Positions 1 to 64,000 of a DNA stretch of 64,000 nucleotides are shown here, in pieces. The position numbers and the translations under genes were made by a program. Each line of letters opens with the position of its first letter. Position 1 is the stretch's first letter. The stretch spans positions 62,001 through 126,000 of the forward strand of contig NZ_JADU01000008.1 of NCBI RefSeq assembly GCF_000518545.1. The letters are read 5' to 3'. Below the pieces are notes generated by a model. The model made no database searches. It worked only from the letters and a program-made list of their open reading frames with translations, and was not told the DNA's origin. The DNA comes from Hallella seregens ATCC 51272 (GTDB taxonomy: Bacteria; Bacteroidota; Bacteroidia; Bacteroidales; Bacteroidaceae).

Positions 1-1170
1 GCGGTCGTTGATGCGGGTGATGAAGTCGCCAAGAATGTTCATATAGTTGGTGAAAGCGTCGAACGGGCTGCTGTAGATGCCGCGGTCGAGACCCACGTTG
101 GAGGGCTTTGTGGTCATGAACCGGAAGTTGTTGCTGGCCTGCAAGTAGTCCCAGTCCTGATTGATGCGGGCGTCATTGGCAATGCGCACACGCTCGGCCA
201 CGCTGTAGAGCTTCTCGAAAGCCTCGCGCTGCATGGGATTTCCGAGCCAGCTGCTCACGTCGCGCTCCTCGTCCACCCACGACAACGTGTCGGGAACATC
301 GATGCTTCCCACGCTCTTCACCGAGGCGCAGATCTCCGACGGCGTGGCAAACCGGATGTCCTTGAGGCGTGCATACTCGGGCAGGGCCCGCAGGAACTCC
401 AGGATGTGCGACGACAACGGCTGGGCAATGCCTATGGCCGAGAGCTCCATGAAGATGTTGACCACCTGCTCCTCGGCGGGCAGCGAGGCGATGTCGCCGA
501 TGTATTTGTCGGCAAAGAGCGGGTAGCCGTCCCAGTCGGAGTTGTTGAAGCGCAGGCAAATGTCGTCGCTCAGGCGCACGTCGCGCAGCAGGAGCTTGAG
601 GTTGGGGGCCAGCGCACAGTTGTAAACATAGTGGGGCGACTTCCATCCGAGCACGTGCTTGGCGCCCTCGGTAAGCATGCCCTTGAAGCCCATCTGGGCG
701 GCTTGCAGCCCGATGTCGTCGCTGTAGATGAGCGAGGAGTTGCGCAGCACGGTGGGTTTCTTGCCGAAATATTCCTTGATTTTGTCGCACTGCTTGCGCA
801 CGTCGGCGGCGAAGCACTCGGGATCTTTCAGCGAAGAGAGGCCGTGCGAGTAGGGTTCGGCCAGAAATTCCACGCAGCCCGTCTTGTTCATGGCCTGCAG
901 CTTGTCGAGCATTTGCGGGGCATGGAGCTCGAACTGCTCGATGCACACGCCCGAAAGCGAGAACGCCACCTTAAAGCGGCCCTCGCTTTCGCGAATCATT
1001 TGCTCCAGCGTGTCGAGGGCCGGCATGTACGAACGCTCCACAACATCGGTGATGCTGCGCTCGTTCTCGTAGTCGTCGTAGTAGTAGTGGTCGGTGCCGA
1101 TGTCGAAGAAACGGTACCGTTTGAGATGGATGATTTGGTGTATCTCGAAATACAAACAGATGGTTTTCAT
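1..1170 (-). CDS. GH57-family alpha-amylase, C-terminus cut by window edge
   Basis: The protein reads in from the start MKTICLYFEIHQ and stays open for 390 codons to base 1, so its stop lies outside the window. The N-terminus, with FEIHQIIHLKRYRFFDIG, then DHYYYDDYENE, then GVCIEQFE and FLAEPYSHGLSSL, is that of the GH57 amylase/polysaccharide-processing family, which acts on alpha-glucans by a retaining mechanism. The family places its nucleophile Glu in a stretch like EFLAEPY, seen here near residue 102. It follows a glycosyltransferase and a glycogen debranching enzyme on the same strand, an arrangement familiar in Bacteroides, so it very likely works in storage-glucan turnover. A 197-bp gap with a 44-bp repeat separates it from the gene before. 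Not a secreted protein: no signal peptide is visible. Confidence 0.9.
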   Translation of the reverse strand, partial: MKTICLYFEIHQIIHLKRYRFFDIGTDHYYYDDYENERSITDVVERSYMPALDTLEQMIRESEGRFKVAFSLSGVCIEQFELHAPQMLDKLQAMNKTGCVEFLAEPYSHGLSSLKDPECFAADVRKQCDKIKEYFGKKPTVLRNSSLIYSDDIGLQAAQMGFKGMLTEGAKHVLGWKSPHYVYNCALAPNLKLLLRDVRLSDDICLRFNNSDWDGYPLFADKYIGDIASLPAEEQVVNIFMELSAIGIAQPLSSHILEFLRALPEYARLKDIRFATPSEICASVKSVGSIDVPDTLSWVDEERDVSSWLGNPMQREAFEKLYSVAERVRIANDARINQDWDYLQASNNFRFMTTKPSNVGLDRGIYSSPFDAFTNYMNILGDFITRINDR

Positions 1171-1236
1171 ATACTTTGATGTTTGAACGTTGAACTTTGA
1201 ACTTTTGCCTGCGGGGCGGCGGGCCGTCGCCTTGAA

Positions 1237-1345
1237 GCGTTGGGCCGTTAATCACGGAGCGTTAAGCCGTTACCGGCAGGGCGTTGGGCCGTTAATCGCG
1301 AAGCGTTGAACCGTTACCGGCAGGGCGTTGAGCCGTTGCTTGCGG
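1237..1345. repeat. 44-bp imperfect tandem repeat between two glucan genes
   Basis: The word GCGTTGGGCCGTTAAT recurs at 1237 and 1281 and, in diverged form (GCGTTGAGCCGTT), at 1325, giving an exact 44-bp step. Each unit also carries CGTTA-CCGGCAGG. The block fills most of the spacer between the glycosyltransferase stop and the GH57 start. No coding potential or clear terminator is seen in it. Confidence 0.75.
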
Positions 1346-1367
1346 AGCGGCGGCCCGGTGCTGGGGG

Positions 1368-2636
1368 TCAGATCCAGCCGATGGTGCGCATGTAGAGCTC
1401 GCGAATCCAGGCCCCCACTTTCTCCCAAGTGATCTGGTCAACCTCGCGCTTGCCCTCGTCCTGCAGGTAGCGGAAGAGGCTGTCGTTGTGGCAGATGCCG
1501 TAAATGGCGTCGGCCAGCGCATGGATGTCCCAATAGTCCAGCTTGATGCAGTTGTCCAATATCTCGGCGCAACCGCTCTGTTTGGAGATGATGGTGGGGG
1601 TGCCGCACTGCATGGCCTCGAGCGGCGAGATGCCGAAAGGCTCGCTTACGGAGGGCATGACGTAGACATCGGAGTCTTTCAGGCACTCGTACACCTGCTT
1701 GCCGCGCATGAAACCGGGGAAGTGGAAGCGGTCGGCGATGCCGCGCTCGGCGGCCAGATAGATCATCTGCTCCAGCATGTCGCCTGACCCGGCCATGCAG
1801 AACCTCACGTTGTGCGTGCGGTGAAGCACCATGTTGGCAGCCTCGACGAAGTACTCGGGCCCTTTCTGCATGGTGATGCGGCCCAGGAAGGTCACCACCT
1901 TCTCCTTGCCCGCGTGGTTGGGGCGGGGGATGGCGGCGTTCTCTGCACTGAGCGGATAGACGGCGTTGTGCACGGTAAACACCTTGCGCGGGTCCTGATG
2001 GTACTGGTTGATGACGGTTGTCCGCGTGAGTTCGCTCACGCACATGATGCAGTCGGCATGGTCCATGCCGTCTTTTTCGATGGAATAAACCGTGGGGTTC
2101 ACGTGGCCGCGGCTGCGGTCGTAGTCGGTGGCGTGCACGTGGATGCACAGCGGCTTGCCGCTCACCTGCTTGGCATGGATGCCGGCGGGATAGGTGAGCC
2201 AGTCGTGGGCATGGATAATATCGAACGCCTCGGCCCGGGCCACGACACCCGCGATGACGGAGTAGTTGTTGATTTCCTCGTGCAGGTTGCCCGGGTAGCC
2301 TCCGGCAAAGTCCATGCAGCCCAGGTCGTTGACGTGCATGTAGTTGAAGTCGGAGTAGATGTGGTCGCGGTAGCGGTAGTACTCGTTCGGGTCCATGAGG
2401 TGGCCGATGCGGTCGCGCACGTAGTCGAAGCCCACGTCGCGGTAGGCGATGGGCACGCTGTTCATGGCCACGATGCGGGCAAAGGTGCGGTCCTCGTCGC
2501 CCCAGGGCTTGGGCAGACACAGCGTGATGTCCACGTCGCCCTGGGCGTGAAGGCCCTCGGAGATGCCGAAATTGGCGGTGGCCAAGCCGCCGTACACGTG
2601 AGGAGGATACTCCCATCCAAACATTAACACTTTCAT
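1368..2636 (-). CDS. Glycosyltransferase, glycogen-synthase-like (GT4/GT5 type)
   Basis: A 422-residue cytosolic glycosyltransferase of the GT-B fold. It opens with MKVLMFGWEYPPHVYGGLA, the donor-side loop typical of starch/glycogen synthase-like enzymes, and has AHDWLTYPAG near residue 145, then FLGRITMQKGPEYFVEAA in the middle and the donor-binding segment VMPSVSEPFGISPLEAMQCG near residues 325-345. The two glutamates of EPFGISPLE fit the conserved E-x7-E motif. It probably elongates an alpha-glucan from a nucleotide-glucose. It starts 15 nt after the debranching-enzyme stop, so the two are co-transcribed. Acceptor and exact donor cannot be told from the sequence. Confidence 0.9.
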   Translation of the reverse strand: MKVLMFGWEYPPHVYGGLATANFGISEGLHAQGDVDITLCLPKPWGDEDRTFARIVAMNSVPIAYRDVGFDYVRDRIGHLMDPNEYYRYRDHIYSDFNYMHVNDLGCMDFAGGYPGNLHEEINNYSVIAGVVARAEAFDIIHAHDWLTYPAGIHAKQVSGKPLCIHVHATDYDRSRGHVNPTVYSIEKDGMDHADCIMCVSELTRTTVINQYHQDPRKVFTVHNAVYPLSAENAAIPRPNHAGKEKVVTFLGRITMQKGPEYFVEAANMVLHRTHNVRFCMAGSGDMLEQMIYLAAERGIADRFHFPGFMRGKQVYECLKDSDVYVMPSVSEPFGISPLEAMQCGTPTIISKQSGCAEILDNCIKLDYWDIHALADAIYGICHNDSLFRYLQDEGKREVDQITWEKVGAWIRELYMRTIGWI

Positions 2637-2651
2637 TTGCAGGTCCTCCTA

Positions 2652-4595
2652 TTAGTATTTATACTTTTCCAACTGTTCCAGTGACCGCAGGATCTCGGCC
2701 ACGTTCATGGCAAACGACACGGCGCCGCGCCCATGGAAAGGCGGGTTTCCGTCGAAGAGCTCGGGCAGCGTGGCCATGCAGTGGTAGAACATCTCGTCTT
2801 CATAGCCCACCAGCTGCCGGTCGATGAAGCTCAGGCGGGTGCGCTTGTAGAGCTTCAAGCTGGCCTCAATATAGAAGCCGCCGAGCCACGGCCAGGCCGT
2901 GCCCTGATGGTAAGCATAGTCGCGTTGGGTCTGCGGGCCCACGTACATGGGGTTGTATCCGCCGCTCTTGGGCGAGAGCGAGCGGAGCCCTTTGGGCGAG
3001 AGCAGCTCGCGGGTGCAGATGTCGATGACGCGCTTCTTCTGGTCGGGAGAGAGCGGCGAGTAGTCGAAAGCGGCGGGGAAGATCATGTTGGGCCGTACGC
3101 TCCAGTCCACGGCCTCGCCGTCTACATAGTCGAAGAGGTAGCCGTACTCGTTGACGAAGGTGCTCACGAACGAGACCTGGCAGCGTGCAGCCAGCTCCTC
3201 CAGGTGGCGTTGCTGCTCGGACTGGCCGGCATCCTCAGCCATGCTGGCGGCAAAACGCAGGGCGTTGTACCACAGGGCGTTGAACTCCACCACGTAGCCT
3301 GTGCGCGGCACCACGGGCCGGCCGTTGGCCATGGAGTTCATCCACGTCACGGCTTTGTCGCGCCCTTCGGTGCGGAGCAGGGCGTTGTCGTCGAGCTTCA
3401 GGTTGGGATGGCGGCCGGCTTCGACGTAGGCCAGGATGTCGGCCACGAGCTGCCCGTAACGCGCGCGGGCGGTGGCGAGCCCCTTTTCCTTGGCATATTG
3501 CTGGATGCACCACACGGCCCAGAGCAGCACGTCGGGCTGGTCGGTCTCGTAAAGCTTCACCGAAAGCGGCTGCCCGGCCATGAACTCGCGCAGCCCTTTC
3601 TCGGCCGTGGCCATGGCTGCCTCGAAGTATTCGTCCTCCTCGATGGAGAGGGTGAGGCCGGGCAGGGCAATGAACGTGTCGCGGGCGCGGGCCTTGAACC
3701 AGGGGTAGCCGGCCAGCACGTATTTGTTGCCGTCCTTGTCCTCCACATGGAACTGGTGTGCGGCGTTGACCAGACAGTGGAAGAAGCTGTCGCGCGGCGA
3801 CCGCTCCTCCACCTCTTTCTCGAACAGCGCTTTCAGCCCGCGCGTCTTGGCCTCGGTGGTCGAGGCCGAGAACACCACGCTCTCGCCCTTGCGGATGCCC
3901 AGCTCGAAATAGCCAGGCACGTAGAGATCCTCGTTGGAGGCGTAGCCGCGCTCCTGCTCCTTGGGATATTCGATGCCGCGGTACCAGTCGGGCTGGAACA
4001 CGAACTGCGCCTTTTTGGACAGTTGCATGTAGAGGTCGGGGTAGCCGGCGTACATACAGGTACGTATGCCGTTGTCCACTTCCTGGTAGTCACGGCTGGC
4101 GGTGGAGTTCTCGTGAGTGAACTGGCGCACGCTGCGAAAGGCGAGGAACGGGCGGAAGCGCAGCGTCGTGGCCGAGTGGGCGTCGACGAGCGTATAGCGA
4201 ATGAGGATGCGGTCTTCGTAGTGCTGGAAGACGACTTCTTTCCTAAGCAGCACGCCGCCCACGCGGTAGAGGGTGGTGGGAACCTTGTCACAGTCGAACT
4301 CCTGGATGTACTTGTGCCCCTTCGGACTGAAGTTGTTGCCCTGATACTTGTGCAGGCCGAGGTTGAATTCGGCGCCATGCTGAATCACCGTGCAGTCGAG
4401 CGAGGAGAGCAGCACGTGGTTCTCGTCGTCCAGCCCGGGCACGGGCACCACGAGCAGACCGTGGTACTTGCGCGTGTTGCAGTCCACGATGGTCGAACAG
4501 GAGTATGCTCCCGAGCGGTTGGTGCGTAGGAGCTCCTTGGGAAGGGATTCCTGCAGGTTAGTCATCAGAGCCTTTTCAAATCTAAGATAACTCAT
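2652..4595 (-). CDS. Glycogen debranching enzyme (amylo-alpha-1,6-glucosidase)
   Basis: A 647-residue protein with the bacterial glycogen-debranching layout: an N-terminal beta-rich domain (about 1-270; SGAYSCSTIVDCNTRKYHGLLV near residue 30) followed by an alpha/alpha-barrel catalytic domain (about 290-640) with AGYPWFKARARDTFIALPG near residue 300, where R-D-T-F-I carries the expected acidic residue, and YHQGTAWPWLGGFY near residue 570. It would remove alpha-1,6 branches left by phosphorylase or amylase. It is the first gene of a leftward operon with a glycosyltransferase and a GH57 amylase. An excellent promoter lies about 90 bp upstream (4685-4716). The start is the first ATG of the frame (MSYLRFEKAL). 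Function is secure at family level. Confidence 0.93.
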   Translation of the reverse strand: MSYLRFEKALMTNLQESLPKELLRTNRSGAYSCSTIVDCNTRKYHGLLVVPVPGLDDENHVLLSSLDCTVIQHGAEFNLGLHKYQGNNFSPKGHKYIQEFDCDKVPTTLYRVGGVLLRKEVVFQHYEDRILIRYTLVDAHSATTLRFRPFLAFRSVRQFTHENSTASRDYQEVDNGIRTCMYAGYPDLYMQLSKKAQFVFQPDWYRGIEYPKEQERGYASNEDLYVPGYFELGIRKGESVVFSASTTEAKTRGLKALFEKEVEERSPRDSFFHCLVNAAHQFHVEDKDGNKYVLAGYPWFKARARDTFIALPGLTLSIEEDEYFEAAMATAEKGLREFMAGQPLSVKLYETDQPDVLLWAVWCIQQYAKEKGLATARARYGQLVADILAYVEAGRHPNLKLDDNALLRTEGRDKAVTWMNSMANGRPVVPRTGYVVEFNALWYNALRFAASMAEDAGQSEQQRHLEELAARCQVSFVSTFVNEYGYLFDYVDGEAVDWSVRPNMIFPAAFDYSPLSPDQKKRVIDICTRELLSPKGLRSLSPKSGGYNPMYVGPQTQRDYAYHQGTAWPWLGGFYIEASLKLYKRTRLSFIDRQLVGYEDEMFYHCMATLPELFDGNPPFHGRGAVSFAMNVAEILRSLEQLEKYKY

Positions 4596-4684
4596 AGTTG
4601 CTAATTAAGGCTGTTGTTGTATATGCGATTGTTCATTAGGAGTAGGCCCGCGGCGTTGCGCTGCGAATGCCTATATTCCATTCC

Positions 4685-4716
4685 CAAAGATAAGCATTAT
4701 TTTGAAACCGCGCAAA
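4685..4716 (-). promoter_or_regulatory. Bacteroidetes-type promoter for the glucan operon
   Basis: On the minus strand TTTG (4716-4713), a 20-nt spacer, then TATCTTTG (4692-4685). This matches the Bacteroidetes primary sigma consensus TTTG-N19-21-TAnnTTTG exactly. It predicts a transcript start near 4678 and a leader of about 80 nt before the debranching enzyme. Confidence 0.8.
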
Positions 4717-4795
4717 AATACTGACCAATTATTTGGAAAAATGTATCATTTTTGAGGCCGTTGATTCTTTTTTGCAAATGCGCTGCCGGGCGTTG

Positions 4796-5220
4796 CCGCA
4801 CACAAGACGGCGAAGCACGCCCGCGGGAGCCCCGCAGAGGCCCCCGCTTTGCGGCGTAAACGCACGGCGATTGCGGCGTGGAGGCGGCGCGATTGCGGCG
4901 TGGAGGGCGCGCGAGTACGGCGTTATCGCACGCTGAAAACAGCGTGGGCGCACGCTGAAAGCTGCGTTATCGCACGCAGAGGCGCAGAGGAAAGGAGATT
5001 GATGGGCTGAAAAGGAGAGAAACGCAGAGGCTCTGCGACTCTGCGTGAGAGAACAAGAGACTCGCCGTGAGACATGACTCGCACGCAGAGACACGGAGGA
5101 AAAGAGGATAAAAGAAAAGGTGGGACAAGAAGCTCTGCCTCTCGGCGCCTCCGCGTGCAAGAAAAATAAAGGCTCAAAAGAAAAGGTGGGACAAGAAGCT
5201 CCGCTTCTCGGCGCCTCCGC
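4796..5220. repeat. Degenerate flank of the 110-bp repeat array
   Basis: No gene is seen here. Fragments of the array unit occur at 5107-5157 and 5180-5222 (AAAGGTGGGACAAGAAGCTC followed by TCTCGGCGCCTCCGCGTG), and more diverged pieces (CGCAGAGGCGCAGAGGAAA, CTCTGCGACTCTGCGTGAGA) lie at 4970-5110. The left part (4796-4960) consists of GCGGCGTAAACGC-like words similar to other spacers of this window. The short open frames on the minus strand are by-products of this purine-biased repeat. Confidence 0.6.
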
Positions 5221-5660
5221 GTGAGGCATGTCCTCGCGCGAGAACTCGGCGGGCTCCTACACGGAGGCGCAGAGGAAAAGAGGATAAAAGAAAAGGTGGG
5301 GCAGGAAGCTCCGCCTCTCGGCGCCTCCGCGTGAGGCATGTCTTCGCGCGAGAACTCGGCGGGCTCCTACACGGAGGCGCAGAGGAAAAGAGGATAAAAG
5401 AAAAGGTGGGGCAGGAAGCTCCGCCTCTCGGCGCCTCCGCGTGAGACATGCCCTCGCACGAAAGCTCGGCGGGCTCCTACACGGAGGCGCGGAGGAAAAG
5501 AGGATAAAAGAAAAGGTGGAACAAGAAGCTCTGCCTCTCGGCGTCTCCGCGTGAGGCATGTCCTCGCGCGAGAACTCGGCGGACTCCTACACGGAGACGC
5601 GGAGGAAAAGAGGATAAAAGAAAAGGTGGGGCAGGAAACTCCGCTTCTCGGCGCCTCCGC
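5221..5660. repeat. 110-bp tandem repeat, four complete units
   Basis: Units begin at 5221, 5331, 5441 and 5551 with GTGAGGCATGTCCTCGCG or close variants; the step is exactly 110 bp and the copies differ at only a handful of positions. Each unit holds a purine-rich tract (AGAGGATAAAAGAAAAGG) flanked by CACGGAGGCGCAGAGG on one side and CCTCTCGGCGCCTCCGCGTG on the other, which are imperfect inverted complements, so each unit can fold as a long stem. The period is not a multiple of three, which argues against a protein repeat. It lies between the divergent-from-nothing end of a lipid kinase gene and the glucan promoter. Confidence 0.9.
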
Positions 5661-5755
5661 GTGAAAGAGAAAGCAGCTCTACGCGAAAGAGGGAAGAGGG
5701 CTGCGTGAGGCAAGTGCTCGGGGTGAGCGACAGAAAGAAAGGGGGCGAAAGGGCC

Positions 5756-6688
5756 CTACGAGGGGATGAGGAAATTGACGACCTCCTGCTCCACCGTGAC
5801 GCGGTAGGGGCCCACGGGAGTGTGCATCAGCCGGCCGTCCACGCCCACCAGCGCACCCTCCGCACGCTCCACCTCCACCTTGTGCGTGCGGTATGGGTGC
5901 ACGCTGTGGTGGTTCAGTATCTTGCCGCGCACGAAGAGATAGATGCCTTCAAAGAGCTGAGTCATGCCGGGATGGTAGACAACCGACACGTCCAGCAGCC
6001 CGTTGTAGGGCACGGCATTGGGCGTTTGCCCGTAGCCGGAGGCGTTGCCGATGCACATCGTCATCACCCTGCGGTCGATGGTGTCGGTGTTGATGCGGAG
6101 CTTCATCCGGTAGTCCAGCCGCTGGAACGTGAGCAGCAGGAACGAAAACAGGAACGACAACGCCCGGCTGCCAAACACATGGTGCGTGCGCCGGCGCAGG
6201 TTCATGATGGAAGCAATGAGCCCCACGTTCACGCAGTTGAGGAAATAGCGGCGGCAGGACTCGCCCTCTCTGTTGGTGTAGCGGATGCAACCCAGGTCAA
6301 TCCGGCGCACGCGGCGCGCCTTGAGCCAACTGATGGTCTGCTCGTAGTTGTCTTCGTCGAAGCCCCAGAAGTGGGCAAAGTCGTTCATCATGCCGTTGGG
6401 TATCACGCCCAGGACGATGCTTTCGCGCACCTCGCGCTCCGCCTGCATCAGGCAGTTCACGGTGTCGTTGAGCGCAGAGTCGCCGCCCACGATGACGATG
6501 GTGCGGTAGCCGTTGTTGATGAGCATCTTCACCAGCCGGTCCACACTGCCCGTGCTCTCGCTCTGCACGTGGTCAAAGTCGATGCCATTGTCGTGCAGGC
6601 ACTGCTGTATCCGCTCCCACCGCTTGCGCGACGAGCCCATCACGCCCGACTTCGGGCAGTAGACGATTCCCCAACGATTCATTTCCAT
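5756..6688 (-). CDS. Diacylglycerol-kinase-like lipid kinase
   Basis: About 310 residues, related to the DAGK/YegS/BmrU lipid kinases that phosphorylate diacylglycerol or similar lipids at the inner membrane face. The nucleotide-binding loop is at residues 68-75 (GGDSALND), where most relatives have GGDGTxNE, and is followed by GVIPNGMMNDFAHFWG near residue 93, matching the usual P-x-G-T-x-N-D-F region but with M-M in place of G-T. The C-terminal beta domain ends GVDGRLMHTPVGPYRV, the expected E/D-D-G signature region. It overlaps the end of miaA: the second ATG (6682) shares an ATGA with the miaA stop, and an in-frame ATG lies 6 nt earlier (6688); both are possible starts. A longer upstream reading would run deep into miaA and is rejected. 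Confidence 0.82.
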   Translation of the reverse strand: MEMNRWGIVYCPKSGVMGSSRKRWERIQQCLHDNGIDFDHVQSESTGSVDRLVKMLINNGYRTIVIVGGDSALNDTVNCLMQAEREVRESIVLGVIPNGMMNDFAHFWGFDEDNYEQTISWLKARRVRRIDLGCIRYTNREGESCRRYFLNCVNVGLIASIMNLRRRTHHVFGSRALSFLFSFLLLTFQRLDYRMKLRINTDTIDRRVMTMCIGNASGYGQTPNAVPYNGLLDVSVVYHPGMTQLFEGIYLFVRGKILNHHSVHPYRTHKVEVERAEGALVGVDGRLMHTPVGPYRVTVEQEVVNFLIPS

Positions 6689-7626
6689 GTTCTCATTCGT
6701 TTGATTGCGTTGATTTTTTCTTCCGTCGGCAGCGTGGCGTCCAGCCAGTGGATGGGTGTGCCGCGCCGCTCCATGCCGCGAAACCAAGTCATTTGCCGCT
6801 TGGCGAACTGGTGGATGGCAATTTCGAGCCGGCGCAGCATCTCCTCGCGCGTGAGCCGTCCCGCGACATACTCGGTGACGTATTTGTATTCCAGCCCATA
6901 ATAAATAAGGTCTTCTTCGGCTACGCCCCGGGCCAGCAGCCGGCGTATCTCGTCGGCCATGCCCTCGTCCATGCGCTGGTGCAGACGGGCCGTGATGCGG
7001 CGTCGCCGCTCGTCGCGGCCGATGTCGAGCCCCACCACGAGCGAGTCCACCCGCGGCATGGCGCGCCGCTCGGCGGCGTGCTCCTGGTTGTAGGTCTCTA
7101 TCTCGATGGCGCGGATGGCGCGCTGGCGGGAGTCCACGTCGGTGGTGTTGTGCATCGCGGAGCCGGTCTGCCGCTTCAGTTCCCGCAGCCGCTCAGTGAG
7201 CGCGGGCAGCGTCTCGCCCTCCAGGCGGGCGCGCAACGCGGCGTTCTGGGGCACGGTGGACAGGGCGTAGCCCTTGAGCACCGCCTCGATGTACAGCCCC
7301 GTTCCCCCGCAGAGGATGGGCTGCACGCCGCGCCGCGAAATGTCGGCGAGGGCCGCCTGGAAGTCTTGCTGGTAGCGGTAGAGGTTGTATTTGGTGCCCG
7401 GCTCGGCGATGTCTATCAGGTGGTAAGGTATCTGCCGTCCGCCCACCACATAGTCGGCCAGGTCCTTGCCCGTGCCGATGTCCATGCCGCGATACACCTG
7501 CCGCGAGTCGGCGCTGATGACTTCGCCCCCCAGGTCGGCCGCCAAGGCAGCCGCCAGCGCCGTCTTGCCGCAGGCCGTGGGGCCGAGAATGGTGATGAGT
7601 GCAGGGACCGCCGGTGGGCCTGTCAT
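6679..7626 (-). CDS. miaA: tRNA dimethylallyltransferase
   Basis: MiaA transfers a dimethylallyl group to A37 of tRNAs that read codons starting with U. The P-loop GPTACGKT lies near the N-terminus, followed by GGEVISADSRQVYRGMDIGTGK, the substrate-binding block, and by LCGGTGLYIEAVL near residue 110; the C-terminal RQMTWFRG is the family's tRNA-contacting tail. Length (315 residues from this start) is normal. I chose the ATG at 7626 (MTGPPAVPALI) over the upstream GTG at 7647 because the TATATTTG element at 7653-7660 would place the transcript start at about 7646. It overlaps the downstream lipid kinase by a few bases, so the two are co-transcribed. Confidence 0.95.
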   Translation of the reverse strand: MTGPPAVPALITILGPTACGKTALAAALAADLGGEVISADSRQVYRGMDIGTGKDLADYVVGGRQIPYHLIDIAEPGTKYNLYRYQQDFQAALADISRRGVQPILCGGTGLYIEAVLKGYALSTVPQNAALRARLEGETLPALTERLRELKRQTGSAMHNTTDVDSRQRAIRAIEIETYNQEHAAERRAMPRVDSLVVGLDIGRDERRRRITARLHQRMDEGMADEIRRLLARGVAEEDLIYYGLEYKYVTEYVAGRLTREEMLRRLEIAIHQFAKRQMTWFRGMERRGTPIHWLDATLPTEEKINAIKRMRTWK

Positions 7627-7652
7627 GTCCTGATAATGAGCGTTCACGGCGG

Positions 7653-7660
7653 CAAATATA
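7653..7660 (-). promoter_or_regulatory. -7 element (TATATTTG) upstream of miaA
   Basis: Minus strand reads TATATTTG, a match to TAnnTTTG. A -33 TTG at the right distance is not clear. It supports the shorter miaA start. Confidence 0.45.
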
Positions 7661-7702
7661 GGTAAAAATTATCAGACGGCCGAAGATTTACGCCGTGTTT
7701 TC

Positions 7703-7740
7703 GCAAAAAAAGACCGCCCAACACGGTGTGTCGGGCGGTC
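7703..7740 (-). terminator. Rho-independent terminator after gap
   Basis: On the minus strand GACCGCCCGACAC, a short loop, GTGTTGGGCGGTC, then a run of seven T. The 13-bp arms have one mismatch (GTGTC/AACAC side). It sits 45 bp beyond the gap stop codon. Confidence 0.9.
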
Positions 7741-7785
7741 ATAACCTGTTTGGACGGCGTTCCGTCAAGCAGTCTCGGCGGGCTC

Positions 7786-8853
7786 TTACTTCAGCTCGGC
7801 GAGGTACTTGATGGTGCGAACCATCTGCGAAGTGTAGGAGTTCTCGTTGTCGTACCAAGACACTACCTGCACCTGATAGGTGTCATCGCTAACCTTGCTC
7901 ACCATGGTCTGGGTGGCGTCGAAGAGCGAGCCGAAGCGCATGCCGATGATGTCGCTGGATACAATCTGGTCCTCCGTGTAGCCGAAGCTCTCGGTGCAGA
8001 CGGCCTTCATGGCGGCGTTGATGCCCTCTACGGTCACATCCTTGCCCTTAACCACGGCAATGAGGATGGTGGTGGAACCCGTAGGAGTCGGTACACGCTG
8101 GGCCGAACCGATGAGCTTGCCGTTCAGCTCGGGGATAACGAGACCGATGGCCTTGGCTGCACCCGTGGAGTTGGGCACGATGTTGCAGGCACCTGCACGC
8201 GAACGACGGAGGTCGCCCTTGCGCTGGGGGCCGTCGAGAATCATCTGGTCGCCCGTGTAAGCGTGGATGGTGGACATGATACCAGACTGGATAGGAGCGT
8301 AGCCGTTCAGAGCAGCGGCCATCGGAGCCAGGCAGTTCGTGGTGCAGGAAGCAGCCGAGATAACCGTGTCGTCTGCCTTCAGGGTCTTGTGGTTCACGTT
8401 GTACACGATGGTGGGGAGGTCATTTCCTGCGGGAGCAGAGATAACAACCTTCTTGGCACCGGCCTGAAGGTGAGCGGAAGCCTTGGCCTTGGAGGTGTAG
8501 AAGCCCGTGCACTCCAGAACCACGTCCACTCCGAGCTCGCCCCAAGGCAGTTCAGCAGCGTTGGGCTTGGCATAGATAGTGATCTCCTTGCCGTCCACAG
8601 TGATGGAGCCCGGAGTAACCACCGTCTTGCCGTCCTCGCCGAGAACAGAGTCCTTGAAAGCTACAGTGTGCTTGCCCTCGCCGAACTTGCCGGCGAAACC
8701 ACCCTGTGCGGTGTCATACTTCAGCAGGTGAGCGAGCATCTTGGGACTGGTCAGGTCGTTGATGGCAACAACCTCATAACCCTCTGCCTCGAACATCTGA
8801 CGGAATGCGAGACGGCCGATACGACCGAAACCGTTAATAGCTACTTTTGTCAT
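7786..8853 (-). CDS. gap: Glyceraldehyde-3-phosphate dehydrogenase, type I
   Basis: Oxidative phosphorylation of glyceraldehyde-3-phosphate with NAD in glycolysis. The start [19 protein letters not shown] gives the Rossmann G-x-G-x-x-G; the catalytic cysteine is in [12 protein letters not shown] near residue 157, followed by the expected TIHAYTGDQ block and VPTPTGS near residue 235, and WYDNENSY near the C-terminus. The length, 355 residues, is slightly longer than the usual 330-335. A 20-residue upstream extension of the frame is rejected because it lacks family similarity and overlaps the promoter region. A strong terminator follows. Confidence 0.97.
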
Positions 8854-8930
8854 TTTACTTTGATTTATTAATAAAAGTTTATAAAAATGTATCCTATTCA
8901 GGGAATGACGCAAGTTTTTGGCTTGCTCGA

Positions 8931-8961
8931 TTGCAAAGTTACGAATTATTTTCTATTTTTG
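8931..8961 (+). promoter_or_regulatory. Promoter for mscL, overlapping the gap -7 element
   Basis: Plus strand: TTG at 8931-8933, 20-nt spacer, TATTTTTG at 8954-8961. On the minus strand TAACTTTG (8941-8934), a -7 element for gap, overlaps the same bases, so divergent transcription of gap and mscL starts within a shared 30-bp patch. The minus-strand -33 is not convincing. Confidence 0.65.
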
Positions 8962-9096
8962 CATTCGGTTTGAGTATTAAATTAATTAAAAAGGAACAGA
9001 CTGTCATTCCGACTTGGCAAAAGCGCGACTGCGCGGTAACGGGTGCAACATCCACTTGCCAAAACCACGATATTGACTTGTCATCATCACAGCATC

Positions 9097-9519
9097 ATGA
9101 GCAAATTTATCAATGAATTCAAGGAGTTCGCCGTCAAAGGCAATGCCGTAGACATGGCTGTCGGCGTCATCATCGGCGGCGCGTTCGGCAAAATCGTCAG
9201 CAGTATTGTGGACGACATCATCATGCCGCCCATCGGTTGGCTCATCGGCGGCGTGAATTTCTCCGACCTTAAAGTGACGCTTCCGGCCATGGATATGGGG
9301 CTCGAGACCACGGCTCCGGCCACCATCAACTACGGCAACTTCATTCAGACGGCTTTCGATTTCGTGGTCATCGCCTTCTGTGTGTTCCTGCTTGTCAAGG
9401 GCATCAACAAGCTGGCCCGCAAAAAGCAGGAGGAGCCCGCCGCACCCGCTCCCGCCCCGGAGCCCACCGCCGAGGAGAAGCTGCTGGCCGAAATACGCGA
9501 CCTGCTGAAGAACAAATAG
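9097..9519 (+). CDS. mscL: Large-conductance mechanosensitive channel
   Basis: MscL forms a homopentameric tension-gated pore that releases solutes during hypo-osmotic shock. The 140-residue protein begins [31 protein letters not shown], the hallmark first helix with the pore-lining glycine/alanine pattern, has the second membrane helix at about 83-105 ([18 protein letters not shown]) and ends in a cytoplasmic helix ([15 protein letters not shown]) after a proline/alanine-rich linker. The frame opens 18 codons earlier, but the ATG at 9097 matches the family N-terminus. It stands immediately before a PPOX-fold gene with a 14-nt gap. Confidence 0.97.
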
Positions 9520-9533
9520 CTCCTGCGCGCATC

Positions 9534-10019
9534 ATGAAATACGTCAACGACACCGTGCGACGGCAGGACCGGCTGATGGACGAGGGGCGGGCTCTGGAGC
9601 TGCTCCGCACCAGCGAGTACGGTGTGCTGAGCATGGTCAGCAAGGGCGGCGGCTACGGCATCCCCGTGAACTACGTGTGGGACGGCCGCCAAAGCATCTA
9701 CATCCACTGCGCCCCCGAGGGCCGCAAGCTGCGGGCACTGGCCGAGAACGCGCGGGTGTCGTTCTGTCTCGTCGGGAGGGTGAACCTGCTGCCCGGCAAG
9801 TTCACCACCGAATACGAGAGTGCACTCTTCTTCGGCGAGGCCCACACCCGTCTGGACGACGAGGAGAAGATGGCCGCCCTGCACCTGCTCATCGACAAAC
9901 TGTCGGCCGACTTCCGCGACACGGGCGACAAATACGCCCGCAAGAGCTTTCACCGGGTGGAAATCATCCGCGTGGACTTTACCGAATTCAGCGGCAAGCG
10001 CAAGAAAGTGACTTTGTGA
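9534..10019 (+). CDS. Pyridoxamine 5'-phosphate oxidase-fold protein, Nim-like
   Basis: A 161-residue flavin-binding split-barrel protein. The pattern MxxVxRQDRLMDEGRALELL, then YGVLSM and GYGIPVNYVW, and YIHCAPEGRKLRAL near residue 57 match the family that includes the Nim (nitroimidazole reductase) proteins of Bacteroides and related FMN-binding proteins. The family reduces or binds small flavin/pyridoxal-like substrates; the physiological substrate here is unknown. Whether it reduces nitroimidazole drugs cannot be inferred from family membership alone. It lies 14 nt after mscL and is probably co-transcribed. Confidence 0.85.
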   Translation: MKYVNDTVRRQDRLMDEGRALELLRTSEYGVLSMVSKGGGYGIPVNYVWDGRQSIYIHCAPEGRKLRALAENARVSFCLVGRVNLLPGKFTTEYESALFFGEAHTRLDDEEKMAALHLLIDKLSADFRDTGDKYARKSFHRVEIIRVDFTEFSGKRKKVTL

Positions 10020-10045
10020 TTTGATTGCATTTAGCCTGCGAAAAA

Positions 10046-10077
10046 TTTGGCGGACTTACAGATTTTCCATAATTTTG
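10046..10077 (+). promoter_or_regulatory. Promoter for the ECF sigma factor gene
   Basis: TTTG (10046-10049), 20-nt spacer, TAATTTTG (10070-10077): a full consensus match. It predicts a leader of about 70 nt. Confidence 0.8.
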
Positions 10078-10156
10078 CACACGTAACACCTCAAAACGAC
10101 AAATTAATCAACGCCTATCGACACACATTTACTTATTCAACAACAAGACTAAGAAA

Positions 10157-10753
10157 ATGAAGAATCTTACAGAGATGACCGACGAGGAGTTGGCCCTTTC
10201 TTATATGGACGGCAACAACCGGGCGTTCGATTTGCTGTTGTCGCGGCATCAGGACAGGCTTTTTTCGTATATCCTCTTCGTCGTACACGATGAAGACAAG
10301 GCCAACGACCTGTTCCAGGACGCTTTCATCAAGATTATCGTGAAGCTGCAGAGCGGCAAATACGCCCCCACGGGCAAGTTTGCCGCATGGTGCATGCGCA
10401 TCACCCATAACGTCATCATGGACTGGTACCGCGAGCAACGGGCCAGGCACATCGTTGAGGCGGGCGAGGACAACGACCTCTCCAACCTGAGCCACGACAC
10501 CCTGCTTGACGGCAACATCGAGGGGCACTACGTGAATGAGCAGGTGCTCTGCGACGTAAAAAACATGATGAACCACCTGCCGGCATCGCAGCGCGAGGTG
10601 GTATTCATGCGCTTCTACCAGCAGATGTCGTTCAAGGAGATAGCCCTCACCACCAATGTGAGCATCAACACGGCCCTGGGCCGCATGCGCTACGCCATCC
10701 TCAACATGCGCCGCATGGCCCGAGACAACGACGTACAGCTGGAGGTGGGCTAA
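10157..10753 (+). CDS. ECF-type RNA polymerase sigma-70 factor
   Basis: A 198-residue sigma factor with region 2 at about 10-85 (DRLFSYILFVVHDEDKANDLFQDAFIKI, the core-binding and -10 helices) and region 4 at about 130-185 (LPASQREVVFMRFYQQMSFKEIA then SINTALGRMRYAILNMRR, the helix-turn-helix). There is no adjacent anti-sigma gene, no FecR-like partner and no SusC/SusD pair, so it is not of the usual TonB-linked Bacteroides type; such stand-alone ECF genes in Bacteroidales tend to be constitutive or stress linked. It has its own consensus promoter. It converges on rpe with only 4 nt between the stop codons. Confidence 0.92.
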   Translation: MKNLTEMTDEELALSYMDGNNRAFDLLLSRHQDRLFSYILFVVHDEDKANDLFQDAFIKIIVKLQSGKYAPTGKFAAWCMRITHNVIMDWYREQRARHIVEAGEDNDLSNLSHDTLLDGNIEGHYVNEQVLCDVKNMMNHLPASQREVVFMRFYQQMSFKEIALTTNVSINTALGRMRYAILNMRRMARDNDVQLEVG

Positions 10754-10757
10754 GCGT

Positions 10758-11423
10758 CTATGCCCTTTCTGCGCCCAGCCGCTTCAGCATGCCGATGACC
10801 TCCCCGGGCCGCTCGGCCCCGAACACATAGCTTCCACTCACCAGCACGTCCACGCCGGCCCTGACCAGACGCGGCGATGTGTCGCCGTTCACGCCGCCGT
10901 CCACTTGGATGAGGGCGTGCGAGCCGCTCTCGGCGATGAGCCTTCTGAGCCGTTGAACCTTGGCCAGCGTGTTCTCAATGAACCGCTGTCCGCCGAATCC
11001 GGGATTCACACTCATGAGCAACACCATGTCGACCTCGGCCAGCACATCTTCGAGCAACGCCACGGGCGTGGCCGGATTGAGGGCCACACCGGCTTTCATG
11101 CCGGCCTCGTGTATCTCGTGAATGGTGCGGTCCAGATGGGTGCAAGCCTCCTGATGCACGGTCATCATCATGGCACCCAGGCGCGCCGTACGGGCAATGT
11201 AGCGTTCGGGATGCACTATCATGAAGTGCACGTCGAGGGGTTTGCGGCTGATGCGCTTCACGGCCTCGAGCACAGGAAAGCCAAACGAGATGTTGGGTAC
11301 AAACGAACCATCCATCACGTCACAGTGCAACCAGTCGGCTTCGCTGCGGTTGATGAGGTCTATCTCCCCGCTCAGGTTGGCAAAATCGGCGGCCAACAGA
11401 GAGGGCGAAACAAGTGTTGTCAT
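10758..11423 (-). CDS. rpe: Ribulose-phosphate 3-epimerase
   Basis: Interconverts ribulose-5-phosphate and xylulose-5-phosphate in the pentose phosphate pathway. The 221-residue TIM barrel starts VSPSLLAADFANL, has WLHCDVMDGSFVPNISFG near residue 32 (metal-binding His and catalytic Asp), DVHFMIVHPE near residue 65, VNPGFGGQRF near residue 140 and QVDGGVN near residue 174 (second catalytic Asp). All active-site blocks are intact. A 41-codon ORF lies 36 nt upstream on the same strand and may be co-transcribed. Confidence 0.96.
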   Translation of the reverse strand: MTTLVSPSLLAADFANLSGEIDLINRSEADWLHCDVMDGSFVPNISFGFPVLEAVKRISRKPLDVHFMIVHPERYIARTARLGAMMMTVHQEACTHLDRTIHEIHEAGMKAGVALNPATPVALLEDVLAEVDMVLLMSVNPGFGGQRFIENTLAKVQRLRRLIAESGSHALIQVDGGVNGDTSPRLVRAGVDVLVSGSYVFGAERPGEVIGMLKRLGAERA

Positions 11424-11459
11424 TGCAAATATCAGTTTTTAGCGGTCAGGGGGCCGTGT

Positions 11460-11585
11460 TCAGTTCATGCCACAAGGCACATTCCGGCCCTGCACCTTGG
11501 CCACACGGTAGGTGTAGGCCATCTGGCGGATGATGCCGAGCGTGCGCTCAGAGGGTTTGATTTCTTCGGGAGTAAAATTCTTCAT
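11460..11585 (-). CDS. 41-residue small hypothetical protein
   Basis: An ATG-started frame of 41 codons, beginning MKNFTPEEIKPSERTLGI and ending RNVPCGMN before TGA. The pattern K-P-S-x-x-T-L-x-x-I-R-Q-x-A-Y-T-Y-R followed by a short tail resembles small orphan proteins I recall from Bacteroidales genomes, but I cannot name the family. It is not membrane-spanning and is rich in basic and aromatic residues, suggesting a short helix (about 12-30). It lies directly before rpe on the same strand. No Shine-Dalgarno is present; the leader is A/T-rich as usual in this phylum. The reason to believe it is the codon use like its neighbours and the placement; the risk is that 41-codon frames arise by chance. 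Confidence 0.55.
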   Translation of the reverse strand: MKNFTPEEIKPSERTLGIIRQMAYTYRVAKVQGRNVPCGMN

Positions 11586-11708
11586 AGGCTATTTTTGTTT
11601 GTGGAACGTGGTTTGCCGTCTTCTGATTGTCTAACGCAAGGCCCATGGCCTTTATTACATGTCCGCGCGATATATTTCTGCAAACCCTCGTTTTTCCGGC
11701 CGGAGCCG

Positions 11709-11739
11709 TTGCGGCTTCCGAATATCTTTCGTATCTTTG
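11709..11739 (+). promoter_or_regulatory. Promoter for the secreted OB-fold protein
   Basis: TTG (11709-11711), 20-nt spacer, TATCTTTG (11732-11739), followed after 56 nt by the start codon at 11796. Confidence 0.75.
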
Positions 11740-11795
11740 CAATATGTCGCACGCGCGTACATTATTTATTATAACCATTTACAAACCGTTTGTCT

Positions 11796-13214
11796 ATGAA
11801 CAAAGTATTACGCATTCCGATGCTTTTATTCCTCGCACTTGCAGGTCTGGCCGCTCATGCCGCCAACTACACCCACACTTTCACCGAAGGCGACATCAAT
11901 GCCGTGGGCAATGTCACGCTCTCCGGCTCGGCCTGGGACGTGAGTGCAGAGTGGAATTCCTCGGCCTACTTCGGCTGGGACAAGAACTATGGCAAGGGCA
12001 TCCAGCTGGGAAGCAGCAAGAAATCGGCCAAGAGCATCGTGCTCAAGTCGTCTGCTTTCGACGGCAACATCAGCCGCGTGGTGGTGAATGCCAGCACGGC
12101 CAAGGACGCGAAAGCCACGATCACCGTGGCCGTGGGCGGCTTCTCGGGGCAGAATGACCTGAAAATGGAGGCCACCGACTACAGCTTTGAGCCCAACGCC
12201 ACGGGCGACGTGGTCATCACGCTGAGCCAGCCTTCCACCCAGAAAGCCCTCTACGTGAAGAGCATCCAAGTGACCTACGGCAGCAGTACCAACGCTCTGG
12301 CCGCACCGACCATCGACGGCACGACACCTTTCCTGGGCACCACCCTGGTGACACTCACCGCCACCGAGGGCGCCACCATCCACTACACCACCAACGGCGA
12401 AGAGCCCACCACGGCCTCGCAGCAGTATGCTGGCCCCTTCACGCTCACGGCCTCGGCCACGGTGAAAGCCATTGCCAGCGACGGAACCAAGACCAGCGAC
12501 GTGACCGCCAAGGAGTTCACGGCCGCCGTGGAGACGTCGGACATTGACGATTTCAAGCAGCAGACCGACAAGACCGTGGCCAACCTGGCGCTGAACAACG
12601 CCCGCGTCGTCTTCGCAGACGCCAGCGGACGCTACGCCTACGTGCAGGACGAGACGGGCGCCATCTGCTTCTACAACACCGGACTGGGCCTCAAAACAGG
12701 CCAGACGCTCAACGGCAGCGTGGCCGGAACACTGGTCATCTACTACGCTCTGCCCGAATTTACGGCCAACGCCCTCACCTCCACCGACAAGCTCACCCTA
12801 ACCGACGGCGACCCCGTGGCCCCCTCCGTGCTCTCCATTGCCGAGGCCAAGAGCAATGCCAACGTGTGCCGACTGGTGCAGATCAGCGGCGTGAAGCTCG
12901 ACTCCATCGGCAAAAACCTCTACGCCTCGCTCAACGGCGACACCATCCAGGTGTACGACACGTTCAAGACGCTGGCCCAGACCCAGCTCCCGGCCTCCAG
13001 CGAGGGCAACACCGTGACGGGCATCCTCGTGCCCCATGGCAAGGGCTTCGAGATCTGTCCCACCACGACCGGCGGCTTCGTCACCACCTCCGTGAAGCGT
13101 GCCGAGCTGTTTGCCGACGATACCGACGCCCCGCTCTACAACCTCAGCGGCCAGCGCGTGGGCAAGTCTTTCAAGGGCATCGTCATCCGCAAGGGCCGCA
13201 AGCACCTGCAATAG
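11796..13214 (+). CDS. Secreted protein with chitobiase C-terminal-like and OB-fold domains
   Basis: A 472-residue exported protein. The signal peptide covers about residues 1-23 (KVLRIPMLLFLALAGLAAHAAN). The first 160 residues form a beta-rich domain of unknown type. Residues about 170-245 match the Ig-like chitobiase/beta-hexosaminidase C-terminal module (GATIHYTTNGEEPT is its diagnostic block). Residues about 250-430 look like an OB-fold nucleic-acid-binding-like domain of the kind attached to secreted Bacteroidetes proteins. The C-terminus (YNLSGQRVGKSFKGIVIRKG) is the tail seen on many Prevotella secreted proteins and probably serves sorting or anchoring. No catalytic site is recognised. 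It has its own promoter and a strong terminator. Confidence 0.8.
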   Translation: MNKVLRIPMLLFLALAGLAAHAANYTHTFTEGDINAVGNVTLSGSAWDVSAEWNSSAYFGWDKNYGKGIQLGSSKKSAKSIVLKSSAFDGNISRVVVNASTAKDAKATITVAVGGFSGQNDLKMEATDYSFEPNATGDVVITLSQPSTQKALYVKSIQVTYGSSTNALAAPTIDGTTPFLGTTLVTLTATEGATIHYTTNGEEPTTASQQYAGPFTLTASATVKAIASDGTKTSDVTAKEFTAAVETSDIDDFKQQTDKTVANLALNNARVVFADASGRYAYVQDETGAICFYNTGLGLKTGQTLNGSVAGTLVIYYALPEFTANALTSTDKLTLTDGDPVAPSVLSIAEAKSNANVCRLVQISGVKLDSIGKNLYASLNGDTIQVYDTFKTLAQTQLPASSEGNTVTGILVPHGKGFEICPTTTGGFVTTSVKRAELFADDTDAPLYNLSGQRVGKSFKGIVIRKGRKHLQ

Positions 13215-13229
13215 ACCCCGCCCAAACAC

Positions 13230-13272
13230 AAAAAGAGCAGGAACCGGCATTGCCGGTTCCTGCTCTTTTTTA
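13230..13272. terminator. Bidirectional terminator between the secreted protein and rplT
   Basis: AAAAAGAGCAGGAACCGGCA and its reverse complement flank a 2-nt centre at about 13250, with an A-run on the left and a T-run on the right. It can terminate the rightward secreted-protein gene and the leftward rpmI-rplT operon. Confidence 0.93.
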
Positions 13273-13309
13273 ATGGCCTAAAGCGAAAGGGCCCTGCGGG
13301 GGCCACCGC

Positions 13310-13654
13310 TTACTTCACCTTGTCCACGATGGCCTTGAAAGCCTCGGGGTTGTTCACGGCGAGGTCGGCGAGCACCTTGCGGTTGATTTCGATGCCGGCC
13401 TTGTGCAAAGCACCCATGAGCTGGCTGTAGCTCATCTCCTGCAGGCGGGCCGCAGCGTTGATACGCTGGATCCAAAGCGCACGGAAAGTGCGCTTCTTGT
13501 TCTTGCGGTCGCGGTATGCGTAGGTGAGACCCTTCTCCCAAGTGTTCTTGGCTACGGTCCAAACATTCTTGCGGGCGCCATAGTAACCCTTGGTGAGCTT
13601 CAGGAGTCTTGTTCTTCTTGCTTTTGATGCAACGTGGTTGACTGATCTTGGCAT
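13310..13654 (-). CDS. rplT: 50S ribosomal protein L20
   Basis: 114 residues, starting [19 protein letters not shown], with the long basic N-terminal helix (to about 60) that threads into 23S rRNA and a compact C-terminal domain. It follows rpmI and infC on the minus strand, the conserved infC-rpmI-rplT order. L20 is an early assembly protein; in other bacteria it represses its own operon by binding the leader, but no such leader structure could be assigned here. Confidence 0.98.
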
Positions 13655-13693
13655 AATTTTCTTTCTTTAAACGTTCGACTAAAAAGTTAATGG

Positions 13694-13891
13694 TTAGCGC
13701 AGGCAGAGCAGGTCGCGTACCTGCTTCAGGTTGGAACGGTCCACCAGAGTCTGGTGTACAAGGTTCCGTTTCTGCTTCTTGGTCTTCTTAGTCAGAATGT
13801 GACTGTGGTAAGCGTGATGACGCTTGATCTTACCCGTACCGGTGAAACGGAATCTCTTCTTCGCACCGGAGTTCGTCTTTACTTTTGGCAT
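13694..13891 (-). CDS. rpmI: 50S ribosomal protein L35
   Basis: 65 residues, [20 protein letters not shown], then [20 protein letters not shown]: the standard very basic L35. It sits 39 nt before rplT and 79 nt after infC in the same transcript. Confidence 0.98.
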
Positions 13892-13970
13892 TTTTTGTTG
13901 TTGTTTAAATGATGATTATTGAAAGGTGGCAACGCATATACCCGGCGGTACCACACAGTATTGACCCGTA

Positions 13971-14657
13971 TCAGTCGGCCGTCTCGCCGACGAGCTTCTT
14001 CAGAACATCGCCTCCCTTGGCATTGGCCAGCAGTCCGTTCTTCCCGGCATCCTCGTCCTTCTGGGCCTTGGCAGCCTCCTGGGCAGCGGCCTCGGCGGCC
14101 AAGCGGTCGCGCTTCTGCTGGCTCTGCTTGGTCACGCCCACCTTTTTCGGGGCGAGGAAGAGGAACATCTTCTTGCCCTCCAGCTTGGGCAACTGCTCCA
14201 CCTTGGCATACTCTTCGAGGTCGTTGGCAAAGCGCAGCAACAGCACCTCGCCCTGCTCCTTGAACAGAATGGAGCGTCCGCGGAAGAACACGTAGGCGCG
14301 CACCTTGTTGCCCTCGTCGAGGAACTCCTTGGCGTGCTTGAGCTTGAACTGGTAGTCGTGGTCGTCGGTCTGCGGCCCGAAACGTATTTCCTTGACCTCG
14401 ACCTTGACCTGTTTCTGCTTCATTTCCTTCTGCCGCTTCTTCTGTTGGTAGAGGAATTTGCTATAGTCGATAATCCGACAGACAGGCGGCTGGGCGTTAG
14501 GAGAGATTTCTACGAGGTCTACCCCCTGCTGACGAGCCAAGTCCAGCGCCTGGCGGGTCGGCATCACTTCAGCGCCATTGTCACTTACCACACGAACTTC
14601 GCGGGCATGAATCTGCCCATTCACGCGGTATTGATTCTTCACATTGTCTTTCTTCAT
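13971..14657 (-). CDS. infC: Translation initiation factor IF-3
   Basis: IF-3 binds the 30S subunit, prevents premature 50S joining and checks the initiator tRNA. The N-domain (about 10-80) has QYRVNGQI, then [39 protein letters not shown], the linker is lysine-rich ([20 protein letters not shown]) and the C-domain runs to about 180. A 45-residue alanine/lysine-rich tail (about 183-228) extends beyond the E. coli length, as is common in Bacteroidetes. The start is ATG, not the rare AUU used by gammaproteobacteria, so the classical autoregulation through start choice is absent. A consensus promoter lies 60 bp upstream. Confidence 0.97.
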
Positions 14658-14716
14658 TCAACTATATTAAAGCCTTTTTTACGGATGACAGGGCACAATG
14701 CGCCCAATTCAAGATG

Positions 14717-14748
14717 CAAAATTACAAAAGAAAACTGTAACTTCCAAA
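14717..14748 (-). promoter_or_regulatory. Promoter for infC-rpmI-rplT
   Basis: Minus strand TTTG (14748-14745), 20-nt spacer, TAATTTTG (14724-14717): full consensus. The rest of the 270-bp gap to the rhodanese gene (14749-14927) holds nothing I recognise. Confidence 0.8.
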
Positions 14749-14927
14749 TGTTTTGCCGGTTTTTCATCCGCCGCCGGCCGCGCCTGGCATGTCGTCCTGC
14801 AAGCCGGAACCGCGGCGGCGGCCCCCACAAGAAGCAGAGGTGCTGGCCCCGACCGCAGAAGCGCTGCGGGCAGGGGCTTCATGTGTCGCGTATGCCCGAA
14901 GAGCCATTCCCCGTCGCCCCACGCCCC

Positions 14928-15314
14928 TCACCTCACGATGGGGCGGCCGGCGGCGGCCCACTCCATGATGCCGCCGGCCAGGTTCACCACGCGGTAGCCG
15001 GCACGGGCCAGGATGTAGGCCGCCGTGAGCGACCGCTTGCCGCTGCGGCAATAGACGTAGACGGGCAGCGCAGGGTCGAGCAGCTGCCGCACGTGGGCGC
15101 CAAAGTTGGTGTGCTGCACGTCCACGTGGACGGCTCCCTCAAGATGTCCCAGGGTGTACTCCTCGGTGGTGCGCACGTCCAGAATCTGCACTCTGCGGGT
15201 GGCCACGCCGTCGGCAAAGGCGGCGGCGTTCACCGAGCTTATGTTCTCTCTCACCTTTCTGGCCTGCTCGCCGAATCCGAATCGCGCCAGCAGGGCGTTC
15301 CATAAATTTCCCAT
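14928..15314 (-). CDS. Rhodanese-like domain protein
   Basis: A 128-residue single-domain rhodanese. The active-site loop is CRSGKRS with the cysteine at residue 89, and the earlier ILDVRTTEEYTLGHLEGAVHV (from residue 44) is the family's substrate-side signature. It probably carries persulfide sulfur or acts as a redox sensor in the cytosol. The start at MGNLWNALLARFGFG gives an N-terminal helix; the frame is open further upstream but only through an unrelated low-complexity spacer, so the longer version is rejected. A TATCTTTG -7 element is present at 15369-15376 on the minus strand, supporting this start. Confidence 0.88.
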   Translation of the reverse strand: MGNLWNALLARFGFGEQARKVRENISSVNAAAFADGVATRRVQILDVRTTEEYTLGHLEGAVHVDVQHTNFGAHVRQLLDPALPVYVYCRSGKRSLTAAYILARAGYRVVNLAGGIMEWAAAGRPIVR

Positions 15315-15368
15315 AGTCTGCGGTTTGTTGGGTGTGCGGGGCCGCCACAGGCGGTGGCCCTTCGATTG

Positions 15369-15376
15369 CAAAGATA
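15369..15376 (-). promoter_or_regulatory. -7 element (TATCTTTG) for the rhodanese gene
   Basis: Minus strand TATCTTTG about 55 nt upstream of the start. No good -33 match at 20 nt. Confidence 0.45.
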
Positions 15377-15399
15377 AGAAAAAATCTGTTTTTCCCGCA

Positions 15400-15850
15400 T
15401 TTTCAGGCCACAAAATGTGTCTGCCGTCGGGCGGAAACAGGGCGGTCGCGCCGTGGGAATGGGGCGGTATGGGAGGCAAAAGGGCCAGGCCCCGTTGCGG
15501 CAAATGCGCGGACGGGCGGCAAAAAGGGCTGGGACGCACGGCAAAAAGGGCGCATGCGCACGGCCCAAACGGCAGGGGCGACATGCAGACTCCAGCAGAC
15601 GTGCGACAAAAACGGTGCAAACGCACAATGAATGCGCCGCAGACGCGAGGCGACAACGACGTAAACGCGCGGCGAATACGGCGCAGCCGCAAGGCGGCGA
15701 CGGCTTCTCGGAAACGGGACGGCGGTTCCGTGGCGGCACGTCAAAGGTTCCACGGAAACGCAGCGGCGGCTCCACGGCGGCTCCACGATGGCCGTGTGCG
15801 GGCGGGGTTTTACGGCTGCGGGGGCCACATATTCCGCGGGAAGTCTTCGC
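15400..15850. repeat. Gene-free spacer of AAACGC / GCAAAAAGGGC words
   Basis: No coding sequence is seen although chance frames are open on both strands because stop codons are rare. The stretch is made of recurring short words (GGCAAAAAGGGC twice near 15520-15555, GTGCAAACGCAC, GTAAACGCGCGGCGAATACG, GGCGGTTCCGTGGCGGC). Similar words occur in other spacers of the window. Confidence 0.5.
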
Positions 15851-15868
15851 CATGTCTGAAAAAAGTCG

Positions 15869-15876
15869 TAACTTTG
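15869..15876 (+). promoter_or_regulatory. -7 element (TAACTTTG) for the LysE-family gene
   Basis: TAACTTTG lies only 8 nt before the ATG at 15884, implying a nearly leaderless transcript. The -33 position reads TTC rather than TTG. Confidence 0.5.
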
Positions 15877-15883
15877 CAGCCGT

Positions 15884-16555
15884 ATGATGCCGTTTCCGAT
15901 ACACATAGACCTGCTGCAACTGATACTCAAGGGGCTGCTCATAGGCGTCATCGCCTCGGCTCCGATGGGTCCAGTGGGTGTGCTCTGCATTCAGCGCACG
16001 CTGAACAAGGGCCGCTGGTACGGCTTCGTGACGGGTCTGGGCGCCGCCGCGAGCGACATCATCTACGCGCTCATCACGGGCCTGGGCATGAGTTTCGTGA
16101 TGGATCTCATCACCAACCCCACCAACAAGTTCTGGCTGCAAATCTCGGGCAGCGTGCTGCTGCTCGTCTTCGGCATCTATTGCTGGCGCAGCAACCCCAC
16201 CAGCAACATGCACCGCAGCGGCAAGCAAAAGGGCACACTGTGGCACAACGGGGTGACGGCGTTCCTCGTCACGTTCTCCAACCCGCTCATCATCTTCCTT
16301 TTCATGGCCACGTTTGCCCAGTTCGCCTTTGTCATTCCCTCCCACCCCACGGAGATGACGCTGGGCTATCTGAGCATCGTCGTGGGGGCGCTGCTGTGGT
16401 GGTTCGGGCTGACGTGGCTCGTGGACAAGGTGCGGGGCAAGTTCGACGAGAGCGGCATCCTCATCCTTAACAAGATTATCGGGTCGGTGGTCATCGTCTT
16501 TTCGCTGGTGGTGCTCATCGGCACCGTCTTCAATCTCTACACGTTCCACTATTAG
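15884..16555 (+). CDS. LysE/RhtB-family amino-acid exporter
   Basis: A 223-residue inner-membrane protein with about six membrane segments: roughly 8-30, 43-70, 78-98, 120-142, 152-175 and 195-218. The block LIGVIASAPMGPVGVLCIQRTL (from residue 19) is the LysE/RhtB N-terminal signature, and GFVTGLGAAASDIIYA follows as expected. Members export amino acids or related small cations by proton exchange; the substrate cannot be predicted. Two ATGs are adjacent at the start. The -7 element almost abuts the start codon. Confidence 0.85.
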   Translation: MMPFPIHIDLLQLILKGLLIGVIASAPMGPVGVLCIQRTLNKGRWYGFVTGLGAAASDIIYALITGLGMSFVMDLITNPTNKFWLQISGSVLLLVFGIYCWRSNPTSNMHRSGKQKGTLWHNGVTAFLVTFSNPLIIFLFMATFAQFAFVIPSHPTEMTLGYLSIVVGALLWWFGLTWLVDKVRGKFDESGILILNKIIGSVVIVFSLVVLIGTVFNLYTFHY

Positions 16556-16569
16556 CCCGCCCCGCAACG

Positions 16570-16584
16570 GGCCCGCAACGGGCC
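16570..16584. terminator. Small GC-rich hairpin after the LysE-family gene
   Basis: GGCCCG-CAA-CGGGCC, a perfect 6-bp stem with a 3-nt loop 15 bp past the stop. There is no T-run, so it is only a possible transcript end. Confidence 0.3.
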
Positions 16585-16657
16585 GGGCCCCGCGCTTTGG
16601 AAAGGGCACGGCGCAACGGCTGCAAAGACACACCTTATTATATATAGACGCTCATCC

Positions 16658-17200
16658 ATGTTTATCGCTCAAGAAATACGCAAGACCTCCATCGCCGAAT
16701 ACCTGCTCTACATGTGGCAGATGGAAGACCTCATCCGCGCCTACGGCTGCTCGCTGAGCCGCATACGCAAGGAGTATATCGACCGGTTCGACTACACCGA
16801 GGCGCAGAAAGAGGAGGAGACCGACTGGTTCGGCAACCTCATCCGCATGATGAACGAGGAGGGACGGCGCGAGGGAGGGCACCTGCAAATCAACCGCGTG
16901 GTGCTGCAAGACCTGGCCGAACTGCACCACCAGCTGCTGGAATCGACGAAGTTCCCGTTCTACAACGCCGAGTACTACAAGGTGCTTCCCTTCATCGTGG
17001 AGCTGCGCAACAAGGGCGACAAGGAGCTCAACGAGGTGGAGACTTGCCTCGACGCGCTCTACGGCATGATGCTGCTCAAGCTGCAACAAAAGGCTGTTTC
17101 ACCCGAGACCACCCACGCCATCCAGGAGATTTCCACCTTTGTGGGCATGCTGAGCGACTATTATATCAAGAATCGTGACGAAGGACTTAAATTTGAATAA
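16658..17200 (+). CDS. DUF4924-family protein
   Basis: 180 residues, beginning MFIAQEIRKTSIAEYLLYMWQMEDLIRAY, which is the recognisable start of the Bacteroidetes DUF4924 family. It appears all-helical, with no signal peptide or membrane segment, and ends in DYYIKNRDEGLKFE. Function is unknown. The stop codon directly abuts the rfbD start (TAA then ATG at 17201), so the two are translationally linked; the DUF4924-rfbD-prfC order is one I associate with Bacteroidales. Confidence 0.85.
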   Translation: MFIAQEIRKTSIAEYLLYMWQMEDLIRAYGCSLSRIRKEYIDRFDYTEAQKEEETDWFGNLIRMMNEEGRREGGHLQINRVVLQDLAELHHQLLESTKFPFYNAEYYKVLPFIVELRNKGDKELNEVETCLDALYGMMLLKLQQKAVSPETTHAIQEISTFVGMLSDYYIKNRDEGLKFE

Positions 17201-18085
17201 ATGAATATCTTAGTGACAGGAGCCAACGGACAGCTCGGCAACGCCATTCAGCGCGCCAGCCAAAAGTCCGCAGCCGACCGCTACATCTTCACTGATGTGT
17301 GCGAGGGCTACGAGAAACTCGACATCACCAGCCTCGAAGCCGTCCGACGGGCGGTGCGCGACAATGACGTGAAGTGTATCATCAACTGCGCCGCCTGGAC
17401 CAATGTGGACAAGGCCGAAACGGCCGGCGACATCGTGGAGACCCTCAATGCCACGGCCCCCGAAAACCTCGCACGCGCCATGAAAGAGGTTGGAGGGCTG
17501 CTCGTGCACATCTCCACCGACTACGTTTTCGGCGGCGACCCCTACAACACGCCCTGCAAGGAAGACCAGAAAGGCACGCCGACGGGCGTGTACGGACTGA
17601 CCAAGCTGCACGGCGAACAGCGCATCCAGGGCACGGGCGTGGACCATCTCATCTTCCGCACGGCCTGGCTCTACTCCGAGTACGGCCACAACTTCGTGAA
17701 AACCATGCTCCAGCTCACGGCCACCAAGCCCAGCCTCAAGGTGGTGTTCGACCAGACGGGTACGCCAACCTACGCCGGCGACCTGGCCGAGGCCATCTTC
17801 GACATCGTGGAGCACCGCAAGTTCGAGGGCCGATCGGGCGTCTACCACTACTCCAACGAGGGCGTCACCTCCTGGTACGACTTCACCAAGAAGATAGCGC
17901 AGCTGGCCGGACACACGGCCTGCGACATCCAGCCCTGCCACAGCGACGAGTTCCCCTCGCCCGTTGTGCGGCCTGCCTACAGCGTGCTCGACAAGACAAA
18001 GTTCAAGTCCGCTTTCGGCATCAGCATCCCTTACTGGGAAGACAGCCTGCGCAAGTGCGAGGCGCGGCTGCTGGAGCAGGGGTAA
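17201..18085 (+). CDS. rfbD: dTDP-4-dehydrorhamnose reductase
   Basis: The last step of dTDP-L-rhamnose synthesis, NAD(P)H-dependent reduction of dTDP-4-dehydro-L-rhamnose. The Rossmann loop GANGQLG is at residues 7-13, STDYVFGG near 102-109 and the catalytic YGLTK near residue 130 (Tyr and Lys). Length 294 is normal. It is separated from the epimerase rfbC (35.4 kb) and no rfbA or rfbB is visible in the window, so the pathway is scattered on this genome. Confidence 0.94.
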   Translation: MNILVTGANGQLGNAIQRASQKSAADRYIFTDVCEGYEKLDITSLEAVRRAVRDNDVKCIINCAAWTNVDKAETAGDIVETLNATAPENLARAMKEVGGLLVHISTDYVFGGDPYNTPCKEDQKGTPTGVYGLTKLHGEQRIQGTGVDHLIFRTAWLYSEYGHNFVKTMLQLTATKPSLKVVFDQTGTPTYAGDLAEAIFDIVEHRKFEGRSGVYHYSNEGVTSWYDFTKKIAQLAGHTACDIQPCHSDEFPSPVVRPAYSVLDKTKFKSAFGISIPYWEDSLRKCEARLLEQG

Positions 18086-18106
18086 GCCATCAAACCAAAT
18101 CACTGC

Positions 18107-19693
18107 ATGAAAGAAATAGAAAGGCGGCGGACGTTCGCCATCATCTCCCATCCGGACGCCGGAAAAACCACGCTCACCGAGAAGTTCCTGCTCTTCGGCG
18201 GGCAGATTCAGGTGGCCGGCGCCGTGAAAAGCAACAAGATTCGCAAGACGGCCACCTCCGACTGGATGGACATTGAAAAGCAAAGAGGCATCTCGGTTTC
18301 CACCTCGGTGATGGAGTTCGACTACCTGCCTGACGCGCAGGAAGGCGAGCCTTACAAGGTGAACATCCTCGACACGCCCGGCCACCAGGACTTCGCCGAA
18401 GACACTTACCGCACCCTTACCGCCGTGGACTCGGCCATCATCGTGGTCGACTCGGCCAAGGGCGTGGAGGCGCAGACCCGCAAACTCATGGAGGTGTGCC
18501 GCATGCGCAACACCCCCGTCATCATCTTCATCAACAAGATGGACCGCGAAGGCCGCGACCCCTTCGACTTGCTCGACGAGCTCGAAGAGGAACTCCAGAT
18601 CCATGTGCGGCCCCTTTCGTGGCCCATCGGCCAGGGACAGAAGTTCAAGGGCGTGTACAACATCTATGAACGGCAGCTCAACCTCTTCACGCCCAACAAG
18701 CAGCGGGTGACGGAGAAAGTGGCCGTCGACGTCGCGTCGGCCGAGCTCGACCAGACCGTGGGCGAGCGCGAGGCCCGGCAACTGCGCGACGACCTGGAGC
18801 TGGTGGACGGCGTCTACCCGGCGTTCGACGTGGCCGACTACCGCGGGGGCCAGGTGGCTCCCGTGTTCTTTGGCTCGGCGCTCAACAACTTCGGCGTGCA
18901 GGAGCTGCTCGACTGCTTCGTCGAAATAGCCCCGAGCCCCCGTCCCACCAAGGCCGAGGAACGCACGGTGGAGCCCGAAGAAGACAAGTTTACGGGCTTC
19001 GTGTTCAAGATAACGGCCAACATCGACCCCAACCACCGCTCGTGCATCGCCTTTTGCAAAATCTGTTCGGGCCGTTTCGTGCGCAACCAGCCCTACCTGC
19101 ACGTGCGGCTGGGCAAGACCGTTCGCTTCTCCTCGCCCACGCAGTTCATGGCCCAGCGCAAGAGCACCGTCGACGAGGCATGGCCCGGCGACATCGTGGG
19201 ACTGCCCGACAACGGCATCTTCAAGATAGGCGACACGCTCACCGAAGGCGAAGACCTGCACTTCCGCGGGCTGCCATCGTTCTCGCCCGAGCTGTTCAAA
19301 TACATCGAAAACGACGACCCGATGAAGTCCAAACAGTTTGCCAAGGGCCTCGAACAGCTCATGAACGAGGGCGTGGCACAGCTCTTTGTCAACCAGTTCA
19401 ACGGCCGACGTATCGTGGGCACCGTGGGGCAGCTGCAGTTTGAGGTCATCCAGTACCGGCTGGAGCACGAGTACGGCGCCAAGTGCCGCTGGGAACCGGT
19501 GCACCTGCACAAGGCATGCTGGATAGAAGCCGAGGACGCCGACGAGCTCGACAACTTCAAGAAGCGCAAGTACCAGTACATGGCCAAGGACATTGAGGGC
19601 CGCGACGTGTTCCTGGCCGACTCGGGATACGTGCTCGCCATGGCCCAGCAGGACTTCAAAGCCATCAAGTTTCACTTCACCTCCGAGTTCTGA
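18107..19693 (+). CDS. prfC: Peptide chain release factor 3
   Basis: RF3 is the translational GTPase that recycles RF1/RF2 after peptide release. The 528-residue protein has the P-loop HPDAGKTT near residue 16, the DTPGHQDF switch II block near residue 90 and [12 protein letters not shown] near residue 144, followed by the RF3-type second and third domains. The [12 protein letters not shown] switch I block near residue 65 distinguishes RF3 from EF-G. It sits between rfbD and an UpxY-like gene, all on the plus strand with gaps of 21 and 2 nt. Confidence 0.97.
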
Positions 19694-19695
19694 CC

Positions 19696-20292
19696 GTGGC
19701 CCCGCACCCCAGTCCCGACAGCAGCGAAGAGGCCCTGTTGCCGGCCGCCGACACCGGCATGCAGGACGACCGGCCGTGGTACGCCCTGCGCCTCTTCACG
19801 CTGCGGCAGTCCGAAGTGGCCGAACACCTGAAGTCGCTCGGCCTTGACATCTACATCCCCATGGAGTATCGGGACCGCGAGGACCGCACGCACCACATCC
19901 GTCACGAGCTGCGGCCCGTGGTGCACAACCTCATCTTCATCCGCAAAACCATGGAGGAGGAGGAGCTGCGCACCCTGCTGCACGGGCTCGACTACAAGAT
20001 GGCCGTCATCCGCAAAAGCCGCGACCGGCAGGACTACTGCGAGATTCCGGCCCATCAGATGCAGGAGTTCCAGGCCATGTGCAACCCCGACATCCTCATG
20101 AAACGCTACCTCTCCCAGGAGCAGGCACGGCTCAAGGCGGGCACTCCCGTCCGTGTCACCCACGGTCCGCTCCGGGGATTGCAGGGCAAACTGGTGCGGT
20201 CCAACAAGCATTACTTCCTGCTCAAGGAGATTCCGGGCATGGCCGTCATGCTCAAAGTGACGCGATGGTGCTGCCAGCCCATAGGCGAATAA
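19696..20292 (+). CDS. UpxY-type NusG-paralogue transcription antiterminator
   Basis: A 198-residue NusG-like protein. The NGN domain begins at PWYALRLFTLRQSEVAEHL (about residue 27), continues with LDIYIPMEYRDRED and RPVVHNLIFIR, and a KOW-type segment follows near residue 150 (GTPVRVTHGPLRGLQGKLV). This is the architecture of the UpxY antiterminators that keep polymerase going through long capsule-operon leaders in Bacteroides. The frame starts with GTG two bases after prfC; the ATG at 19759 (MQDDRPWYALR) is an equally plausible start and closer to the family. Unlike the classical case it is not the first gene of a capsule operon: the capsule locus lies 15-36 kb away. Confidence 0.82.
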   Translation: MAPHPSPDSSEEALLPAADTGMQDDRPWYALRLFTLRQSEVAEHLKSLGLDIYIPMEYRDREDRTHHIRHELRPVVHNLIFIRKTMEEEELRTLLHGLDYKMAVIRKSRDRQDYCEIPAHQMQEFQAMCNPDILMKRYLSQEQARLKAGTPVRVTHGPLRGLQGKLVRSNKHYFLLKEIPGMAVMLKVTRWCCQPIGE

Positions 20293-20322
20293 GGAGAGGA
20301 ACGCCGCACAACCACCTGCTTC

Positions 20323-20358
20323 AGCGTGTACACCCGTCTGTTTTAACGTGTACACGCT
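20323..20358. promoter_or_regulatory. Inverted repeat AGCGTGTACAC / GTGTACACGCT
   Basis: Two 11-bp arms (20323-20333 and 20348-20358) flank a 14-nt loop; because GTGTACAC is itself a palindrome, the site is also a direct repeat of a palindrome. It could be the transcript end of the prfC-UpxY unit or a dimer-binding operator. There is no T-run, so a simple terminator is less likely. Confidence 0.5.
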
Positions 20359-20369
20359 TCACGAACACG

Positions 20370-20570
20370 CCGCAAACATCGGGCAAATACGGCGTATTCG
20401 TCCGATGAATACGCCGTAAACCCATTGCGAATACGGCCTATAAAATCTCATAACAACCCATACCGTCCTGCAAAACACAGCCTATCATCCTCCTATAACA
20501 TCCTATCAAATCCTATCATTTCGGCCTAAACCATCCTATAATTAGGCCCAGGCTCCCCGCAACATCCCCG
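20370..20570. repeat. Spacer with GAATACGGCG words and phased CCTATC repeats
   Basis: The rest of the 310-bp gap has no gene. It contains AAATACGGCGTATTCG, GAATACGCCGTAAA and GCGAATACGGCC, and then, at 20480-20540, TCCTATAACA, TCCTATCAAA, TCCTATCATT in a 10-bp step. The second motif recurs in the spacer at 57.8-58.1 kb. Confidence 0.6.
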
Positions 20571-20603
20571 GCCCTCACCCATGGTGAAAGCCGGGGATGG
20601 CCG

Positions 20604-21194
20604 TCATATCTTGTTGATGTCCACGTAGCCGTGGGTCACGGCATAGATGGTGAGGGCCGAGACGCTCTTCATGCCCAGCTTCTCCATGATGCGCTTACGG
20701 TGGGTGATGACCGTGGTGAGGCCGATGTTGAGCCGCTCGCCCACCTCCTTGTTGATGTAACCCTGCACGATAAGGCTGAGCACCTCTATCTCGCGGTCGC
20801 TCAACAGCTTGCCGGTGAGGGCGCGGGGCATGGACGGAAGATTGCGGCCGTGGGCATGGGCGTGCTGCTCGAGTGCGAGCAACGAGCGCACGAGCTGCGC
20901 CTCGGGCACGTTGATGCACAGGCAGTGGAAGCCCGTCGGCTGCGTGGCCGGGTCGGTGTTCATGGTGAGCACGATGGTCTTCTGCCGGCGGTCCAGGAAG
21001 AACCGGCGGTGCCCGAGCACGATGCTCTGGGCCACGAAGTAGTGGAAGAAGCTGTCGGGGCGGTTGGCCTCCAGCTCGGCAAACGAGCCGAAAGCCGACA
21101 CGTCCATGATGGGAACCACGGTCTGCAACAGCTGTTTCAAGCCCAGTACGGCGAGCGTGTTGGCGTCGACGACGGCTATTTTGGGCCTTTCCAT
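20604..21194 (-). CDS. LuxR-type helix-turn-helix regulator
   Basis: 196 residues. The C-terminal 65 residues are a clear LuxR/GerE helix-turn-helix (LLSDREIEVLSLIVQGYINKEVGERLN, then TTVITHRKRIMEKLGMKS). The N-terminal half begins KIAVVDANTLAVLGLKQLL like a receiver domain, with an aspartate at residue 10, but the expected phosphoacceptor Asp region reads HRRFFLDRRQKTIVLT and is atypical, so it may be a pseudo-receiver. The ATG overlaps the stop of the preceding hemerythrin-LuxR gene (TGATG), so the two are made together. No histidine kinase is adjacent. The two proteins share the same HTH style and the end sequence Y-A-V-x-x-x-x-V-D-I. Confidence 0.85.
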   Translation of the reverse strand: MERPKIAVVDANTLAVLGLKQLLQTVVPIMDVSAFGSFAELEANRPDSFFHYFVAQSIVLGHRRFFLDRRQKTIVLTMNTDPATQPTGFHCLCINVPEAQLVRSLLALEQHAHAHGRNLPSMPRALTGKLLSDREIEVLSLIVQGYINKEVGERLNIGLTTVITHRKRIMEKLGMKSVSALTIYAVTHGYVDINKI

Positions 21195-22150
21195 CACAGT
21201 TTCACGGTGCTGATGTCCACAAGATTGTTCACGATGGCATAGATGGTGAGCCCGGCCGGCGAGTGGATTTGCAGCTTGCGGGCGATGTTGCGGCGGTGGG
21301 TGATGACGGTGTTGATGGAGATGCAGAGGTGGTTGGCTATCTCCTTGTTGGTCATGCCCTGCACCAAGGCCACGATGACGTCCTTTTCACGGTCGGACAA
21401 TGTCTCCTGCGACTCGGCGTTGTGGTTAATCATGTTGCTGATCTTGACGCTCACGTCGCTCTGCTTCGACTTCATTTCGAGCCGGCGTATGGCGGGGATG
21501 AGGATCTCGTCTTCCACTTCGGCGTGTTCCATGAGCCACTGCTCGCAGTTGTAGATGTCGTAGAGGGCGGCCGAGAGCTGGTTGTTGTGCAGCCCGTCGG
21601 ACGGCAGGTACTTGATGATGATGTTCTTCAGCTCCTTGAGTTTCTGGTCGGTCTGGTTGTGGTGCTTCGAGAAAGTCTCGATGTCGTAGTTGGTGGGGGC
21701 GTTGCCTTGCCCGAGTGCTTCGACGTAGGGGAACACCGTTTTCTCCTCATACTGCATGTGGTTGCGTATGCTGTGGGCGTACTCATCGTAGAGCTTCATG
21801 ATGAGTCGGGCCAGGTTGTCGTTCTCGTCGAGCGCGTCGGTAAGGGCCTTGCGGATGAAGGGCAGCTGGAAGTCGAGGTAGTAGGCATGGCTGGCCTTGA
21901 GGTATTGCAGCAGCGTAGGGATGGACAGGCGGTCGGCGTCGTCGTAGTCGCGGTAGCCGTTGATGGTGTAATTGACCACGGCCAGGAAAGTGTAGGTGTC
22001 CACATCCTGGTCCTCGCACACCTCTTTCACCGTCTTGTCGCCGAAGCCCAGGTTGATGCCGAACGAGCCGAGGCTCTGCAGCGTATTGTAATTGTCCCGG
22101 ATAATAGAGATTAGTTTATCGTCGGGCTCATACATCTTCTGATTCTTCAT
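21194..22150 (-). CDS. Hemerythrin-domain protein with LuxR-type HTH
   Basis: 318 residues in two parts. Residues about 1-250 contain a hemerythrin/ScdA-like di-iron four-helix fold: histidines occur at HAYYLDFQLPFIRKAL (about 91), HSIRNHMQYEEKTVFPYVEAL (about 130), KHHNQTDQKLKELKN (about 163) and the final HAEVEDEILIPAIRRLE (about 212), the classic H...HxxxE...H...HxxxxD-like ligand set. Residues about 252-318 are a LuxR/GerE helix-turn-helix. It should sense oxygen, nitric oxide or iron state and regulate transcription directly. The frame is open further upstream but MKNQKMYEPDDKL at 22150 is the plausible start. It is divergent from the porin-imelysin-cytochrome operon, which it probably controls. 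Confidence 0.85.
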   Translation of the reverse strand: MKNQKMYEPDDKLISIIRDNYNTLQSLGSFGINLGFGDKTVKEVCEDQDVDTYTFLAVVNYTINGYRDYDDADRLSIPTLLQYLKASHAYYLDFQLPFIRKALTDALDENDNLARLIMKLYDEYAHSIRNHMQYEEKTVFPYVEALGQGNAPTNYDIETFSKHHNQTDQKLKELKNIIIKYLPSDGLHNNQLSAALYDIYNCEQWLMEHAEVEDEILIPAIRRLEMKSKQSDVSVKISNMINHNAESQETLSDREKDVIVALVQGMTNKEIANHLCISINTVITHRRNIARKLQIHSPAGLTIYAIVNNLVDISTVKL

Positions 22151-22238
22151 CTGTCTGTTCGTTGTGAATAATAGGTGCAAAATAACTAAAAAACTGGGAC
22201 ATTGACAACAGAATCGGCCGCCTTTTTGCCTTTTTCGC

Positions 22239-22290
22239 GGTATAATACCTAAAAATAATGACCCTGCAAATATACCCACTTGTAGGTATT
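22239..22290. promoter_or_regulatory. Palindrome and inverted repeat between the divergent units
   Basis: GGTATAATACC (22239-22249) is a perfect palindrome around one base, and its right half AATACCT (22244-22250) pairs again with AGGTATT (22284-22290). The minus-strand element TATATTTG (22274-22267), a -7 for the hemerythrin-LuxR gene, lies between them. The layout suggests an operator for one of the LuxR-type proteins. Confidence 0.45.
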
Positions 22291-22319
22291 GCGCGGTTCG
22301 CGATTCGGCCGTAACTTTG
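22288..22319 (+). promoter_or_regulatory. Promoter for the porin-imelysin-cytochrome operon
   Basis: ATTG (22288-22291), 20-nt spacer, TAACTTTG (22312-22319): close to full consensus. The -33 overlaps the right arm of the inverted repeat described beside it, so a bound regulator could block or recruit polymerase. The start codon follows at 22377. Confidence 0.7.
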
Positions 22320-22376
22320 TAGTCCGGAATCAAACTGAGTCCCGAAAGCCGAATTACAGACATCAACGATACTGAT

Positions 22377-23708
22377 ATGAACAAGTCAAACAAGGGACTG
22401 GCCATCGCGCTGCTGGCGTGCCTGAGCCTCTCCGCCCCCGCGTTTGCCGCCCAGCCACCGGCTGCCCAGGATACCGCATTCAGCAAATACCGCATCGGCG
22501 GCTATGGCGAGATGCTGGCCCGCTTCAAGGATTACGGCCTGAATCGCTTTGCCGGCACCGCCCAAGGCAACACAAAAATCAAACACAACGAGATTTCTAT
22601 TCCGCGCTTCGTGCTCTCGGGCGACTACAAACTGTCCAGCAAATGGATACTTGGAGTCGAAGTTGAGTTCGAGGCTGGCGGCGTAGGCACGGCCTATGAG
22701 ATAGAGTCGGGCTCGGGTTCCGAGAACGGCGAATACGAGACCGAGACCGAAAAGGGCGGCGAGGTGGCGCTCGAGCAGTTCCACATCACCCGTCTTGTCG
22801 TGCCGGCGTTCAACGTGCGCGTGGGCCATCTCGTCGTGCCCATGGGCCTTACCAACACCCATCACGAGCCGCTCAACTTCTTCACCCCAGCACGTCCCGA
22901 GGGCGAAACCTCCATCATTCCCTCCACCTGGCACGAGACGGGCCTCGAGTTCTTCGGCTCGTTCGGCCGCGGCCTGGCCTCGTTCGACTACGAGGCCCTC
23001 ATCACCAGCGGCCTCAACCCCGACGGATTCGGCAAGTACGAATGGGTGAAGGGCGGCAAGCAGGGAGCCTTCGAGTTCGACAACTTCACCTCGCCCGCCT
23101 ACACCGCGCGCCTCAATTGGACAGGCGTGCCCGGGCTTCGGCTGGGTGTAAGCGCCTACTACAACCCCAATTCGGGCAAGAACTGCGAGAAGCTGGTGAA
23201 CTATGAAGCCCTGAACAAGGTCAACGTCTTCATGTATTCGTTCGACGCCCAGTACGTCGGCCGCTACGTCACGGCCCGTGCCAACGTGCTCCACGGCTAC
23301 CTCTCGGCCTCAGACCAGGTGAGTGCCGCCTCCGTTTCGTCGGCCTCGCCCTACGGCACCCGCAACCGCGGCGTGGGCTCTCACGCCCTTACCTATAGCG
23401 CCGAACTGGGCTTCAACCTGGCCGGTTTCTTCCCCGGCGTGAAGTTTCCCGCCATTTATCCCTACGCCCACTACGACTACTACAACCCGCAGGAAAGCAT
23501 GTCGGCCGGCACTGCTGCCGACCCACGCACCCAGGTGAGCATGTGGGCGTGCGGCCTCAACTGGCGGCCCCTGCCCTGCCTCGTGGTCAAGGCCGACTAC
23601 GCCACCCGCCAGTTCGGCACCCACAGCCTCTTCGGCAAGGGCCGTTACAACTCCGAAAACGAGCTGCGCATCGGCGTGGCCTACGCTCTCTACCTCGCCA
23701 AGAAATAA
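22377..23708 (+). CDS. Outer-membrane porin, first gene of the redox operon
   Basis: 443 residues with a type I signal peptide (cleavage after AFA, about residue 24) and a beta-barrel pattern of alternating strands ending ENELRIGVAYALYLAKK, with an aromatic-rich end. The start of the mature part, YRIGGYGEMLARFKDYG, and the block ITRLVVPAFNVRVGHLVVPMG resemble phosphate-selective porin O/P-like outer-membrane proteins. The presumed cargo is unknown; the co-transcribed imelysin and cytochromes suggest metal or heme. It is the promoter-proximal gene of the block. Confidence 0.82.
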   Translation: MNKSNKGLAIALLACLSLSAPAFAAQPPAAQDTAFSKYRIGGYGEMLARFKDYGLNRFAGTAQGNTKIKHNEISIPRFVLSGDYKLSSKWILGVEVEFEAGGVGTAYEIESGSGSENGEYETETEKGGEVALEQFHITRLVVPAFNVRVGHLVVPMGLTNTHHEPLNFFTPARPEGETSIIPSTWHETGLEFFGSFGRGLASFDYEALITSGLNPDGFGKYEWVKGGKQGAFEFDNFTSPAYTARLNWTGVPGLRLGVSAYYNPNSGKNCEKLVNYEALNKVNVFMYSFDAQYVGRYVTARANVLHGYLSASDQVSAASVSSASPYGTRNRGVGSHALTYSAELGFNLAGFFPGVKFPAIYPYAHYDYYNPQESMSAGTAADPRTQVSMWACGLNWRPLPCLVVKADYATRQFGTHSLFGKGRYNSENELRIGVAYALYLAKK

Positions 23709-23765
23709 AGTCAGTCGACAAACAAATAAACAACCACTATATTTTTAACGTAATCAGACAGTAAC

Positions 23766-24983
23766 ATGAAAAAGAGTTTATTGCTTCTGGGGTTGCTCTC
23801 CATGGGCCTCACGTTCGTATCATGCGGCGACGACAACAAGGGAAATGGGACAGCACAGACCAACGACGAGAAGATTATCGCCGAGATTGATGCCGAAGAC
23901 ACCGTGGAATACACCTCTGCCCGTGCAAAGGCGTGGGGCAACTACATGCGCGTGGTAGGCAACCTGCTCGTCAAAGATGCCACTACACTCTACAACGATT
24001 GGGCCGTCAGCTTCAACGGAGGAGCCTCTTATGGCAGTCAGTTCAAGGGGCTCAAGCTGAAAGGTTTGACCACCAGCCTGGCCTGTGTGGAGCAGGTACT
24101 CGACGGCATGTCCGACATTGCCAACGAGGTGGGCGAGGCCAAAATCGGCGATCCCTACAAGCTCTACACCACCAAATACCCCGATAAAAAGAGCATGCGC
24201 GCCGGTCTCTACGCCGTGGAGTCGTGGTACAGCTGGCACTCGCGACTGGACTATTCCAACAACATTCTGTCCATCCGCAATGCCTACTACGGGGTCTACG
24301 ACAAGAATATCGGCAGCATGAGCAAGACGCCGGCCGCCAATTCCATGTACAAAGTGGTGGAGGCCAAGAACCCGGGACTCCACACTCAGGTCGTGGCTGC
24401 CATCGACGCCGCCATCAAGGCCATACAAGACATTCCGCAACCTTTCCGCAACCACATCAACTCGGCCGAGTCGGTGAAGGCCCAAACCGCCTGCGCCACC
24501 CTGCAGTCGCTGCTCTCCAAGGAGCTGAAGACCTTCTTCAGCGAGAAAGCCAACACCGAAGCCGAGCTCGCTCCGGTCGTTGCCCAAGTGGTGGATGCCG
24601 TCATCCTGCCCACCTACAAGGACCTGCTCGACCTCAACACCAACCTCTATAAGAAAGTGGTGGCCTTTGAGGAAAAGCCCTCCAACGCCGCTTTCGCCGC
24701 CTGCTGCGAGGCCTGGATTGCGGCCCGCCAGCCGTGGGAGTCGTCCGAGGCTTTCCTCTTCGGCCCCGTTTCAGACAAGGGTCTCGACCCCAACATGGAC
24801 ACTTGGCCCCTCGACCAGGACGGCATCATGAACGTGCTGAAGTCGCAGAAATGGGCCGATCTGGAGTGGACCGGCGAGTTCAACGAGGATGACGCCAGCA
24901 TCGGAGCCAGCCAAGCTCTGCGCGGATTCCACACTTTGGAGTTCCTCATCTTCAAGAACGGCAAGGCTCGCACCATTCGCTAA
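23766..24983 (+). CDS. Imelysin-family (M75) iron-uptake lipoprotein
   Basis: 405 residues with a lipoprotein signal peptide: LTFVSC puts the lipid-anchored cysteine at residue 20. The imelysin GxHxxE motif occurs as GFHTLE at residues 387-392, and the AWIAARQPWESSEAFLFGP block near residue 320 is characteristic of the family (imelysin, EfeO, IrpA). Despite the peptidase name (M75), family members are thought to bind iron or other metals at the cell envelope. The next gene encodes a di-heme oxidoreductase; that pairing also occurs in the iron-regulated imelysin loci of proteobacteria. A hairpin 25 bp past the stop may attenuate transcription into the next gene. Confidence 0.9.
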   Translation: MKKSLLLLGLLSMGLTFVSCGDDNKGNGTAQTNDEKIIAEIDAEDTVEYTSARAKAWGNYMRVVGNLLVKDATTLYNDWAVSFNGGASYGSQFKGLKLKGLTTSLACVEQVLDGMSDIANEVGEAKIGDPYKLYTTKYPDKKSMRAGLYAVESWYSWHSRLDYSNNILSIRNAYYGVYDKNIGSMSKTPAANSMYKVVEAKNPGLHTQVVAAIDAAIKAIQDIPQPFRNHINSAESVKAQTACATLQSLLSKELKTFFSEKANTEAELAPVVAQVVDAVILPTYKDLLDLNTNLYKKVVAFEEKPSNAAFAACCEAWIAARQPWESSEAFLFGPVSDKGLDPNMDTWPLDQDGIMNVLKSQKWADLEWTGEFNEDDASIGASQALRGFHTLEFLIFKNGKARTIR

Positions 24984-25007
24984 GCCTCTTTCCGTCCAAA
25001 GACATGA

Positions 25008-25043
25008 AGCGAAGGCCGAGAGTTCCCAACTCCGGTCTTCGCT
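25008..25043 (+). terminator. Hairpin between imelysin and di-heme genes
   Basis: Arms AGCGAAGGCCG and CGGTCTTCGCT form an 11-bp stem with one G-T pair; T-poor afterwards. It may be a partial terminator that lowers expression of the downstream cytochrome genes. Confidence 0.55.
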
Positions 25044-25082
25044 CTTGTGCGCTAAAAGAAATCGTTAAAAATATCCCCATTC

Positions 25083-26540
25083 ATGAATCCCATCAAGTAT
25101 TCATTCCTGCTTCTCGGAGCCTTGGCCCTGTCGGCCTGTGAAGACAACGACGGGCAGCTCACCATTGCCGACGTGGACGTGCCCGCAGGCTACGCCCTCT
25201 CGGCCGGCACGGCCACCGAGTTCTCGCGGTCGGCATTCTCCTACGACCAGCCGGCCAGCTGGATCTCGGGCGAGTACAACGCCCTGTTCAACAAGGGCGA
25301 CCGGCTCTACGACAACGTGGCCACCAGCAACTACAACCATGCCGGCGGTGGCTTGGGCCCGGTTTATGCCGGTTACAGCTGCGGCGGCTGCCACCGCAAC
25401 GCGGGCCGCACCGAGCCCTCGTACTGGACTGCCTTTAAGAACGGCAGCCGAAAAGCCACGGGCGAGTACGGCTTCACCTCGATGCTTTGCTACGTGACAC
25501 GGCGCAATGGCAAGTTTTTCCAGAACTACGGCCGCGTGATCCACGACAACACCATCTACGGCGTGACCCCCGAGGGCGAGATTCACTTTGAGATCGACTC
25601 GGCCGTCTACCGCTTCCCCGACGGCGAACGCTACACGCTCTGCTACCCTCGCTTCAGCATTACCAAGTGGTATGCCGACAGCATCCGCCCCGAAGACCTG
25701 TTCATCTCCGTGCGCATACCGCTGCGCCACGTGGGCCAGGGCCAGATTATGGCCCTCGACCGTACCGAGATACAGCAGCTCGCAGCCCGCAGCAACTACC
25801 CGCGCTGGGGCATCAGCGGCCGCTGCAACGTCGTCTCAGAGCGTAACGTGAGCCAGATTGGCGTGGGCGGCAACAAGGCACACCACGGCGACCTCACCGT
25901 GGAGCTGGGCTATTCCTCCGACATGGGCCTCACCAACAGCCGCTACCCCGAGGAGATATGCCGCGGGCAGAGACAGATAGAAGAGGGCTCGATGATGGGG
26001 CTGAGCTATGAAAAGCTCGACGTGAGCACAGCCGACATGGAGGCCGTGGACCTCTATCTGCACAGCCTCGGCGTGCCGGCGCGCCGCGACGTGAACGACC
26101 CCGACGTGCAGGCGGGCGAGAAACTTTTCTACAAGGCCGGCTGCCACCTGTGCCATGTCACCACGCTCCACACCAACAAACGCGGTTCCACCCTGCTGGC
26201 CGGCCTCACTTTGCCCTGGCTCGGCGGCCGCCAGACCATCCATCCCTACTCTGATTTCCTGCTCCACGACATGGGATCGGAGATCATGGGCGTGGGCCTC
26301 AACGACAATATGGTGAGCGGACTGGCCCGCGGCAACGAGTGGCGCACCACCCCGCTCTGGGGCATCGGCCTGCAGCAGCTCGTCAACGGCCACACCTACT
26401 TCCTGCACGACGGCCGCGCCCGCAACTTCACCGAGGCCATCATGTGGCACGGCGGCGAGGCCGAGGCCAGCAAACAGGTCTTCGCCCACTACTCCAAGGC
26501 CCAGCGCGCCCAGCTCATCCGCTTCCTGTGGAGCCTGTAA
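25083..26540 (+). CDS. Di-heme c-type cytochrome lipoprotein (DUF1111/DHOR family)
   Basis: 485 residues with a lipobox (LALSAC, Cys19). Two heme c attachment motifs are present: CGGCH at residues 100-104 and CHLCH at 354-358. The block AGGGLGPVYAGYSCGGCHRNAG and the C-terminal WRTTPLWGIGLQQLVNGHTYFLHDGRARNFTEAI match the di-heme 'oxidoredictase'/thiol oxidoreductase family, relatives of di-heme peroxidases. These proteins are found next to imelysins in several phyla. It should sit on the outer face of the inner membrane or inner face of the outer membrane and exchange electrons with a metal or a small carrier. Maturation needs cytochrome c assembly, supplied by a gene three places on. Confidence 0.9.
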   Translation: MNPIKYSFLLLGALALSACEDNDGQLTIADVDVPAGYALSAGTATEFSRSAFSYDQPASWISGEYNALFNKGDRLYDNVATSNYNHAGGGLGPVYAGYSCGGCHRNAGRTEPSYWTAFKNGSRKATGEYGFTSMLCYVTRRNGKFFQNYGRVIHDNTIYGVTPEGEIHFEIDSAVYRFPDGERYTLCYPRFSITKWYADSIRPEDLFISVRIPLRHVGQGQIMALDRTEIQQLAARSNYPRWGISGRCNVVSERNVSQIGVGGNKAHHGDLTVELGYSSDMGLTNSRYPEEICRGQRQIEEGSMMGLSYEKLDVSTADMEAVDLYLHSLGVPARRDVNDPDVQAGEKLFYKAGCHLCHVTTLHTNKRGSTLLAGLTLPWLGGRQTIHPYSDFLLHDMGSEIMGVGLNDNMVSGLARGNEWRTTPLWGIGLQQLVNGHTYFLHDGRARNFTEAIMWHGGEAEASKQVFAHYSKAQRAQLIRFLWSL

Positions 26541-26577
26541 CCGACATCCGAAAACAAACCAGAAAAGACATCACGAT

Positions 26578-27918
26578 ATGAAAATCAACTGCATTTTTGC
26601 TGCCATCGTCGCAGCCAGCCTGTCTGCAACCGTCTGCGCCGAGACAGCCAACCCCGCTGCTCCCGAGGACAATGCCCTGGGCAAGGCCGCAGCCTCACTC
26701 CACGCCACCGCCGCCCGCCTCGACTCCATAGCCGCCGCTCCGCAGGCCTCCGGCCGCCAGGCCACCCACTACGACATGGAGAACGGCGTGCTTCCCATTG
26801 CCGACAACCGCGGCTTCTCCCTGCAGTCGGCCGACGGCCGCTTCATCCTGAAGCCCTATCTCATGCTTCAAACCACGCTCACCTACAACTATTATGCCGA
26901 CGAGGGCCTCGACAAGGCCTACAATCAAGACAACATTGCCAACTCGGGCTTCGCCATTCCGTTCGGCATCATCGGCTTCACGGGCAGGGCGTTCGGCAAG
27001 ATTGACTACAACATCTGCGTGAACGCGGCCGCCACCGGCGGGGCCATCCTGCAACAAGCCTGGATAGACTATGCCGTGAGCCCCGCCCTCCGCTTCCGCG
27101 CGGGCAAGCAGAAGACGCCCTTTGCCGCCGCTTTCCTCACCACGCTGGGCGAGACGCTCTTCCCCATGATGCCCACATCGCTCACCAGTGCCGTCATTCT
27201 TCCCCACAGTCTCAACGCCGTCACACCGCCGATCAACACGGGCTGGGACCTCGGTTTCAAGATGCACGGCCTCATTGCCAACAAGTGGGGCTACGAGCTG
27301 GGCCTGTTCAACGGAACCGGCGGAACCGTCAACACCGCCACGAAGACCATCAGCGACGACAACCATCTGCCCTCGCTGCTCTATGCCGCACGCCTCACTT
27401 TCCAGGGCAACGGCCCGATGCCGATGAGCCAGGGCAACCCCAACCTCACGCAGCTGGGCACGAAATACGTCATCGGCCTCTCGGCCAACTACAACAACGA
27501 GGCCGAATACGAGTCGACCAACGACTTCCGCGCCGGCGTGGACTTCGCCCTGCTCAGCGGCCGCTGGTCGGTGGCCGCCGAGGCTTACTACATGAACATG
27601 GGATTCACCAAGCGCCAGAAGATCGACGAAAGCTACAATTACATGGGTGCCTACGCCCAGCTGGGCTACTTCGTCGGCCGCGACTGGCAGCTCGGTCTGC
27701 GCTACGACTGGATGGACCGCAACGGCAACCACAAGGACGGCAGCCTGAACTCGCCGGCCGTGGTATGCAACTATTTCGTGCCGAAGACCAACATCAAGGT
27801 CTCCGCCATGTACCAGTACATCGGCCGATGGGGCCACGACACCCAGCTCGACCGCGACCTCGACGACCTCGGCATAGCCACCCACACGGCCTGTGTGATG
27901 CTGCAATACGCCTTCTAA
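26578..27918 (+). CDS. Second outer-membrane porin of the redox operon
   Basis: 446 residues, signal peptide about 1-20 (AAIVAASLSATVCA), a short coiled-coil-like stretch (about 35-60, ALGKAAASLHATAARLDSIAAA), then a beta-barrel starting GFSLQSADGRFILKPYLMLQTTL and ending in the aromatic strand CVMLQYAF. This matches the phosphate-selective porin O/P family of trimeric OMPs with an N-terminal coiled coil. It lies 37 nt after the di-heme gene and 10 nt before the cytochrome lipoprotein gene. The cargo is unknown. Confidence 0.85.
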   Translation: MKINCIFAAIVAASLSATVCAETANPAAPEDNALGKAAASLHATAARLDSIAAAPQASGRQATHYDMENGVLPIADNRGFSLQSADGRFILKPYLMLQTTLTYNYYADEGLDKAYNQDNIANSGFAIPFGIIGFTGRAFGKIDYNICVNAAATGGAILQQAWIDYAVSPALRFRAGKQKTPFAAAFLTTLGETLFPMMPTSLTSAVILPHSLNAVTPPINTGWDLGFKMHGLIANKWGYELGLFNGTGGTVNTATKTISDDNHLPSLLYAARLTFQGNGPMPMSQGNPNLTQLGTKYVIGLSANYNNEAEYESTNDFRAGVDFALLSGRWSVAAEAYYMNMGFTKRQKIDESYNYMGAYAQLGYFVGRDWQLGLRYDWMDRNGNHKDGSLNSPAVVCNYFVPKTNIKVSAMYQYIGRWGHDTQLDRDLDDLGIATHTACVMLQYAF

Positions 27919-27928
27919 ACCCACTGCC

Positions 27929-28678
27929 ATGAACATCCTTACACACAAAAGCCCGGCCCTGCCGGCCCTCCTCGGCCTCGCGCTCTGCCTTGCCGCGTGC
28001 GACGACGGCCCCATCCACGAGGCCGAGCACGTGGCCGAGGGCGGCAAAGTGGTCAAGGTAGAGGGCACGCTGACCGGTCTGGACAGCTGGCCCGACGACT
28101 ACGACGTGTCGCTGGCCGGGTTTACCGACAACAGCGCCGACGAGTGGTCGCCCTACGCCACCATATCGAAAGTCATCACGGCCGACGCCAACGGCCACGT
28201 CTCCATGTCGCTCTCGGGCATCGGCGGCAGCATAGAGACCGTGCAGGTGTGCGTGCTCAACCGGCTGCGACAGCGCATCATGACCTTCACCAGCCGCAAC
28301 ATTGCCAACGAGAAAGGCACCGACACCATCCGCATAGACCTCGGAACGGTCAACACCAGCATGCTCAACGCCGTGCAGCAGAGCGTGTTCAACGCCAGCT
28401 GCACCGCCTGCCACGGCGGAAACGGCCGCTCGGCCGCCGGCCTCGACCTGACCGAGGGCCACAGCTACGCCGCCCTCGTGGGCCGGCAGTCCGTCAAGGT
28501 CAAGGACCATAACCGCGTGCAGCCCGGCGACGTGGGCGGCAGCGTGCTCCACCAGGTGCTCAACACCAACGTCTCGGCCGACTGGCACCAGAACCATGCC
28601 GACATGCTCAACAAGGAGCGTGCCGCCCATCTGCTCACCCTCATCGACAACTGGATAAGCAGCGGAGCCCCCGAGTGA
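27929..28678 (+). CDS. Mono-heme c-type cytochrome lipoprotein
   Basis: 249 residues with a lipobox (CLAAC, Cys about 24). The N-terminal half (about 35-130) is beta-rich and unrecognised. The heme site CTACH is at about residues 156-160, followed by GGNGRSAAGLDLTEGHSYAALVGRQS, the usual 'planctomycete-type' c-domain start, but the motif typical of a distal Met ligand is not obvious. It is likely the electron carrier between the di-heme protein and an inner-membrane donor. It overlaps the next gene by one base (TGATG). Confidence 0.85.
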   Translation: MNILTHKSPALPALLGLALCLAACDDGPIHEAEHVAEGGKVVKVEGTLTGLDSWPDDYDVSLAGFTDNSADEWSPYATISKVITADANGHVSMSLSGIGGSIETVQVCVLNRLRQRIMTFTSRNIANEKGTDTIRIDLGTVNTSMLNAVQQSVFNASCTACHGGNGRSAAGLDLTEGHSYAALVGRQSVKVKDHNRVQPGDVGGSVLHQVLNTNVSADWHQNHADMLNKERAAHLLTLIDNWISSGAPE

Positions 28679-30756
28679 TGCCGACAAAGACGCTCAAGAC
28701 CCTGCTGGGACTGCTCTTCGCGGCCACCGTGGCCGTGCTGGCCGCGGGCACCGTGGTGGAGAAGCTACACGGCACCGACCAGGCTGCCCGCAGCATCTAC
28801 CACACGCCCTGGTTCTTCGCCCTGTGGGCGGGGCTGGCCGCAGCGGGCGCAGCCTACGCCGCGACGCGTCGCCTGCACCGCCGACCGGCCGTGGCCCTGC
28901 TGCACGGAGCCCTGCTGCTCATCCTCACGGGGGCGGCAGTGACTTTCCTCACCGGCCGCGAGGGACGCATCCACCTGCGCGAGGGCATGCCCGAGACCAG
29001 CTACATGCCGCGCGGCAGCCACGAGATGCAGCCCCTGCCCGTGGCCCTGCGCCTCGACCGCTTCGAGGTGACGACCTACCCCGGCACGGAGACACCGGCC
29101 GATTTCGTGAGCCGCGTCACCTGCACCGACCGCGCCACGGGCCACGCCCGTCCGGCCGTCATCTCAATGAACCACATCCTAAGCACCCACGGCTACCGTT
29201 TCTACCAGACCAATTTCGACACCGACCGCAAGGGAACGGTGCTCACCGTAAACCACGACCCCTGGGGCACGGCCCTGACCTACGCCGGCTACGCGCTGCT
29301 TGCCGTGGCCATGGTCCTCACGTTGCTGAGCCCCCGCGGGGAGTTCCGCCGCCTGCTGCGCTCGCCGGCCCTGCGCCGCCGCCTCTTCGGGCTGGCGTTG
29401 CTCGCCGTGCCCGCCCTGGCCGCCGCCCGCAGCGTGCCCACCATTCAGGAGGCCAAGGCCCGCGAGGTGGCCCGCTACCAGGTGGAGTACAACGGCCGCG
29501 TGGTGCCGCTCAACACCGTGGCCATCGACTTCGTGCAGAAGCTCTACGGCCGTCGCAGCTACCGTGGGCTGCGGGCCGAGCAGGTGGTCTACGGCTGGCT
29601 CGTGAGCCCCGAGGCCTGGAAGCGCGAGCCCATGATACGCATTCCCTACGCCCCGCTGCGCCGCCGGCTGGGCATCGAGGGCAAGTATGCCGCCATGCAG
29701 GACCTTTTCGATGCCGACGGCAAGTACCGACTCATGCCCCTCATCCAGGAGGAGCAGCGGCAAGACGCCATGGGCAAGGCCATCCGCGAGCTGGACGAGC
29801 AGGCCGGCCTCGTGCTCATGCTCACGGGGCACACGCTCTTTACGCCCCTGCCCGCCGGTGCGCCACGCCTGAGCGAGGCGCGCGTCGAGGCCGAAATCAT
29901 CTACAACCGCATCCCCTTTGCCACCATCCTCTTCATGCTGAACCTCACGATGGGGCTCGCCACGTTCCTCGCCCTGCTCTGTGCCATGGGCCGCACGCGC
30001 GGGCCGCGCGCGGGCCGCGCCATGCGGCAACTGTGGCATGCGGGCTGGGCGGTGCTGGCAGGGGCCTTCGTCTTCGCCCTGGCGGGCTACGCGCTGCGCT
30101 GGTATGTGGGCGGCCGCGTGCCCTTGGGCAACGGCTACGAAACCATGCTCTTCATGTCGCTGGCCCTCATGGGCCTCACGCTGGCCCTGCGGCGGCTGGA
30201 CTATGTGCTGCCCTTCGGCTTCCTGCTCTCGGGCCTGACGCTGCTGGTAAGCCACCTGGGGCAGATGTCTCCACAGATTACCAACCTCATGCCCGTGCTG
30301 CAGAGCCCGCTGCTCAGCATCCACGTGAGCATCACGATGGCGGCCTACGCCCTGCTGGCCTTCATGGCCCTCAACGGCGTGCTGGCCCTGCTGCTGACCC
30401 CGCGCGGCGGCCGCCGCGACGCCACGACGGGCCCCGACACCGCCGACGGCCCCGACCAGCTCACCGTGCTGAGCCGCCTCATGCTCTATCCGGCCGTGTT
30501 CCTGCTGGCCGCCGGCATCTTTCTCGGGGCCGTGTGGGCCAACGTGAGCTGGGGACGCTACTGGAGCTGGGACCCCAAGGAGACGTGGGCGCTCATCACG
30601 CTCATGGTCTACGCCGTGCCGATGCACACCGCTTCGCTGCCCGCCCTGCGCCGCCCGCGCGCGTTCCACCTCTACCTCATCTGTGCATTCCTCACCGTGC
30701 TCATGACCTACTTCGGCGTGAACTACTTTCTCGGGGGCATGCACGCATACGCATAA
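28678..30756 (+). CDS. ResB-CcsA type cytochrome c assembly protein (system II fusion)
   Basis: 692 residues from the ATG at 28678. The N-terminal ~240 residues, with several membrane helices and a periplasmic stretch (HLREGMPETSYMPRGSHEM), resemble ResB; a middle soluble region holds EYNGRVVPLNTVAIDFVQKLYG (about 270-290); the C-terminal ~280 residues carry at least seven helices and the tryptophan-rich heme-handling motif WGRYWSWDPKETW near residue 625, diagnostic of CcsA. It would deliver and attach heme to the CXXCH motifs of the two cytochromes encoded just before. A combined single-gene system II in Bacteroidales is known; dedicated placement inside this operon suggests it serves these cytochromes. 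Confidence 0.92.
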   Translation: MPTKTLKTLLGLLFAATVAVLAAGTVVEKLHGTDQAARSIYHTPWFFALWAGLAAAGAAYAATRRLHRRPAVALLHGALLLILTGAAVTFLTGREGRIHLREGMPETSYMPRGSHEMQPLPVALRLDRFEVTTYPGTETPADFVSRVTCTDRATGHARPAVISMNHILSTHGYRFYQTNFDTDRKGTVLTVNHDPWGTALTYAGYALLAVAMVLTLLSPRGEFRRLLRSPALRRRLFGLALLAVPALAAARSVPTIQEAKAREVARYQVEYNGRVVPLNTVAIDFVQKLYGRRSYRGLRAEQVVYGWLVSPEAWKREPMIRIPYAPLRRRLGIEGKYAAMQDLFDADGKYRLMPLIQEEQRQDAMGKAIRELDEQAGLVLMLTGHTLFTPLPAGAPRLSEARVEAEIIYNRIPFATILFMLNLTMGLATFLALLCAMGRTRGPRAGRAMRQLWHAGWAVLAGAFVFALAGYALRWYVGGRVPLGNGYETMLFMSLALMGLTLALRRLDYVLPFGFLLSGLTLLVSHLGQMSPQITNLMPVLQSPLLSIHVSITMAAYALLAFMALNGVLALLLTPRGGRRDATTGPDTADGPDQLTVLSRLMLYPAVFLLAAGIFLGAVWANVSWGRYWSWDPKETWALITLMVYAVPMHTASLPALRRPRAFHLYLICAFLTVLMTYFGVNYFLGGMHAYA

Positions 30757-30771
30757 CAACCACAAAACAAT

Positions 30772-31944
30772 ATGGAAACCCAAAAGTTGCAGATTCAAAA
30801 CGACCACGTACTCATCCGTCTCTTCGCCCTCGACGGCGCCAACGGCGTAGGCGAATACCTCTGCATGTTCACCCTCGAACCCACCGAAGCTCCTTTCGGC
30901 AAGCAGCTGGGCTGGCTGCTCAAGGCCTACGACGAGCTGCTCGCGAGCCGGTTCCACGGCCAAGTGCCCGGCCTGGCCGAGGCGCGGCCCGTGTTCAAGC
31001 GGTTCTACCTGAGCGACGCCGCCAACCAGGCCGACGCGTTCTGGGCCGCAGTGGGGCAGGACGACTGCGCCGTCTCCACCGTGCAGCAGCCTCCTCTCTG
31101 CGGCGGCAAGGTGGGCATGTGGGCCTGGCTCATGACAGGCGTGCAGACCGCACGGGTCGACGACCACCTGTTCCGCGCCTCGCACGGCGGCTACGACGAG
31201 CTGTGGTCCACACAAAATACGGCAAATGGCGACACGTCTTACGTGCAAACGGCCGCCCTTTTCGGCGCATACGCCGAGCGATTGCGGCGCAATGGTTGCA
31301 CGTTGGCGGCCAATTGCGTGCGCACCTGGCTCTACGTGAACGACATTGACAACCACTACGACGGCGTGGTGAGGGCCCGCAACGACGTGTTCGACCGCGA
31401 GGGGCTCACCGACCAGACCCACTACATCGCCTCGACGGGCATCTGCGGGCGCGACGCCGACCCCCGCACGCTCTGCAAGATGAACGCCCTGGCCATCGGC
31501 GGCATACGTCCCGAACAGGTGCACTACCTCTATGCACTGGACCATCTGAACCGCACAAGCGAGTACGGCGTGCGCTTCGAGCGCGGCACCTGCGTGGACT
31601 TCGACGGCCGCCGGCGCGTCTTCATCTCGGGCACGGCCAGCATAGACAACCGCGGCAACATCGTCCACGTGGGCGACATACGCGGCCAGGTGGAGCGCAT
31701 GTGGGAGAACATCGAGGCCCTGCTGGCCGAGGCCGGCTGCACATTCGACGACGTGGCCGAGATGACCGTCTACCTGCGCGACGTGGCCGACTACCCCGTG
31801 GTGGCCTCCCTCATGGCCGGCCGCTTCCCCCACACGCCCTACATCATCGTCAACGCCCCCGTGTGCCGGCCCGGATGGCTCATCGAGACCGAGTGCATCG
31901 CCATGAAACCCCTCTCCGAGGCCGACGCCCCGGCACATGCCTGA
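30772..31944 (+). CDS. Rid-fold protein, chorismatase-like, copy 1
   Basis: 390 residues with no signal peptide, so cytosolic. Residues 74-86 (VFKRFYLSDAANQ), then VSTVQQPPLCGGKVGMWAWL near residue 104, NCVRTWLYVNDIDNHYDGVVRARN near residue 182, and a C-terminal YjgF/RidA-like domain (FISGTASID, then VHVGDIRGQ, near residues 283-305; PVCRPGWLIETEC near the end). This two-domain arrangement resembles the FkbO/Hyg5 chorismatases, which cleave chorismate to hydroxybenzoates or dihydro-dihydroxybenzoate, but the residues needed for that reaction were not checked by alignment. Its neighbour is a close paralogue. It follows the cytochrome assembly gene by 15 nt. Confidence 0.65.
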   Translation: METQKLQIQNDHVLIRLFALDGANGVGEYLCMFTLEPTEAPFGKQLGWLLKAYDELLASRFHGQVPGLAEARPVFKRFYLSDAANQADAFWAAVGQDDCAVSTVQQPPLCGGKVGMWAWLMTGVQTARVDDHLFRASHGGYDELWSTQNTANGDTSYVQTAALFGAYAERLRRNGCTLAANCVRTWLYVNDIDNHYDGVVRARNDVFDREGLTDQTHYIASTGICGRDADPRTLCKMNALAIGGIRPEQVHYLYALDHLNRTSEYGVRFERGTCVDFDGRRRVFISGTASIDNRGNIVHVGDIRGQVERMWENIEALLAEAGCTFDDVAEMTVYLRDVADYPVVASLMAGRFPHTPYIIVNAPVCRPGWLIETECIAMKPLSEADAPAHA

Positions 31945-31962
31945 CCCCAAACCCCACCCCTC

Positions 31963-33096
31963 ATGACACCACATCCCTACATCGACATCCAGCTGGGCAC
32001 GCTGCCCTGCACGGAGGGCGTGACCGAGAGCCACGCCCTGCTCTCCATCGCCCCGGCGGGCTTCACCCTGACCTACGAGGAGCAGCTCAAGGCCCTCATG
32101 GAGGCTTTCGACACGCTGCGCCGCGAGCTCGGCGCACAACCCGTGTTCAAACGCTACTTCATGAGCGACGCCGCCAACCAGTTTCCCGGCCTCATGAACT
32201 ATGAGCTCGAGAGTCCCGACTATGCCGTCTCGGCCGTGCAGCAGCCGCCCGCCGGCGGAGGCAAGCTGGCGCTGTGGGCCTGGCTCATGACCGGCGTGCA
32301 GACACGCGCCTGCCCCGGCGGGCTCTTCGAGGCCGCACACGGCAGCTACCGCCACCTCTGGAGCGGCGGCAACAGCATCGACGCACAGGGCTCTGAGGCG
32401 CAGACCAAGCTGCTGCTCAACGACTACGTGATGCAGCTGCTCGGCGAGGGCTGCACGCTCGAGGCCAATTGCCTGCGCACCTGGTTCTTCATCAACGACA
32501 TCGATAACAACTATCCCGGCGTGGTGGGCGCGCGCAACGACGTGTTCCGCACGCAGAACATGAGCGACCGCACCCACTTCATCGCCTCGACCGGCATCGG
32601 CGGACGGCAGAACAACCCCAAGGTGCTGGTGCAACTCGACAACTATGCCGTGGCGGGGCTGCAGCGCGGACAGCTGCGCTATCTCTATGCGCCGGCCCAC
32701 CTGAGCCGCACGAGCCGCTACGGCGTGAGCTTCGAGCGGGGCGTACAGGTGGACTACGGCGACCGCCGCCACGTCTTCGTCTCGGGCACGGCCAGCGCCA
32801 GCCCGCAGGGCGAAATCATGCACGCGGGCGACGTGGCCGCCCAGTGCCGCCGCGTGTGGGACAACATCGGGGCGTTGCTGGCCGAGGGAGGCACAGGATG
32901 GGCCGACGTGAAGATGCTCATCTGCTACCTGCGCGACCGCGCCGACGCGCCGCTCGTGGGCCGCATGCTGACCGAACGCTTCGGCCCGTCGCTGCCCCGC
33001 CTCGTGGTGCAGGCCGGCGTGTGCCGTCCCGGCTGGCTCGTCGAGATGGAGTGCATCGCCGCCCGGCCCCTGCACACGGCCTTTGCCCCGCTCTAA
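31963..33096 (+). CDS. Rid-fold protein, chorismatase-like, copy 2
   Basis: 377 residues, clearly homologous to the preceding gene: VFKRYFMSDAANQ at 61-73, VSAVQQPPAGGGKLALWAWLMTG near 88, NCLRTWFFINDIDNNYPGVVGARN near 168, and the RidA-like block VSGTASASP and MHAGDVAAQ in the last third. By eye roughly half of the residues are shared, so it is an old duplication. Two divergent paralogues side by side suggest a heteromeric (trimeric Rid-type) complex or two successive steps. It starts 18 nt after copy 1 and is the last gene of the block. Confidence 0.65.
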   Translation: MTPHPYIDIQLGTLPCTEGVTESHALLSIAPAGFTLTYEEQLKALMEAFDTLRRELGAQPVFKRYFMSDAANQFPGLMNYELESPDYAVSAVQQPPAGGGKLALWAWLMTGVQTRACPGGLFEAAHGSYRHLWSGGNSIDAQGSEAQTKLLLNDYVMQLLGEGCTLEANCLRTWFFINDIDNNYPGVVGARNDVFRTQNMSDRTHFIASTGIGGRQNNPKVLVQLDNYAVAGLQRGQLRYLYAPAHLSRTSRYGVSFERGVQVDYGDRRHVFVSGTASASPQGEIMHAGDVAAQCRRVWDNIGALLAEGGTGWADVKMLICYLRDRADAPLVGRMLTERFGPSLPRLVVQAGVCRPGWLVEMECIAARPLHTAFAPL

Positions 33097-33121
33097 AGCG
33101 ACGCTACACCTTATTATATTA

Positions 33122-33150
33122 GGGGGCCTCACGGATGATACGAGGCCTCC
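33122..33150. terminator. Hairpin after the redox operon
   Basis: GGGGGCCTC and GAGGCCTCC flank an 11-nt loop 25 bp past the last stop codon. The stem is good but no T-run follows, so termination is tentative. The remainder to 33320 holds nothing I recognise. Confidence 0.5.
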
Positions 33151-33328
33151 TCACAATGATGTCACTGTCCCCTTACGGATTGCACGAAGGCACCCCGCGG
33201 GCCCGGCGGCCTCACCCGAACCCCTCAACGCGTCGCCACCAGCCGCCCAACGCACAGTCCCCGGCTGTCCGAGCCCATCCTATTGGCCTGACGGCGAGGC
33301 CGTTGCGCCCCCTGCAACCTCAAACTTC

Positions 33329-33365
33329 AACGCCCTGTGGTCTACGCGATAGGCCACAGGGCGTT
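33329..33365. promoter_or_regulatory. 12-bp inverted repeat overlapping the HU promoter
   Basis: AACGCCCTGTGG (33329-33340) and CCACAGGGCGTT (33354-33365) are perfect complements around a 13-nt loop. The right arm overlaps the -33 TTG of the following promoter. It could be a terminator for readthrough from the left or an operator. Confidence 0.6.
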
Positions 33366-33394
33366 GGCGTTGTGCCCCCGGTGCCGTATCTTTG
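33364..33394 (+). promoter_or_regulatory. Promoter for the HU-family gene
   Basis: TTG (33364-33366), 20-nt spacer, TATCTTTG (33387-33394), about 90 bp before the start codon. Confidence 0.75.
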
Positions 33395-33490
33395 CATCGT
33401 CGAACAGAGAAAGGATGCATCACTCAGACACTGTGAAGACACAAACACACAACTCATGTTTAACCTTAAAGCAAAGAAAGGAACCGAATT

Positions 33491-33994
33491 ATGGCAATCC
33501 GTTATCGAAAAGTACAGAACAAGTTGAACAACAGTCCCACCTTCGGCAAGTGGTACGCCCGCGCCGTGGTGCTCGATACCATCGACACGAAGAGGCTGGC
33601 CGAGGAGATCTCGCACTCCACCACCGTGACCTATGCCGACGTAATGGCCGTGCTCTGGGAGGTGTCTGTGGCCATGAAGACCCATCTGCTCAACTCGCAG
33701 CGCGTGGTGCTCGACGGCATCGGGGCGTTCAAGGTGGGCATCAGCTCCAAGCCCTCCGACACCGCCGCCGACTGCGACGGCACGAAGATCACCAACTTCC
33801 GCATTCTCTACAAGCCCGAGTCCACGTTCAACGCCACGGGCGTGAATGCGAAAGGCCACCGCACCGGCATCTACATCAAGAACCTGCTGGAGGGCGTGAC
33901 CGCCAAAGAGACGCCCAAGAACACGGTGAAAGACGCCAAGCCGCAGCCCGGAGGCAAGACCGAGAACGGCGGCAAGACCGAGGGACAGGGCTAA
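33491..33994 (+). CDS. HU-family DNA-binding protein (Bacteroidetes long type)
   Basis: 167 residues. It begins MAIRYRKVQNKLNNSPTFGKWYARAVV, the N-terminal extension of the Bacteroidetes HU-like family, has HSTTVTYADVMAVLWEVSVAMKTHLLNSQRVVLDGIGAFKV as the dimerisation and arm region, and ends in a 45-residue lysine/glycine-rich low-complexity tail. It should bend or coat DNA. The next gene is a smalltalk peptide, a partnership commonly seen around such HU genes in Bacteroides and Prevotella. Confidence 0.88.
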   Translation: MAIRYRKVQNKLNNSPTFGKWYARAVVLDTIDTKRLAEEISHSTTVTYADVMAVLWEVSVAMKTHLLNSQRVVLDGIGAFKVGISSKPSDTAADCDGTKITNFRILYKPESTFNATGVNAKGHRTGIYIKNLLEGVTAKETPKNTVKDAKPQPGGKTENGGKTEGQG

Positions 33995-34161
33995 GCCCGC
34001 GGGGGAGAGGCCGGGCCATGCGGGCCGGTAGCGGCGTCACAACGATGGCGCGACGGCGGGCGGGGCCCGCCAGGACGCACGGCACGCGGCGCGGCTCCGC
34101 CGCCCCCTCCCCCTCTCCTCCCCCATGCTTCACTTCAATCTAACTCTGAAAAACACACGAC

Positions 34162-34257
34162 ATGAAAAACAAGGAAACCTGGAGAATGATTCTCCAAATC
34201 GCCGTCAGCATCCTGACGGCCGTCGCCACCACGCTGGGCATCACCTCGTGCAGGTAG
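34162..34257 (+). CDS. Smalltalk-family small protein
   Basis: 31 residues: an initial MKNKETWRMILQIA, a hydrophobic helix (about 10-27) and an ending ITSCR. The family is named 'smalltalk' and is found repeatedly in Bacteroidales beside HU-family proteins and amidases; the usual ending TTLGxxSC is present. It is probably a membrane-associated or lipid-anchored (Cys30) peptide of unknown role. A strong hairpin follows 12 bp after the stop, so it ends the HU transcript. Confidence 0.8.
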   Translation: MKNKETWRMILQIAVSILTAVATTLGITSCR

Positions 34258-34268
34258 CACAAACGAAA

Positions 34269-34294
34269 AATCCCGGGGCCATGGCCCCGGGATT
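34269..34294. terminator. Terminator after the smalltalk gene
   Basis: AATCCCGGGGCC-AT-GGCCCCGGGATT: 12-bp perfect arms with a 2-nt loop, preceded by A-rich sequence. Because the stem ends in AA/TT and an A-run precedes it, it can also stop leftward readthrough from the RhuM gene, which ends 30 bp to the right. Confidence 0.85.
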
Positions 34295-34322
34295 GCTGTG
34301 TGGTGACGGTTGCGGCAGCGGC

Positions 34323-35348
34323 TCATCCCGCCCCGTCCGCCCTGTCGTCGCTTGTGGCGCGGCGGCGAGTGGAGAGCCGCCTGATGTCGCGGTCGAGCTG
34401 CCTGATGCTGTCGAGACGCTCGAGCCGACGCTGCTGCTGCATGTAAGCCTCGTACTCTTGGGTGGCTTTCCGGACGGCCAACTGATGGGATATTTTGCCC
34501 GCATGTTCCAGAATGTTCTTCTCGTTCATGGTGAGGATGAGCCGCAGCTTCTGCACCCAGTCGCGCATATACATGGGTTTCTCGGCCAGGGCCTGCGCCT
34601 CGGCATAGGCAAGAAACTGCTCTACGATGAGTTTCAGCCCGCCGATTTCCTTTTCATGCAGATAGTTTTTCCCCACCAGGGCGTCGGCTTTCGTCACCTT
34701 TCCCTCGCGTTCGGTCGAGGTGAGGCCCATCATGGGCAGGGAAGCATTGGCACGATAATACACCAACTCGGCCGCCGTCTTGCCGCTGACGGCCCACAAG
34801 AGCTTGTTCTGCACTTCCTTGTAGAAAGCCAACGTCTGTTCGTCGGAGGGGTTGTAGTCGATGCTGGTGGCGTAGATGTCCTTGATTTGCTGGTAGAACA
34901 CTTTTTCGGAGAGGCGTATCTCGCGTATCCTGTCCAGCAACTCCTTGAAATAATTGTAGGACGAACCGCTCTTGAACCGCTCGTCGTTCAGCGCAAAGCC
35001 CTTGACGAGATACTCGCGCAGACGCTGTGTTGCCCAGATGCGGAACTGGGTGCCCTGCAGCGACTTCACCCGATAGCCTACGGAAATAATCACGTCGAGG
35101 CTGTAGTACTTCACTGGCTTGTCTGAATTTGCAATGTGCAAAAAATGCACATTGCCCTCTTCTTCAAGCTCGCCCTCCTCAAAGGCATGACGGATATGCT
35201 TGGTGATGACACTACGGTCACGCCCAAAAAGTGTACACATTTGTGCTTGAGAGAGCCATACCGACTCGTTCTCAAAGTGTACATCTATCTTGATTAATCC
35301 ATCTTGAGACTGGTATATGATGATGTCGCTATTGCCTTTCTGCTCCAT
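34323..35348 (-). CDS. RhuM-family protein
   Basis: 341 residues of the RhuM/'virulence protein' family. The N-terminal part contains VDVHFENESVWLSQAQMCTLFGRDRSVITKHIRHAFEEGEL, a helix-turn-helix-like region, and YYSLDVIISVGYRVKSLQGTQFRIWATQRLREYLVKGF, the diagnostic family block (residues about 80-118). The C-terminal part is helical and rich in charged residues (YMQQQRRLERLDSIRQLD). Function is unproven; family members turn up on mobile islands and near toxin-antitoxin-like systems. It lies between the HU pair and the capsule locus and ends close to the smalltalk terminator. Confidence 0.88.
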   Translation of the reverse strand: MEQKGNSDIIIYQSQDGLIKIDVHFENESVWLSQAQMCTLFGRDRSVITKHIRHAFEEGELEEEGNVHFLHIANSDKPVKYYSLDVIISVGYRVKSLQGTQFRIWATQRLREYLVKGFALNDERFKSGSSYNYFKELLDRIREIRLSEKVFYQQIKDIYATSIDYNPSDEQTLAFYKEVQNKLLWAVSGKTAAELVYYRANASLPMMGLTSTEREGKVTKADALVGKNYLHEKEIGGLKLIVEQFLAYAEAQALAEKPMYMRDWVQKLRLILTMNEKNILEHAGKISHQLAVRKATQEYEAYMQQQRRLERLDSIRQLDRDIRRLSTRRRATSDDRADGAG

Positions 35349-35373
35349 TTTTCTTTTGTTTGAAATATTGATT

Positions 35374-35415
35374 GCCGCACCCCGCCCGGCATTTCATGTC
35401 CGGACGGGGTGCGGG
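35374..35415 (-). terminator. Terminator-like hairpin at the end of the capsule operon
   Basis: GCCGCACCCCGCCCGG and CCGGACGGGGTGCGGGC form a 16-bp stem with one mismatch and a 10-nt loop, 34 bp past the rfbC stop. It is the natural end of the 20-kb leftward capsule transcript; a T-rich stretch follows on the minus strand only after some ten bases. Confidence 0.7.
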
Positions 35416-35448
35416 CGGCAGGTGCGCATGCCTCTGGTGGAGCGGCAA

Positions 35449-36018
35449 TCAGTACAGGCTCACGCCGTAGTCGAAGAAGTAGTCGCTGTCTTTCAGCAGC
35501 GGATGGTTCGTGTCCTTGGGCGAGAGCAGGGCCTTGTCGGCCGGGATGCGCCAGTCGATGCCCAGGGCGGGATCGTTCCAGGCAATGGCGCCCTCGCTCT
35601 CGGGGCAATACAGATTGTCGCACTTGTACTGGAAAACGGCCGTGGGACTGAGCACGCTGAAGCCGTGGGCGAAGCCGCGGGGAATGAAGAACTGCCGCTG
35701 GTTCTCGGCCGTGAGCTCCACGGCCACGTGGCGGCCGAAGGTGGGCGAGCCCTTGCGCAGGTCGACGGCCACGTCGAGCACGGCTCCCTCGACTACGCGC
35801 ACGAGCTTGCTCTGGGCGTGCTCGCCTTTCTGGAAGTGGAGGCCGCGCAGCACGCCGTAGGACGACTTGGACTGGTTGTCCTGGACGAAGCGCACGGGGC
35901 GCACCTGCTCGTTGAAGGCTTTCTCGTTCCAACTCTCAAAGAAATAACCGCGGTCGTCGCGGAAAATGCGCGGCTCGATGATGACCACGCCCTCGATTTC
36001 TGTTTTGATGACGTTCAT
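35449..36018 (-). CDS. rfbC: dTDP-4-dehydrorhamnose 3,5-epimerase
   Basis: 189 residues of the RmlC cupin family: FRDDRGYFFESWNEKAFNE (from about 20), SSYGVLRGLHFQKGEHAQSKLVRVVEGAVLDVAVDLRKGSPTFG (residues about 52-95, containing the catalytic His and Asp/Lys region) and FIPRGFAHGFSVLS near 111. Epimerises C3 and C5 of the dTDP-4-keto sugar on the way to dTDP-L-rhamnose. It is the last gene of the leftward capsule locus; rfbD lies 18 kb away. Confidence 0.95.
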   Translation of the reverse strand: MNVIKTEIEGVVIIEPRIFRDDRGYFFESWNEKAFNEQVRPVRFVQDNQSKSSYGVLRGLHFQKGEHAQSKLVRVVEGAVLDVAVDLRKGSPTFGRHVAVELTAENQRQFFIPRGFAHGFSVLSPTAVFQYKCDNLYCPESEGAIAWNDPALGIDWRIPADKALLSPKDTNHPLLKDSDYFFDYGVSLY

Positions 36019-36070
36019 TTGTATGCTGAATAAATAGTGACAAGATGTGGAAGGAACCCGTAGAGGGGTG

Positions 36071-37171
36071 TTATTTTACGATGCCTTTCTCCAGATACTC
36101 CTCCAGATTGACGCGCACGCGGGCGGCGGCATCGTCGCCGGCCACCTTTTTCATGTCGTGGTCAACCATGAGCTTGACCAGCTCCTCAAAGGTGGTGGCG
36201 TTGGGATTCCAGCCCAGCCGGGCCTTGGCCTTGGTGGGGTCGCCCCAGAGGTTCACCACGTCGGTGGGCCGGTAGAAGTCGGGCGACACCTCGACGAGCA
36301 CCTTGCCCGTGGCGCGGTCGATGCCTTTCTCGTCGGCTCCCTCGCCCTGCCACTCCAGCTCGATGCCCACATGGCGGAAAGCCAGCGTGGCAAACTCGCG
36401 CACGCTGTGCTGCTGACCGGTGGCGATGACGAAGTCCTCGGGCTTGTCGTTCTGCAGGATGAGCCACATGCACTCCACGTAATCGCGGGCGTAGCCCCAG
36501 TCGCGCAGGCTGCTCAGGTTGCCCAGATAGAGCTTGTCCTGCTTGCCCTGCTTGATGCGGGCGGCGGCGAGCGTAATCTTGCGGGTGACGAAGGTCTCGC
36601 CGCGACGCTCGCTCTCGTGGTTGAAGAGGATGCCGTTGCAGGCAAACATGCCGTAGGCGTCGCGGTATTCTTTCATTATCCAGAAGCCGTAAAGCTTGGC
36701 CACGGCGTAGGGACTGTAGGGGTGGAAGGGCGTGTTCTCGTTCTGCGGCACCTCCTCCACCTTGCCATAGAGCTCGGATGTGGAGGCCTGGTAGATGCGG
36801 CAGGTGGAGGCCAGCCCGCACGTGCGCACGGCCTCGAGGATGCGGAGCACGCCCACGGCATCCACGTCGGCCGTATATTCGGGCGAGTCGAAGCTCACCT
36901 GCACGTGGCTCTGGGCGGCCAGGTTGTAGATTTCCGTGGGCCGCACCTTGCCCACCACGCCCACGATGGACATGGAGTCGCCGAGGTCGGCATAGTGGAG
37001 GTGGAAGTGGGGCTGGCCCTCAAGGTGGGCAATGCGCTCACGATAGTCCACGGACGAACGGCGAATAATGCCGTGCACCTCGTATCCCTTACTCAGCAGC
37101 AGCTCGCTGAGATAGCTGCCGTCCTGTCCTGTGACGCCCGTAATGAGGGCGATGTTCTTTTGTTCTGCCAT
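36071..37171 (-). CDS. gmd: GDP-mannose 4,6-dehydratase
   Basis: 366 residues from the ATG at 37171 ([40 protein letters not shown]). The Rossmann loop [10 protein letters not shown], the catalytic [11 protein letters not shown] (Tyr and Lys, about 160-170) and [16 protein letters not shown] near residue 190 are all present. Converts GDP-mannose to GDP-4-keto-6-deoxymannose, the first step to GDP-L-fucose, and fcl follows upstream in the same operon. A 320-bp repeat-bearing spacer separates it from fcl. The frame extends 16 codons further up, but that part is AT-rich spacer. Confidence 0.96.
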
Positions 37172-37294
37172 GTTTCTCTTATTTTTCTTTTCTCTATTTC
37201 TATAATGATTGCTTGTCAAGACGATGTCGTCTCACAGATTCCACCGATTTTTCCCACATCTTCTAATATATAAAAGCCATGTGACACCACGCAA

Positions 37295-37470
37295 CAATCT
37301 GTGGAATCCGAGGAATCTGTGAGAATAACATCCCATTTGTAAGAGCCCCACAACACTGCGCAGCTATCTGTGAAATCCGTGGAATCTGTGAGAAATTATC
37401 ATTTGCGAGAGCCCCCACGATGCCGTGCAGCTATCTGCGAAATCCGTGGAATCTGTGAGAAAAACGCCTC
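37295..37470. repeat. Imperfect repeat AATCTGTGGAATCCG in gmd-fcl spacer
   Basis: The unit TATCTGTGAAATCCGTGGAATCTGTGAGAA or variants starts near 37296, 37365 and 37432, a step of 67-69 bp, with similar linking segments (AGCC-C-CA--A). A further piece, CTCACAGATTCCACCGATTTTT, lies in reverse orientation just left (37231-37252). Repeats of this style are common between genes in Bacteroidetes. Confidence 0.75.
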
Positions 37471-37491
37471 GTTCGTGGGAGCCGCGCGCCG

Positions 37492-38703
37492 TCAGTCTGC
37501 GAGCGACTGGCGGTACCAGGCGTAGAGCCGGGCCACGCCCTCCTCGATTTCCACCTTGTGCGTCCAGCCGAGCCGGTGGAGCTTGGACACGTCGATGAGC
37601 TTGCGCGGCGTGCCGTTGGGCTTGGACGCATCCCAAACGATGTCTCCCCCGAAGCCCACGGTGCGCTTCACGAGCTGCGCCAGCGAGCCGATGGTGAGCT
37701 CCTTGCCCGTTCCCACGTTGATGTGGCAGTTGCGTATCTCGCCAAGCGAGGGGATGGCCCCGCCGCGTCCCTCGGAATTGTTGCGGTCGACGGCACCGTC
37801 GGTCCGTGCCCCATAGAACACCGAGGAGTACTTTTCAATGCCGATAATGTCGGCAAAGTCCACGTTGAGCAGCACGTGCACCGAGGCATCGGCCATGTCC
37901 TCGCTCCAGAGAAACTCGCGCAGCGGACTGCCGTCGCCCCAGAGTGTCACCCGATTGTCTTCGATGCCATAGAAAGCCAGTGCCCTGCGTATGCGCTCCT
38001 CGGGGTTGCTGCCGTCCACGTTACCCTCGCCGATGAGGGCGCGCAGCGCGTCGGTGGGGTTGATGGGGCGACGGTTCATGTCGGTGCGGATGGACTGCCA
38101 GTCGCCCTCATGGATGAGCTTGGCCAGATAGATTTTGCGCATCATGGCCGGCATGACGTGCGAGTTTTCCAGGTGGAAGTTGTCGGCCGGCCCGTAGAGG
38201 TTGGTGGGCATCACGGCCATGTAGTTGGTGCCATACTGCAAATTGTAGCTCTCGCACATCTTGAGCCCGGCAATTTTGGCAATGGCATACTCCTCGTTGG
38301 TGTATTCGAGTGGCGAGGTGAGCAGGGCATCCTCGCGCATGGGCTGGGGCGCATCCTTAGGATAGATGCACGTGGAGCCGAGGAAGAGCAGCTTCTTCAC
38401 GCCGTGCAGATAGGCCTGCTCGATGACATTGCACTGCATCTTCATGTTCTGCATGATGAAGTCGGCACGGTAGAGCGAGTTGGCCATGATGCCCCCTACG
38501 AAGGCAGCGGCCAGCACCACGGCTTCGGGCCGCTCGGAATCGAAGAACTGCGTCACGGCCCGCTGGTCCGTCAAGTCCAGTTCGCGGTGGCTTCGCCCCA
38601 CCAGATTCCGATACCCCCTCTGCTCGAGGTTCTTCCAAATGGCCGATCCCACGAGTCCACGGTGGCCGGCAACATAAATCTTGCTATCCTTGCTTAAAGA
38701 CAT
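37492..38703 (-). CDS. fcl: GDP-L-fucose synthase
   Basis: 403 residues. The nucleotide-binding start GHRGLVGSAI is at 13-22, the catalytic segment EEYAIAKIAGLKMCESY near residue 136 supplies Tyr and Lys. Epimerises and reduces GDP-4-keto-6-deoxymannose to GDP-L-fucose. It is about 80 residues longer than the E. coli enzyme because of insertions (about 205-330, MNRRPINPTDALRALIGEG and the region around YGARTDGAVDRNNSEGRG), as in Bacteroides homologues. It lies in the capsule locus next to gmd, so fucose is a predicted component of this polysaccharide. Confidence 0.95.
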   Translation of the reverse strand: MSLSKDSKIYVAGHRGLVGSAIWKNLEQRGYRNLVGRSHRELDLTDQRAVTQFFDSERPEAVVLAAAFVGGIMANSLYRADFIMQNMKMQCNVIEQAYLHGVKKLLFLGSTCIYPKDAPQPMREDALLTSPLEYTNEEYAIAKIAGLKMCESYNLQYGTNYMAVMPTNLYGPADNFHLENSHVMPAMMRKIYLAKLIHEGDWQSIRTDMNRRPINPTDALRALIGEGNVDGSNPEERIRRALAFYGIEDNRVTLWGDGSPLREFLWSEDMADASVHVLLNVDFADIIGIEKYSSVFYGARTDGAVDRNNSEGRGGAIPSLGEIRNCHINVGTGKELTIGSLAQLVKRTVGFGGDIVWDASKPNGTPRKLIDVSKLHRLGWTHKVEIEEGVARLYAWYRQSLAD

Positions 38704-38725
38704 GATGATATAAATATATGATAAT

Positions 38726-39907
38726 CTATTTTAAACGACGCTCTCCCAGCAGCCTGGACGGGCTGTGCCGCCACCGCCATGCCGCATGCCAAAGCCGGAA
38801 TACAGGCTCGGACAAGGCCTCGACAGGGAAATAACGCACAAGGCGCACGTCGCGAATGAGACGGCCAAGATTGCGTCCCACCATGCCGTTGCCCAGACGG
38901 CGCACATGGTATTTGCCGAAATTGCCACCCCTCAACACCTCGTCCAGCACAAGCCGACCCCGCCGGGCATCGGGCTCCACCAAGGTATATCGCGAGTCCA
39001 TGCCGAACTCTTCGGTCAGAATCCACATCACCGCCCCGGCAATGCCGCCGAGCCCCAGGCGGGCGAACAACCCTTTCCATTCGGCTTTCGAGCCGTGGAC
39101 CAGATCCTCGCTGGCCGTCAGCAGGTAATAATAATCCAGCAACTGCCGCAGCCCGATGCCCTCCTTGAACAGATGTTGGAAGATGTGACTCAGCTGGAAC
39201 ACGGCGTTGAACCTGGCCGTGGGCACGGCCACCCGACCGCCACCCAGCTCCACCTCGTGGGCGAACTGGGCGTCGGCATGCGCAAAAAAGAACTCCTGCA
39301 GCCGCCGGTTGTGCCGGAAATTGAACATGAAATGCGGCCGATAATGTATCTCCACCTCCGTGCCCTGATACGCCGGACACTCGATATGATGATAGATGGC
39401 CTTTGCAGCAGGCATGAAGCGCCTGATGTAGGAAATGATACGGCGGGTGTCCTGCCTCACGGCCGCCTCCCTTTCTGCGGCCGTGCTGCCGCCGGCGGGC
39501 GCAGCCGTGCGCAGCCATAGGTCGATATCGCCCGGCGTGCGGAGCCTGCCGTCCGGGTACATCAAGGCATTGCCCTGCCCTTTCAACAGACAGCACTCGA
39601 AGCCCGACTTCCTGAAATTGCGCACGACGGCCGCCACATGACCGTCTATGCGCTCGTTGGTGCGGCTGATGACGAGGCCCTCGCTGCACCAGTCCATCAT
39701 GACCTCGGCCATCGTTCCGTCATCGCCTTCCACCTCCAGCCGCTTGACTCCCTCCAGCATCACCGCCGTCAGCGACTGCCGTCCGGCCATGTCGAACACC
39801 TCCCTCACCCTGTCCGGCGTGAGGGCGGCGGGCACTGCATCGGCCGTTCCGATGCTATAGCGCAGCAACTGGAGGAACAATGGGCAGGAGGAGGACGGGG
39901 CTTTCAT
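38726..39907 (-). CDS. Nucleotidyltransferase-fold family protein (NTP_transf_5-like)
   Basis: 393 residues. LLKGQGNALMYPDGRLRTPGDIDLWL (residues about 107-132) is the core of an uncharacterised nucleotidyltransferase-like family common in polysaccharide loci; the two aspartates of DID are the expected metal ligands. C-terminal half helical. Whether it transfers a nucleotide or a phospho-group to a sugar is unknown; it may modify a polysaccharide or an acceptor. It sits 22 nt before fcl and 73 nt after a glycosyltransferase. Its GC content is like the host, unlike the genes on its right. Confidence 0.8.
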   Translation of the reverse strand: MKAPSSSCPLFLQLLRYSIGTADAVPAALTPDRVREVFDMAGRQSLTAVMLEGVKRLEVEGDDGTMAEVMMDWCSEGLVISRTNERIDGHVAAVVRNFRKSGFECCLLKGQGNALMYPDGRLRTPGDIDLWLRTAAPAGGSTAAEREAAVRQDTRRIISYIRRFMPAAKAIYHHIECPAYQGTEVEIHYRPHFMFNFRHNRRLQEFFFAHADAQFAHEVELGGGRVAVPTARFNAVFQLSHIFQHLFKEGIGLRQLLDYYYLLTASEDLVHGSKAEWKGLFARLGLGGIAGAVMWILTEEFGMDSRYTLVEPDARRGRLVLDEVLRGGNFGKYHVRRLGNGMVGRNLGRLIRDVRLVRYFPVEALSEPVFRLWHAAWRWRHSPSRLLGERRLK

Positions 39908-39980
39908 CCGATTTTAGATTTCAATCCTACAGGTTCAGGCAGAAGACCATAGGCAAACGGGATCCGGCTGTTCCCGAAGA

Positions 39981-41114
39981 CTACAACTGACTGTCACGAA
40001 GCATCCACTTGAAATACGCTTCGTGCTGATCCACCAAGTAGTCCCAGGAATACTCCTGACGGATGATTTCAAGATTGGATGCGATGTATTTCTCTTTCTT
40101 CTCCCCGGCGATGTCCTCTATATGATTGAGCAATCCTGCAACATCCTCTGCAGATTTATAGTATTCTGCATTGTCACCCAATACGGCTTTGTTGAAGATA
40201 TTGTCGTGTGCAAGGATGAAACAGTCGGACGCCATCGCCTCCAACAACGAGGGATTGGTTCCTCCTACGCTGTGTCCGTGGAAGTAGGCGAAAGAGAAAT
40301 GACGTATGCTGTTCAGCTTGTCAAAGTCATAAATGCCCCCGACGAACCTGATGTTCTTGTCATTTCCATAGGTTTTCACGAGCTCCTGCCCATGCTTCGT
40401 AGTCGTCTTTCCCACAATGACAAGGGGCTTCTTTCCATATTCCGTCGATTGCTTGTAGCCCTCTATTGCCATGAGCATGTTGTTTTCCGGCTCCATTCTG
40501 GCAACAAGCAGGTAATATTCGTTCGGTGTCAGGCCCAGACTTTCCAAATGCCGGACATCGTAATTGTCGTATATGTTGGCACCATAAGCGAGAAATTTGC
40601 TCTCTTTGCCGTACACCTCTTTATAATAGTCACGGATGCCCATGTTGTCGGCAATGAGATAATGGCTGTGTTTTACTGCCTCACGCTCTTCCCAATGCAC
40701 GAATTTCTGCACCCATTTGTTGAATTTGGAACGCTTGAACTCCAGTCCGTCCATATTCGTGGTAAAGAGCGGACGCTTGATATTCTTCACATTAAACCAG
40801 ATGTAAGCAGGGATAATGCTCGTGTATCCGGCCTCATAGATGATGTCGAACTGCTCTTTCTTGAGTGCATCCCTCAGACAGGCAAAGTCGTAGAAGAAAC
40901 TTCCTATCGAGCCTCCCATCCATTTCTCAGGCGAATAGATGTGCTTGATGTGGACTCCCTTGTACGCTTTCTCCTGGTAGGGATGGTAATGCGGGGAATA
41001 AACCGTAATGTCGTGCCCGCGCTTGGCCAGTCCCACAGATATATATTCGGCAAATTGCTCAAAGCCGCCGTAGTTGTTGGGGATGCCCCGTGTGCTTACA
41101 AATGCTATCTTCAT
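39981..41114 (-). CDS. Glycosyltransferase family 4 (DUF1972 type)
   Basis: 377 residues starting MKIAFVSTRGIPNNYGGFEQFAEYIS, the DUF1972 N-terminal start of rhamnosyl-like GT4 enzymes, then the central LVARMEPENNMLMAIEGYK donor-domain start and FAYFHGHSVGGTNPSLLEAMA near residue 275, the GT4 E-x-hyd-N-like region. A GT-B enzyme on the cytosolic membrane face, transferring a sugar to the lipid-linked repeat unit. The gene is clearly more AT-rich than fcl/gmd. Sugar and acceptor are not predictable. Confidence 0.9.
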   Translation of the reverse strand: MKIAFVSTRGIPNNYGGFEQFAEYISVGLAKRGHDITVYSPHYHPYQEKAYKGVHIKHIYSPEKWMGGSIGSFFYDFACLRDALKKEQFDIIYEAGYTSIIPAYIWFNVKNIKRPLFTTNMDGLEFKRSKFNKWVQKFVHWEEREAVKHSHYLIADNMGIRDYYKEVYGKESKFLAYGANIYDNYDVRHLESLGLTPNEYYLLVARMEPENNMLMAIEGYKQSTEYGKKPLVIVGKTTTKHGQELVKTYGNDKNIRFVGGIYDFDKLNSIRHFSFAYFHGHSVGGTNPSLLEAMASDCFILAHDNIFNKAVLGDNAEYYKSAEDVAGLLNHIEDIAGEKKEKYIASNLEIIRQEYSWDYLVDQHEAYFKWMLRDSQL

Positions 41115-41146
41115 GTTCTAAATGCTATGCTATAAAGGGTTTTCGC

Positions 41147-41983
41147 TTAAGATTCCGTTACGCTCTGGCCGTGAATCTCCACGATTCTGAAATGAATTTT
41201 CCGGGCATTTACAGGGGGGAGCTTCATGTAGTCGCCATACAAATGCGACAAATACTTGTCGTATTCCTTGATGCCTCTTAGCTTGATGTCCTCAAAATCG
41301 TAGAACGTATCCCGGCCATACCAGGAAGTTGGAATCATCTCCACGGTTCTGTATGCCCCCATAATGTTGCCGGAAATCTCGGAAGTCCACATGTCATGCT
41401 TCCGCAGAATGCGGTCTATCTTCTCTTTTTGGTGGTAGGCATTGAACATTTTGTCGGTTGGCAATGCCGTTATCAGCTTCAGGAAAAGCCTTTCGGCAAA
41501 TCCTCTTTTCCGCTCTTTGTCAATGCCTTTCTTGTAGTGCAAGGCCATCATGGCCCTGTGAGCCATCACCCTGAAGTAATACAGCTTCCTCAGCAGACCG
41601 TTGTCGGGCGAACCGTCCAACGGGAAAATGTCGATGGAGACATGGGTGTACTTGCCCTCCGCCTCGTATCTGTTTTCCATCACCTTGGTTTCGGTGTCCT
41701 GTATTCTTGTGATATAGTAATGGTAGTCGCGGTCTGTCTTGTAATTGATGAGCCGCAACTCCTTGCTGAGCAAGGAGGGAGCAATCTCCAGAAACCGCTC
41801 GTAGTCCTCCCTGGGCATGCCCAGGTCGATGTCGTCGTCCCAGGGAATAAAGCCCTTGTGCCGGATGGCGCCGAGCATGGTGCCGCCCAAGGCATAATAA
41901 ACCAGGCCGTTCTCATTGCATATATTGATCACTTCCTTGACGATATTCAGGTCGGCCTGATGGAGTCTTTCTATGTTTGTCAT
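41147..41983 (-). CDS. LicD-family phosphotransferase
   Basis: 278 residues. ALGGTMLGAIRHKGFIPWDDDIDLGMPREDYERF (residues about 31-64) is the LicD signature; the aspartates of WDDDID (48-53) bind the metal. LicD proteins move a phospho-alcohol, classically phosphocholine or ribitol/glycerol-type units, from a CDP-activated donor to a glycan. Directly upstream on the same strand are an SDR and a cytidylyltransferase-oxidoreductase fusion, which would make the CDP donor. This makes a phosphodiester-linked side group on the capsule likely. Confidence 0.9.
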   Translation of the reverse strand: MTNIERLHQADLNIVKEVINICNENGLVYYALGGTMLGAIRHKGFIPWDDDIDLGMPREDYERFLEIAPSLLSKELRLINYKTDRDYHYYITRIQDTETKVMENRYEAEGKYTHVSIDIFPLDGSPDNGLLRKLYYFRVMAHRAMMALHYKKGIDKERKRGFAERLFLKLITALPTDKMFNAYHQKEKIDRILRKHDMWTSEISGNIMGAYRTVEMIPTSWYGRDTFYDFEDIKLRGIKEYDKYLSHLYGDYMKLPPVNARKIHFRIVEIHGQSVTES

Positions 41984-41984
41984 C

Positions 41985-42719
41985 CTATTTTATTCTTTTT
42001 GATGCAACCTTGTAGTCGTAGCTGTGCAGCCCCTCCTTGCGGAAATCATGGTGATACCGCTCCAAAACCTCATGAAACACCTCGTCGTACTGCGGGATGA
42101 AAAGGTCATCCTTGGCCTCCATGTGCAACAATATGTCCCGTGCGAGCGGTGCCGTCACCGCCAAGTCGGTCTTGCCCTGGCTGAAACTCGTGCCCTTGAT
42201 GGAGCCCGGACTTACGTTCAGTATCCGGTTGGGGCTTCCACCTTTCTCGAGTTCCACGTTCACACTCTCTATAAATATCTTGAGCGCGGCCTTCGTGGCG
42301 CCGTAAAGGGAGAAGAAAGGAGAAGACATGAACCCGGCAATGCTGACCATAACGCCACAGAAGAAATCGTTGTCCGACTTTAATTTATGGTAAAAGTGCT
42401 TGATGATTCTGATGACGGGGATGGTGTTCACCTGGAAATATGTGGCTATCATACGCTCGTCTATGTCCTCGAAGAGCGCCAGCCGGCCAAAGCCCGCCGT
42501 GATGATGAGCCCGTCTATGTCTTCGTAAGCATCCAGAATGCTGTAGTCTTCGGCCGTTAAATCAAACTGCCTGCTCTCTATTTTAGGGGATGCGAAAGCC
42601 TTGTCGAGCGGTGCCTTGTCGATGATATACACCTTTTCGGTTTCGTCTCTTTCGGCAAGGAGGCAGGCCATCGACAGGCCAATGCCATTTGCTCCTCCCA
42701 CGATCAATATTCTTTTCAT
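41985..42719 (-). CDS. Short-chain dehydrogenase/reductase
   Basis: 244 residues from MKRILIVGGANGIGLSMACLLAE. The NAD(P) loop GGANGIG is at 8-14 and the catalytic YGATKAALK near residue 150 supplies Tyr and Lys with a Ser of VSIAG upstream. It lies between the fused cytidylyltransferase gene (TGATG overlap) and licD (1 nt gap), so it should act on the CDP-linked or free polyol precursor. In TarJ/TarI-type pathways a reductase makes the polyol phosphate before CDP activation. Confidence 0.88.
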   Translation of the reverse strand: MKRILIVGGANGIGLSMACLLAERDETEKVYIIDKAPLDKAFASPKIESRQFDLTAEDYSILDAYEDIDGLIITAGFGRLALFEDIDERMIATYFQVNTIPVIRIIKHFYHKLKSDNDFFCGVMVSIAGFMSSPFFSLYGATKAALKIFIESVNVELEKGGSPNRILNVSPGSIKGTSFSQGKTDLAVTAPLARDILLHMEAKDDLFIPQYDEVFHEVLERYHHDFRKEGLHSYDYKVASKRIK

Positions 42720-44083
42720 CACAATTCTATGAAGTTTTTCCTTTCTGTAAACTGTTCCATAATCTCTGCCATGGCTATGCTTTCCCTGCGTCTGAGCCTT
42801 GCCGTACTGAAGCGATGGTTGACGATGCAGGAGATAAACTCCTGTATCTCGTATCTCAACCCCTCGCCATCCCACGTGTAGAAGTACTTCTTGTTCTGGT
42901 TCTGGTCTTCGTAGCGGAGTTCATAGTAATCTGTTTTCCACCATGGTGCGGGAACATAGGCATAGCCCTTGGTGCCTGATATGACGAGATTGCCCTCGGT
43001 TTTCACGCCCAGTCCCAGCTTGAAAGAGGCCACGGCGTTCTTGTATCTCATGACTCCTTTCGTGTAAACGTCGACTTGGTTGCGCATGCGGGAGTAGAGA
43101 TTCAGGTTCTTGTATTCCGTTCCCAACAGCCGGATGATGGGAAGCAGCGGATAAGACCCCATCTCGTAGAACGAGCCGCCGGCCTGCCGTGGGTCCAGCT
43201 CCCGGAGCGAGGGGTCGCCCCACACCTTGGATTCGGAAGCGTCTATATCCACCACCTCGCCTATCAGTCCCGACTTGATCATCGTGATGAGATGGTTGAA
43301 GGCCGGGCAGTGGGCCGTCTTGTTGGCCTCCATGAGTATGACGCCGTTGTCCTCGGCCAGTTTGTAGAGCTCGCGGGCCTGCCCTCCCTGCAGCACCAGC
43401 GGCGTTTCGCAAAGCACGTGCCGGTGCTGGCCGATGGCATATTTGGCCTGTTGATAGTGCAAAAGATGGGGTGTGGCGATGTAGACGGCATCGACGCGGG
43501 CAACCAGTTGCTCGAACGAACTGCATACGTCCTCTATCCGATGGGCGGCGGCCAGACGGGTGGCGGCATCGCGATCGGTGTCGTAGACACTGGAGATTTT
43601 CACCTGACTGACGTAGTTTGCCTCCGGGGGGAACCTGCGGGCGATGCGTCCGCAGCCGACAATGCCGATGCGGATGTCGGCGTCCTGCTCCTCGCGCAGC
43701 ATGGTAGAAGAGATTCCTTCCGTCCGCGGGAGATAGACTACGTCGCAGAATTCACGGAGATAATCGAAGTGTCCCTCCCAGTCTGACCCGACCGTAAAGA
43801 TGTCGATGTCGTATTTCTGGACGTCGTCTATCTTCTGTCCGACGTAGTCCTCGATGATGATTTTGTCGGCCAGACCGGTCTGCCTGACGGCTTCCACGCG
43901 TTCGAGCACATTGTTCTTGACGTTGAGCTTGCCGCGCTCCCGGTCGAAATTGTCGTTCGTAACGCCCACAATCAGGTAGTCGCCAAGGGCTTTGGCCCGC
44001 TTCAGCAGGTTGATGTGCCCTTGGTGAAGCAGATCGTAGGTGCCGTATGTAATTACTCTTTTCATCGTATAGTCAGTTTTCAT
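42719..44083 (-). CDS. Cytidylyltransferase (TagD-like) fused to Gfo/Idh/MocA oxidoreductase
   Basis: 454 residues. Residues about 7-130 are a glycerol-3-phosphate cytidylyltransferase-like domain with HQGH at 20-23 and RTEGISST near 119-126, the two CTP-binding motifs. Residues about 138-454 are a Gfo/Idh/MocA oxidoreductase: IGIVGCGRIARR near 139, then EANKTAHCPAFNHL near 250. The fusion suggests the oxidoreductase makes or uses the same small alcohol that is charged with CMP. The start at 44083 overlaps the preceding stop (ATGA); MKRVITYGTYD at 44065 is an alternative. The four genes downstream end in licD. Confidence 0.87.
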   Translation of the reverse strand: MKTDYTMKRVITYGTYDLLHQGHINLLKRAKALGDYLIVGVTNDNFDRERGKLNVKNNVLERVEAVRQTGLADKIIIEDYVGQKIDDVQKYDIDIFTVGSDWEGHFDYLREFCDVVYLPRTEGISSTMLREEQDADIRIGIVGCGRIARRFPPEANYVSQVKISSVYDTDRDAATRLAAAHRIEDVCSSFEQLVARVDAVYIATPHLLHYQQAKYAIGQHRHVLCETPLVLQGGQARELYKLAEDNGVILMEANKTAHCPAFNHLITMIKSGLIGEVVDIDASESKVWGDPSLRELDPRQAGGSFYEMGSYPLLPIIRLLGTEYKNLNLYSRMRNQVDVYTKGVMRYKNAVASFKLGLGVKTEGNLVISGTKGYAYVPAPWWKTDYYELRYEDQNQNKKYFYTWDGEGLRYEIQEFISCIVNHRFSTARLRRRESIAMAEIMEQFTERKNFIEL

Positions 44084-45042
44084 GATAGCCCTTGTTCGCC
44101 CTCAGCCTTGACGATATGGGCATAGAAAGTATCTTCCTGCCGTTCCTTCACCGGGTCGAGCTTGTAGCTGAGCTTGTGGAAGCACGTCTGGCGTTTCCAA
44201 TCTTCCCAGAGGCTCGGCCGGTAGGCGTCAAAGAAATGCAGGAGCAATATGTGCGGTGTTTCGTTCGTATATGGCGGGATTTGCCGGGCCTCGTCGGCAT
44301 GGAACTTGCAGGCGAGGGTGAAGAAATGATGCAGCAGGAAATAGTTGAGCAGCCGGTCGTTGCGCTGCCAGTAGGCATAGAGCAGCGTGCGGGTGGCGCG
44401 GAGTATGCTGTTGCCGGGCCGGGCCCACATGCACCAGCTCGACATCTGCGTGGCATGCCCGTTTGAACCGGGCTTCTGCGTCTGGTAGACAAAGAGCTCG
44501 GAGTCGAGAATGCTTGGGGGAATGTCCCCTCCCGTACAGAGCACCGTGGCGTCCAGCCACAGCCCTCCATGGTTGACGAGCAACTCTATGCGCAGCAAGT
44601 CAGAGAAATGGGTCAGCGTGATGGCGCCCGACTCCAGCTTCTCGAGGATACGGGGAGGGAAAGAAACGTAGTCCTTGTAATTGTCTTTCGTGATGAGCAC
44701 CACCTCCCAGTCGCCGAGGTATTGGCATACAGACCTGTAACACTGCCTCACCAACCGGGGTGCTCCGTCCATGCCTTGCCACCAGAATATCCATACTTTC
44801 CGGCTGCCGCACTGCACAGGCGGGGTACAGTCGTCGGCTGCAGGCAGGTATTTTGCATAGTGCTTTTCCAGGTATCGGTAGGTGGAGAGCGATGCTGCCT
44901 CGCGAAACAGTTCCAGCCCCTTGTCTGAAAGCCCCGTTGCCAGCAACTGCAAGGGGGCCTTGAACAGGAAGCCGGTGGTGAGGTATTCCCGGAGAAGACT
45001 CGCCCCTCCGAAGCGTTTGTACAGATTGAAGATGTGTCCCAT
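44080..45042 (-). CDS. Capsular polysaccharide glycosyltransferase (GT32/Caps_synth-like)
   Basis: 320 residues from MGHIFNLYKRF. VWIFWWQGMDGAPRLVRQCYRSV (83-105), FSDLLRIELLVNHGGLWLDATVL (146-168) with the DxD-like LDA, and IPPYTNETPHILLLHFFDAYRPS near 265 match the capsular polysaccharide synthesis family related to GT32. A longer open frame extends to 45660 but that part is the reverse-frame shadow of the GT2 gene, so the ATG at 45042 is chosen (35 nt after the GT2 stop). Probably transfers one sugar to the repeat unit. Confidence 0.82.
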   Translation of the reverse strand: MGHIFNLYKRFGGASLLREYLTTGFLFKAPLQLLATGLSDKGLELFREAASLSTYRYLEKHYAKYLPAADDCTPPVQCGSRKVWIFWWQGMDGAPRLVRQCYRSVCQYLGDWEVVLITKDNYKDYVSFPPRILEKLESGAITLTHFSDLLRIELLVNHGGLWLDATVLCTGGDIPPSILDSELFVYQTQKPGSNGHATQMSSWCMWARPGNSILRATRTLLYAYWQRNDRLLNYFLLHHFFTLACKFHADEARQIPPYTNETPHILLLHFFDAYRPSLWEDWKRQTCFHKLSYKLDPVKERQEDTFYAHIVKAEGEQGLS

Positions 45043-45077
45043 GGCGTCAGTGTTCGTAAAAATGTTCGTCTCCGGGC

Positions 45078-46061
45078 CTATGGCCGATGCTGGCAGCGGG
45101 CATAAAACTTCTGGAATACCTGCTTGGGCGTCTTCCCCGTAAAGCATACGGAGAGCGTGTTTCGGTCTTTCCATGCCAGCATGCGGTATCGTTCGGGGTC
45201 GGCCTTGCCCCTCGACCGTGCCGTGTGGTAAACGTATTGCCCCACGAGATAGGGCACGTGCAACAGCGTGTGGAGCCAATAGCCCCAGCGCGAGCCGCCG
45301 CCGCAAAACAGCATCGTGCCTACAAACCCTGCGGGCCCGGTGGCTGTCTGCACGGGGCTCAGGCTGCGGCCGGTCATCCCCTCGTAGTGCACGATCTCGG
45401 CATCTGCGTCCACCCAGCACTCGTATCCCCGCCGGCGCAGGGTGTAGCTCACGGCAATGTCTTCCGGGGTGAAGAAGTATTGCTCGTCGAACCACCCTAT
45501 TTCCCTGAACACACTGGTCTTGATGAGGAAATAAGCACCGATGATGTCGTGGCTCTTGAATATGCCATGGACGGGATTGCGCCTGTTTATCCTCCGCTCG
45601 TTCCACAGTCCGAAAGCTCCCAACGTATAAGTCAGGGGCGTGTGTGCCGCCCTGCCGCAATACTGTATCCGGCCATTGCCCAGGATGCCCTTGGGGCTCA
45701 CCACGGCTACCTGTGGGGGCAACGCCTCGATGGTCTCCACCAGTTTGTCCACGCAGGGCATCTTCAGCTCCGTGTCGTCGTTGATGACCAGGCAGTATTT
45801 GCCGGCAGCCCGCCGCAGGGCCAGGTTGTTGTTCTCGGAGAAGCCCCTCGTCTCGTTGCTCTCAATGATGGTCGGCCAAGGATAGGCGGCCCTGATTTTT
45901 TCGAGGTTTTCCCGACTGAACAGGTAGGCCACAACGAGGCATTCGTAGCTGACCGACGTATATTTCCGTATGCTGTCAAGGCAGCGGCAGAGGTTTTCGG
46001 GATTGTTCATGCAGACAATCACTATCGAAACCGTGGGCGAGAGTGTGCTTTGATCGTTCAT
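45078..46061 (-). CDS. Glycosyltransferase family 2
   Basis: 327 residues from MNDQSTLSPTVSIVIVCMNNPENLCRCLDSI, a GT-A start. ESNETRGFSENNNLALRRAAGKYCLVINDDTEL (residues about 70-103) has the DDT/DxD metal site, and GIFKSHDIIGAYFLIKTSVFREIGWFDEQYFFTPEDIAVSYTLRRRGYE near 180-225 is the acceptor-side block of rhamnosyl-like GT2 enzymes. The frame opens 11 codons earlier, but MNDQST is the better start. A 187-bp spacer with AAACGC words separates it from the acyltransferase. Confidence 0.9.
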   Translation of the reverse strand: MNDQSTLSPTVSIVIVCMNNPENLCRCLDSIRKYTSVSYECLVVAYLFSRENLEKIRAAYPWPTIIESNETRGFSENNNLALRRAAGKYCLVINDDTELKMPCVDKLVETIEALPPQVAVVSPKGILGNGRIQYCGRAAHTPLTYTLGAFGLWNERRINRRNPVHGIFKSHDIIGAYFLIKTSVFREIGWFDEQYFFTPEDIAVSYTLRRRGYECWVDADAEIVHYEGMTGRSLSPVQTATGPAGFVGTMLFCGGGSRWGYWLHTLLHVPYLVGQYVYHTARSRGKADPERYRMLAWKDRNTLSVCFTGKTPKQVFQKFYARCQHRP

Positions 46062-46248
46062 GTGTGTGGTGCGGTGTAGCAGAAAAAGGCGCAAACGCGT
46101 GGCGAAACCGCCGTTATGGCGATGCGAACAAGCCGTATTCGCAATGCGTGTACGGCTCGAACGCCGGGCGAAAAAGCCGTATCGGCAGCGGCATCAGGCC
46201 GCCGTGGGAATGCGCGGGCCATAGGCCGGCACTCCGTCGGGCGCGAGC
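46062..46248. repeat. Spacer of GAATACGGCG / CGCAAACGC-like words
   Basis: No gene. GCGCAAACGCGTGGCGAAAC, AAGCCGTATTCGCAATGCG, GTACGGCTCGAACGCCGGGCG and GAAAAAGCCGTATCGG recall the words in the spacers at 15.6, 20.4 and 57.6 kb. It interrupts the otherwise tight capsule operon. Confidence 0.45.
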
Positions 46249-47331
46249 CTATCTCAGAAACGACAGGGCAGGGATTCGCTTTCCAATGGCAGGGAAGGCT
46301 ATGTTCTTGACCAGAAAGCTGAACGCGACGGCCAGCGATATGCCCAGCAGGCAGTAGGTCCAGTAGAGCAGCTGCGGGTTTTCTATCATTCTTTCCAGGT
46401 GCGCTTTCTCAAGCAGTCGGAACATCATCATGTGACACAGGTATATTTCCATGGACAGAGCGCTCAGGAATGTCATGATTCGGTTGTCCAGCAACTTCGT
46501 TTTCAACATGCGGAATCCCCCGGTCATGGCATAGAGTATCCAGAAAATGAAGATTATCAGGATGAAAAGAATGTTCTCTCCGAATATCTTGGGGGCGACA
46601 TGGATTTGCAGTGCCGTGCAAACCACCGCCGCCAGCAGGTAGGCAAACCTAAGCTTGGCGTTGCCAAGCGGCTTTCGATAAATGTAAAGCAAGCCGCCGC
46701 TGATAAAGAATGGGAAGCTGAACACGATGTTGTGCCGGTAGTTTATGATTTCCGAGGGAAGCACAAACTGCTCCGTAAGGAAATAGTTGACGACCAGCAG
46801 GTGCATCGCCAAGGCCACGCCCCACGCAAACCATGCCCGCCGACGGTCTTTCAGGATATAGACAAACCAAGGGAACAGCATGTAGAACACGAAGACTACG
46901 CCGACAAACCATCCCACGCCAATGACGTGTATGTCTGGATTGGGAAGGAAATTGAAAGCCAGTGTCAGGTCTGCAAAGCCTTGATAGAGCTCCTCACGGG
47001 TGGGATTCATCAGCAAATCTATCAGCACAAGCAGGGCGAAAAACGGAAATATCCGGCTGTATCGCTTGTTGTAGAAGCGCTCGGCGTCGAACGACGAACG
47101 GCCGGCCTCAACATCAAACTTATGGTAATATCCGCAGCACATGGAGAAAGCGCTGAGGATAAAAAACATAAAGACAAACATTGTAAAGAACGGAATTGCC
47201 CGCTCGTACAGAATGCCGCTGTGCCGCAAGGCCGCCGCGGTGGCGTCGTTCATATTGACAAGGTAGTGCATCATGGCGATGCCGAATGCGCCTATGGCGC
47301 GCAAACCGTTGAAACTGTTGTATCTTTCCAT
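46249..47331 (-). CDS. Acyltransferase family 3 membrane protein
   Basis: 360 residues from MERYNSFNGLRAIGAFGIAMMHYLVN, the RxxAxxxVxxxH start of the OafA/AT3 acyltransferases with the catalytic His near residue 22. About ten membrane segments follow. It would O-acetylate or otherwise acylate a sugar of the polysaccharide in the periplasm. The upstream 15 codons of the open frame are not family-like. Lies 41 nt after the polymerase stop. Confidence 0.88.
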   Translation of the reverse strand: MERYNSFNGLRAIGAFGIAMMHYLVNMNDATAAALRHSGILYERAIPFFTMFVFMFFILSAFSMCCGYYHKFDVEAGRSSFDAERFYNKRYSRIFPFFALLVLIDLLMNPTREELYQGFADLTLAFNFLPNPDIHVIGVGWFVGVVFVFYMLFPWFVYILKDRRRAWFAWGVALAMHLLVVNYFLTEQFVLPSEIINYRHNIVFSFPFFISGGLLYIYRKPLGNAKLRFAYLLAAVVCTALQIHVAPKIFGENILFILIIFIFWILYAMTGGFRMLKTKLLDNRIMTFLSALSMEIYLCHMMMFRLLEKAHLERMIENPQLLYWTYCLLGISLAVAFSFLVKNIAFPAIGKRIPALSFLR

Positions 47332-47372
47332 GAAGTTGTGGGGAATGTGATGGCACGGCCGAGGGCCGCGGG

Positions 47373-48548
47373 TCAATAAAGTATGCCGTCGAACAGCCAG
47401 CTGTGATAGGGAACGACGATGAGTCCCTCTGCCGAAAAAGCCGTCTGCACCAGCAGCTGCGTGGTCACCTTATACATAAAGTAGGCGAAGATAGGGACCG
47501 AAAAGCCTATCTGCACTTTCAGTTTCTGGCCGTGGAGGGCGTTGGGAATGACGATAATAACAAGAATGGTGAGATAGAGTATCAGTCGGCTCCACATCAG
47601 ATTGTTGTAGAACAAGTTGTTGGCCAACACTCCCCAGAGGAACAACTGATTGTACCACAGCTTCAGCTTGTCGTTCGTTTCAAGATAAAGCAGCATGAAA
47701 GCAATTGCCATGAACGGGAGCAGATTCATGTTCAGCCAGCCCTTGCCCTCGATAAACCCGAAACTGAGGCTTCTGTAATTCTCATAGTGGCCGAAGTTGA
47801 TGGCATTGGAGGCAATGGCAAGTATCTGGTTGACGAACGTGATGTTGAGGACACTCAGGATGTAGGAGGAGGCCAAGACTATGAGCCAGAAGCTCTTTTT
47901 GAAAGGCTTGAAGTAAGCGACAAGGATGAACGGCAAGGAAAACAATACCGACTTGTGGGTAAGGACGGCTACCATATACAGTGCTCCGGCCAGGATATAC
48001 TTGCGCTTTTTTCTGGCCGTATTGGAAAAAAAGAGGTAGATGGAGACGAAGTAGAAGCTCATGGCAGTGCACTGCCGCATCATGCTCATGTAGAGAAACA
48101 GGGTGATGCTGGCCGTTCCCGCCATGAGAAACAGGAGGAGGGCATACAGCTTGTTCAGGCTCGTCTTCGTGATAAGATAGAACAAGCCGTAGCAAGAAAT
48201 CAGGGAATCGGCAAAGATAAAGAACTTATCGTCGGTGGAAAGGTCGCGGAGAAATCTCCCGATAAACTCAAATGCCGGGTCGGTGGCTGCGCCCTGGTAA
48301 TGGAAATTGGGGCTTCTGAAGAAGTAAACATAGGATATGGTGTCGGTCCCTACAAGGGCATCCCTGGTGCCTATGAACAAGAACACAAGCAGTGCATAGA
48401 GCCAAAAGACCCTGTTTTCGATTTTCTGCCTTGGAGATATGCCGCCCGGCCCCGTCGCCCTGACGTATCTATGCAGGTAGAACTGTATGACAATGAAAGA
48501 GAGAATAAAAAAGGAATACAGAAGTATATAGGGTCTGAAGATGTCCAT
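47373..48548 (-). CDS. EpsG/Wzy-type polysaccharide polymerase
   Basis: 391 residues with about ten membrane helices and a large loop. FIGTRDALVGTDTISYVYFF (about residues 58-77) is the G-x-D-x-x-x-Y signature of the EpsG family, which polymerises lipid-linked repeats in the periplasm. It lies beside the flippase-containing part of the locus, completing a Wzx/Wzy-type pathway. A frame of similar length on the opposite strand is a shadow. Confidence 0.82.
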   Translation of the reverse strand: MDIFRPYILLYSFFILSFIVIQFYLHRYVRATGPGGISPRQKIENRVFWLYALLVFLFIGTRDALVGTDTISYVYFFRSPNFHYQGAATDPAFEFIGRFLRDLSTDDKFFIFADSLISCYGLFYLITKTSLNKLYALLLFLMAGTASITLFLYMSMMRQCTAMSFYFVSIYLFFSNTARKKRKYILAGALYMVAVLTHKSVLFSLPFILVAYFKPFKKSFWLIVLASSYILSVLNITFVNQILAIASNAINFGHYENYRSLSFGFIEGKGWLNMNLLPFMAIAFMLLYLETNDKLKLWYNQLFLWGVLANNLFYNNLMWSRLILYLTILVIIVIPNALHGQKLKVQIGFSVPIFAYFMYKVTTQLLVQTAFSAEGLIVVPYHSWLFDGILY

Positions 48549-48598
48549 TCTATGAAAATTATGCCATTATTCTTCGGTTAGGGTGCGGTAAAAGCGTG

Positions 48599-49840
48599 TC
48601 AGGCCGTCTGTTCCGAAATGATTTCGCGGTATATGCCGGCGAGTGTACGGACGATGTGCTCCGGGTTGTGGCGATCGTGGGAGAGCCTGTACTCGTTCTC
48701 GCTCAGCTCCTGCATCCTTGCCTTGTCTCCGTACAGGTCCATGATTTTGAAGGCAAGGGTGTAGCTTTCGTTATAGGGATAGAGGATGCCCGTGGTGCCG
48801 TCTTCCACCAACTGGGGGATTCCGCCGACGTTGGCGGCTATGACGGGTGTGCCTATAAGCTGCGCTTCGCAGAGCGTGTTGGGCGAATTGTCTATGATGG
48901 CAGGGTGGATGTACAGGTCGGCATCCGCCAGTTCTTCTGCTATCCGCTCGGCACCGACGCGCCCTATCAGGTTGACGTTCACGTCTTTGTGGGATATGCC
49001 GGTTCGTTGCTCGTAGGCACGGAGGTCGTTCTCGGTGGATGTCAGCCGCCACTCAAAGTCGGCGTGCAGCAGTTCTGTCAGTATTCGGGCCGTCTTGAGG
49101 ATGATTTCGTTGCCTTTCAAGGTGCTGCCGCTTCCTATGGTGACGAGTCGCAGCTGTTTGTGGTCGTGGAGCACCCATCGCCGGGCGGCGTCGTAGATCT
49201 GCGGACGGATGGCTTCGGCACAGTGGAAATACCTGCTTCCCGGAGAGAAATACCTGACGATGCTGCGATCCCACTCGGTCCGCCCCATGAAATATCTGTT
49301 GGCTTTCATCTCCTCCCGCTCCATCGTGCAGCGTATTTGAGCCTTGCGTTTGCGGAAAAAGGCATAGCGGAAGATGCTGAACGGATTGTAATGCTTCTCG
49401 TGATAGATGTCTGCCTTGTGGGTGACCATACCGGCCATGTCGGTGTATATGTTCTGAAAACCCATGATATGGACCACCATCGGCGTGCTGATTTCCTGCG
49501 CCAGAAGGCTGTAATGCCAAAGCTCCGTGCCAAAACAATGGATGATGTCGGGGCGGAAGTCTGCAATGGCTTCTTTGTAGTGCCGCTTCAGCATCTCGTA
49601 TTCTTTTCTCGGAGACTGCGTCGCTTTCAGCTTGTCTGTCAGCGTCTGCCTGATATTTGCAGGATAATAGGTGAATCCGTCCTTGACGGTCTTGCCGTCT
49701 GCACGCGTATATTCAAAGCACAAGGCTGTCTCCATATCCCCTCCATAACGCTGCACGGCCCTTTGAAGAGCCTCCACCCAGGTGCCGTAGGGGGTCGGTG
49801 CGTAAAGTCCCGGCGAGGGAGTGAACCATAAAACTTTCAT
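48599..49840 (-). CDS. Glycosyltransferase family 4
   Basis: 413 residues, GT-B fold: MKVLWFTPSPGLYAPTPYGTWVEAL at the start, then LRLVTIGSGSTLKGNEIILKTA near residue 238, NLIGRVGAERIAEELADADLYIHPAIIDNSPNTLCEAQLIGTPVIA (about 290-335) as the donor site with the E-x7-E-like region. Cytosolic face, transferring a sugar to the undecaprenyl-linked unit. Followed by a 50-bp gap and then the polymerase. Confidence 0.9.
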   Translation of the reverse strand: MKVLWFTPSPGLYAPTPYGTWVEALQRAVQRYGGDMETALCFEYTRADGKTVKDGFTYYPANIRQTLTDKLKATQSPRKEYEMLKRHYKEAIADFRPDIIHCFGTELWHYSLLAQEISTPMVVHIMGFQNIYTDMAGMVTHKADIYHEKHYNPFSIFRYAFFRKRKAQIRCTMEREEMKANRYFMGRTEWDRSIVRYFSPGSRYFHCAEAIRPQIYDAARRWVLHDHKQLRLVTIGSGSTLKGNEIILKTARILTELLHADFEWRLTSTENDLRAYEQRTGISHKDVNVNLIGRVGAERIAEELADADLYIHPAIIDNSPNTLCEAQLIGTPVIAANVGGIPQLVEDGTTGILYPYNESYTLAFKIMDLYGDKARMQELSENEYRLSHDRHNPEHIVRTLAGIYREIISEQTA

Positions 49841-49903
49841 GATTGACCGTCTTTTACGTGTGTAATCTTGTATCTGCGAGGATTGCGAATCGATGGGCAG
49901 GCC

Positions 49904-50959
49904 TCATAATGGGGAAGAATAGTAATTATCCTTAAACCAAGATGGGTTGACGATTTCTTGCCCATTTCGCGCCAGAATCTCCATGACACGGGAATAAACA
50001 CCGTCCAGGGTCTCCTCAAAATAAATGTTCTTTCCAAACTCTTCTCGTGGAAACCACTTGACTCCGCTGGAAAGCTTGTGGTCGCCGGAGGAGATAACGA
50101 CGACCGGGGTATTGACTATTTGCGAGAAAATAGTGCCGTGATAGCGGTCGGTGACAACCACTTGGTACTGTGCCAAACGCCTGAGCATCTTGCGGATGAG
50201 CTTTTCGCGCTGCGTTTCCCAGGCACTTATCGGTGCCTCGATGGTCGTGTCGCACTGGAATGTCCTGATTTTGCCGAACCTTTCTTTCAAGGCTCGCAGC
50301 TGCTCGTCCGAGTAAAACTTCTCGCCATCGTTGCGAGTGCAGAAGCAAATGCCCCGCCGTGGCAGATGATAATGGAAATCTTTGTTGCCGATTAACGACG
50401 TCACCACGTCAGGCATGAGCCTTAACTTGACTTTTGGGAATAGTTGCTGTGCCTTTGCATAAGAAACATCGTCACGGCAAATCAAAGTCAAGGAGGGGTG
50501 ATTATTGAAGCATTGGGCAACGACATGCTGGAACCAGTCGGCCAAAAGATTGACCGTCTGGGGCAGAATGGTCACCGGATGGTCATAAAAAGCATTGACC
50601 ACGTCTTGAATGAACGGGAGTTCGGGATGAGGATCGTAGAGCAGATAACCGCTGTGGACAAACACCAGGTCGTCTTTCTTTATCTTTTTCTTGATCTCGA
50701 AAAGCGTGGACAGCCGGCGATACCGCGTCGGAACGCAGATGATGCGATGGTTAGGATACCACTCTTTAAAAAGTCGCAGCCAGCAGAACAACTGTGCCTG
50801 GTCGCCCAAATTGCTATGCGTCGGTGCACAAAAAAGGTAGAGTGTTCTGGCGGCCGGGTTTCGTTTTATCTCGTCTTGCAGTTTGTCGGCCTGCCTGTTA
50901 CAGTAAATATCAGTAAAGATATTGCCTATTTTTCTTTTTATCTTTGCTAATGCGCCCAT
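49904..50959 (-). CDS. Polysaccharide pyruvyl transferase family protein
   Basis: 351 residues. LGDQAQLFCWLRLF (from about 52), DDVSYAKAQQLFPKVKLRLMPDVVTSL near 160-185 and TDRYHGTIFSQIVNTPVVVISSGDHK near 270-295, with the Arg-Tyr-His-Gly block, are the family hallmarks. It would attach pyruvate as a ketal from phosphoenolpyruvate, adding a negative charge to the polysaccharide. It abuts a hexapeptide acetyltransferase (3-nt gap). Confidence 0.9.
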   Translation of the reverse strand: MGALAKIKRKIGNIFTDIYCNRQADKLQDEIKRNPAARTLYLFCAPTHSNLGDQAQLFCWLRLFKEWYPNHRIICVPTRYRRLSTLFEIKKKIKKDDLVFVHSGYLLYDPHPELPFIQDVVNAFYDHPVTILPQTVNLLADWFQHVVAQCFNNHPSLTLICRDDVSYAKAQQLFPKVKLRLMPDVVTSLIGNKDFHYHLPRRGICFCTRNDGEKFYSDEQLRALKERFGKIRTFQCDTTIEAPISAWETQREKLIRKMLRRLAQYQVVVTDRYHGTIFSQIVNTPVVVISSGDHKLSSGVKWFPREEFGKNIYFEETLDGVYSRVMEILARNGQEIVNPSWFKDNYYSSPL

Positions 50960-50962
50960 TGT

Positions 50963-51526
50963 CTAAAGTTTGATTTTGCATTTAATACCGTCCTTACGGA
51001 CGATCACCGCCGGATTTCCCACTACGGTACAGTTGTCGGGTATGCTTTTATATACACAGCAATTGGGCCCGATCCGCACATTGTGCCCAATCGTTATCTC
51101 CCCAAAGATCCTTGCTCCGGCACAAGCATAGAAGTTGTCGCCTATTTGTGGAGAGCCGCCTTTCTTCTTGTTTTTGCCGATAACAACGTTTGGTTGGAAG
51201 GTGGCGTTCCTGCCAATCCGTGCTTCGCCATTGATGATTATCGTCCCCCAATGGAAGAGAGTTACCCCCTTGCCAAGGACATTGGGCGGAATCTGGAAGC
51301 CGGATATTCGCCCAAGTCTCCTCAAACGCCACAAGGCATACAGTTTCAACAAGGGGTGGTGGCAGTTGATGGCATATTCTGCCATCCGAAGACAGCGAAG
51401 ATACTGCCGCTGCAGGTACTGGTCGCAAATGGGATCGGCGAATGCTTGTCCGCGTAAACCTCGACCGACAAAATTCGATTGATCGGCCTTTACATACGCT
51501 TTGTAGTCTTCCCAGGAGCGAATCAT
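50963..51526 (-). CDS. Hexapeptide-repeat acetyltransferase (serine acetyltransferase-like)
   Basis: 187 residues. Residues about 85-185 are left-handed beta-helix repeats: IPPNVLGKGVTLFHWGTIIINGEARIGRNATFQPNVVIGK, then ARIFGEITIGHNVRIGPNCCVYKSIPDNCTVVGNPAVIV. The serine-acetyltransferase type C-terminus is present. Most likely O- or N-acetylates a sugar of the capsule. Its ATG overlaps the stop of the thiamine-diphosphate enzyme gene (ATGA). Confidence 0.88.
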   Translation of the reverse strand: MIRSWEDYKAYVKADQSNFVGRGLRGQAFADPICDQYLQRQYLRCLRMAEYAINCHHPLLKLYALWRLRRLGRISGFQIPPNVLGKGVTLFHWGTIIINGEARIGRNATFQPNVVIGKNKKKGGSPQIGDNFYACAGARIFGEITIGHNVRIGPNCCVYKSIPDNCTVVGNPAVIVRKDGIKCKIKL

Positions 51527-53256
51527 TGCTTGATTAGGTTTTTAACCAAAGCTGTTCCTGCCGGTCCCAACACTTTCTTCAGTATCGCTTTAGGCGTATG
51601 GGCAGGCTCGTTGCTGTTGCTTCCGATAAGCTCCTGAATGGCTTTCACCTCATCATCAGGGTTGGTGGTGACCTCAAAGACAACAGGTTGCTCGGACGGA
51701 GCGACAAAGATGAACTTCTTTTCCTCGAACTCTTCCTTGGTCGTGGCCGACAAATAAACGAATCCACAATCTTCGGCCCAACCCTTGGCCGTGCCGTTGT
51801 GTCCGCTGGCCGCCACAAACTGATCCAGTTTTACCTTGTCTTTCCACGGACGGGTCATCACCCTGAACTCCGCTCCCGTATGATTATTTATTAAAAGAAT
51901 CCTCACGTTTTTCCTGATGTGGCGGATGCCGAGAGCGTTCATATCATAGAAGAAAGCCAGGTCGCCGGTAACCAAGAAACACAGTTCTTCTGTGTTCATA
52001 CTCTCTCCAACCAGCATGGAAGTGCAGCCATCTATTCCGAATGCCGCCACGTTGGCAAAGCCTTTCACAGAGGCTTTCAGTGGGAAATAGTTCCAGCAAC
52101 GGAGACTATTAAGGATGGCGAAGTTGATATAACTGTTTTCAGGGATCAGGGAATGAAGCTGTTGGGCGACATAAAGATTGGACAAAGGAAGCTGTGTGTC
52201 GGTTACCAAGTTCTGTATCTCGGTTTCCCATTCCGTAAAATAATTGTTCTCCTCGACCTCGTCGACCGTTGCTGTCCGTTTGAAGAAGTCTGCATCGGGC
52301 GACACGAAGACCTTGGTCAGCCGGCCGTAGGTGTCCACCACGTCGCCTCCCCGGTCAACTCTCCACACCTCCGTCCGTTCGCCAAGTCCGCTCAAGGCGC
52401 CAAAGATGGAATAGTCGCCTGTCTGTCCGCCAACGGTAATGACAATATCAGGACAGAGGCGACTGTCGGCTATCCTGCGGGAAGACACCAGCAAATTGCC
52501 CTGGACTGTGTTCCTGCCATGGAAATTAGACAGATTGTTGGTGTATACCGCCGCATGATGTCTTTGGGTAAAGGCATCGATGGCTTCCGTTTGGGCCTGC
52601 GTGAAAGGCCGGTGCTCGCCAATGACGACGAGAATCTTCTTTCCCTTGAGTTCCAACTCACTCCAGTCGTCCCAGTATTCGTAACGCTTGATGGTGCGAA
52701 CGCTGGGCAGCTCTTTCTGGTCGAAGACGCTTTGCACACGGTCGTCTATCCTGATGTTCAGCTGTACCGGGCCTGGGGTGTGGTGTGTCAGCTCGAGCAT
52801 GGCCTCCCTTGCCCGCTGCTGGCAGAGGACTCGCGTGTTTACATCTACGACCTGTGGCAAGTCATACGATTTCTTGACGGCGTCGCGCGGCAGTGAACAT
52901 TGGTCGGGCGCCTGCATGTAGTCTTGGTACTCGTAGCGTTCGAGCTTGGATGTTGTGATGGCAAGAATAGGCACATGCTTGTAAAACGCCTCGGTAAGTC
53001 CGGGCAAATAGTTCCTCGTGGCCTGTGCGCTGGTGCACGATGTGGCCACTTTCTCCCCGGTCTGCAGGTGCAGTCCAATGGCAAAATACATGGCGCTCCG
53101 CTCATCCGGGACAGAATAGCAATGGAAGAAGTCGTCGTCTTGAACGGCTTGAACAATCGGTATATTCGTCCCGCCGGGGTTTAATACAATGTGGCGTATT
53201 TGATATTCCTTTAATAAAGCAATAACTATCCTGACGTTTTCGTGAGTTGAATACAT
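51523..53256 (-). CDS. Thiamine-diphosphate-dependent enzyme (MenD/acetolactate-synthase-like)
   Basis: 577 residues with the three-domain layout of ThDP decarboxylases/ligases. The PP-type Glu is in PDERSAMYFAIGL (E52), the central domain runs about 190-340, and the ThDP/Mg site lies near residue 428 (GDLAFFYDMNALGI, then LLINNHTG), with L in place of the usual G of GDG. It resembles MenD and acetohydroxyacid synthase in length. No menaquinone genes are near; it is embedded in the capsule operon between a hexapeptide acetyltransferase and an SDR. It may form a carbon-carbon bond on a nucleotide sugar, as YerE does for yersiniose, or decarboxylate a keto-sugar. Specific reaction unknown. Confidence 0.8.
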   Translation of the reverse strand: MYSTHENVRIVIALLKEYQIRHIVLNPGGTNIPIVQAVQDDDFFHCYSVPDERSAMYFAIGLHLQTGEKVATSCTSAQATRNYLPGLTEAFYKHVPILAITTSKLERYEYQDYMQAPDQCSLPRDAVKKSYDLPQVVDVNTRVLCQQRAREAMLELTHHTPGPVQLNIRIDDRVQSVFDQKELPSVRTIKRYEYWDDWSELELKGKKILVVIGEHRPFTQAQTEAIDAFTQRHHAAVYTNNLSNFHGRNTVQGNLLVSSRRIADSRLCPDIVITVGGQTGDYSIFGALSGLGERTEVWRVDRGGDVVDTYGRLTKVFVSPDADFFKRTATVDEVEENNYFTEWETEIQNLVTDTQLPLSNLYVAQQLHSLIPENSYINFAILNSLRCWNYFPLKASVKGFANVAAFGIDGCTSMLVGESMNTEELCFLVTGDLAFFYDMNALGIRHIRKNVRILLINNHTGAEFRVMTRPWKDKVKLDQFVAASGHNGTAKGWAEDCGFVYLSATTKEEFEEKKFIFVAPSEQPVVFEVTTNPDDEVKAIQELIGSNSNEPAHTPKAILKKVLGPAGTALVKNLIKQ

Positions 53257-53267
53257 TGTGTTGAATA

Positions 53268-54134
53268 TTAGAATGAATAAGGTACGTCATCGTAGGAGAG
53301 GTTGCCCGCGCCTCCTGTCATATAAATCATGTCGCCCATGATTGCACGGCCATAGTCGCTGACAAGGATAACCGCCATGTTGGCAACTTCTTCCGGCATG
53401 ATGTATCTCCCCAAGGGGATGCGCTCCAGGCCCAAGTCTGCCTTGTCACCGGCCGTCATCATAGGGGTCGCTGTCGGGCCAGGCGCAATTCCGTTGACCG
53501 TGATGCCGTCCTTGCCCAAAGCCTTTGCAAGTCCCAGCGTCAGGGAACGGATTCCCCATTTGCTCAGAATGTAGGCGCTGTTTCCCGGACGAAGACACGA
53601 GGCAGAGCCTATGTTGAGTATATTTCCGCGGATATGATTGGCTTTCATATACCGTCCTACAAGCTGCGACAGGAAAAACGCACCTTTCAGATTGGTGTCC
53701 ATGACGGCATCGTACTCCGCTTCCCGGGCTTCGGGCATGGGAGCTGCATTCACCCCTGCGTTGTTGACCAAGATGTCAACAGCAGGGATTCCCTCTGCCT
53801 CCAGCAATGACAATATCCTTTGAAACCCCTCTGCAAAAGAAGAAACGTCGGAATTGTCAAGTCTGAACGCTATGATTTTAGAGGAGGGAAAAGCCTGCTC
53901 CAGCTCTGTTTTCACCTTGCTCAACTTGTCTTGATTCCGCCCGGTCATGACTATCGAGGCTCCGGCTTGCAGGAATGCCCGGGAAATGGACAAGCCGATA
54001 CCACTCGTTCCTCCCGTGACGAGGGCGCATCTTTGCTCCAGCATCCTGCTCGGCGGGAGTTCAACGGTCTTGATTATCATTCTCGGGCGACGGTCAAGGA
54101 GCGTCTTGACAAGGTGCTTTATTGTTGTGTACAT
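53268..54134 (-). CDS. Short-chain dehydrogenase next to the ThDP enzyme
   Basis: 288 residues. After an N-terminal extension of about 30, ALVTGGTSGIGLSISRAF holds the G-x3-G-x-G nucleotide loop, DILVNNAGVNAAPMP is the family NNAG block, and SAYILSKWGIRSL supplies catalytic Tyr and Lys (about residue 193). It overlaps the flippase gene by 16 nt and the ThDP-enzyme gene begins 11 nt after its stop. A ThDP-SDR pair suggests a ligation or decarboxylation followed by ketone reduction. In-frame ATGs at residues 19 and 31 are alternative starts. Confidence 0.87.
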   Translation of the reverse strand: MYTTIKHLVKTLLDRRPRMIIKTVELPPSRMLEQRCALVTGGTSGIGLSISRAFLQAGASIVMTGRNQDKLSKVKTELEQAFPSSKIIAFRLDNSDVSSFAEGFQRILSLLEAEGIPAVDILVNNAGVNAAPMPEAREAEYDAVMDTNLKGAFFLSQLVGRYMKANHIRGNILNIGSASCLRPGNSAYILSKWGIRSLTLGLAKALGKDGITVNGIAPGPTATPMMTAGDKADLGLERIPLGRYIMPEEVANMAVILVSDYGRAIMGDMIYMTGGAGNLSYDDVPYSF

Positions 54135-55672
54135 ACGTGTTTTTTCAGGAGTTTTGCCATAACCAGCCCTTTCACTTTCCCTCTTTCAGACTTGGACATC
54201 CCCACCATATAAATGAAAATTACGGAACTGACGAGGGACGCAGCAACGGTAACCAACAGGTTCAGCCAGTATCCGGGAACTGCATACAGGCATGCCAAAG
54301 GCACGGGCAGCACAAGAACAGAAGTGTAAAGGATGGGAAAAATAGAGGAGTTCAGGTAATCTCGAACCGACAAACCTATCTTACTGCGCAGGTAAATGAC
54401 CCTTGCGACGATGATAACGACATTGATAAGGATTCTCACCACCCACACAGACCATACCGCCATACCCAATTTCAGCACGACATATACCGCAGGAACCGTG
54501 AGGAAATTGATGGAAGAGACCAGTATCTGGTAGTTTCTGATATGTCCGGCGGCCTGAACCGACATGTAGAGCGGGGCCGTCAGTGCCTCAGACAGATAAA
54601 AAATCAGGATGAGCTGACAGAAAATTCCCGTGTACTCCGGGACGTCGACCAGCCAAATATCCAGTATCTTGTCTGTCTCCAACAGGAGTGGAAGCGAGAT
54701 GAACAGCATCAGGAAATAGGAGTATTTGGACGTCTTGTAGACCAGATTAAAAAACTCTCGGATCTGTCCCGCCGCATAATACTTCACAATCTGGGGATTG
54801 AACGCAGTCTGAAAATTAGTGAAGAACTGGACGACCTGGCCCGAAATCTGATTGGCTATGCCCAATGCCGCGTTCAGCGTAACGCCGTAGAAGATGTTGA
54901 CCACGATGTTGAGACCCTGCTGGGCAAGTATGTTTGCAGCATTTCCCATCAGGGACCACCCGGAGAAACTGAACAAATCCTTGAACATTCCACGGTCCCA
55001 CAGCAGGCGATAGCGCGCCGTTCGGAAACTCCGGACACAGTACACGCGATAGGCAACATTGTCTGCAACGTTGACCAACAGCAGCAGAAAGCCATACGCA
55101 ATGAGCTTGTCGACGGGAGAAATATACAGCAGATAGACAATGCCGAGCTTCAGCACGACATCCAACAAGCTCAAATAGGCATAAAAATCCATCCGTTCAT
55201 AGGCAATGAGCGTTGCATTGTACGGTATCCTCGTCAGGTTGAGCATGAACGTAAATACCGTAAACTGATAGATCCAGAACGCAGCGTCGGCCCGGGCCGG
55301 AGGAATATTGAGCTGTGTATTGACAAACCACAGGCCGACCGTCTCGGCCAGAACCAGGAATACCACCGACAGCATGGCATAGATGCTCATGCTGATACAG
55401 AACACCTTGTGGGTCTTCTCCTCGTCCTGCTTGCCCAAGTAGAAGTTAAGAAACCGCTGTGTCGCAGAAGTCAGCGCGCCGTTTACAAAAGAAAACAGAA
55501 CGACGATGCCCCCAATGATGTTGTAGATACCATAGTCGGACACCCCCAACACGTGCAGAACCACGCGCGAAGTGAAGAGCGACACAACAAGTATCAGCAA
55601 CATCCGCACGTAGAGAAACATGGTGTTCTTGGCGATGCGCTTGTTGTTTGAAACCGTATGTTCCTGTGCCAT
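54119..55672 (-). CDS. Polysaccharide flippase (Wzx/MATE-like), first gene of the capsule operon
   Basis: 517 residues with twelve or more membrane segments, starting MAQEHTVSNNKRIAKNTMFLYVRMLLILVVSLFTSRVVLHVLGVSDYGIYNIIGG, the usual Wzx start (N-R-x-x-K-N, then V-L-G-x-x-D-Y-G-I-Y). It would flip the undecaprenyl-linked repeat unit to the periplasm. First gene of the leftward capsule operon, with a 480-nt leader upstream. The gene is visibly AT-richer than the host. Confidence 0.92.
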   Translation of the reverse strand: MAQEHTVSNNKRIAKNTMFLYVRMLLILVVSLFTSRVVLHVLGVSDYGIYNIIGGIVVLFSFVNGALTSATQRFLNFYLGKQDEEKTHKVFCISMSIYAMLSVVFLVLAETVGLWFVNTQLNIPPARADAAFWIYQFTVFTFMLNLTRIPYNATLIAYERMDFYAYLSLLDVVLKLGIVYLLYISPVDKLIAYGFLLLLVNVADNVAYRVYCVRSFRTARYRLLWDRGMFKDLFSFSGWSLMGNAANILAQQGLNIVVNIFYGVTLNAALGIANQISGQVVQFFTNFQTAFNPQIVKYYAAGQIREFFNLVYKTSKYSYFLMLFISLPLLLETDKILDIWLVDVPEYTGIFCQLILIFYLSEALTAPLYMSVQAAGHIRNYQILVSSINFLTVPAVYVVLKLGMAVWSVWVVRILINVVIIVARVIYLRSKIGLSVRDYLNSSIFPILYTSVLVLPVPLACLYAVPGYWLNLLVTVAASLVSSVIFIYMVGMSKSERGKVKGLVMAKLLKKHVCTQQ

Positions 55673-56151
55673 GATTGTTTGTTCGTGGCCGATTGGCTAT
55701 CGTATCAGCCCCATTTCTCTGGCCAGCCCTGCATTAATCACAGTGTTATTTCTTACCTATAAAGGGCTACCCGTTCGTCGACAATCGTTTTTTCGGATAT
55801 GTCTGCCCTGCATGTCTCCATAGCCTACGCCCGAACCCTGCCCAAACAAAAGGACAGGAGGACTGTCTTTCCCGAACGATTCGGCCCGATGAAAAGGTTG
55901 ATTCTGCCTGCTTTATGGCAAGCTGCATTCCTGATTGGGCCATAGTTTTCAAGGCTATAAGAGTTTATCATATATCAAAGACCTATGGAAATTAATTTGT
56001 ATTTCACCTTTCGAGTCTATCTTAGAGGTACCAACAATATACCTCGTGGAAAATTCAATGGTTTGAATATCAGCGAGTTATGTGTTTTCATACGTGCAAG
56101 GGCCCGAGCAGTAGGGGGTGCTGGAGGGGTGTAAGCGGGCTCTTGTGCCTA
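55673..56151 (-). other. Untranslated leader of the capsule operon
   Basis: The stretch between the promoter and the flippase has no convincing gene: the minus-strand frame of 61 codons at 55767-55952 and a 50-codon plus-strand frame at about 55798 match nothing I know. It is AT-rich in its middle (TATCATATATCAAAG, ATTAATTTGTATTTC). A short hairpin GAGGTA/TACCTC is at 56025-56045. Its length fits the long leaders on which UpxY-type antiterminators act. Confidence 0.5.
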
Positions 56152-56183
56152 CAAAGATAGGGGAAATCCGTGGAAAGAGCAAA
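56152..56183 (-). promoter_or_regulatory. Promoter of the capsule operon
   Basis: Minus strand TTTG (56183-56180), 20-nt spacer, TATCTTTG (56159-56152): a full consensus match. The predicted transcript would start near 56145. No inverted repeats of the invertible-promoter type flank it as far as I can see. Confidence 0.75.
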
Positions 56184-56307
56184 TCTGAGGCGGAGAATTT
56201 TGCCTGTCGGCCGGGTCGAGTGTGCAAATGATTGCACTGCAAAGGGGATGCCAAGCAAGGCCGACGGCACGGACACCACAGCATGAACCGCCGAAGCACG
56301 CGCCCCC

Positions 56308-57426
56308 TCAGAACCGGAAGTCGAGCTGCACGTCCACCATGTCGTAATCGTGGCGGGCCAGCGAACGGTCGTTCACGCGCAGGTATTCGGCATTGAGCTG
56401 CACGTTCTTGTTGAACATGAAGTTGGCGCCCACCTCGTAAAGGGTCTTGCTCGTGCGCCACGAGGCCGAGGGGCGGTACAGGTCGTAGCGGACCTTGGCA
56501 TAGAGTTTCTTCGGGAGCACGGGGGCGATGACGAGAGCGTAGGCGCCGTCGGCCTTGGCACCGAGGGCCTCGTTGACGTCGCACTTGCTCAGGTCGGCCG
56601 AGGAATTGTAGGTGGTCTGGAAGGCTTTGCCCGTGGAATGGATGTACTCCGAGCGCACGGTCCAGTCGCAGAACTTGTACTCGCCCGAGATGGCGTAGCG
56701 GTGCTGGGGCAGCCGTCGCACGCCGGCGACGTCGTTGCCCTGGAGGTTTTTCCAGCTGCCCTTGCGGCTGTAGGAGCCTTCGGAGCCGAACACGCCGAGG
56801 CGCAGGCCGGCCACGGGCATCACCCAGACGCCGCCGATGAGCTCTTTCTGCTGGTCCACGTCCTTGGTGTTGATGCCCTGTCCGTTGAACACGCCGGCCT
56901 GATAGTGCAGCAGCGGCCGTCCGGCGGCGTTCTTCACGAGGTCGCCCTCGAGCTGCACGCCGATGTCGCGGCCGTTGCTCGGGTGGGCGCCGGAGCGGTC
57001 GGCAAAGTAGACCAGACGGCTGACGCTCTGGGCCACCGACAGGAATCCCTGGTCGATGGGGTGCAGGGGGTTGTCGAAGGAGAACGGGCGCTTGAACTGG
57101 CCCACCTTCACACGCATGAACCCGAAGCGCTGCCACTCGGCAAAGAGGTCGACCAACCGGGGCGAGTTGCCCAGCGTGGAGGTGTTGCCGTTGAACTGAA
57201 CCTGTGCTTTCCAGTACCAGTCGGTGGCGATGCGCCCGTCGAGACTGAGGCGCAGCAGCCGCAGGTTGAAAGAGTTGCTCTCCGCGCCGTCCTGCCCGGA
57301 ATACTGGTATTGCGCCATGCCGTAGCCCGAGAGCCTCACGTTGTTAATCCATGCCGGGGTCTTGTTTTCCGCGCCGGCGGCGGCCATCACGGCGACGGCG
57401 GCCAGCGTCATCATAGTCCTTTTCAT
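56308..57426 (-). CDS. Phosphate-selective porin O/P-like outer-membrane protein
   Basis: 372 residues with a signal peptide (MTLAAVAVMAAAGA, to about 19). NNVRLSGYGMAQYQYSG is the start of the barrel, FNLRLLRLSLDGRIATDWYWKAQVQFNG and PRLVDLFAEWQRFGFMRVKVGQFKRPFSFDNPLHPIDQGFLS (about 90-130) are the family's strongest blocks, and it ends DYDMVDVQLDFRF with a terminal Phe. It is a stand-alone gene with a TATATTTG element (57513-57506) 80 bp upstream. A third porin of this window, distinct from the two in the redox operon. Confidence 0.88.
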   Translation of the reverse strand: MKRTMMTLAAVAVMAAAGAENKTPAWINNVRLSGYGMAQYQYSGQDGAESNSFNLRLLRLSLDGRIATDWYWKAQVQFNGNTSTLGNSPRLVDLFAEWQRFGFMRVKVGQFKRPFSFDNPLHPIDQGFLSVAQSVSRLVYFADRSGAHPSNGRDIGVQLEGDLVKNAAGRPLLHYQAGVFNGQGINTKDVDQQKELIGGVWVMPVAGLRLGVFGSEGSYSRKGSWKNLQGNDVAGVRRLPQHRYAISGEYKFCDWTVRSEYIHSTGKAFQTTYNSSADLSKCDVNEALGAKADGAYALVIAPVLPKKLYAKVRYDLYRPSASWRTSKTLYEVGANFMFNKNVQLNAEYLRVNDRSLARHDYDMVDVQLDFRF

Positions 57427-57505
57427 GATATGTCAGGGTTTTGGTTGCCGTATGCAGACATGCGGCCGACGCTGCAAACGGCCGGCCGGAGCTGCAAACA
57501 TGCTG

Positions 57506-57513
57506 CAAATATA
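57506..57513 (-). promoter_or_regulatory. -7 element for the porin gene
   Basis: Minus strand TATATTTG; no clear -33 at 20 nt. Confidence 0.4.
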
Positions 57514-57589
57514 AGGATTATTCTGGAAATGTGGGCCGTTCCCGCCCGTTTTTTCTCGGCCGGCAGACGCGGGGACAGCTGCAAACGCG

Positions 57590-57760
57590 GCATTGTCGTG
57601 GGGCGGCCGCGCTGCAAACGCAACGGGAATATAGCGCAAACGCTACACGGGCACACCGTAAACGCAACGGGAATATGGCGCAAACGCCACACGCCTACGC
57701 CGCAAACGCCATGCAATAATGCCGCCAACGCCACGCAAATGCGCCGTCGCCGCAGGGCTC
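57590..57760. repeat. Cluster of CGCAAACGC / AACGGGAATA words
   Basis: GCAAACGCAACGGGAATA occurs at about 57613-57630 and in changed form (GTAAACGCAACGGGAATATG) at about 57659-57677; CGCAAACGC recurs four more times, about every 12-24 bp. Related spacers are at 15.6, 20.4 and 46.1 kb. Confidence 0.7.
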
Positions 57761-57780
57761 CCACACCGGCAAGCATCCTC

Positions 57781-58135
57781 CAACCCACCCTATCAAGTCC
57801 TATACCCCCCTATCCTCTCTTAAAAGACAACCCTTGCCACAACAACAAACAACCACAACAACCACCCCCACACCCTGCAACGATTGCCAAAGACCACCTT
57901 ATTCTTCCCCCAACCCACCCTATCAAGTCCTATACCCCCCTATCCTCTCCTAAAAAACAACTCCTATAACAACAACAAACAACCACAACAACCACCCCCC
58001 CACACCCTGAAACGATTGCCAAAGCCCACCTTATTCTTCCTACAACCCAGCCTATCCTCGCCCAAACCCAGAGCCTATCAAGTCCTATAACGGCCTATCC
58101 TCTCCTACAAATCCCCCTATCCTCTCCTACAAATC
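57781..58135. repeat. 130-bp tandem repeat rich in CCTATC
   Basis: CAACCCACCCTATCAAGTCC recurs at 57781 and 57911; a third, partial copy begins at about 58043 (CAACCCAGCCTATC). Within each unit are CCTATACCCCCC-TATCCTCTC, then ACAACAACAAACAACCAC and CACCCTG-AACGATTGCC. At the right end, short copies TATCCTCTCCTACAAATC follow each other. No gene. The plus strand is almost free of G. Confidence 0.85.
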
Positions 58136-58427
58136 TCCCCTGCCCCATCCCCAAAAACCGCCCCGCACGGCAACCTTGGCCCCCTCCTCCGCCCGCCCCC
58201 GTGCGCCCCCCGCGCCGCCTGCCCCGGACGGCACGGGGGATAAGCCGCTGAAAACCTTTGCCTTGTACCCGGAACTTGCACCATCGCTTCACAAAAACGG
58301 CAACAATTCCACACGGATTTTTGCTAAAGTTTTCTTTTTAAATCTGTAACTTCAAGACTATCAAACGATTGACATTTCTTAACGCAACAAAAGTTGTCCA
58401 AAAGTAAAATCTTCACGGGAGAATGGT

Positions 58428-58435
58428 TATCTTTG
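58428..58435 (+). promoter_or_regulatory. -7 element (TATCTTTG) for nrdD
   Basis: TATCTTTG lies 60 bp before the ATG at 58495. Its presence argues that the longer open frame starting at 58423 is not translated. No TTG at 20 nt upstream. Confidence 0.5.
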
Positions 58436-58494
58436 CAACATCATTCCAACACAATTCAACAAACCCCTTTAAACCCCATCGAGGACACACCAAA

Positions 58495-60705
58495 ATGATA
58501 CAGACGGTAGTTAAAAGAGACGGTCGCATCGTTGGCTTCAACGACCAGAAAATCCAGGCAGCCATCCGCAAAGCCATGCTCCACACCGACAAGGGCGAGG
58601 ACGAGCACCTCATCGTGCGCATCACTGACCACATCGCCACCAAGGGCAAAGCCCAGATGTCGGTGGAGGACATTCAGGACGCCGTGGAGGTGGAGCTGAT
58701 GAAAAGCGCACGCAAGGACGTGGCCCAAAAGTACATCGCCTACCGCAACCAGCGGTCCATCGCACGCAAAGCCAAGACGCGCGACGTGTTCATGGAGATT
58801 GTGAACATCCAGAAAAACGAGGTCACGCGCGAGAATGCCAACATGAACGCCGACACCCCGGCCGGCATGATGATGAAGTTTGCCTCGGAGAGCACCAAGC
58901 CTTTCGTGGACGACTACCTGCTGAGCGAGGAGGTGCGCGACGCCGTGAAGCACAACTACATCCACATTCACGACAAAGACTACTACCCCACCAAATCGCT
59001 CACCTGCGTGCAACACCCGCTGGACCACATCCTAAACCACGGATTCGTGGCCGGCCACGGCTCCTCGCGACCCGCCAAGCGTATAGAAACGGCTGCCGTG
59101 CTGGCCTGCATCTCGCTGGAAACCTGCCAAAACGAGATGCACGGAGGCCAGGCCATTCCCGCCTTCGACTTCTATCTGGCCCCCTTCGTGCGGCTGAGCT
59201 ACCAGGAGGAGCTGCGCAACCTGGAGCAGCTGACCGGCCAGCCGCTCGGCCATCTGATGGACGCGCCCATCGACGACTACCTGGAGCTGCCGCTCGACGG
59301 CCTCGACGGCGACGACCGCCTCAAGCAGCACGCCATCAACAAGACCGTGAACCGCGTGCACCAGGCCATGGAAGCCTTCATCCACAACATGAACACCATA
59401 CACTCGCGCGGCGGCAACCAAGTGGTGTTCTCCTCTATTAATTACGGCACCGACACCTCGGCCGAGGGCCGCTGCGTCATGCGCGAGCTGCTCAAGACCA
59501 CCTACGAGGGCGTGGGCAACGGCGAGACGGCCATCTTCCCCATACAGATCTGGAAGAAAAAGCGCGGCGTGAACTATCTGCCCGACGACCGCAACTACGA
59601 CCTCTACCAGTATGCCTGCAAGGTGACGGCCCGCCGCTTCTTCCCCAACTTCCTGAACCTCGACGCCACGTTCAACCAAAACGAGCGCTGGCGGGCCGAC
59701 GACCCCGAGCGCTACCGCTGGGAAATCGCCACCATGGGCTGCCGCACACGCGTGTTCGAGAACCGCTACGGCGACAAGACCAGCGTGGGACGGGGCAACC
59801 TCAGCTTCACCACCATCAACATTGTGCGCCTCGCCATCGAGTGCATGCAGGTGGCCGACCCCAGCGAACGCATCAATCTCTTCTTCGCAAAACTCGACCA
59901 CACGCTCGACGTCACCGCCCGGCAGCTCGACGAGCGCTTCCAGTTCCAGAAGACGGCCTACGCCAAACAGTTCCCCCTGCTCATGACCAAGCTCTGGAAC
60001 GGCTGCGAAAAGCTCGGGCCCAACGACACCATCGAGAGCGTCATCAACCAGGGCACGCTCGGCATCGGCTTCATCGGACTGGCCGAATGCCTCGTAGCCC
60101 TCACCGGCAAGCACCACGGCGAGAGCGACGAGTCGCAGCAGCTCGGGCTGCGCATCGTCACCTACATGCGCGACCGCGTGAAGCAGTTCTCCGAGCACTA
60201 CCAGCACAACTACTCCGTGCTGGCCACTCCCGCCGAGGGCCTGAGCGGCAAGTTCACCAAGGTGGACCGCAAGGAGTTCGGCTCCCTGCCCGGTATCACC
60301 GACCGCGACTACTACACCAACTCCAACCACGTGCCCGTCTACTACAAGTGCTCGGCCCGCCACAAGGCCGAGGTGGAGGCCCCCTACCACGACCTCACCC
60401 GCGGCGGACACATCTTTTATGTGGAAATCGACGGCGACGCCACCCACAACCCGCAGGCCATCATGGCCGTGGTCGACATGATGGACCGGCTCAACATGGG
60501 CTACGGCTCGGTGAACCACAACCGCAACCGCTGCATGGAATGCGGCTACGAGAACGCCGACCCACACATGGAGACCTGTCCCAAGTGCGGCAGCCACCAC
60601 ATCGACCGGCTGCAACGCATCACCGGTTACCTCGTGGGCACCACCGACCGATGGAACCACGGCAAGCTGGCCGAGCTCAACGACCGCGTGCAACACAGCC
60701 TGTAG
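58495..60705 (+). CDS. nrdD: Anaerobic ribonucleoside-triphosphate reductase
   Basis: 736 residues. An ATP-cone domain (about 1-90, MIQTVVKRDGRIVGFNDQKIQAAIRKAM) precedes the ten-stranded barrel; NEMHGGQAIPAFDFYLAPFVR near residue 220 and the C-terminal zinc site CMECGY (about 678) and CPKCGS (about 694) are present. The glycyl-radical segment is RITGYLVGTTDRWN near 706-719; the radical glycine is the one after RIT. Makes deoxynucleotides for anaerobic growth. Followed 21 nt on by nrdG. The start at 58495 is chosen because the promoter element lies inside the longer frame. Confidence 0.96.
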   Translation: MIQTVVKRDGRIVGFNDQKIQAAIRKAMLHTDKGEDEHLIVRITDHIATKGKAQMSVEDIQDAVEVELMKSARKDVAQKYIAYRNQRSIARKAKTRDVFMEIVNIQKNEVTRENANMNADTPAGMMMKFASESTKPFVDDYLLSEEVRDAVKHNYIHIHDKDYYPTKSLTCVQHPLDHILNHGFVAGHGSSRPAKRIETAAVLACISLETCQNEMHGGQAIPAFDFYLAPFVRLSYQEELRNLEQLTGQPLGHLMDAPIDDYLELPLDGLDGDDRLKQHAINKTVNRVHQAMEAFIHNMNTIHSRGGNQVVFSSINYGTDTSAEGRCVMRELLKTTYEGVGNGETAIFPIQIWKKKRGVNYLPDDRNYDLYQYACKVTARRFFPNFLNLDATFNQNERWRADDPERYRWEIATMGCRTRVFENRYGDKTSVGRGNLSFTTINIVRLAIECMQVADPSERINLFFAKLDHTLDVTARQLDERFQFQKTAYAKQFPLLMTKLWNGCEKLGPNDTIESVINQGTLGIGFIGLAECLVALTGKHHGESDESQQLGLRIVTYMRDRVKQFSEHYQHNYSVLATPAEGLSGKFTKVDRKEFGSLPGITDRDYYTNSNHVPVYYKCSARHKAEVEAPYHDLTRGGHIFYVEIDGDATHNPQAIMAVVDMMDRLNMGYGSVNHNRNRCMECGYENADPHMETCPKCGSHHIDRLQRITGYLVGTTDRWNHGKLAELNDRVQHSL

Positions 60706-60726
60706 ACCCCATCCCCCCCTACCCCC

Positions 60727-61227
60727 ATGTCCACCCTCTCCATCCTCTCCATCGTCGAAGACACCATGGTCGACGGCCCCGGCCTCCGCACTTCCGTCTA
60801 TTGCGCCGGCTGTCCCAATGCCTGCCCGGGCTGCCACAACCCGCAGTCGTGGGACATCCGCAGCGGCCACCCCATGTCCACCGACGACATCATGCGCGTC
60901 ATCGAGGCCGACCCCTACGCCAATGTCACCTTTTCGGGCGGCGATCCCATGTTCCAACCCGAGGGCTTCACCGCCCTGGCCAAGGCCATCCGCCGGCGCA
61001 CGGCGAAGACCATCTGGTGTTTTTCAGGCTTCACCTTCGAGGCATTGGTCAGGAATCCGCGCCAGCGCGCCCTGCTCGAACAGCTCGACGTGCTCGTCGA
61101 CGGGCCTTTCGTCCAGTCGCTGCGCGACGAATCGCTCATCTTCCGCGGCTCCACCAACCAGCGCATCATCGACGTTCCTGCCTCGTTGCGCCGGGGCGAG
61201 GTGGTGACGTACCGGCTGGCCGTGTAG
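60727..61227 (+). CDS. nrdG: Anaerobic ribonucleotide reductase activating protein
   Basis: 166 residues, a radical SAM activase. The CX3CX2C cluster is at C29, C33 and C36 (CPNACPGC), with an extra cysteine at 26, and the family's GLR-T-x-x-x-x-C start DGPGLRTSVYCAGC is clear. SFSGGDPMFQP follows as the SAM-binding GGDP block. Forms the glycyl radical on NrdD. Short (155-170 is normal). Ends against a strong hairpin. Confidence 0.96.
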   Translation: MSTLSILSIVEDTMVDGPGLRTSVYCAGCPNACPGCHNPQSWDIRSGHPMSTDDIMRVIEADPYANVTFSGGDPMFQPEGFTALAKAIRRRTAKTIWCFSGFTFEALVRNPRQRALLEQLDVLVDGPFVQSLRDESLIFRGSTNQRIIDVPASLRRGEVVTYRLAV

Positions 61228-61266
61228 CTCCGCCCACGCGCAACCCCCGACCTGCACGTGCAAAAC

Positions 61267-61306
61267 CGACGGGCCGCCCTCCTCTTTCGAGAAGGGCGGC
61301 CCGTCG
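61267..61306. terminator. Terminator between nrdG and the fucosidase
   Basis: CGACGGGCCGCCCT (61267-61280) and AGGGCGGCCCGTCG (61293-61306) form a perfect 14-bp stem around a 12-nt loop. Two convergent genes end near it. There is no clear T-run in either direction. Confidence 0.75.
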
Positions 61307-61361
61307 CCATGTCGCCGCTGCCCATTCAAAAACCGAACATCGACGAGCTGCAAACCCACCG

Positions 61362-64000
61362 TTACCAGACCACAACCTTCTTGCCGTGCGTCACATACAC
61401 ACCCTTTGTCAGCTTCGAGTGGTTGCGGCCGACGGCCTGACCCGAGAGACTGTAGACTTCGGCGGCCCGCAATGCGGCGGCGGCCGGCCGGCTGATGGCT
61501 GTGGGAGCTGGGTCTATGCGCACCATCCGCACCCGCTTGGCACGGAACTCCTGCTGCTCACTGCCCTGCGTCAGGTCGCACTGGAAGCCCACGTTGAGCG
61601 TGGTCGTCTCGTTGAGCGCGAAATAAATGCCGTTGAATGTGCCGTCCTTGGTGCATGCCCCCATGTCGTAATGGGCGATGGACTTGCGCTCCATATCGGC
61701 TGTGGGAAGCGTGCCCCGGCTGGCAAAGATGTAGCCGCGCACGGGCAGCCACGTGTCGTCGAACGTGGCGCCGAAGTAGTAGGAGCCCCGCGGAAGGGTC
61801 AGCGTGCGGTAGATGCGGGCGTCGGCCAGCGAGCCCACGGTGTTGCGTGCGCGGTCGTTCCAAAGGCCCATCATCAGGCTGTAGCTGCCCGTGTAGTTGT
61901 CCAGACCGGCCTTGGTACCCGTCCCATCGGTCTGGGGAATACGGAAATTCTCGACCGTCCAGTACTTCGGGGCCTCGAAACGCGTAGTTCCCGGGCCGGC
62001 GGGCGTGAAGCCGGAAGCCTCGACAAGCAAGTCTTTCGTCAGGTCGGTGGCATGCTCTTCGTCGCCCCGTCCACCGGGAACCTTGCCGTTTTTCTGAAAA
62101 TCCTGGCAAGCAGCCTGCAACAAAAGACAGGCGTCGGGCAGGCTCTCGGAGACCAAGAGCTGTGCGGCCCGGGCCATCTGCGCCCGCAGCCTATCCACGG
62201 CCTGGGGACTGTAATAACCCGTGTTGCGGCCAATGACGGCCGCGGAGAGCAGGGCTTCTGCCTCGGCCACGAGTCCGTCATACTGCGCCGACGTGACATC
62301 GGCGTAGCGCAGCAGACTCACCCGCTTGACGCGCAGCTCCTGCGTCTCCGCTCCACTGGCCAGATCGGCCTGGAAACCAAGGTAGACATCGGCTTCGTCA
62401 TCGAGGGAGAAGTAGACGCCGTAGGTGTCGTTGCCGTCGCGGACAGCCGTCACTGGATAAAACGCCAGCGACTGCTGCTCAATGTCCTGTGTGGCGCAGG
62501 GCTCGCGTGAGGCAAAGACATAGCCGCGGGTCAGGTTGTAGTGGGTGTCGAAAGCCCCGCCGAAATAATAGCGGCCCCGCCGCAAATGCACTTTCTGGTA
62601 CACGCGGGCGTCGGCCAGCGGGGTCGTGGCGCGGCTGCGGTCATTCCATATGCCGAGCATGAGACAGCTGGTGCCGGGATAGTTGTCGATGCCGTTCTTG
62701 GTGCCGCTGCCGTCGGTTTGCGGTATCTCGAAGTTGTCCACCGTCCAGAGTTTCGGCGTGGCAAAGCGCGTGGCCGTGGCTTGCTTGCGGGCAAAGTCGG
62801 CGGTCTCGCCAAGCACATCGGCCGTGATGTCCTGTGCATGGGCGGCATCGGCAACGCCGCCGGCACACTTCTCCTGCACGGTCCGGCGGTAGGCCGCAGT
62901 GAGAGCTTCGACAATCTGGCCTATCGCTCCGTCGCCATCGTCCTCGCGGCAGCTGCGGGCCCGGGTCAGTTCGGCCTCGAGCAGCAGCACATTGCGGCGG
63001 CTCACCTTGCCGGTGTTGTAGCCTGCCGTGGCCTTGAGAACCGCCACGGCTTCGTCCACGGCGGCGACGAGCTGCTGCAGACGGGCCCAGGACGAGAGTG
63101 TTTCGCCGAAGCAAATCTGGAACACCGGGGCTATGTCGTTGACGCGATGGGCGGGCACGTCGACAAAAACACCGTCGGCCCGCTGCTCGAAGCCCACCTC
63201 GCCGTGGCCGAGCAGCTCCACCTTCGCGACGCGCCCATTATAATAAGGTGAGAGCACACCCAGAGACTCCAGCCGGTAGCGACCCGCGGCAGGCCAGGCC
63301 ATGATGGTGGCAAAGAGCGTGTCGTGGCGTTCGGCATAGCGCACGTCGCGGCTCGAGTAGTTGTTGTTCTCGTTGAATCCCTGCGCCGTGAGCGGGTTGG
63401 ATGCCTCGGCTAGCGGGCCCTCGCCGAAGGTTTTCCAGGGACGCGTGCCGTAGATGCTCTGCTTGTTGTCCTTCATCCACGCCGCGATGCCCTGCACCAC
63501 AGCCAGTTCCTTGTCGTCGATGGTGCCGTCGCCCTTCACCGGGACGCTGAGCAGCAGGTTGCCGTTTTTCGACACAATGTCCACGAGCATGCGCACCACC
63601 TGGCCCGCCGGCTTGTAGCTGCCGGCCTCGTAGACGGCCCGACTGTAGTGCCAGCTGCCGATGCAAGTGCAGGTCTGCCAGGGTTTCTTCTGGATGCGGT
63701 CGGGTATGCCACGCTCCACGTCCCAGAGCAGGGCCTGCTTCTGCTCGTCGTCCAGTATCTTTCCCATGACCACTACCTGCGGCTGGCCGCCGTTGCGGCG
63801 TGCGCTGTGGTTGTAATAGCTGGCCAGAATGTTCAGTCCCACGCTGTCGGTCACTCCGTAGAACGGCAGCACGGTGTCGTCGAAATAGAGCATGCTGGGG
63901 TTGTAATCGTTGATGAGCTGCAGCACGCGGTTCTGAAACTTGTCCATGTAGGCCTGCGTGGGACGGGCCGCCCCGTTGCCCCACGCCCACTGGCTGTGGA
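61362..64000 (-). CDS. GH29 alpha-L-fucosidase with duplicated C-terminal module, N-terminus cut
   Basis: At least 878 residues; the start lies beyond the right edge. The catalytic barrel shows LYFDDTVLPFYG near the visible N-terminus, with the Asp of FDD in the nucleophile position of GH29, then SWHYSRAVYEAG, the GNLLLSVPVKGDGTIDDKE block and WPAAGRYRLESLG. Two similar modules follow: PKLWTVDNFEIPQTDGSGTK and PKYWTVENFRIPQTDGTGTK mark their starts about 225 residues apart, of a DUF5013-like type. The very C-terminus (VYSLSGQAVGRNHSKLTKGV) is the Prevotella-style tail also found on the protein at 11.8-13.2 kb. It should remove fucose from host or dietary glycans outside the cell. Confidence 0.88.
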   Translation of the reverse strand, partial: HSQWAWGNGAARPTQAYMDKFQNRVLQLINDYNPSMLYFDDTVLPFYGVTDSVGLNILASYYNHSARRNGGQPQVVVMGKILDDEQKQALLWDVERGIPDRIQKKPWQTCTCIGSWHYSRAVYEAGSYKPAGQVVRMLVDIVSKNGNLLLSVPVKGDGTIDDKELAVVQGIAAWMKDNKQSIYGTRPWKTFGEGPLAEASNPLTAQGFNENNNYSSRDVRYAERHDTLFATIMAWPAAGRYRLESLGVLSPYYNGRVAKVELLGHGEVGFEQRADGVFVDVPAHRVNDIAPVFQICFGETLSSWARLQQLVAAVDEAVAVLKATAGYNTGKVSRRNVLLLEAELTRARSCREDDGDGAIGQIVEALTAAYRRTVQEKCAGGVADAAHAQDITADVLGETADFARKQATATRFATPKLWTVDNFEIPQTDGSGTKNGIDNYPGTSCLMLGIWNDRSRATTPLADARVYQKVHLRRGRYYFGGAFDTHYNLTRGYVFASREPCATQDIEQQSLAFYPVTAVRDGNDTYGVYFSLDDEADVYLGFQADLASGAETQELRVKRVSLLRYADVTSAQYDGLVAEAEALLSAAVIGRNTGYYSPQAVDRLRAQMARAAQLLVSESLPDACLLLQAACQDFQKNGKVPGGRGDEEHATDLTKDLLVEASGFTPAGPGTTRFEAPKYWTVENFRIPQTDGTGTKAGLDNYTGSYSLMMGLWNDRARNTVGSLADARIYRTLTLPRGSYYFGATFDDTWLPVRGYIFASRGTLPTADMERKSIAHYDMGACTKDGTFNGIYFALNETTTLNVGFQCDLTQGSEQQEFRAKRVRMVRIDPAPTAISRPAAAALRAAEVYSLSGQAVGRNHSKLTKGVYVTHGKKVVVW

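Follow-up and report, generated by a model that had tools for sequence, protein, structure and literature searches.

Among described systems, the BT2473-82 locus of B. thetaiotaomicron is the nearest counterpart of the operon considered here; it is upregulated 62.7-323.7-fold under iron limitation and is also raised in colitis, and flavodoxin, DUF2023 and hemerythrin/CdhR genes likewise increase (PMC10434189). Going by the products listed in that study, BT2475-2480 encode CcsA, a hypothetical protein, a porin, a thiol oxidoreductase, a peptidase M75 and another hypothetical protein, which, read backwards, is the series from porin 1 to ResB-CcsA in the window, i.e. the whole 64,000-nucleotide stretch of Hallella seregens DNA analyzed here. 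An HTH regulator lies nearby in both cases (the one listed for B. thetaiotaomicron is BT2482), whereas the B. thetaiotaomicron locus includes a fimbrillin gene and, as listed, no visible chorismatase (PMC10434189). The likeness of the window to B. thetaiotaomicron and P. gingivalis is one of product names, gene order and architecture as given in PMC10434189, not of sequences. The core of the operon is already published in B. thetaiotaomicron, which rules out a wholly undescribed locus, and the chorismatases are the addition. The view of the original prediction that these components had not been described together consequently fails for the porin, M75 imelysin, di-haem oxidoreductase and CcsA (PMC10434189) but stands for the chorismatases, for which we found no paper on such a locus, a search combining chorismatase with Bacteroidales being too broad to support absence. 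PIBO/IrpA-type loci, presented in a paper that names Prevotella (now Hallella) bergensis, share with the window a permuted imelysin, a C-terminal GxHxxE and an adjacent di-haem oxidoreductase (DUF1111), whereas the porins, CcsBA, regulator, operator and chorismatases lie outside the available part of that account (PMC3143127).

The eight genes announced by the original prediction indeed form a single row on the + strand (22377-33096), all eight ORFs being present, with intergenic gaps of 57, 99, 37, 10, -4, 15 and 18 bp in order. Position 22151, previously given as the start, is intergenic DNA adjoining a divergent gene. Upstream and divergent are two genes absent from the original prediction, which overlap by 4 bp: one encodes a CdhR-like but fused hemerythrin-LuxR regulator of 318 aa (21194..22150, - strand; Pfam Hemerythrin 5.8e-15, GerE 6.8e-17), the other a second LuxR/GerE-type protein of 197 aa (20604..21197, - strand; Pfam GerE 3.9e-16).

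Porin 1 (22377..23708, +; 443 aa), which has a signal-peptide-like N terminus, gave no Pfam match at E 0.1 and no NCBIfam match. AlphaFold predicts a barrel for it (pLDDT 76.9), and each of the 50 Foldseek matches listed is to an outer-membrane porin entry, a phage fibre-OmpC complex included. The protein has twelve invariant Glu within 39 residues (95 to 133), a stretch that is partly of low confidence in the model (residues 102-127, pLDDT <50). The next product is an imelysin with a lipobox (23766..24983, +; PF09375 1.6e-52), matching PDB 3n8u at E 5.3e-120 over residues 46-404; it is circularly permuted as in the PIBO type, since residues 280-400 align with positions 1-116, where the Pfam profile begins, and it carries GFHTLE at residue 387 as the GxHxxE near the C terminus. 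It is followed by a short-form di-haem oxidoreductase or DHOR of 485 aa (25083..26540, +; PF06537 3.5e-59, DUF1111 being the older name of this family), also with a lipobox, its two CxxCH being CGGCH at residue 100 and CHLCH at 354; a single-sequence search found no PDB relative of it at E 0.01. Downstream are porin 2, of the Porin_O_P type (26578..27918, +; 446 aa; PF07396 9e-37), and a mono-haem c-type cytochrome of 249 aa with a lipobox (27929..28678, +), in which CTACH lies at 158 and the cytochrome c Pfam match is weak (3.6e-3, below Pfam's cut-off). The three haem motifs named originally are therefore all in place. The sixth gene, with a GTG start, encodes a ResB-CcsA protein of 693 aa (28675..30756, +) in which ResB (9.5e-21) and Cytochrom_C_asm (2.5e-35) domains are fused as in CcsBA (system II) cytochrome c synthases; it matches PDB entries 25vk (E 6.9e-100) and 7s9y (E 8.7e-94).

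In the DHOR, the mono-haem cytochrome and the imelysin the lipobox is followed by acidic residues after the Cys, and a location at the cell surface is therefore predicted for the haem proteins and the imelysin. Such residues resemble the export signal of PMC5080379, and the signal peptide of BT_2479 has served to secrete OMV-associated cargo (PMC13192842). Lipoboxes were called by a simple pattern, and some calls, such as those for the cytochromes of L195, L182 and L193 and the DHOR of L179, are plainly wrong. Two cytochromes, two porins and one synthase within one operon, together with acidic export-signal-like N-termini, might also suggest a module for extracellular reduction, in which the cytochromes hand respiratory electrons to external acceptors, the porins are the conduits and an aromatic acid is the shuttle. 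We consider this very unlikely, because the haem motifs total only three, a multihaem conduit is missing, no quinol-oxidising partner is encoded among the eight genes, and regulation by iron starvation predicts scavenging rather than respiration on iron. With two and one CxxCH only, an MtrCAB-like multihaem porin-cytochrome conduit is ruled out.

The gene order is common to three named relatives, and we surveyed it in other genera using 20 of the 33 genomes with short DHOR other than the window's own (G000). The first five genes keep the same order in 20/20 loci from ten other genera, and they are followed by a chorismatase homologue in 17 of them. The recurrence of the order rules out a chance run of eight genes and answers the original proposal that lack of conservation would undo a single system, the chorismatase homologue being part of what is conserved. 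A ResB-CcsA match spanning at least 488 of the 693 residues is found in 16 of the 20 loci, so that the idea of a dedicated assembly gene applies to these; it does not extend to the four without a match, and in L082 and L083 the match covers only about 192-194 residues.

Before the operon lies the promoter element TAGGTATTG-N20-TAACTTTG (22283..22319, +), at its -33 and -7 region. The general form is TAGGTATTG-N20-TAnnTTTG, its left half being AATACC, in a NarL-like 7-2-7 arrangement; aligned sites predict a candidate 20-bp dyad operator of this kind at 22271..22290 (+), the operon's own left half being TATACC, one base off AATACC. On the regulator side, a AATACCTAAAA arm (22244..22254, -) pairs with 22280-22290 in an inverted repeat of 91%. 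Matches to the element exceed those to its reversed control by 118 to 6 in 60 genomes, 103 to 3 in 36 genomes of the same genus and 7 to 0 in the window's own genome, and the gap is 20 bp in 99 of the 103 same-genus matches. GTATTG-N20-TAnnTTTG occurs upstream of porin 1 in 34/44 related loci (L095, which duplicates the window, was excluded), with no instance of other gaps from 12 to 29 and none in 200 mononucleotide shuffles; the remaining ten loci are without the element, which in other genera is degenerate with a GTATTG core. A sigma-70 scan was uninformative because it models the wrong promoter type for this phylum, and terminator-like sites numbered 12 versus 9.7 in shuffles. Searching the literature for TAGGTATTG as a printed string returned, among the matches listed, no Bacteroidales promoter paper by title.

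In the same genome the element also stands before HmuY/TonB, flavodoxin and other TonB-receptor genes. We surveyed 23 of 32 sites in five genomes, the window's own included, leaving out five at imelysin loci and four others: 17 precede the envelope operon, TonB receptors, the HmuY operon, flavodoxin, HMA, CbiX or PepSY genes. The other six precede enolase (two), a GH2 glycosidase (in L157, with a peptidase M16 gene on the opposite side), genes without Pfam match (two) and only a 77-aa GTG ORF, the last being the seventh site of the window's genome.

The candidate reader of this element is the hemerythrin-LuxR protein, in which a hemerythrin domain is coupled to a GerE DNA-binding domain as in CdhR-type regulators. 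Sites of NarL-type GerE domains have a 7-2-7 geometry. Its gene flanks the operon divergently both here and in 13/20 loci of other genera; in the other seven the regulator is outside the stretch inspected and may lie elsewhere in the genome. The second LuxR-type gene adjoins the hemerythrin-LuxR gene or a chorismatase gene in several relatives. The element is present in 75/137 family genomes with a hemerythrin/LuxR homologue (fused or split, E 1e-20) versus 1/14 without (Fisher 5.5e-4), five of these 14 being from one genus and seven less than 90% complete; 62 of the 137 have no exact element. Within the window's own genus it occurs in 29/31 genomes with the regulator and 2/5 without. These two genomes, the presence of Fur-family genes (three matches in the window's genome, one barely above cut-off) and the inverted-repeat nature of the element would suit a scheme in which Fur could be the iron regulator and read TAGGTATTG, the neighbouring regulator gene being passive. 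We find this improbable given the 7-2-7 spacing of TACCTAT/TTAGGTA, the single genome with the element among the 14 that have no regulator homologue and the recurrent divergent position of the regulator gene, and infer that the hemerythrin-GerE protein would bind the TAGGTATTG dyad. No Bacteroidales paper on a hemerythrin regulon appeared by title among the literature matches listed.

The iron link suggested originally is supported by the promoter element common to HmuY/TonB/flavodoxin genes and by the low-iron induction of the B. thetaiotaomicron locus with the same product names (PMC10434189). It bears also on the alternative of an envelope module against peroxide and oxidative stress, in which the DHOR and cytochrome would reduce surface peroxide, the imelysin would sequester iron against Fenton chemistry and the hemerythrin regulator would sense oxygen, NO or peroxide, not iron. 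The DHOR family has been described as a putative peroxidase, the regulator's hemerythrin part is similar to iron-sulfur repair proteins of the RIC/ScdA kind (TIGR03652 at 1.9e-19, short of its cut-off) and the B. thetaiotaomicron locus responds in colitis; against this, the same element precedes HmuY/TonB and flavodoxin genes and the published counterpart answers iron limitation itself, by about 63-324-fold (PMC10434189), which leaves the peroxide explanation doubtful.

The last two genes encode chorismatase-fold paralogues of 390 aa (protein 1, 30772..31944, +, identified by profile and structure comparison) and 377 aa (protein 2, 31963..33096, +, identified by Pfam, NCBIfam and alignment). 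They are real operon members: a chorismatase gene is adjacent to the short-form DHOR in 29/34 family genomes. Counting against the reading preferred below, such a gene is beside the long form in only 13/66 genomes, and for 13 of 14 stand-alone chorismatase genes the contig has no exact element. Both match the Ribonuc_L-PSP (Rid) family of Pfam (7e-19 and 1.6e-13), and by profile comparison they match Hyg5 (4.2e-15) and FkbO (7.7e-9). Structure comparison, based on the model of protein 1 only (pLDDT 92.6), gave Z of 32.5-33.4 over 299-302 aligned residues with chorismatases, covering the two-domain fold at full length, versus less than 19 with Rid proteins, and its N-terminal part was matched mainly by chorismatase entries in the PDB. 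Residues G223, G287, C365 and E372 of protein 1 correspond to Hyg5 G173, G240, C327 and catalytic E334, i.e. the CH-II Gly, Gly, Cys and the catalytic Glu, and are invariant in 22/22 aligned proteins. By model and alignment, these 'Rid' proteins have the full chorismatase fold with Hyg5-type catalytic residues, and plain RidA/RutC deaminases are ruled out by Z and match length. Another function, such as shielding enzymes through Rid-type imine/enamine hydrolysis when iron is low, with the place in the operon reflecting co-expression under stress, would be in keeping with single-sequence PDB matches, which are of the RidA/RutC type only, and with TIGR04444 scores of 51.9 and 49.9 bits, which lie below the NCBIfam cut-off of 325 and outside that subfamily; given the full-length match and the invariant Glu, Gly, Gly and Cys, we hold it to be unlikely. 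The earlier prediction that the Rid-fold enzymes would make an aromatic compound gains strength from the chorismatase fold and the Hyg5-type catalytic residues.

Our preferred reading, to which we assign a probability of roughly 0.6, is a surface-exposed envelope module, induced by iron starvation, that acquires iron or haem-iron by redox chemistry. What the sequence itself shows is the set of genes, their order and conservation, the promoter element shared with other genes, and the chorismatase fold with its catalytic residues. At low iron, the CdhR-like hemerythrin-GerE protein would bind the AATACC-N8-GGTATT dyad overlapping the -33 element and activate the operon together with the HmuY/TonB and flavodoxin genes. 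CcsBA would attach haem to the DHOR and the small cytochrome, and this pair may change the redox state of imelysin-held iron at the surface in an EfeO/EfeB-like division of labour. The operon products would then transport iron, acidic porin 1 being the route of entry. From chorismate, the pair of chorismatase-fold proteins would make an aromatic acid, for example 3-hydroxybenzoate (itself a poor iron ligand), which could exit through porin 2 and serve as a weak ligand or carry electrons. A bolder proposal would place iron regulation in Prevotella-like Bacteroidales under the hemerythrin-GerE protein as master regulator, through a 7-2-7 site of the NarL type at the -33 element, and would at the same time make the operon a siderophore-free surface redox iron scavenger using a Hyg5-type chorismatase-made aromatic acid as ligand or electron shuttle (aromatic-assisted iron reduction); we offer it as speculation that is unlikely to hold in full. 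The preferred reading would give a defined element a predicted reader at seven places in this genome, and the conservation of a chorismatase within an iron-type operon suggests a Bacteroidales aromatic metabolite, possibly made at iron scarcity, as in inflammation.

Returning to known systems, CdhR (PG1237) and the PG1236 hemerythrin of P. gingivalis resemble the window regulator in joining hemerythrin and GerE domains; CdhR is iron-responsive, with reported control of hmuYR, and by compared architecture the regulator is fused in the window and P. intermedia and split in PG1236-37 and BT0519-20 (PMC10434189). The main text of that paper does not contain the word motif, and no operator or regulon motif was seen there. 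EfeUOB and the window both combine an imelysin with a haem-dependent redox partner; membership of that system is ruled out since the eight genes include no EfeU/Ftr1 permease, lipobox proteins and porins being present instead. Hyg5/FkbO chorismatases (PDB 5a3k, 5ag3, 4bps) have the same two-domain fold of ~300 residues, catalytic Glu and CH-II Gly, Gly, Cys, whereas the proteins of the window show 20-22% structural-alignment identity to them, fall far below the TIGR04444 cut-off and belong to an iron-type locus. Beyond the published core, the additions are the shared promoter element, the chorismatases as operon members and the twelve-Glu stretch of porin 1.

The eight genes of the operon lie on the forward strand (22377-33096), separated by short gaps, and carry the Pfam domains imelysin, DHOR (the di-haem protein, here in its short form), Porin_O_P, ResB with Cytochrom_C_asm and, in two proteins, Ribonuc_L-PSP; the three haem motifs of the original prediction are confirmed in the sequence. 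The first gene product, porin 1, had no match in Pfam and NCBIfam searches, and its model is a barrel (pLDDT 76.9) for which the 50 Foldseek matches listed are outer-membrane porin entries. Divergently, upstream of the operon, lie two genes absent from the original prediction: one encodes a regulator in which hemerythrin and GerE domains are fused, the other a second protein of GerE type. The host is a Prevotella-like member of Bacteroidales, its 3.27-Mb genome being spread over 58 contigs; one of the chorismatase genes has its named matches in Hallella bergensis, H. colorans, an uncultured Prevotella and Prevotella sp. S7-1-8. Beyond the operon, and before a stretch of lower GC (about 40000-56000), sits an HU-HIG gene (33491-33994, +) directly followed by a RhuM-family gene (34323-35348, -).

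The original prediction treated these genes as a single system, and their order is indeed identical in three fetched stretches (L041, L042 and L043; 48-82% identity); in L043 the ResB-CcsA match is split in two pieces and the regulator falls outside the stretch. Of 33 further family genomes that have short-form DHOR, a wider survey took in 20, which belong to ten other genera. In all 20 loci porin 1 comes first, then imelysin, DHOR, porin 2 and cytochrome. A chorismatase homologue follows in 17, and in 15 of these it stands between cytochrome and ResB-CcsA; the window and Hallella have two copies, placed after ResB-CcsA. In 16 of the 20, ResB-CcsA is matched over 488 or more of its 693 residues, and the divergent hemerythrin regulator is found within the fetched stretch in 13. 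A dedicated cytochrome synthase is not universal among these loci, because in two (L082, L083) only ~192-194 of its residues match, after the chorismatase gene and in the region between the ResB and CcsA domains. In 19/20 loci imelysin is matched over its whole length, in the permuted order of the window (L181 in two pieces). At the corresponding position of loci that are otherwise equivalent, it is canonical in L083 (5580-6749) and circularly permuted in the window (23766-24983). A related form of the locus, with a longer DHOR (open frames mostly of 530-640 aa), is common in the genus of the window, and tblastn searches for porin 2 and the small cytochrome gave no match with this form.

Linkage of chorismatase to DHOR (at most 8 kb downstream, same strand) was counted in 151 family genomes, and is present in 29/34 with short DHOR vs 13/66 with long DHOR; a chorismatase gene occurs anywhere in 33/34 and 44/66 of these, respectively, and in 22/51 genomes without DHOR. 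By these counts, chorismatase belongs genuinely, though not obligatorily, to the operon. A single-sequence PDB search of these proteins returned RidA-type chains only; a profile of 22 homologues retrieved the chorismatases Hyg5 (E 4.2e-15) and FkbO (7.7e-9). Most of the model of protein 1 (pLDDT 92.6) aligns with chorismatases (299-302 residues; Z 33.4, 33.0 and 32.5), single-domain Rid proteins scoring under 19. Of the residues defined in PMC7170507, the catalytic Glu maps to E372 and the CH-II set of Gly, Gly and Cys to G223, G287 and C365, each invariant in 22/22 homologues, assuming a constant offset of 9 between Nat-hyg5 and Hyg5. Both proteins appear to be members of the chorismatase superfamily placed outside subfamily TIGR04444, since their scores (51.9 and 49.9) lie far under its cut-off of 325 bits. 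They are predicted to convert chorismate, most likely to 3-hydroxybenzoate. Elsewhere (L044, 5659-11098), a chorismatase gene is accompanied by the second LuxR-type gene and by genes for a STAS protein, an NMT1/THI5-like binding protein and a SpoIIE-type phosphatase that carries Cache/HAMP and HATPase domains, possibly a partner-switching signalling cluster.

Comparison of the regions 5' of porin 1 revealed a constant box. Over 60 genomes, the pattern TAGGTATTG-N{16,22}-TAnnTTTG is matched 118 times and its reversed control 6 times; the counts are 103 vs 3 in the 36 genomes of the same genus and 7 vs 0 in that of the window; the gap is exactly 20 in 99/103 same-genus matches and in 7/15 outside the genus. 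GTATTG-N20-TAnnTTTG is present in 34 of 44 porin-1 loci, which are related and so do not represent independent events; it was absent from 200 mononucleotide shuffles, and no other gap from 12 to 29 was found in the 44 loci. The fixed 20-bp gap must in part reflect the core promoter. Alignment of 61 distinct sites shows that the left half is conserved, giving a predicted dyad AATACC-N8-GGTATT (22271-22290 in the window) which overlaps the -33 TTG, the -7 box being at 22312-22319. Another AATACCTAAAA arm is situated closer to the regulator gene. Read as TACCTAT-TT-TTAGGTA, the dyad has the 7-2-7 arrangement of NarL-type GerE proteins.

Across five genomes, 17 of 23 sites examined precede iron- or metal-type genes, not every TonB receptor necessarily serving iron since these are abundant in the phylum; the other six precede enolase (2), a GH2 glycosidase, two genes without Pfam match and a 77-aa frame. 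In the window's genome the sites precede this operon, an HmuY and TonB receptor operon, an HMA-DUF4876-TonB operon, flavodoxin-DUF2023 and two more TonB receptors. The seventh, an exact TAGGTATTG-N20-TAnnTTTG (contig C2, L144 10627-10663, -), points towards the 3' side of genes for succinate dehydrogenase/fumarate reductase; the sole ORF found downstream on its strand is a 77-aa GTG frame without Pfam match (10253-10486), a candidate iron-responsive small RNA or small protein. The exact element is absent from the contig of 13/14 stand-alone chorismatase genes. Directly 5' of enolase it occurs in two genomes (L150 9285-9321; L155 7128-7164, just after a flavodoxin-like gene). In another genus (g37; L168, L169) it directly follows split hemerythrin/LuxR genes, 5' of LUD-domain/CCG lactate-utilisation-like genes, and also precedes pyruvate formate-lyase; in L167 it precedes a metallo-beta-lactamase-fold protein.

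The element is found in 75/137 family genomes having a regulator homologue (fused or split hemerythrin/LuxR, E at most 1e-20) vs 1/14 lacking it (Fisher p 5.5e-4, the genomes being related; among the 14, five belong to one genus and seven are under 90% complete). The contrast is weaker in the window's own genus (29/31 vs 2/5). We regard a pairing of hemerythrin-GerE regulator and dyad as slightly more likely than not, the regulator being the predicted reader of the site because Fur-family genes exist in the same genome.

We consider this to be an iron-starvation operon (probability about 0.8). Loss of iron from the hemerythrin centre would allow the regulator to switch on the operon, and CcsBA would mature both cytochromes, the established function of its family. 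Porin 1 would let in cationic iron: twelve Glu at residues 95-133, many at alternate positions, are invariant among 22 homologues (down to 34% identity), which points to a hairpin or lumen segment that is acidic and binds cations, a placement that we infer since residues 102-127 are modelled with low confidence. Imelysin would bind iron and DHOR with the cytochrome would alter its redox state, by analogy with EfeO/EfeB-type pairs, as PMC3143127 argues. That the operon serves specifically for redox uptake of iron is a tentative reading; a role in iron of a chorismatase-derived aromatic, aiding mobilisation or electron carriage, is the weakest step and rather unlikely.

That these genes had not been described together holds for part of the system. 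Among the papers listed by literature searches, with most subscription papers outside their scope, none was seen to describe the element and its regulon, the conserved chorismatase or the invariant acidic porin segment, which are additions; this is weak evidence that they are undescribed. By gene names and order, the core is already known as an iron-limitation locus: BT2473-82 (PMC10434189) has genes for CcsA, a porin, a thiol oxidoreductase, an M75 peptidase and hypothetical proteins, and rises 62.7-323.7-fold at low iron (69.4 in running text), and also in colitis. Flavodoxin, DUF2023 and hemerythrin/CdhR genes rise with it; CdhR regulates hmuYR, its iron binding not being demonstrated according to that text. 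Permuted imelysins, Prevotella bergensis being named, have been described with near-constant pairing to di-haem partners (PMC3143127). BT_2479 was detected in the supernatant, its mutant retaining the protease activity tested (PMC6282197), and its signal peptide has been employed for OMV-associated secretion (PMC13192842). In the window, acidic residues follow the lipobox Cys of imelysin, DHOR and cytochrome, resembling the export signal presented in PMC5080379.
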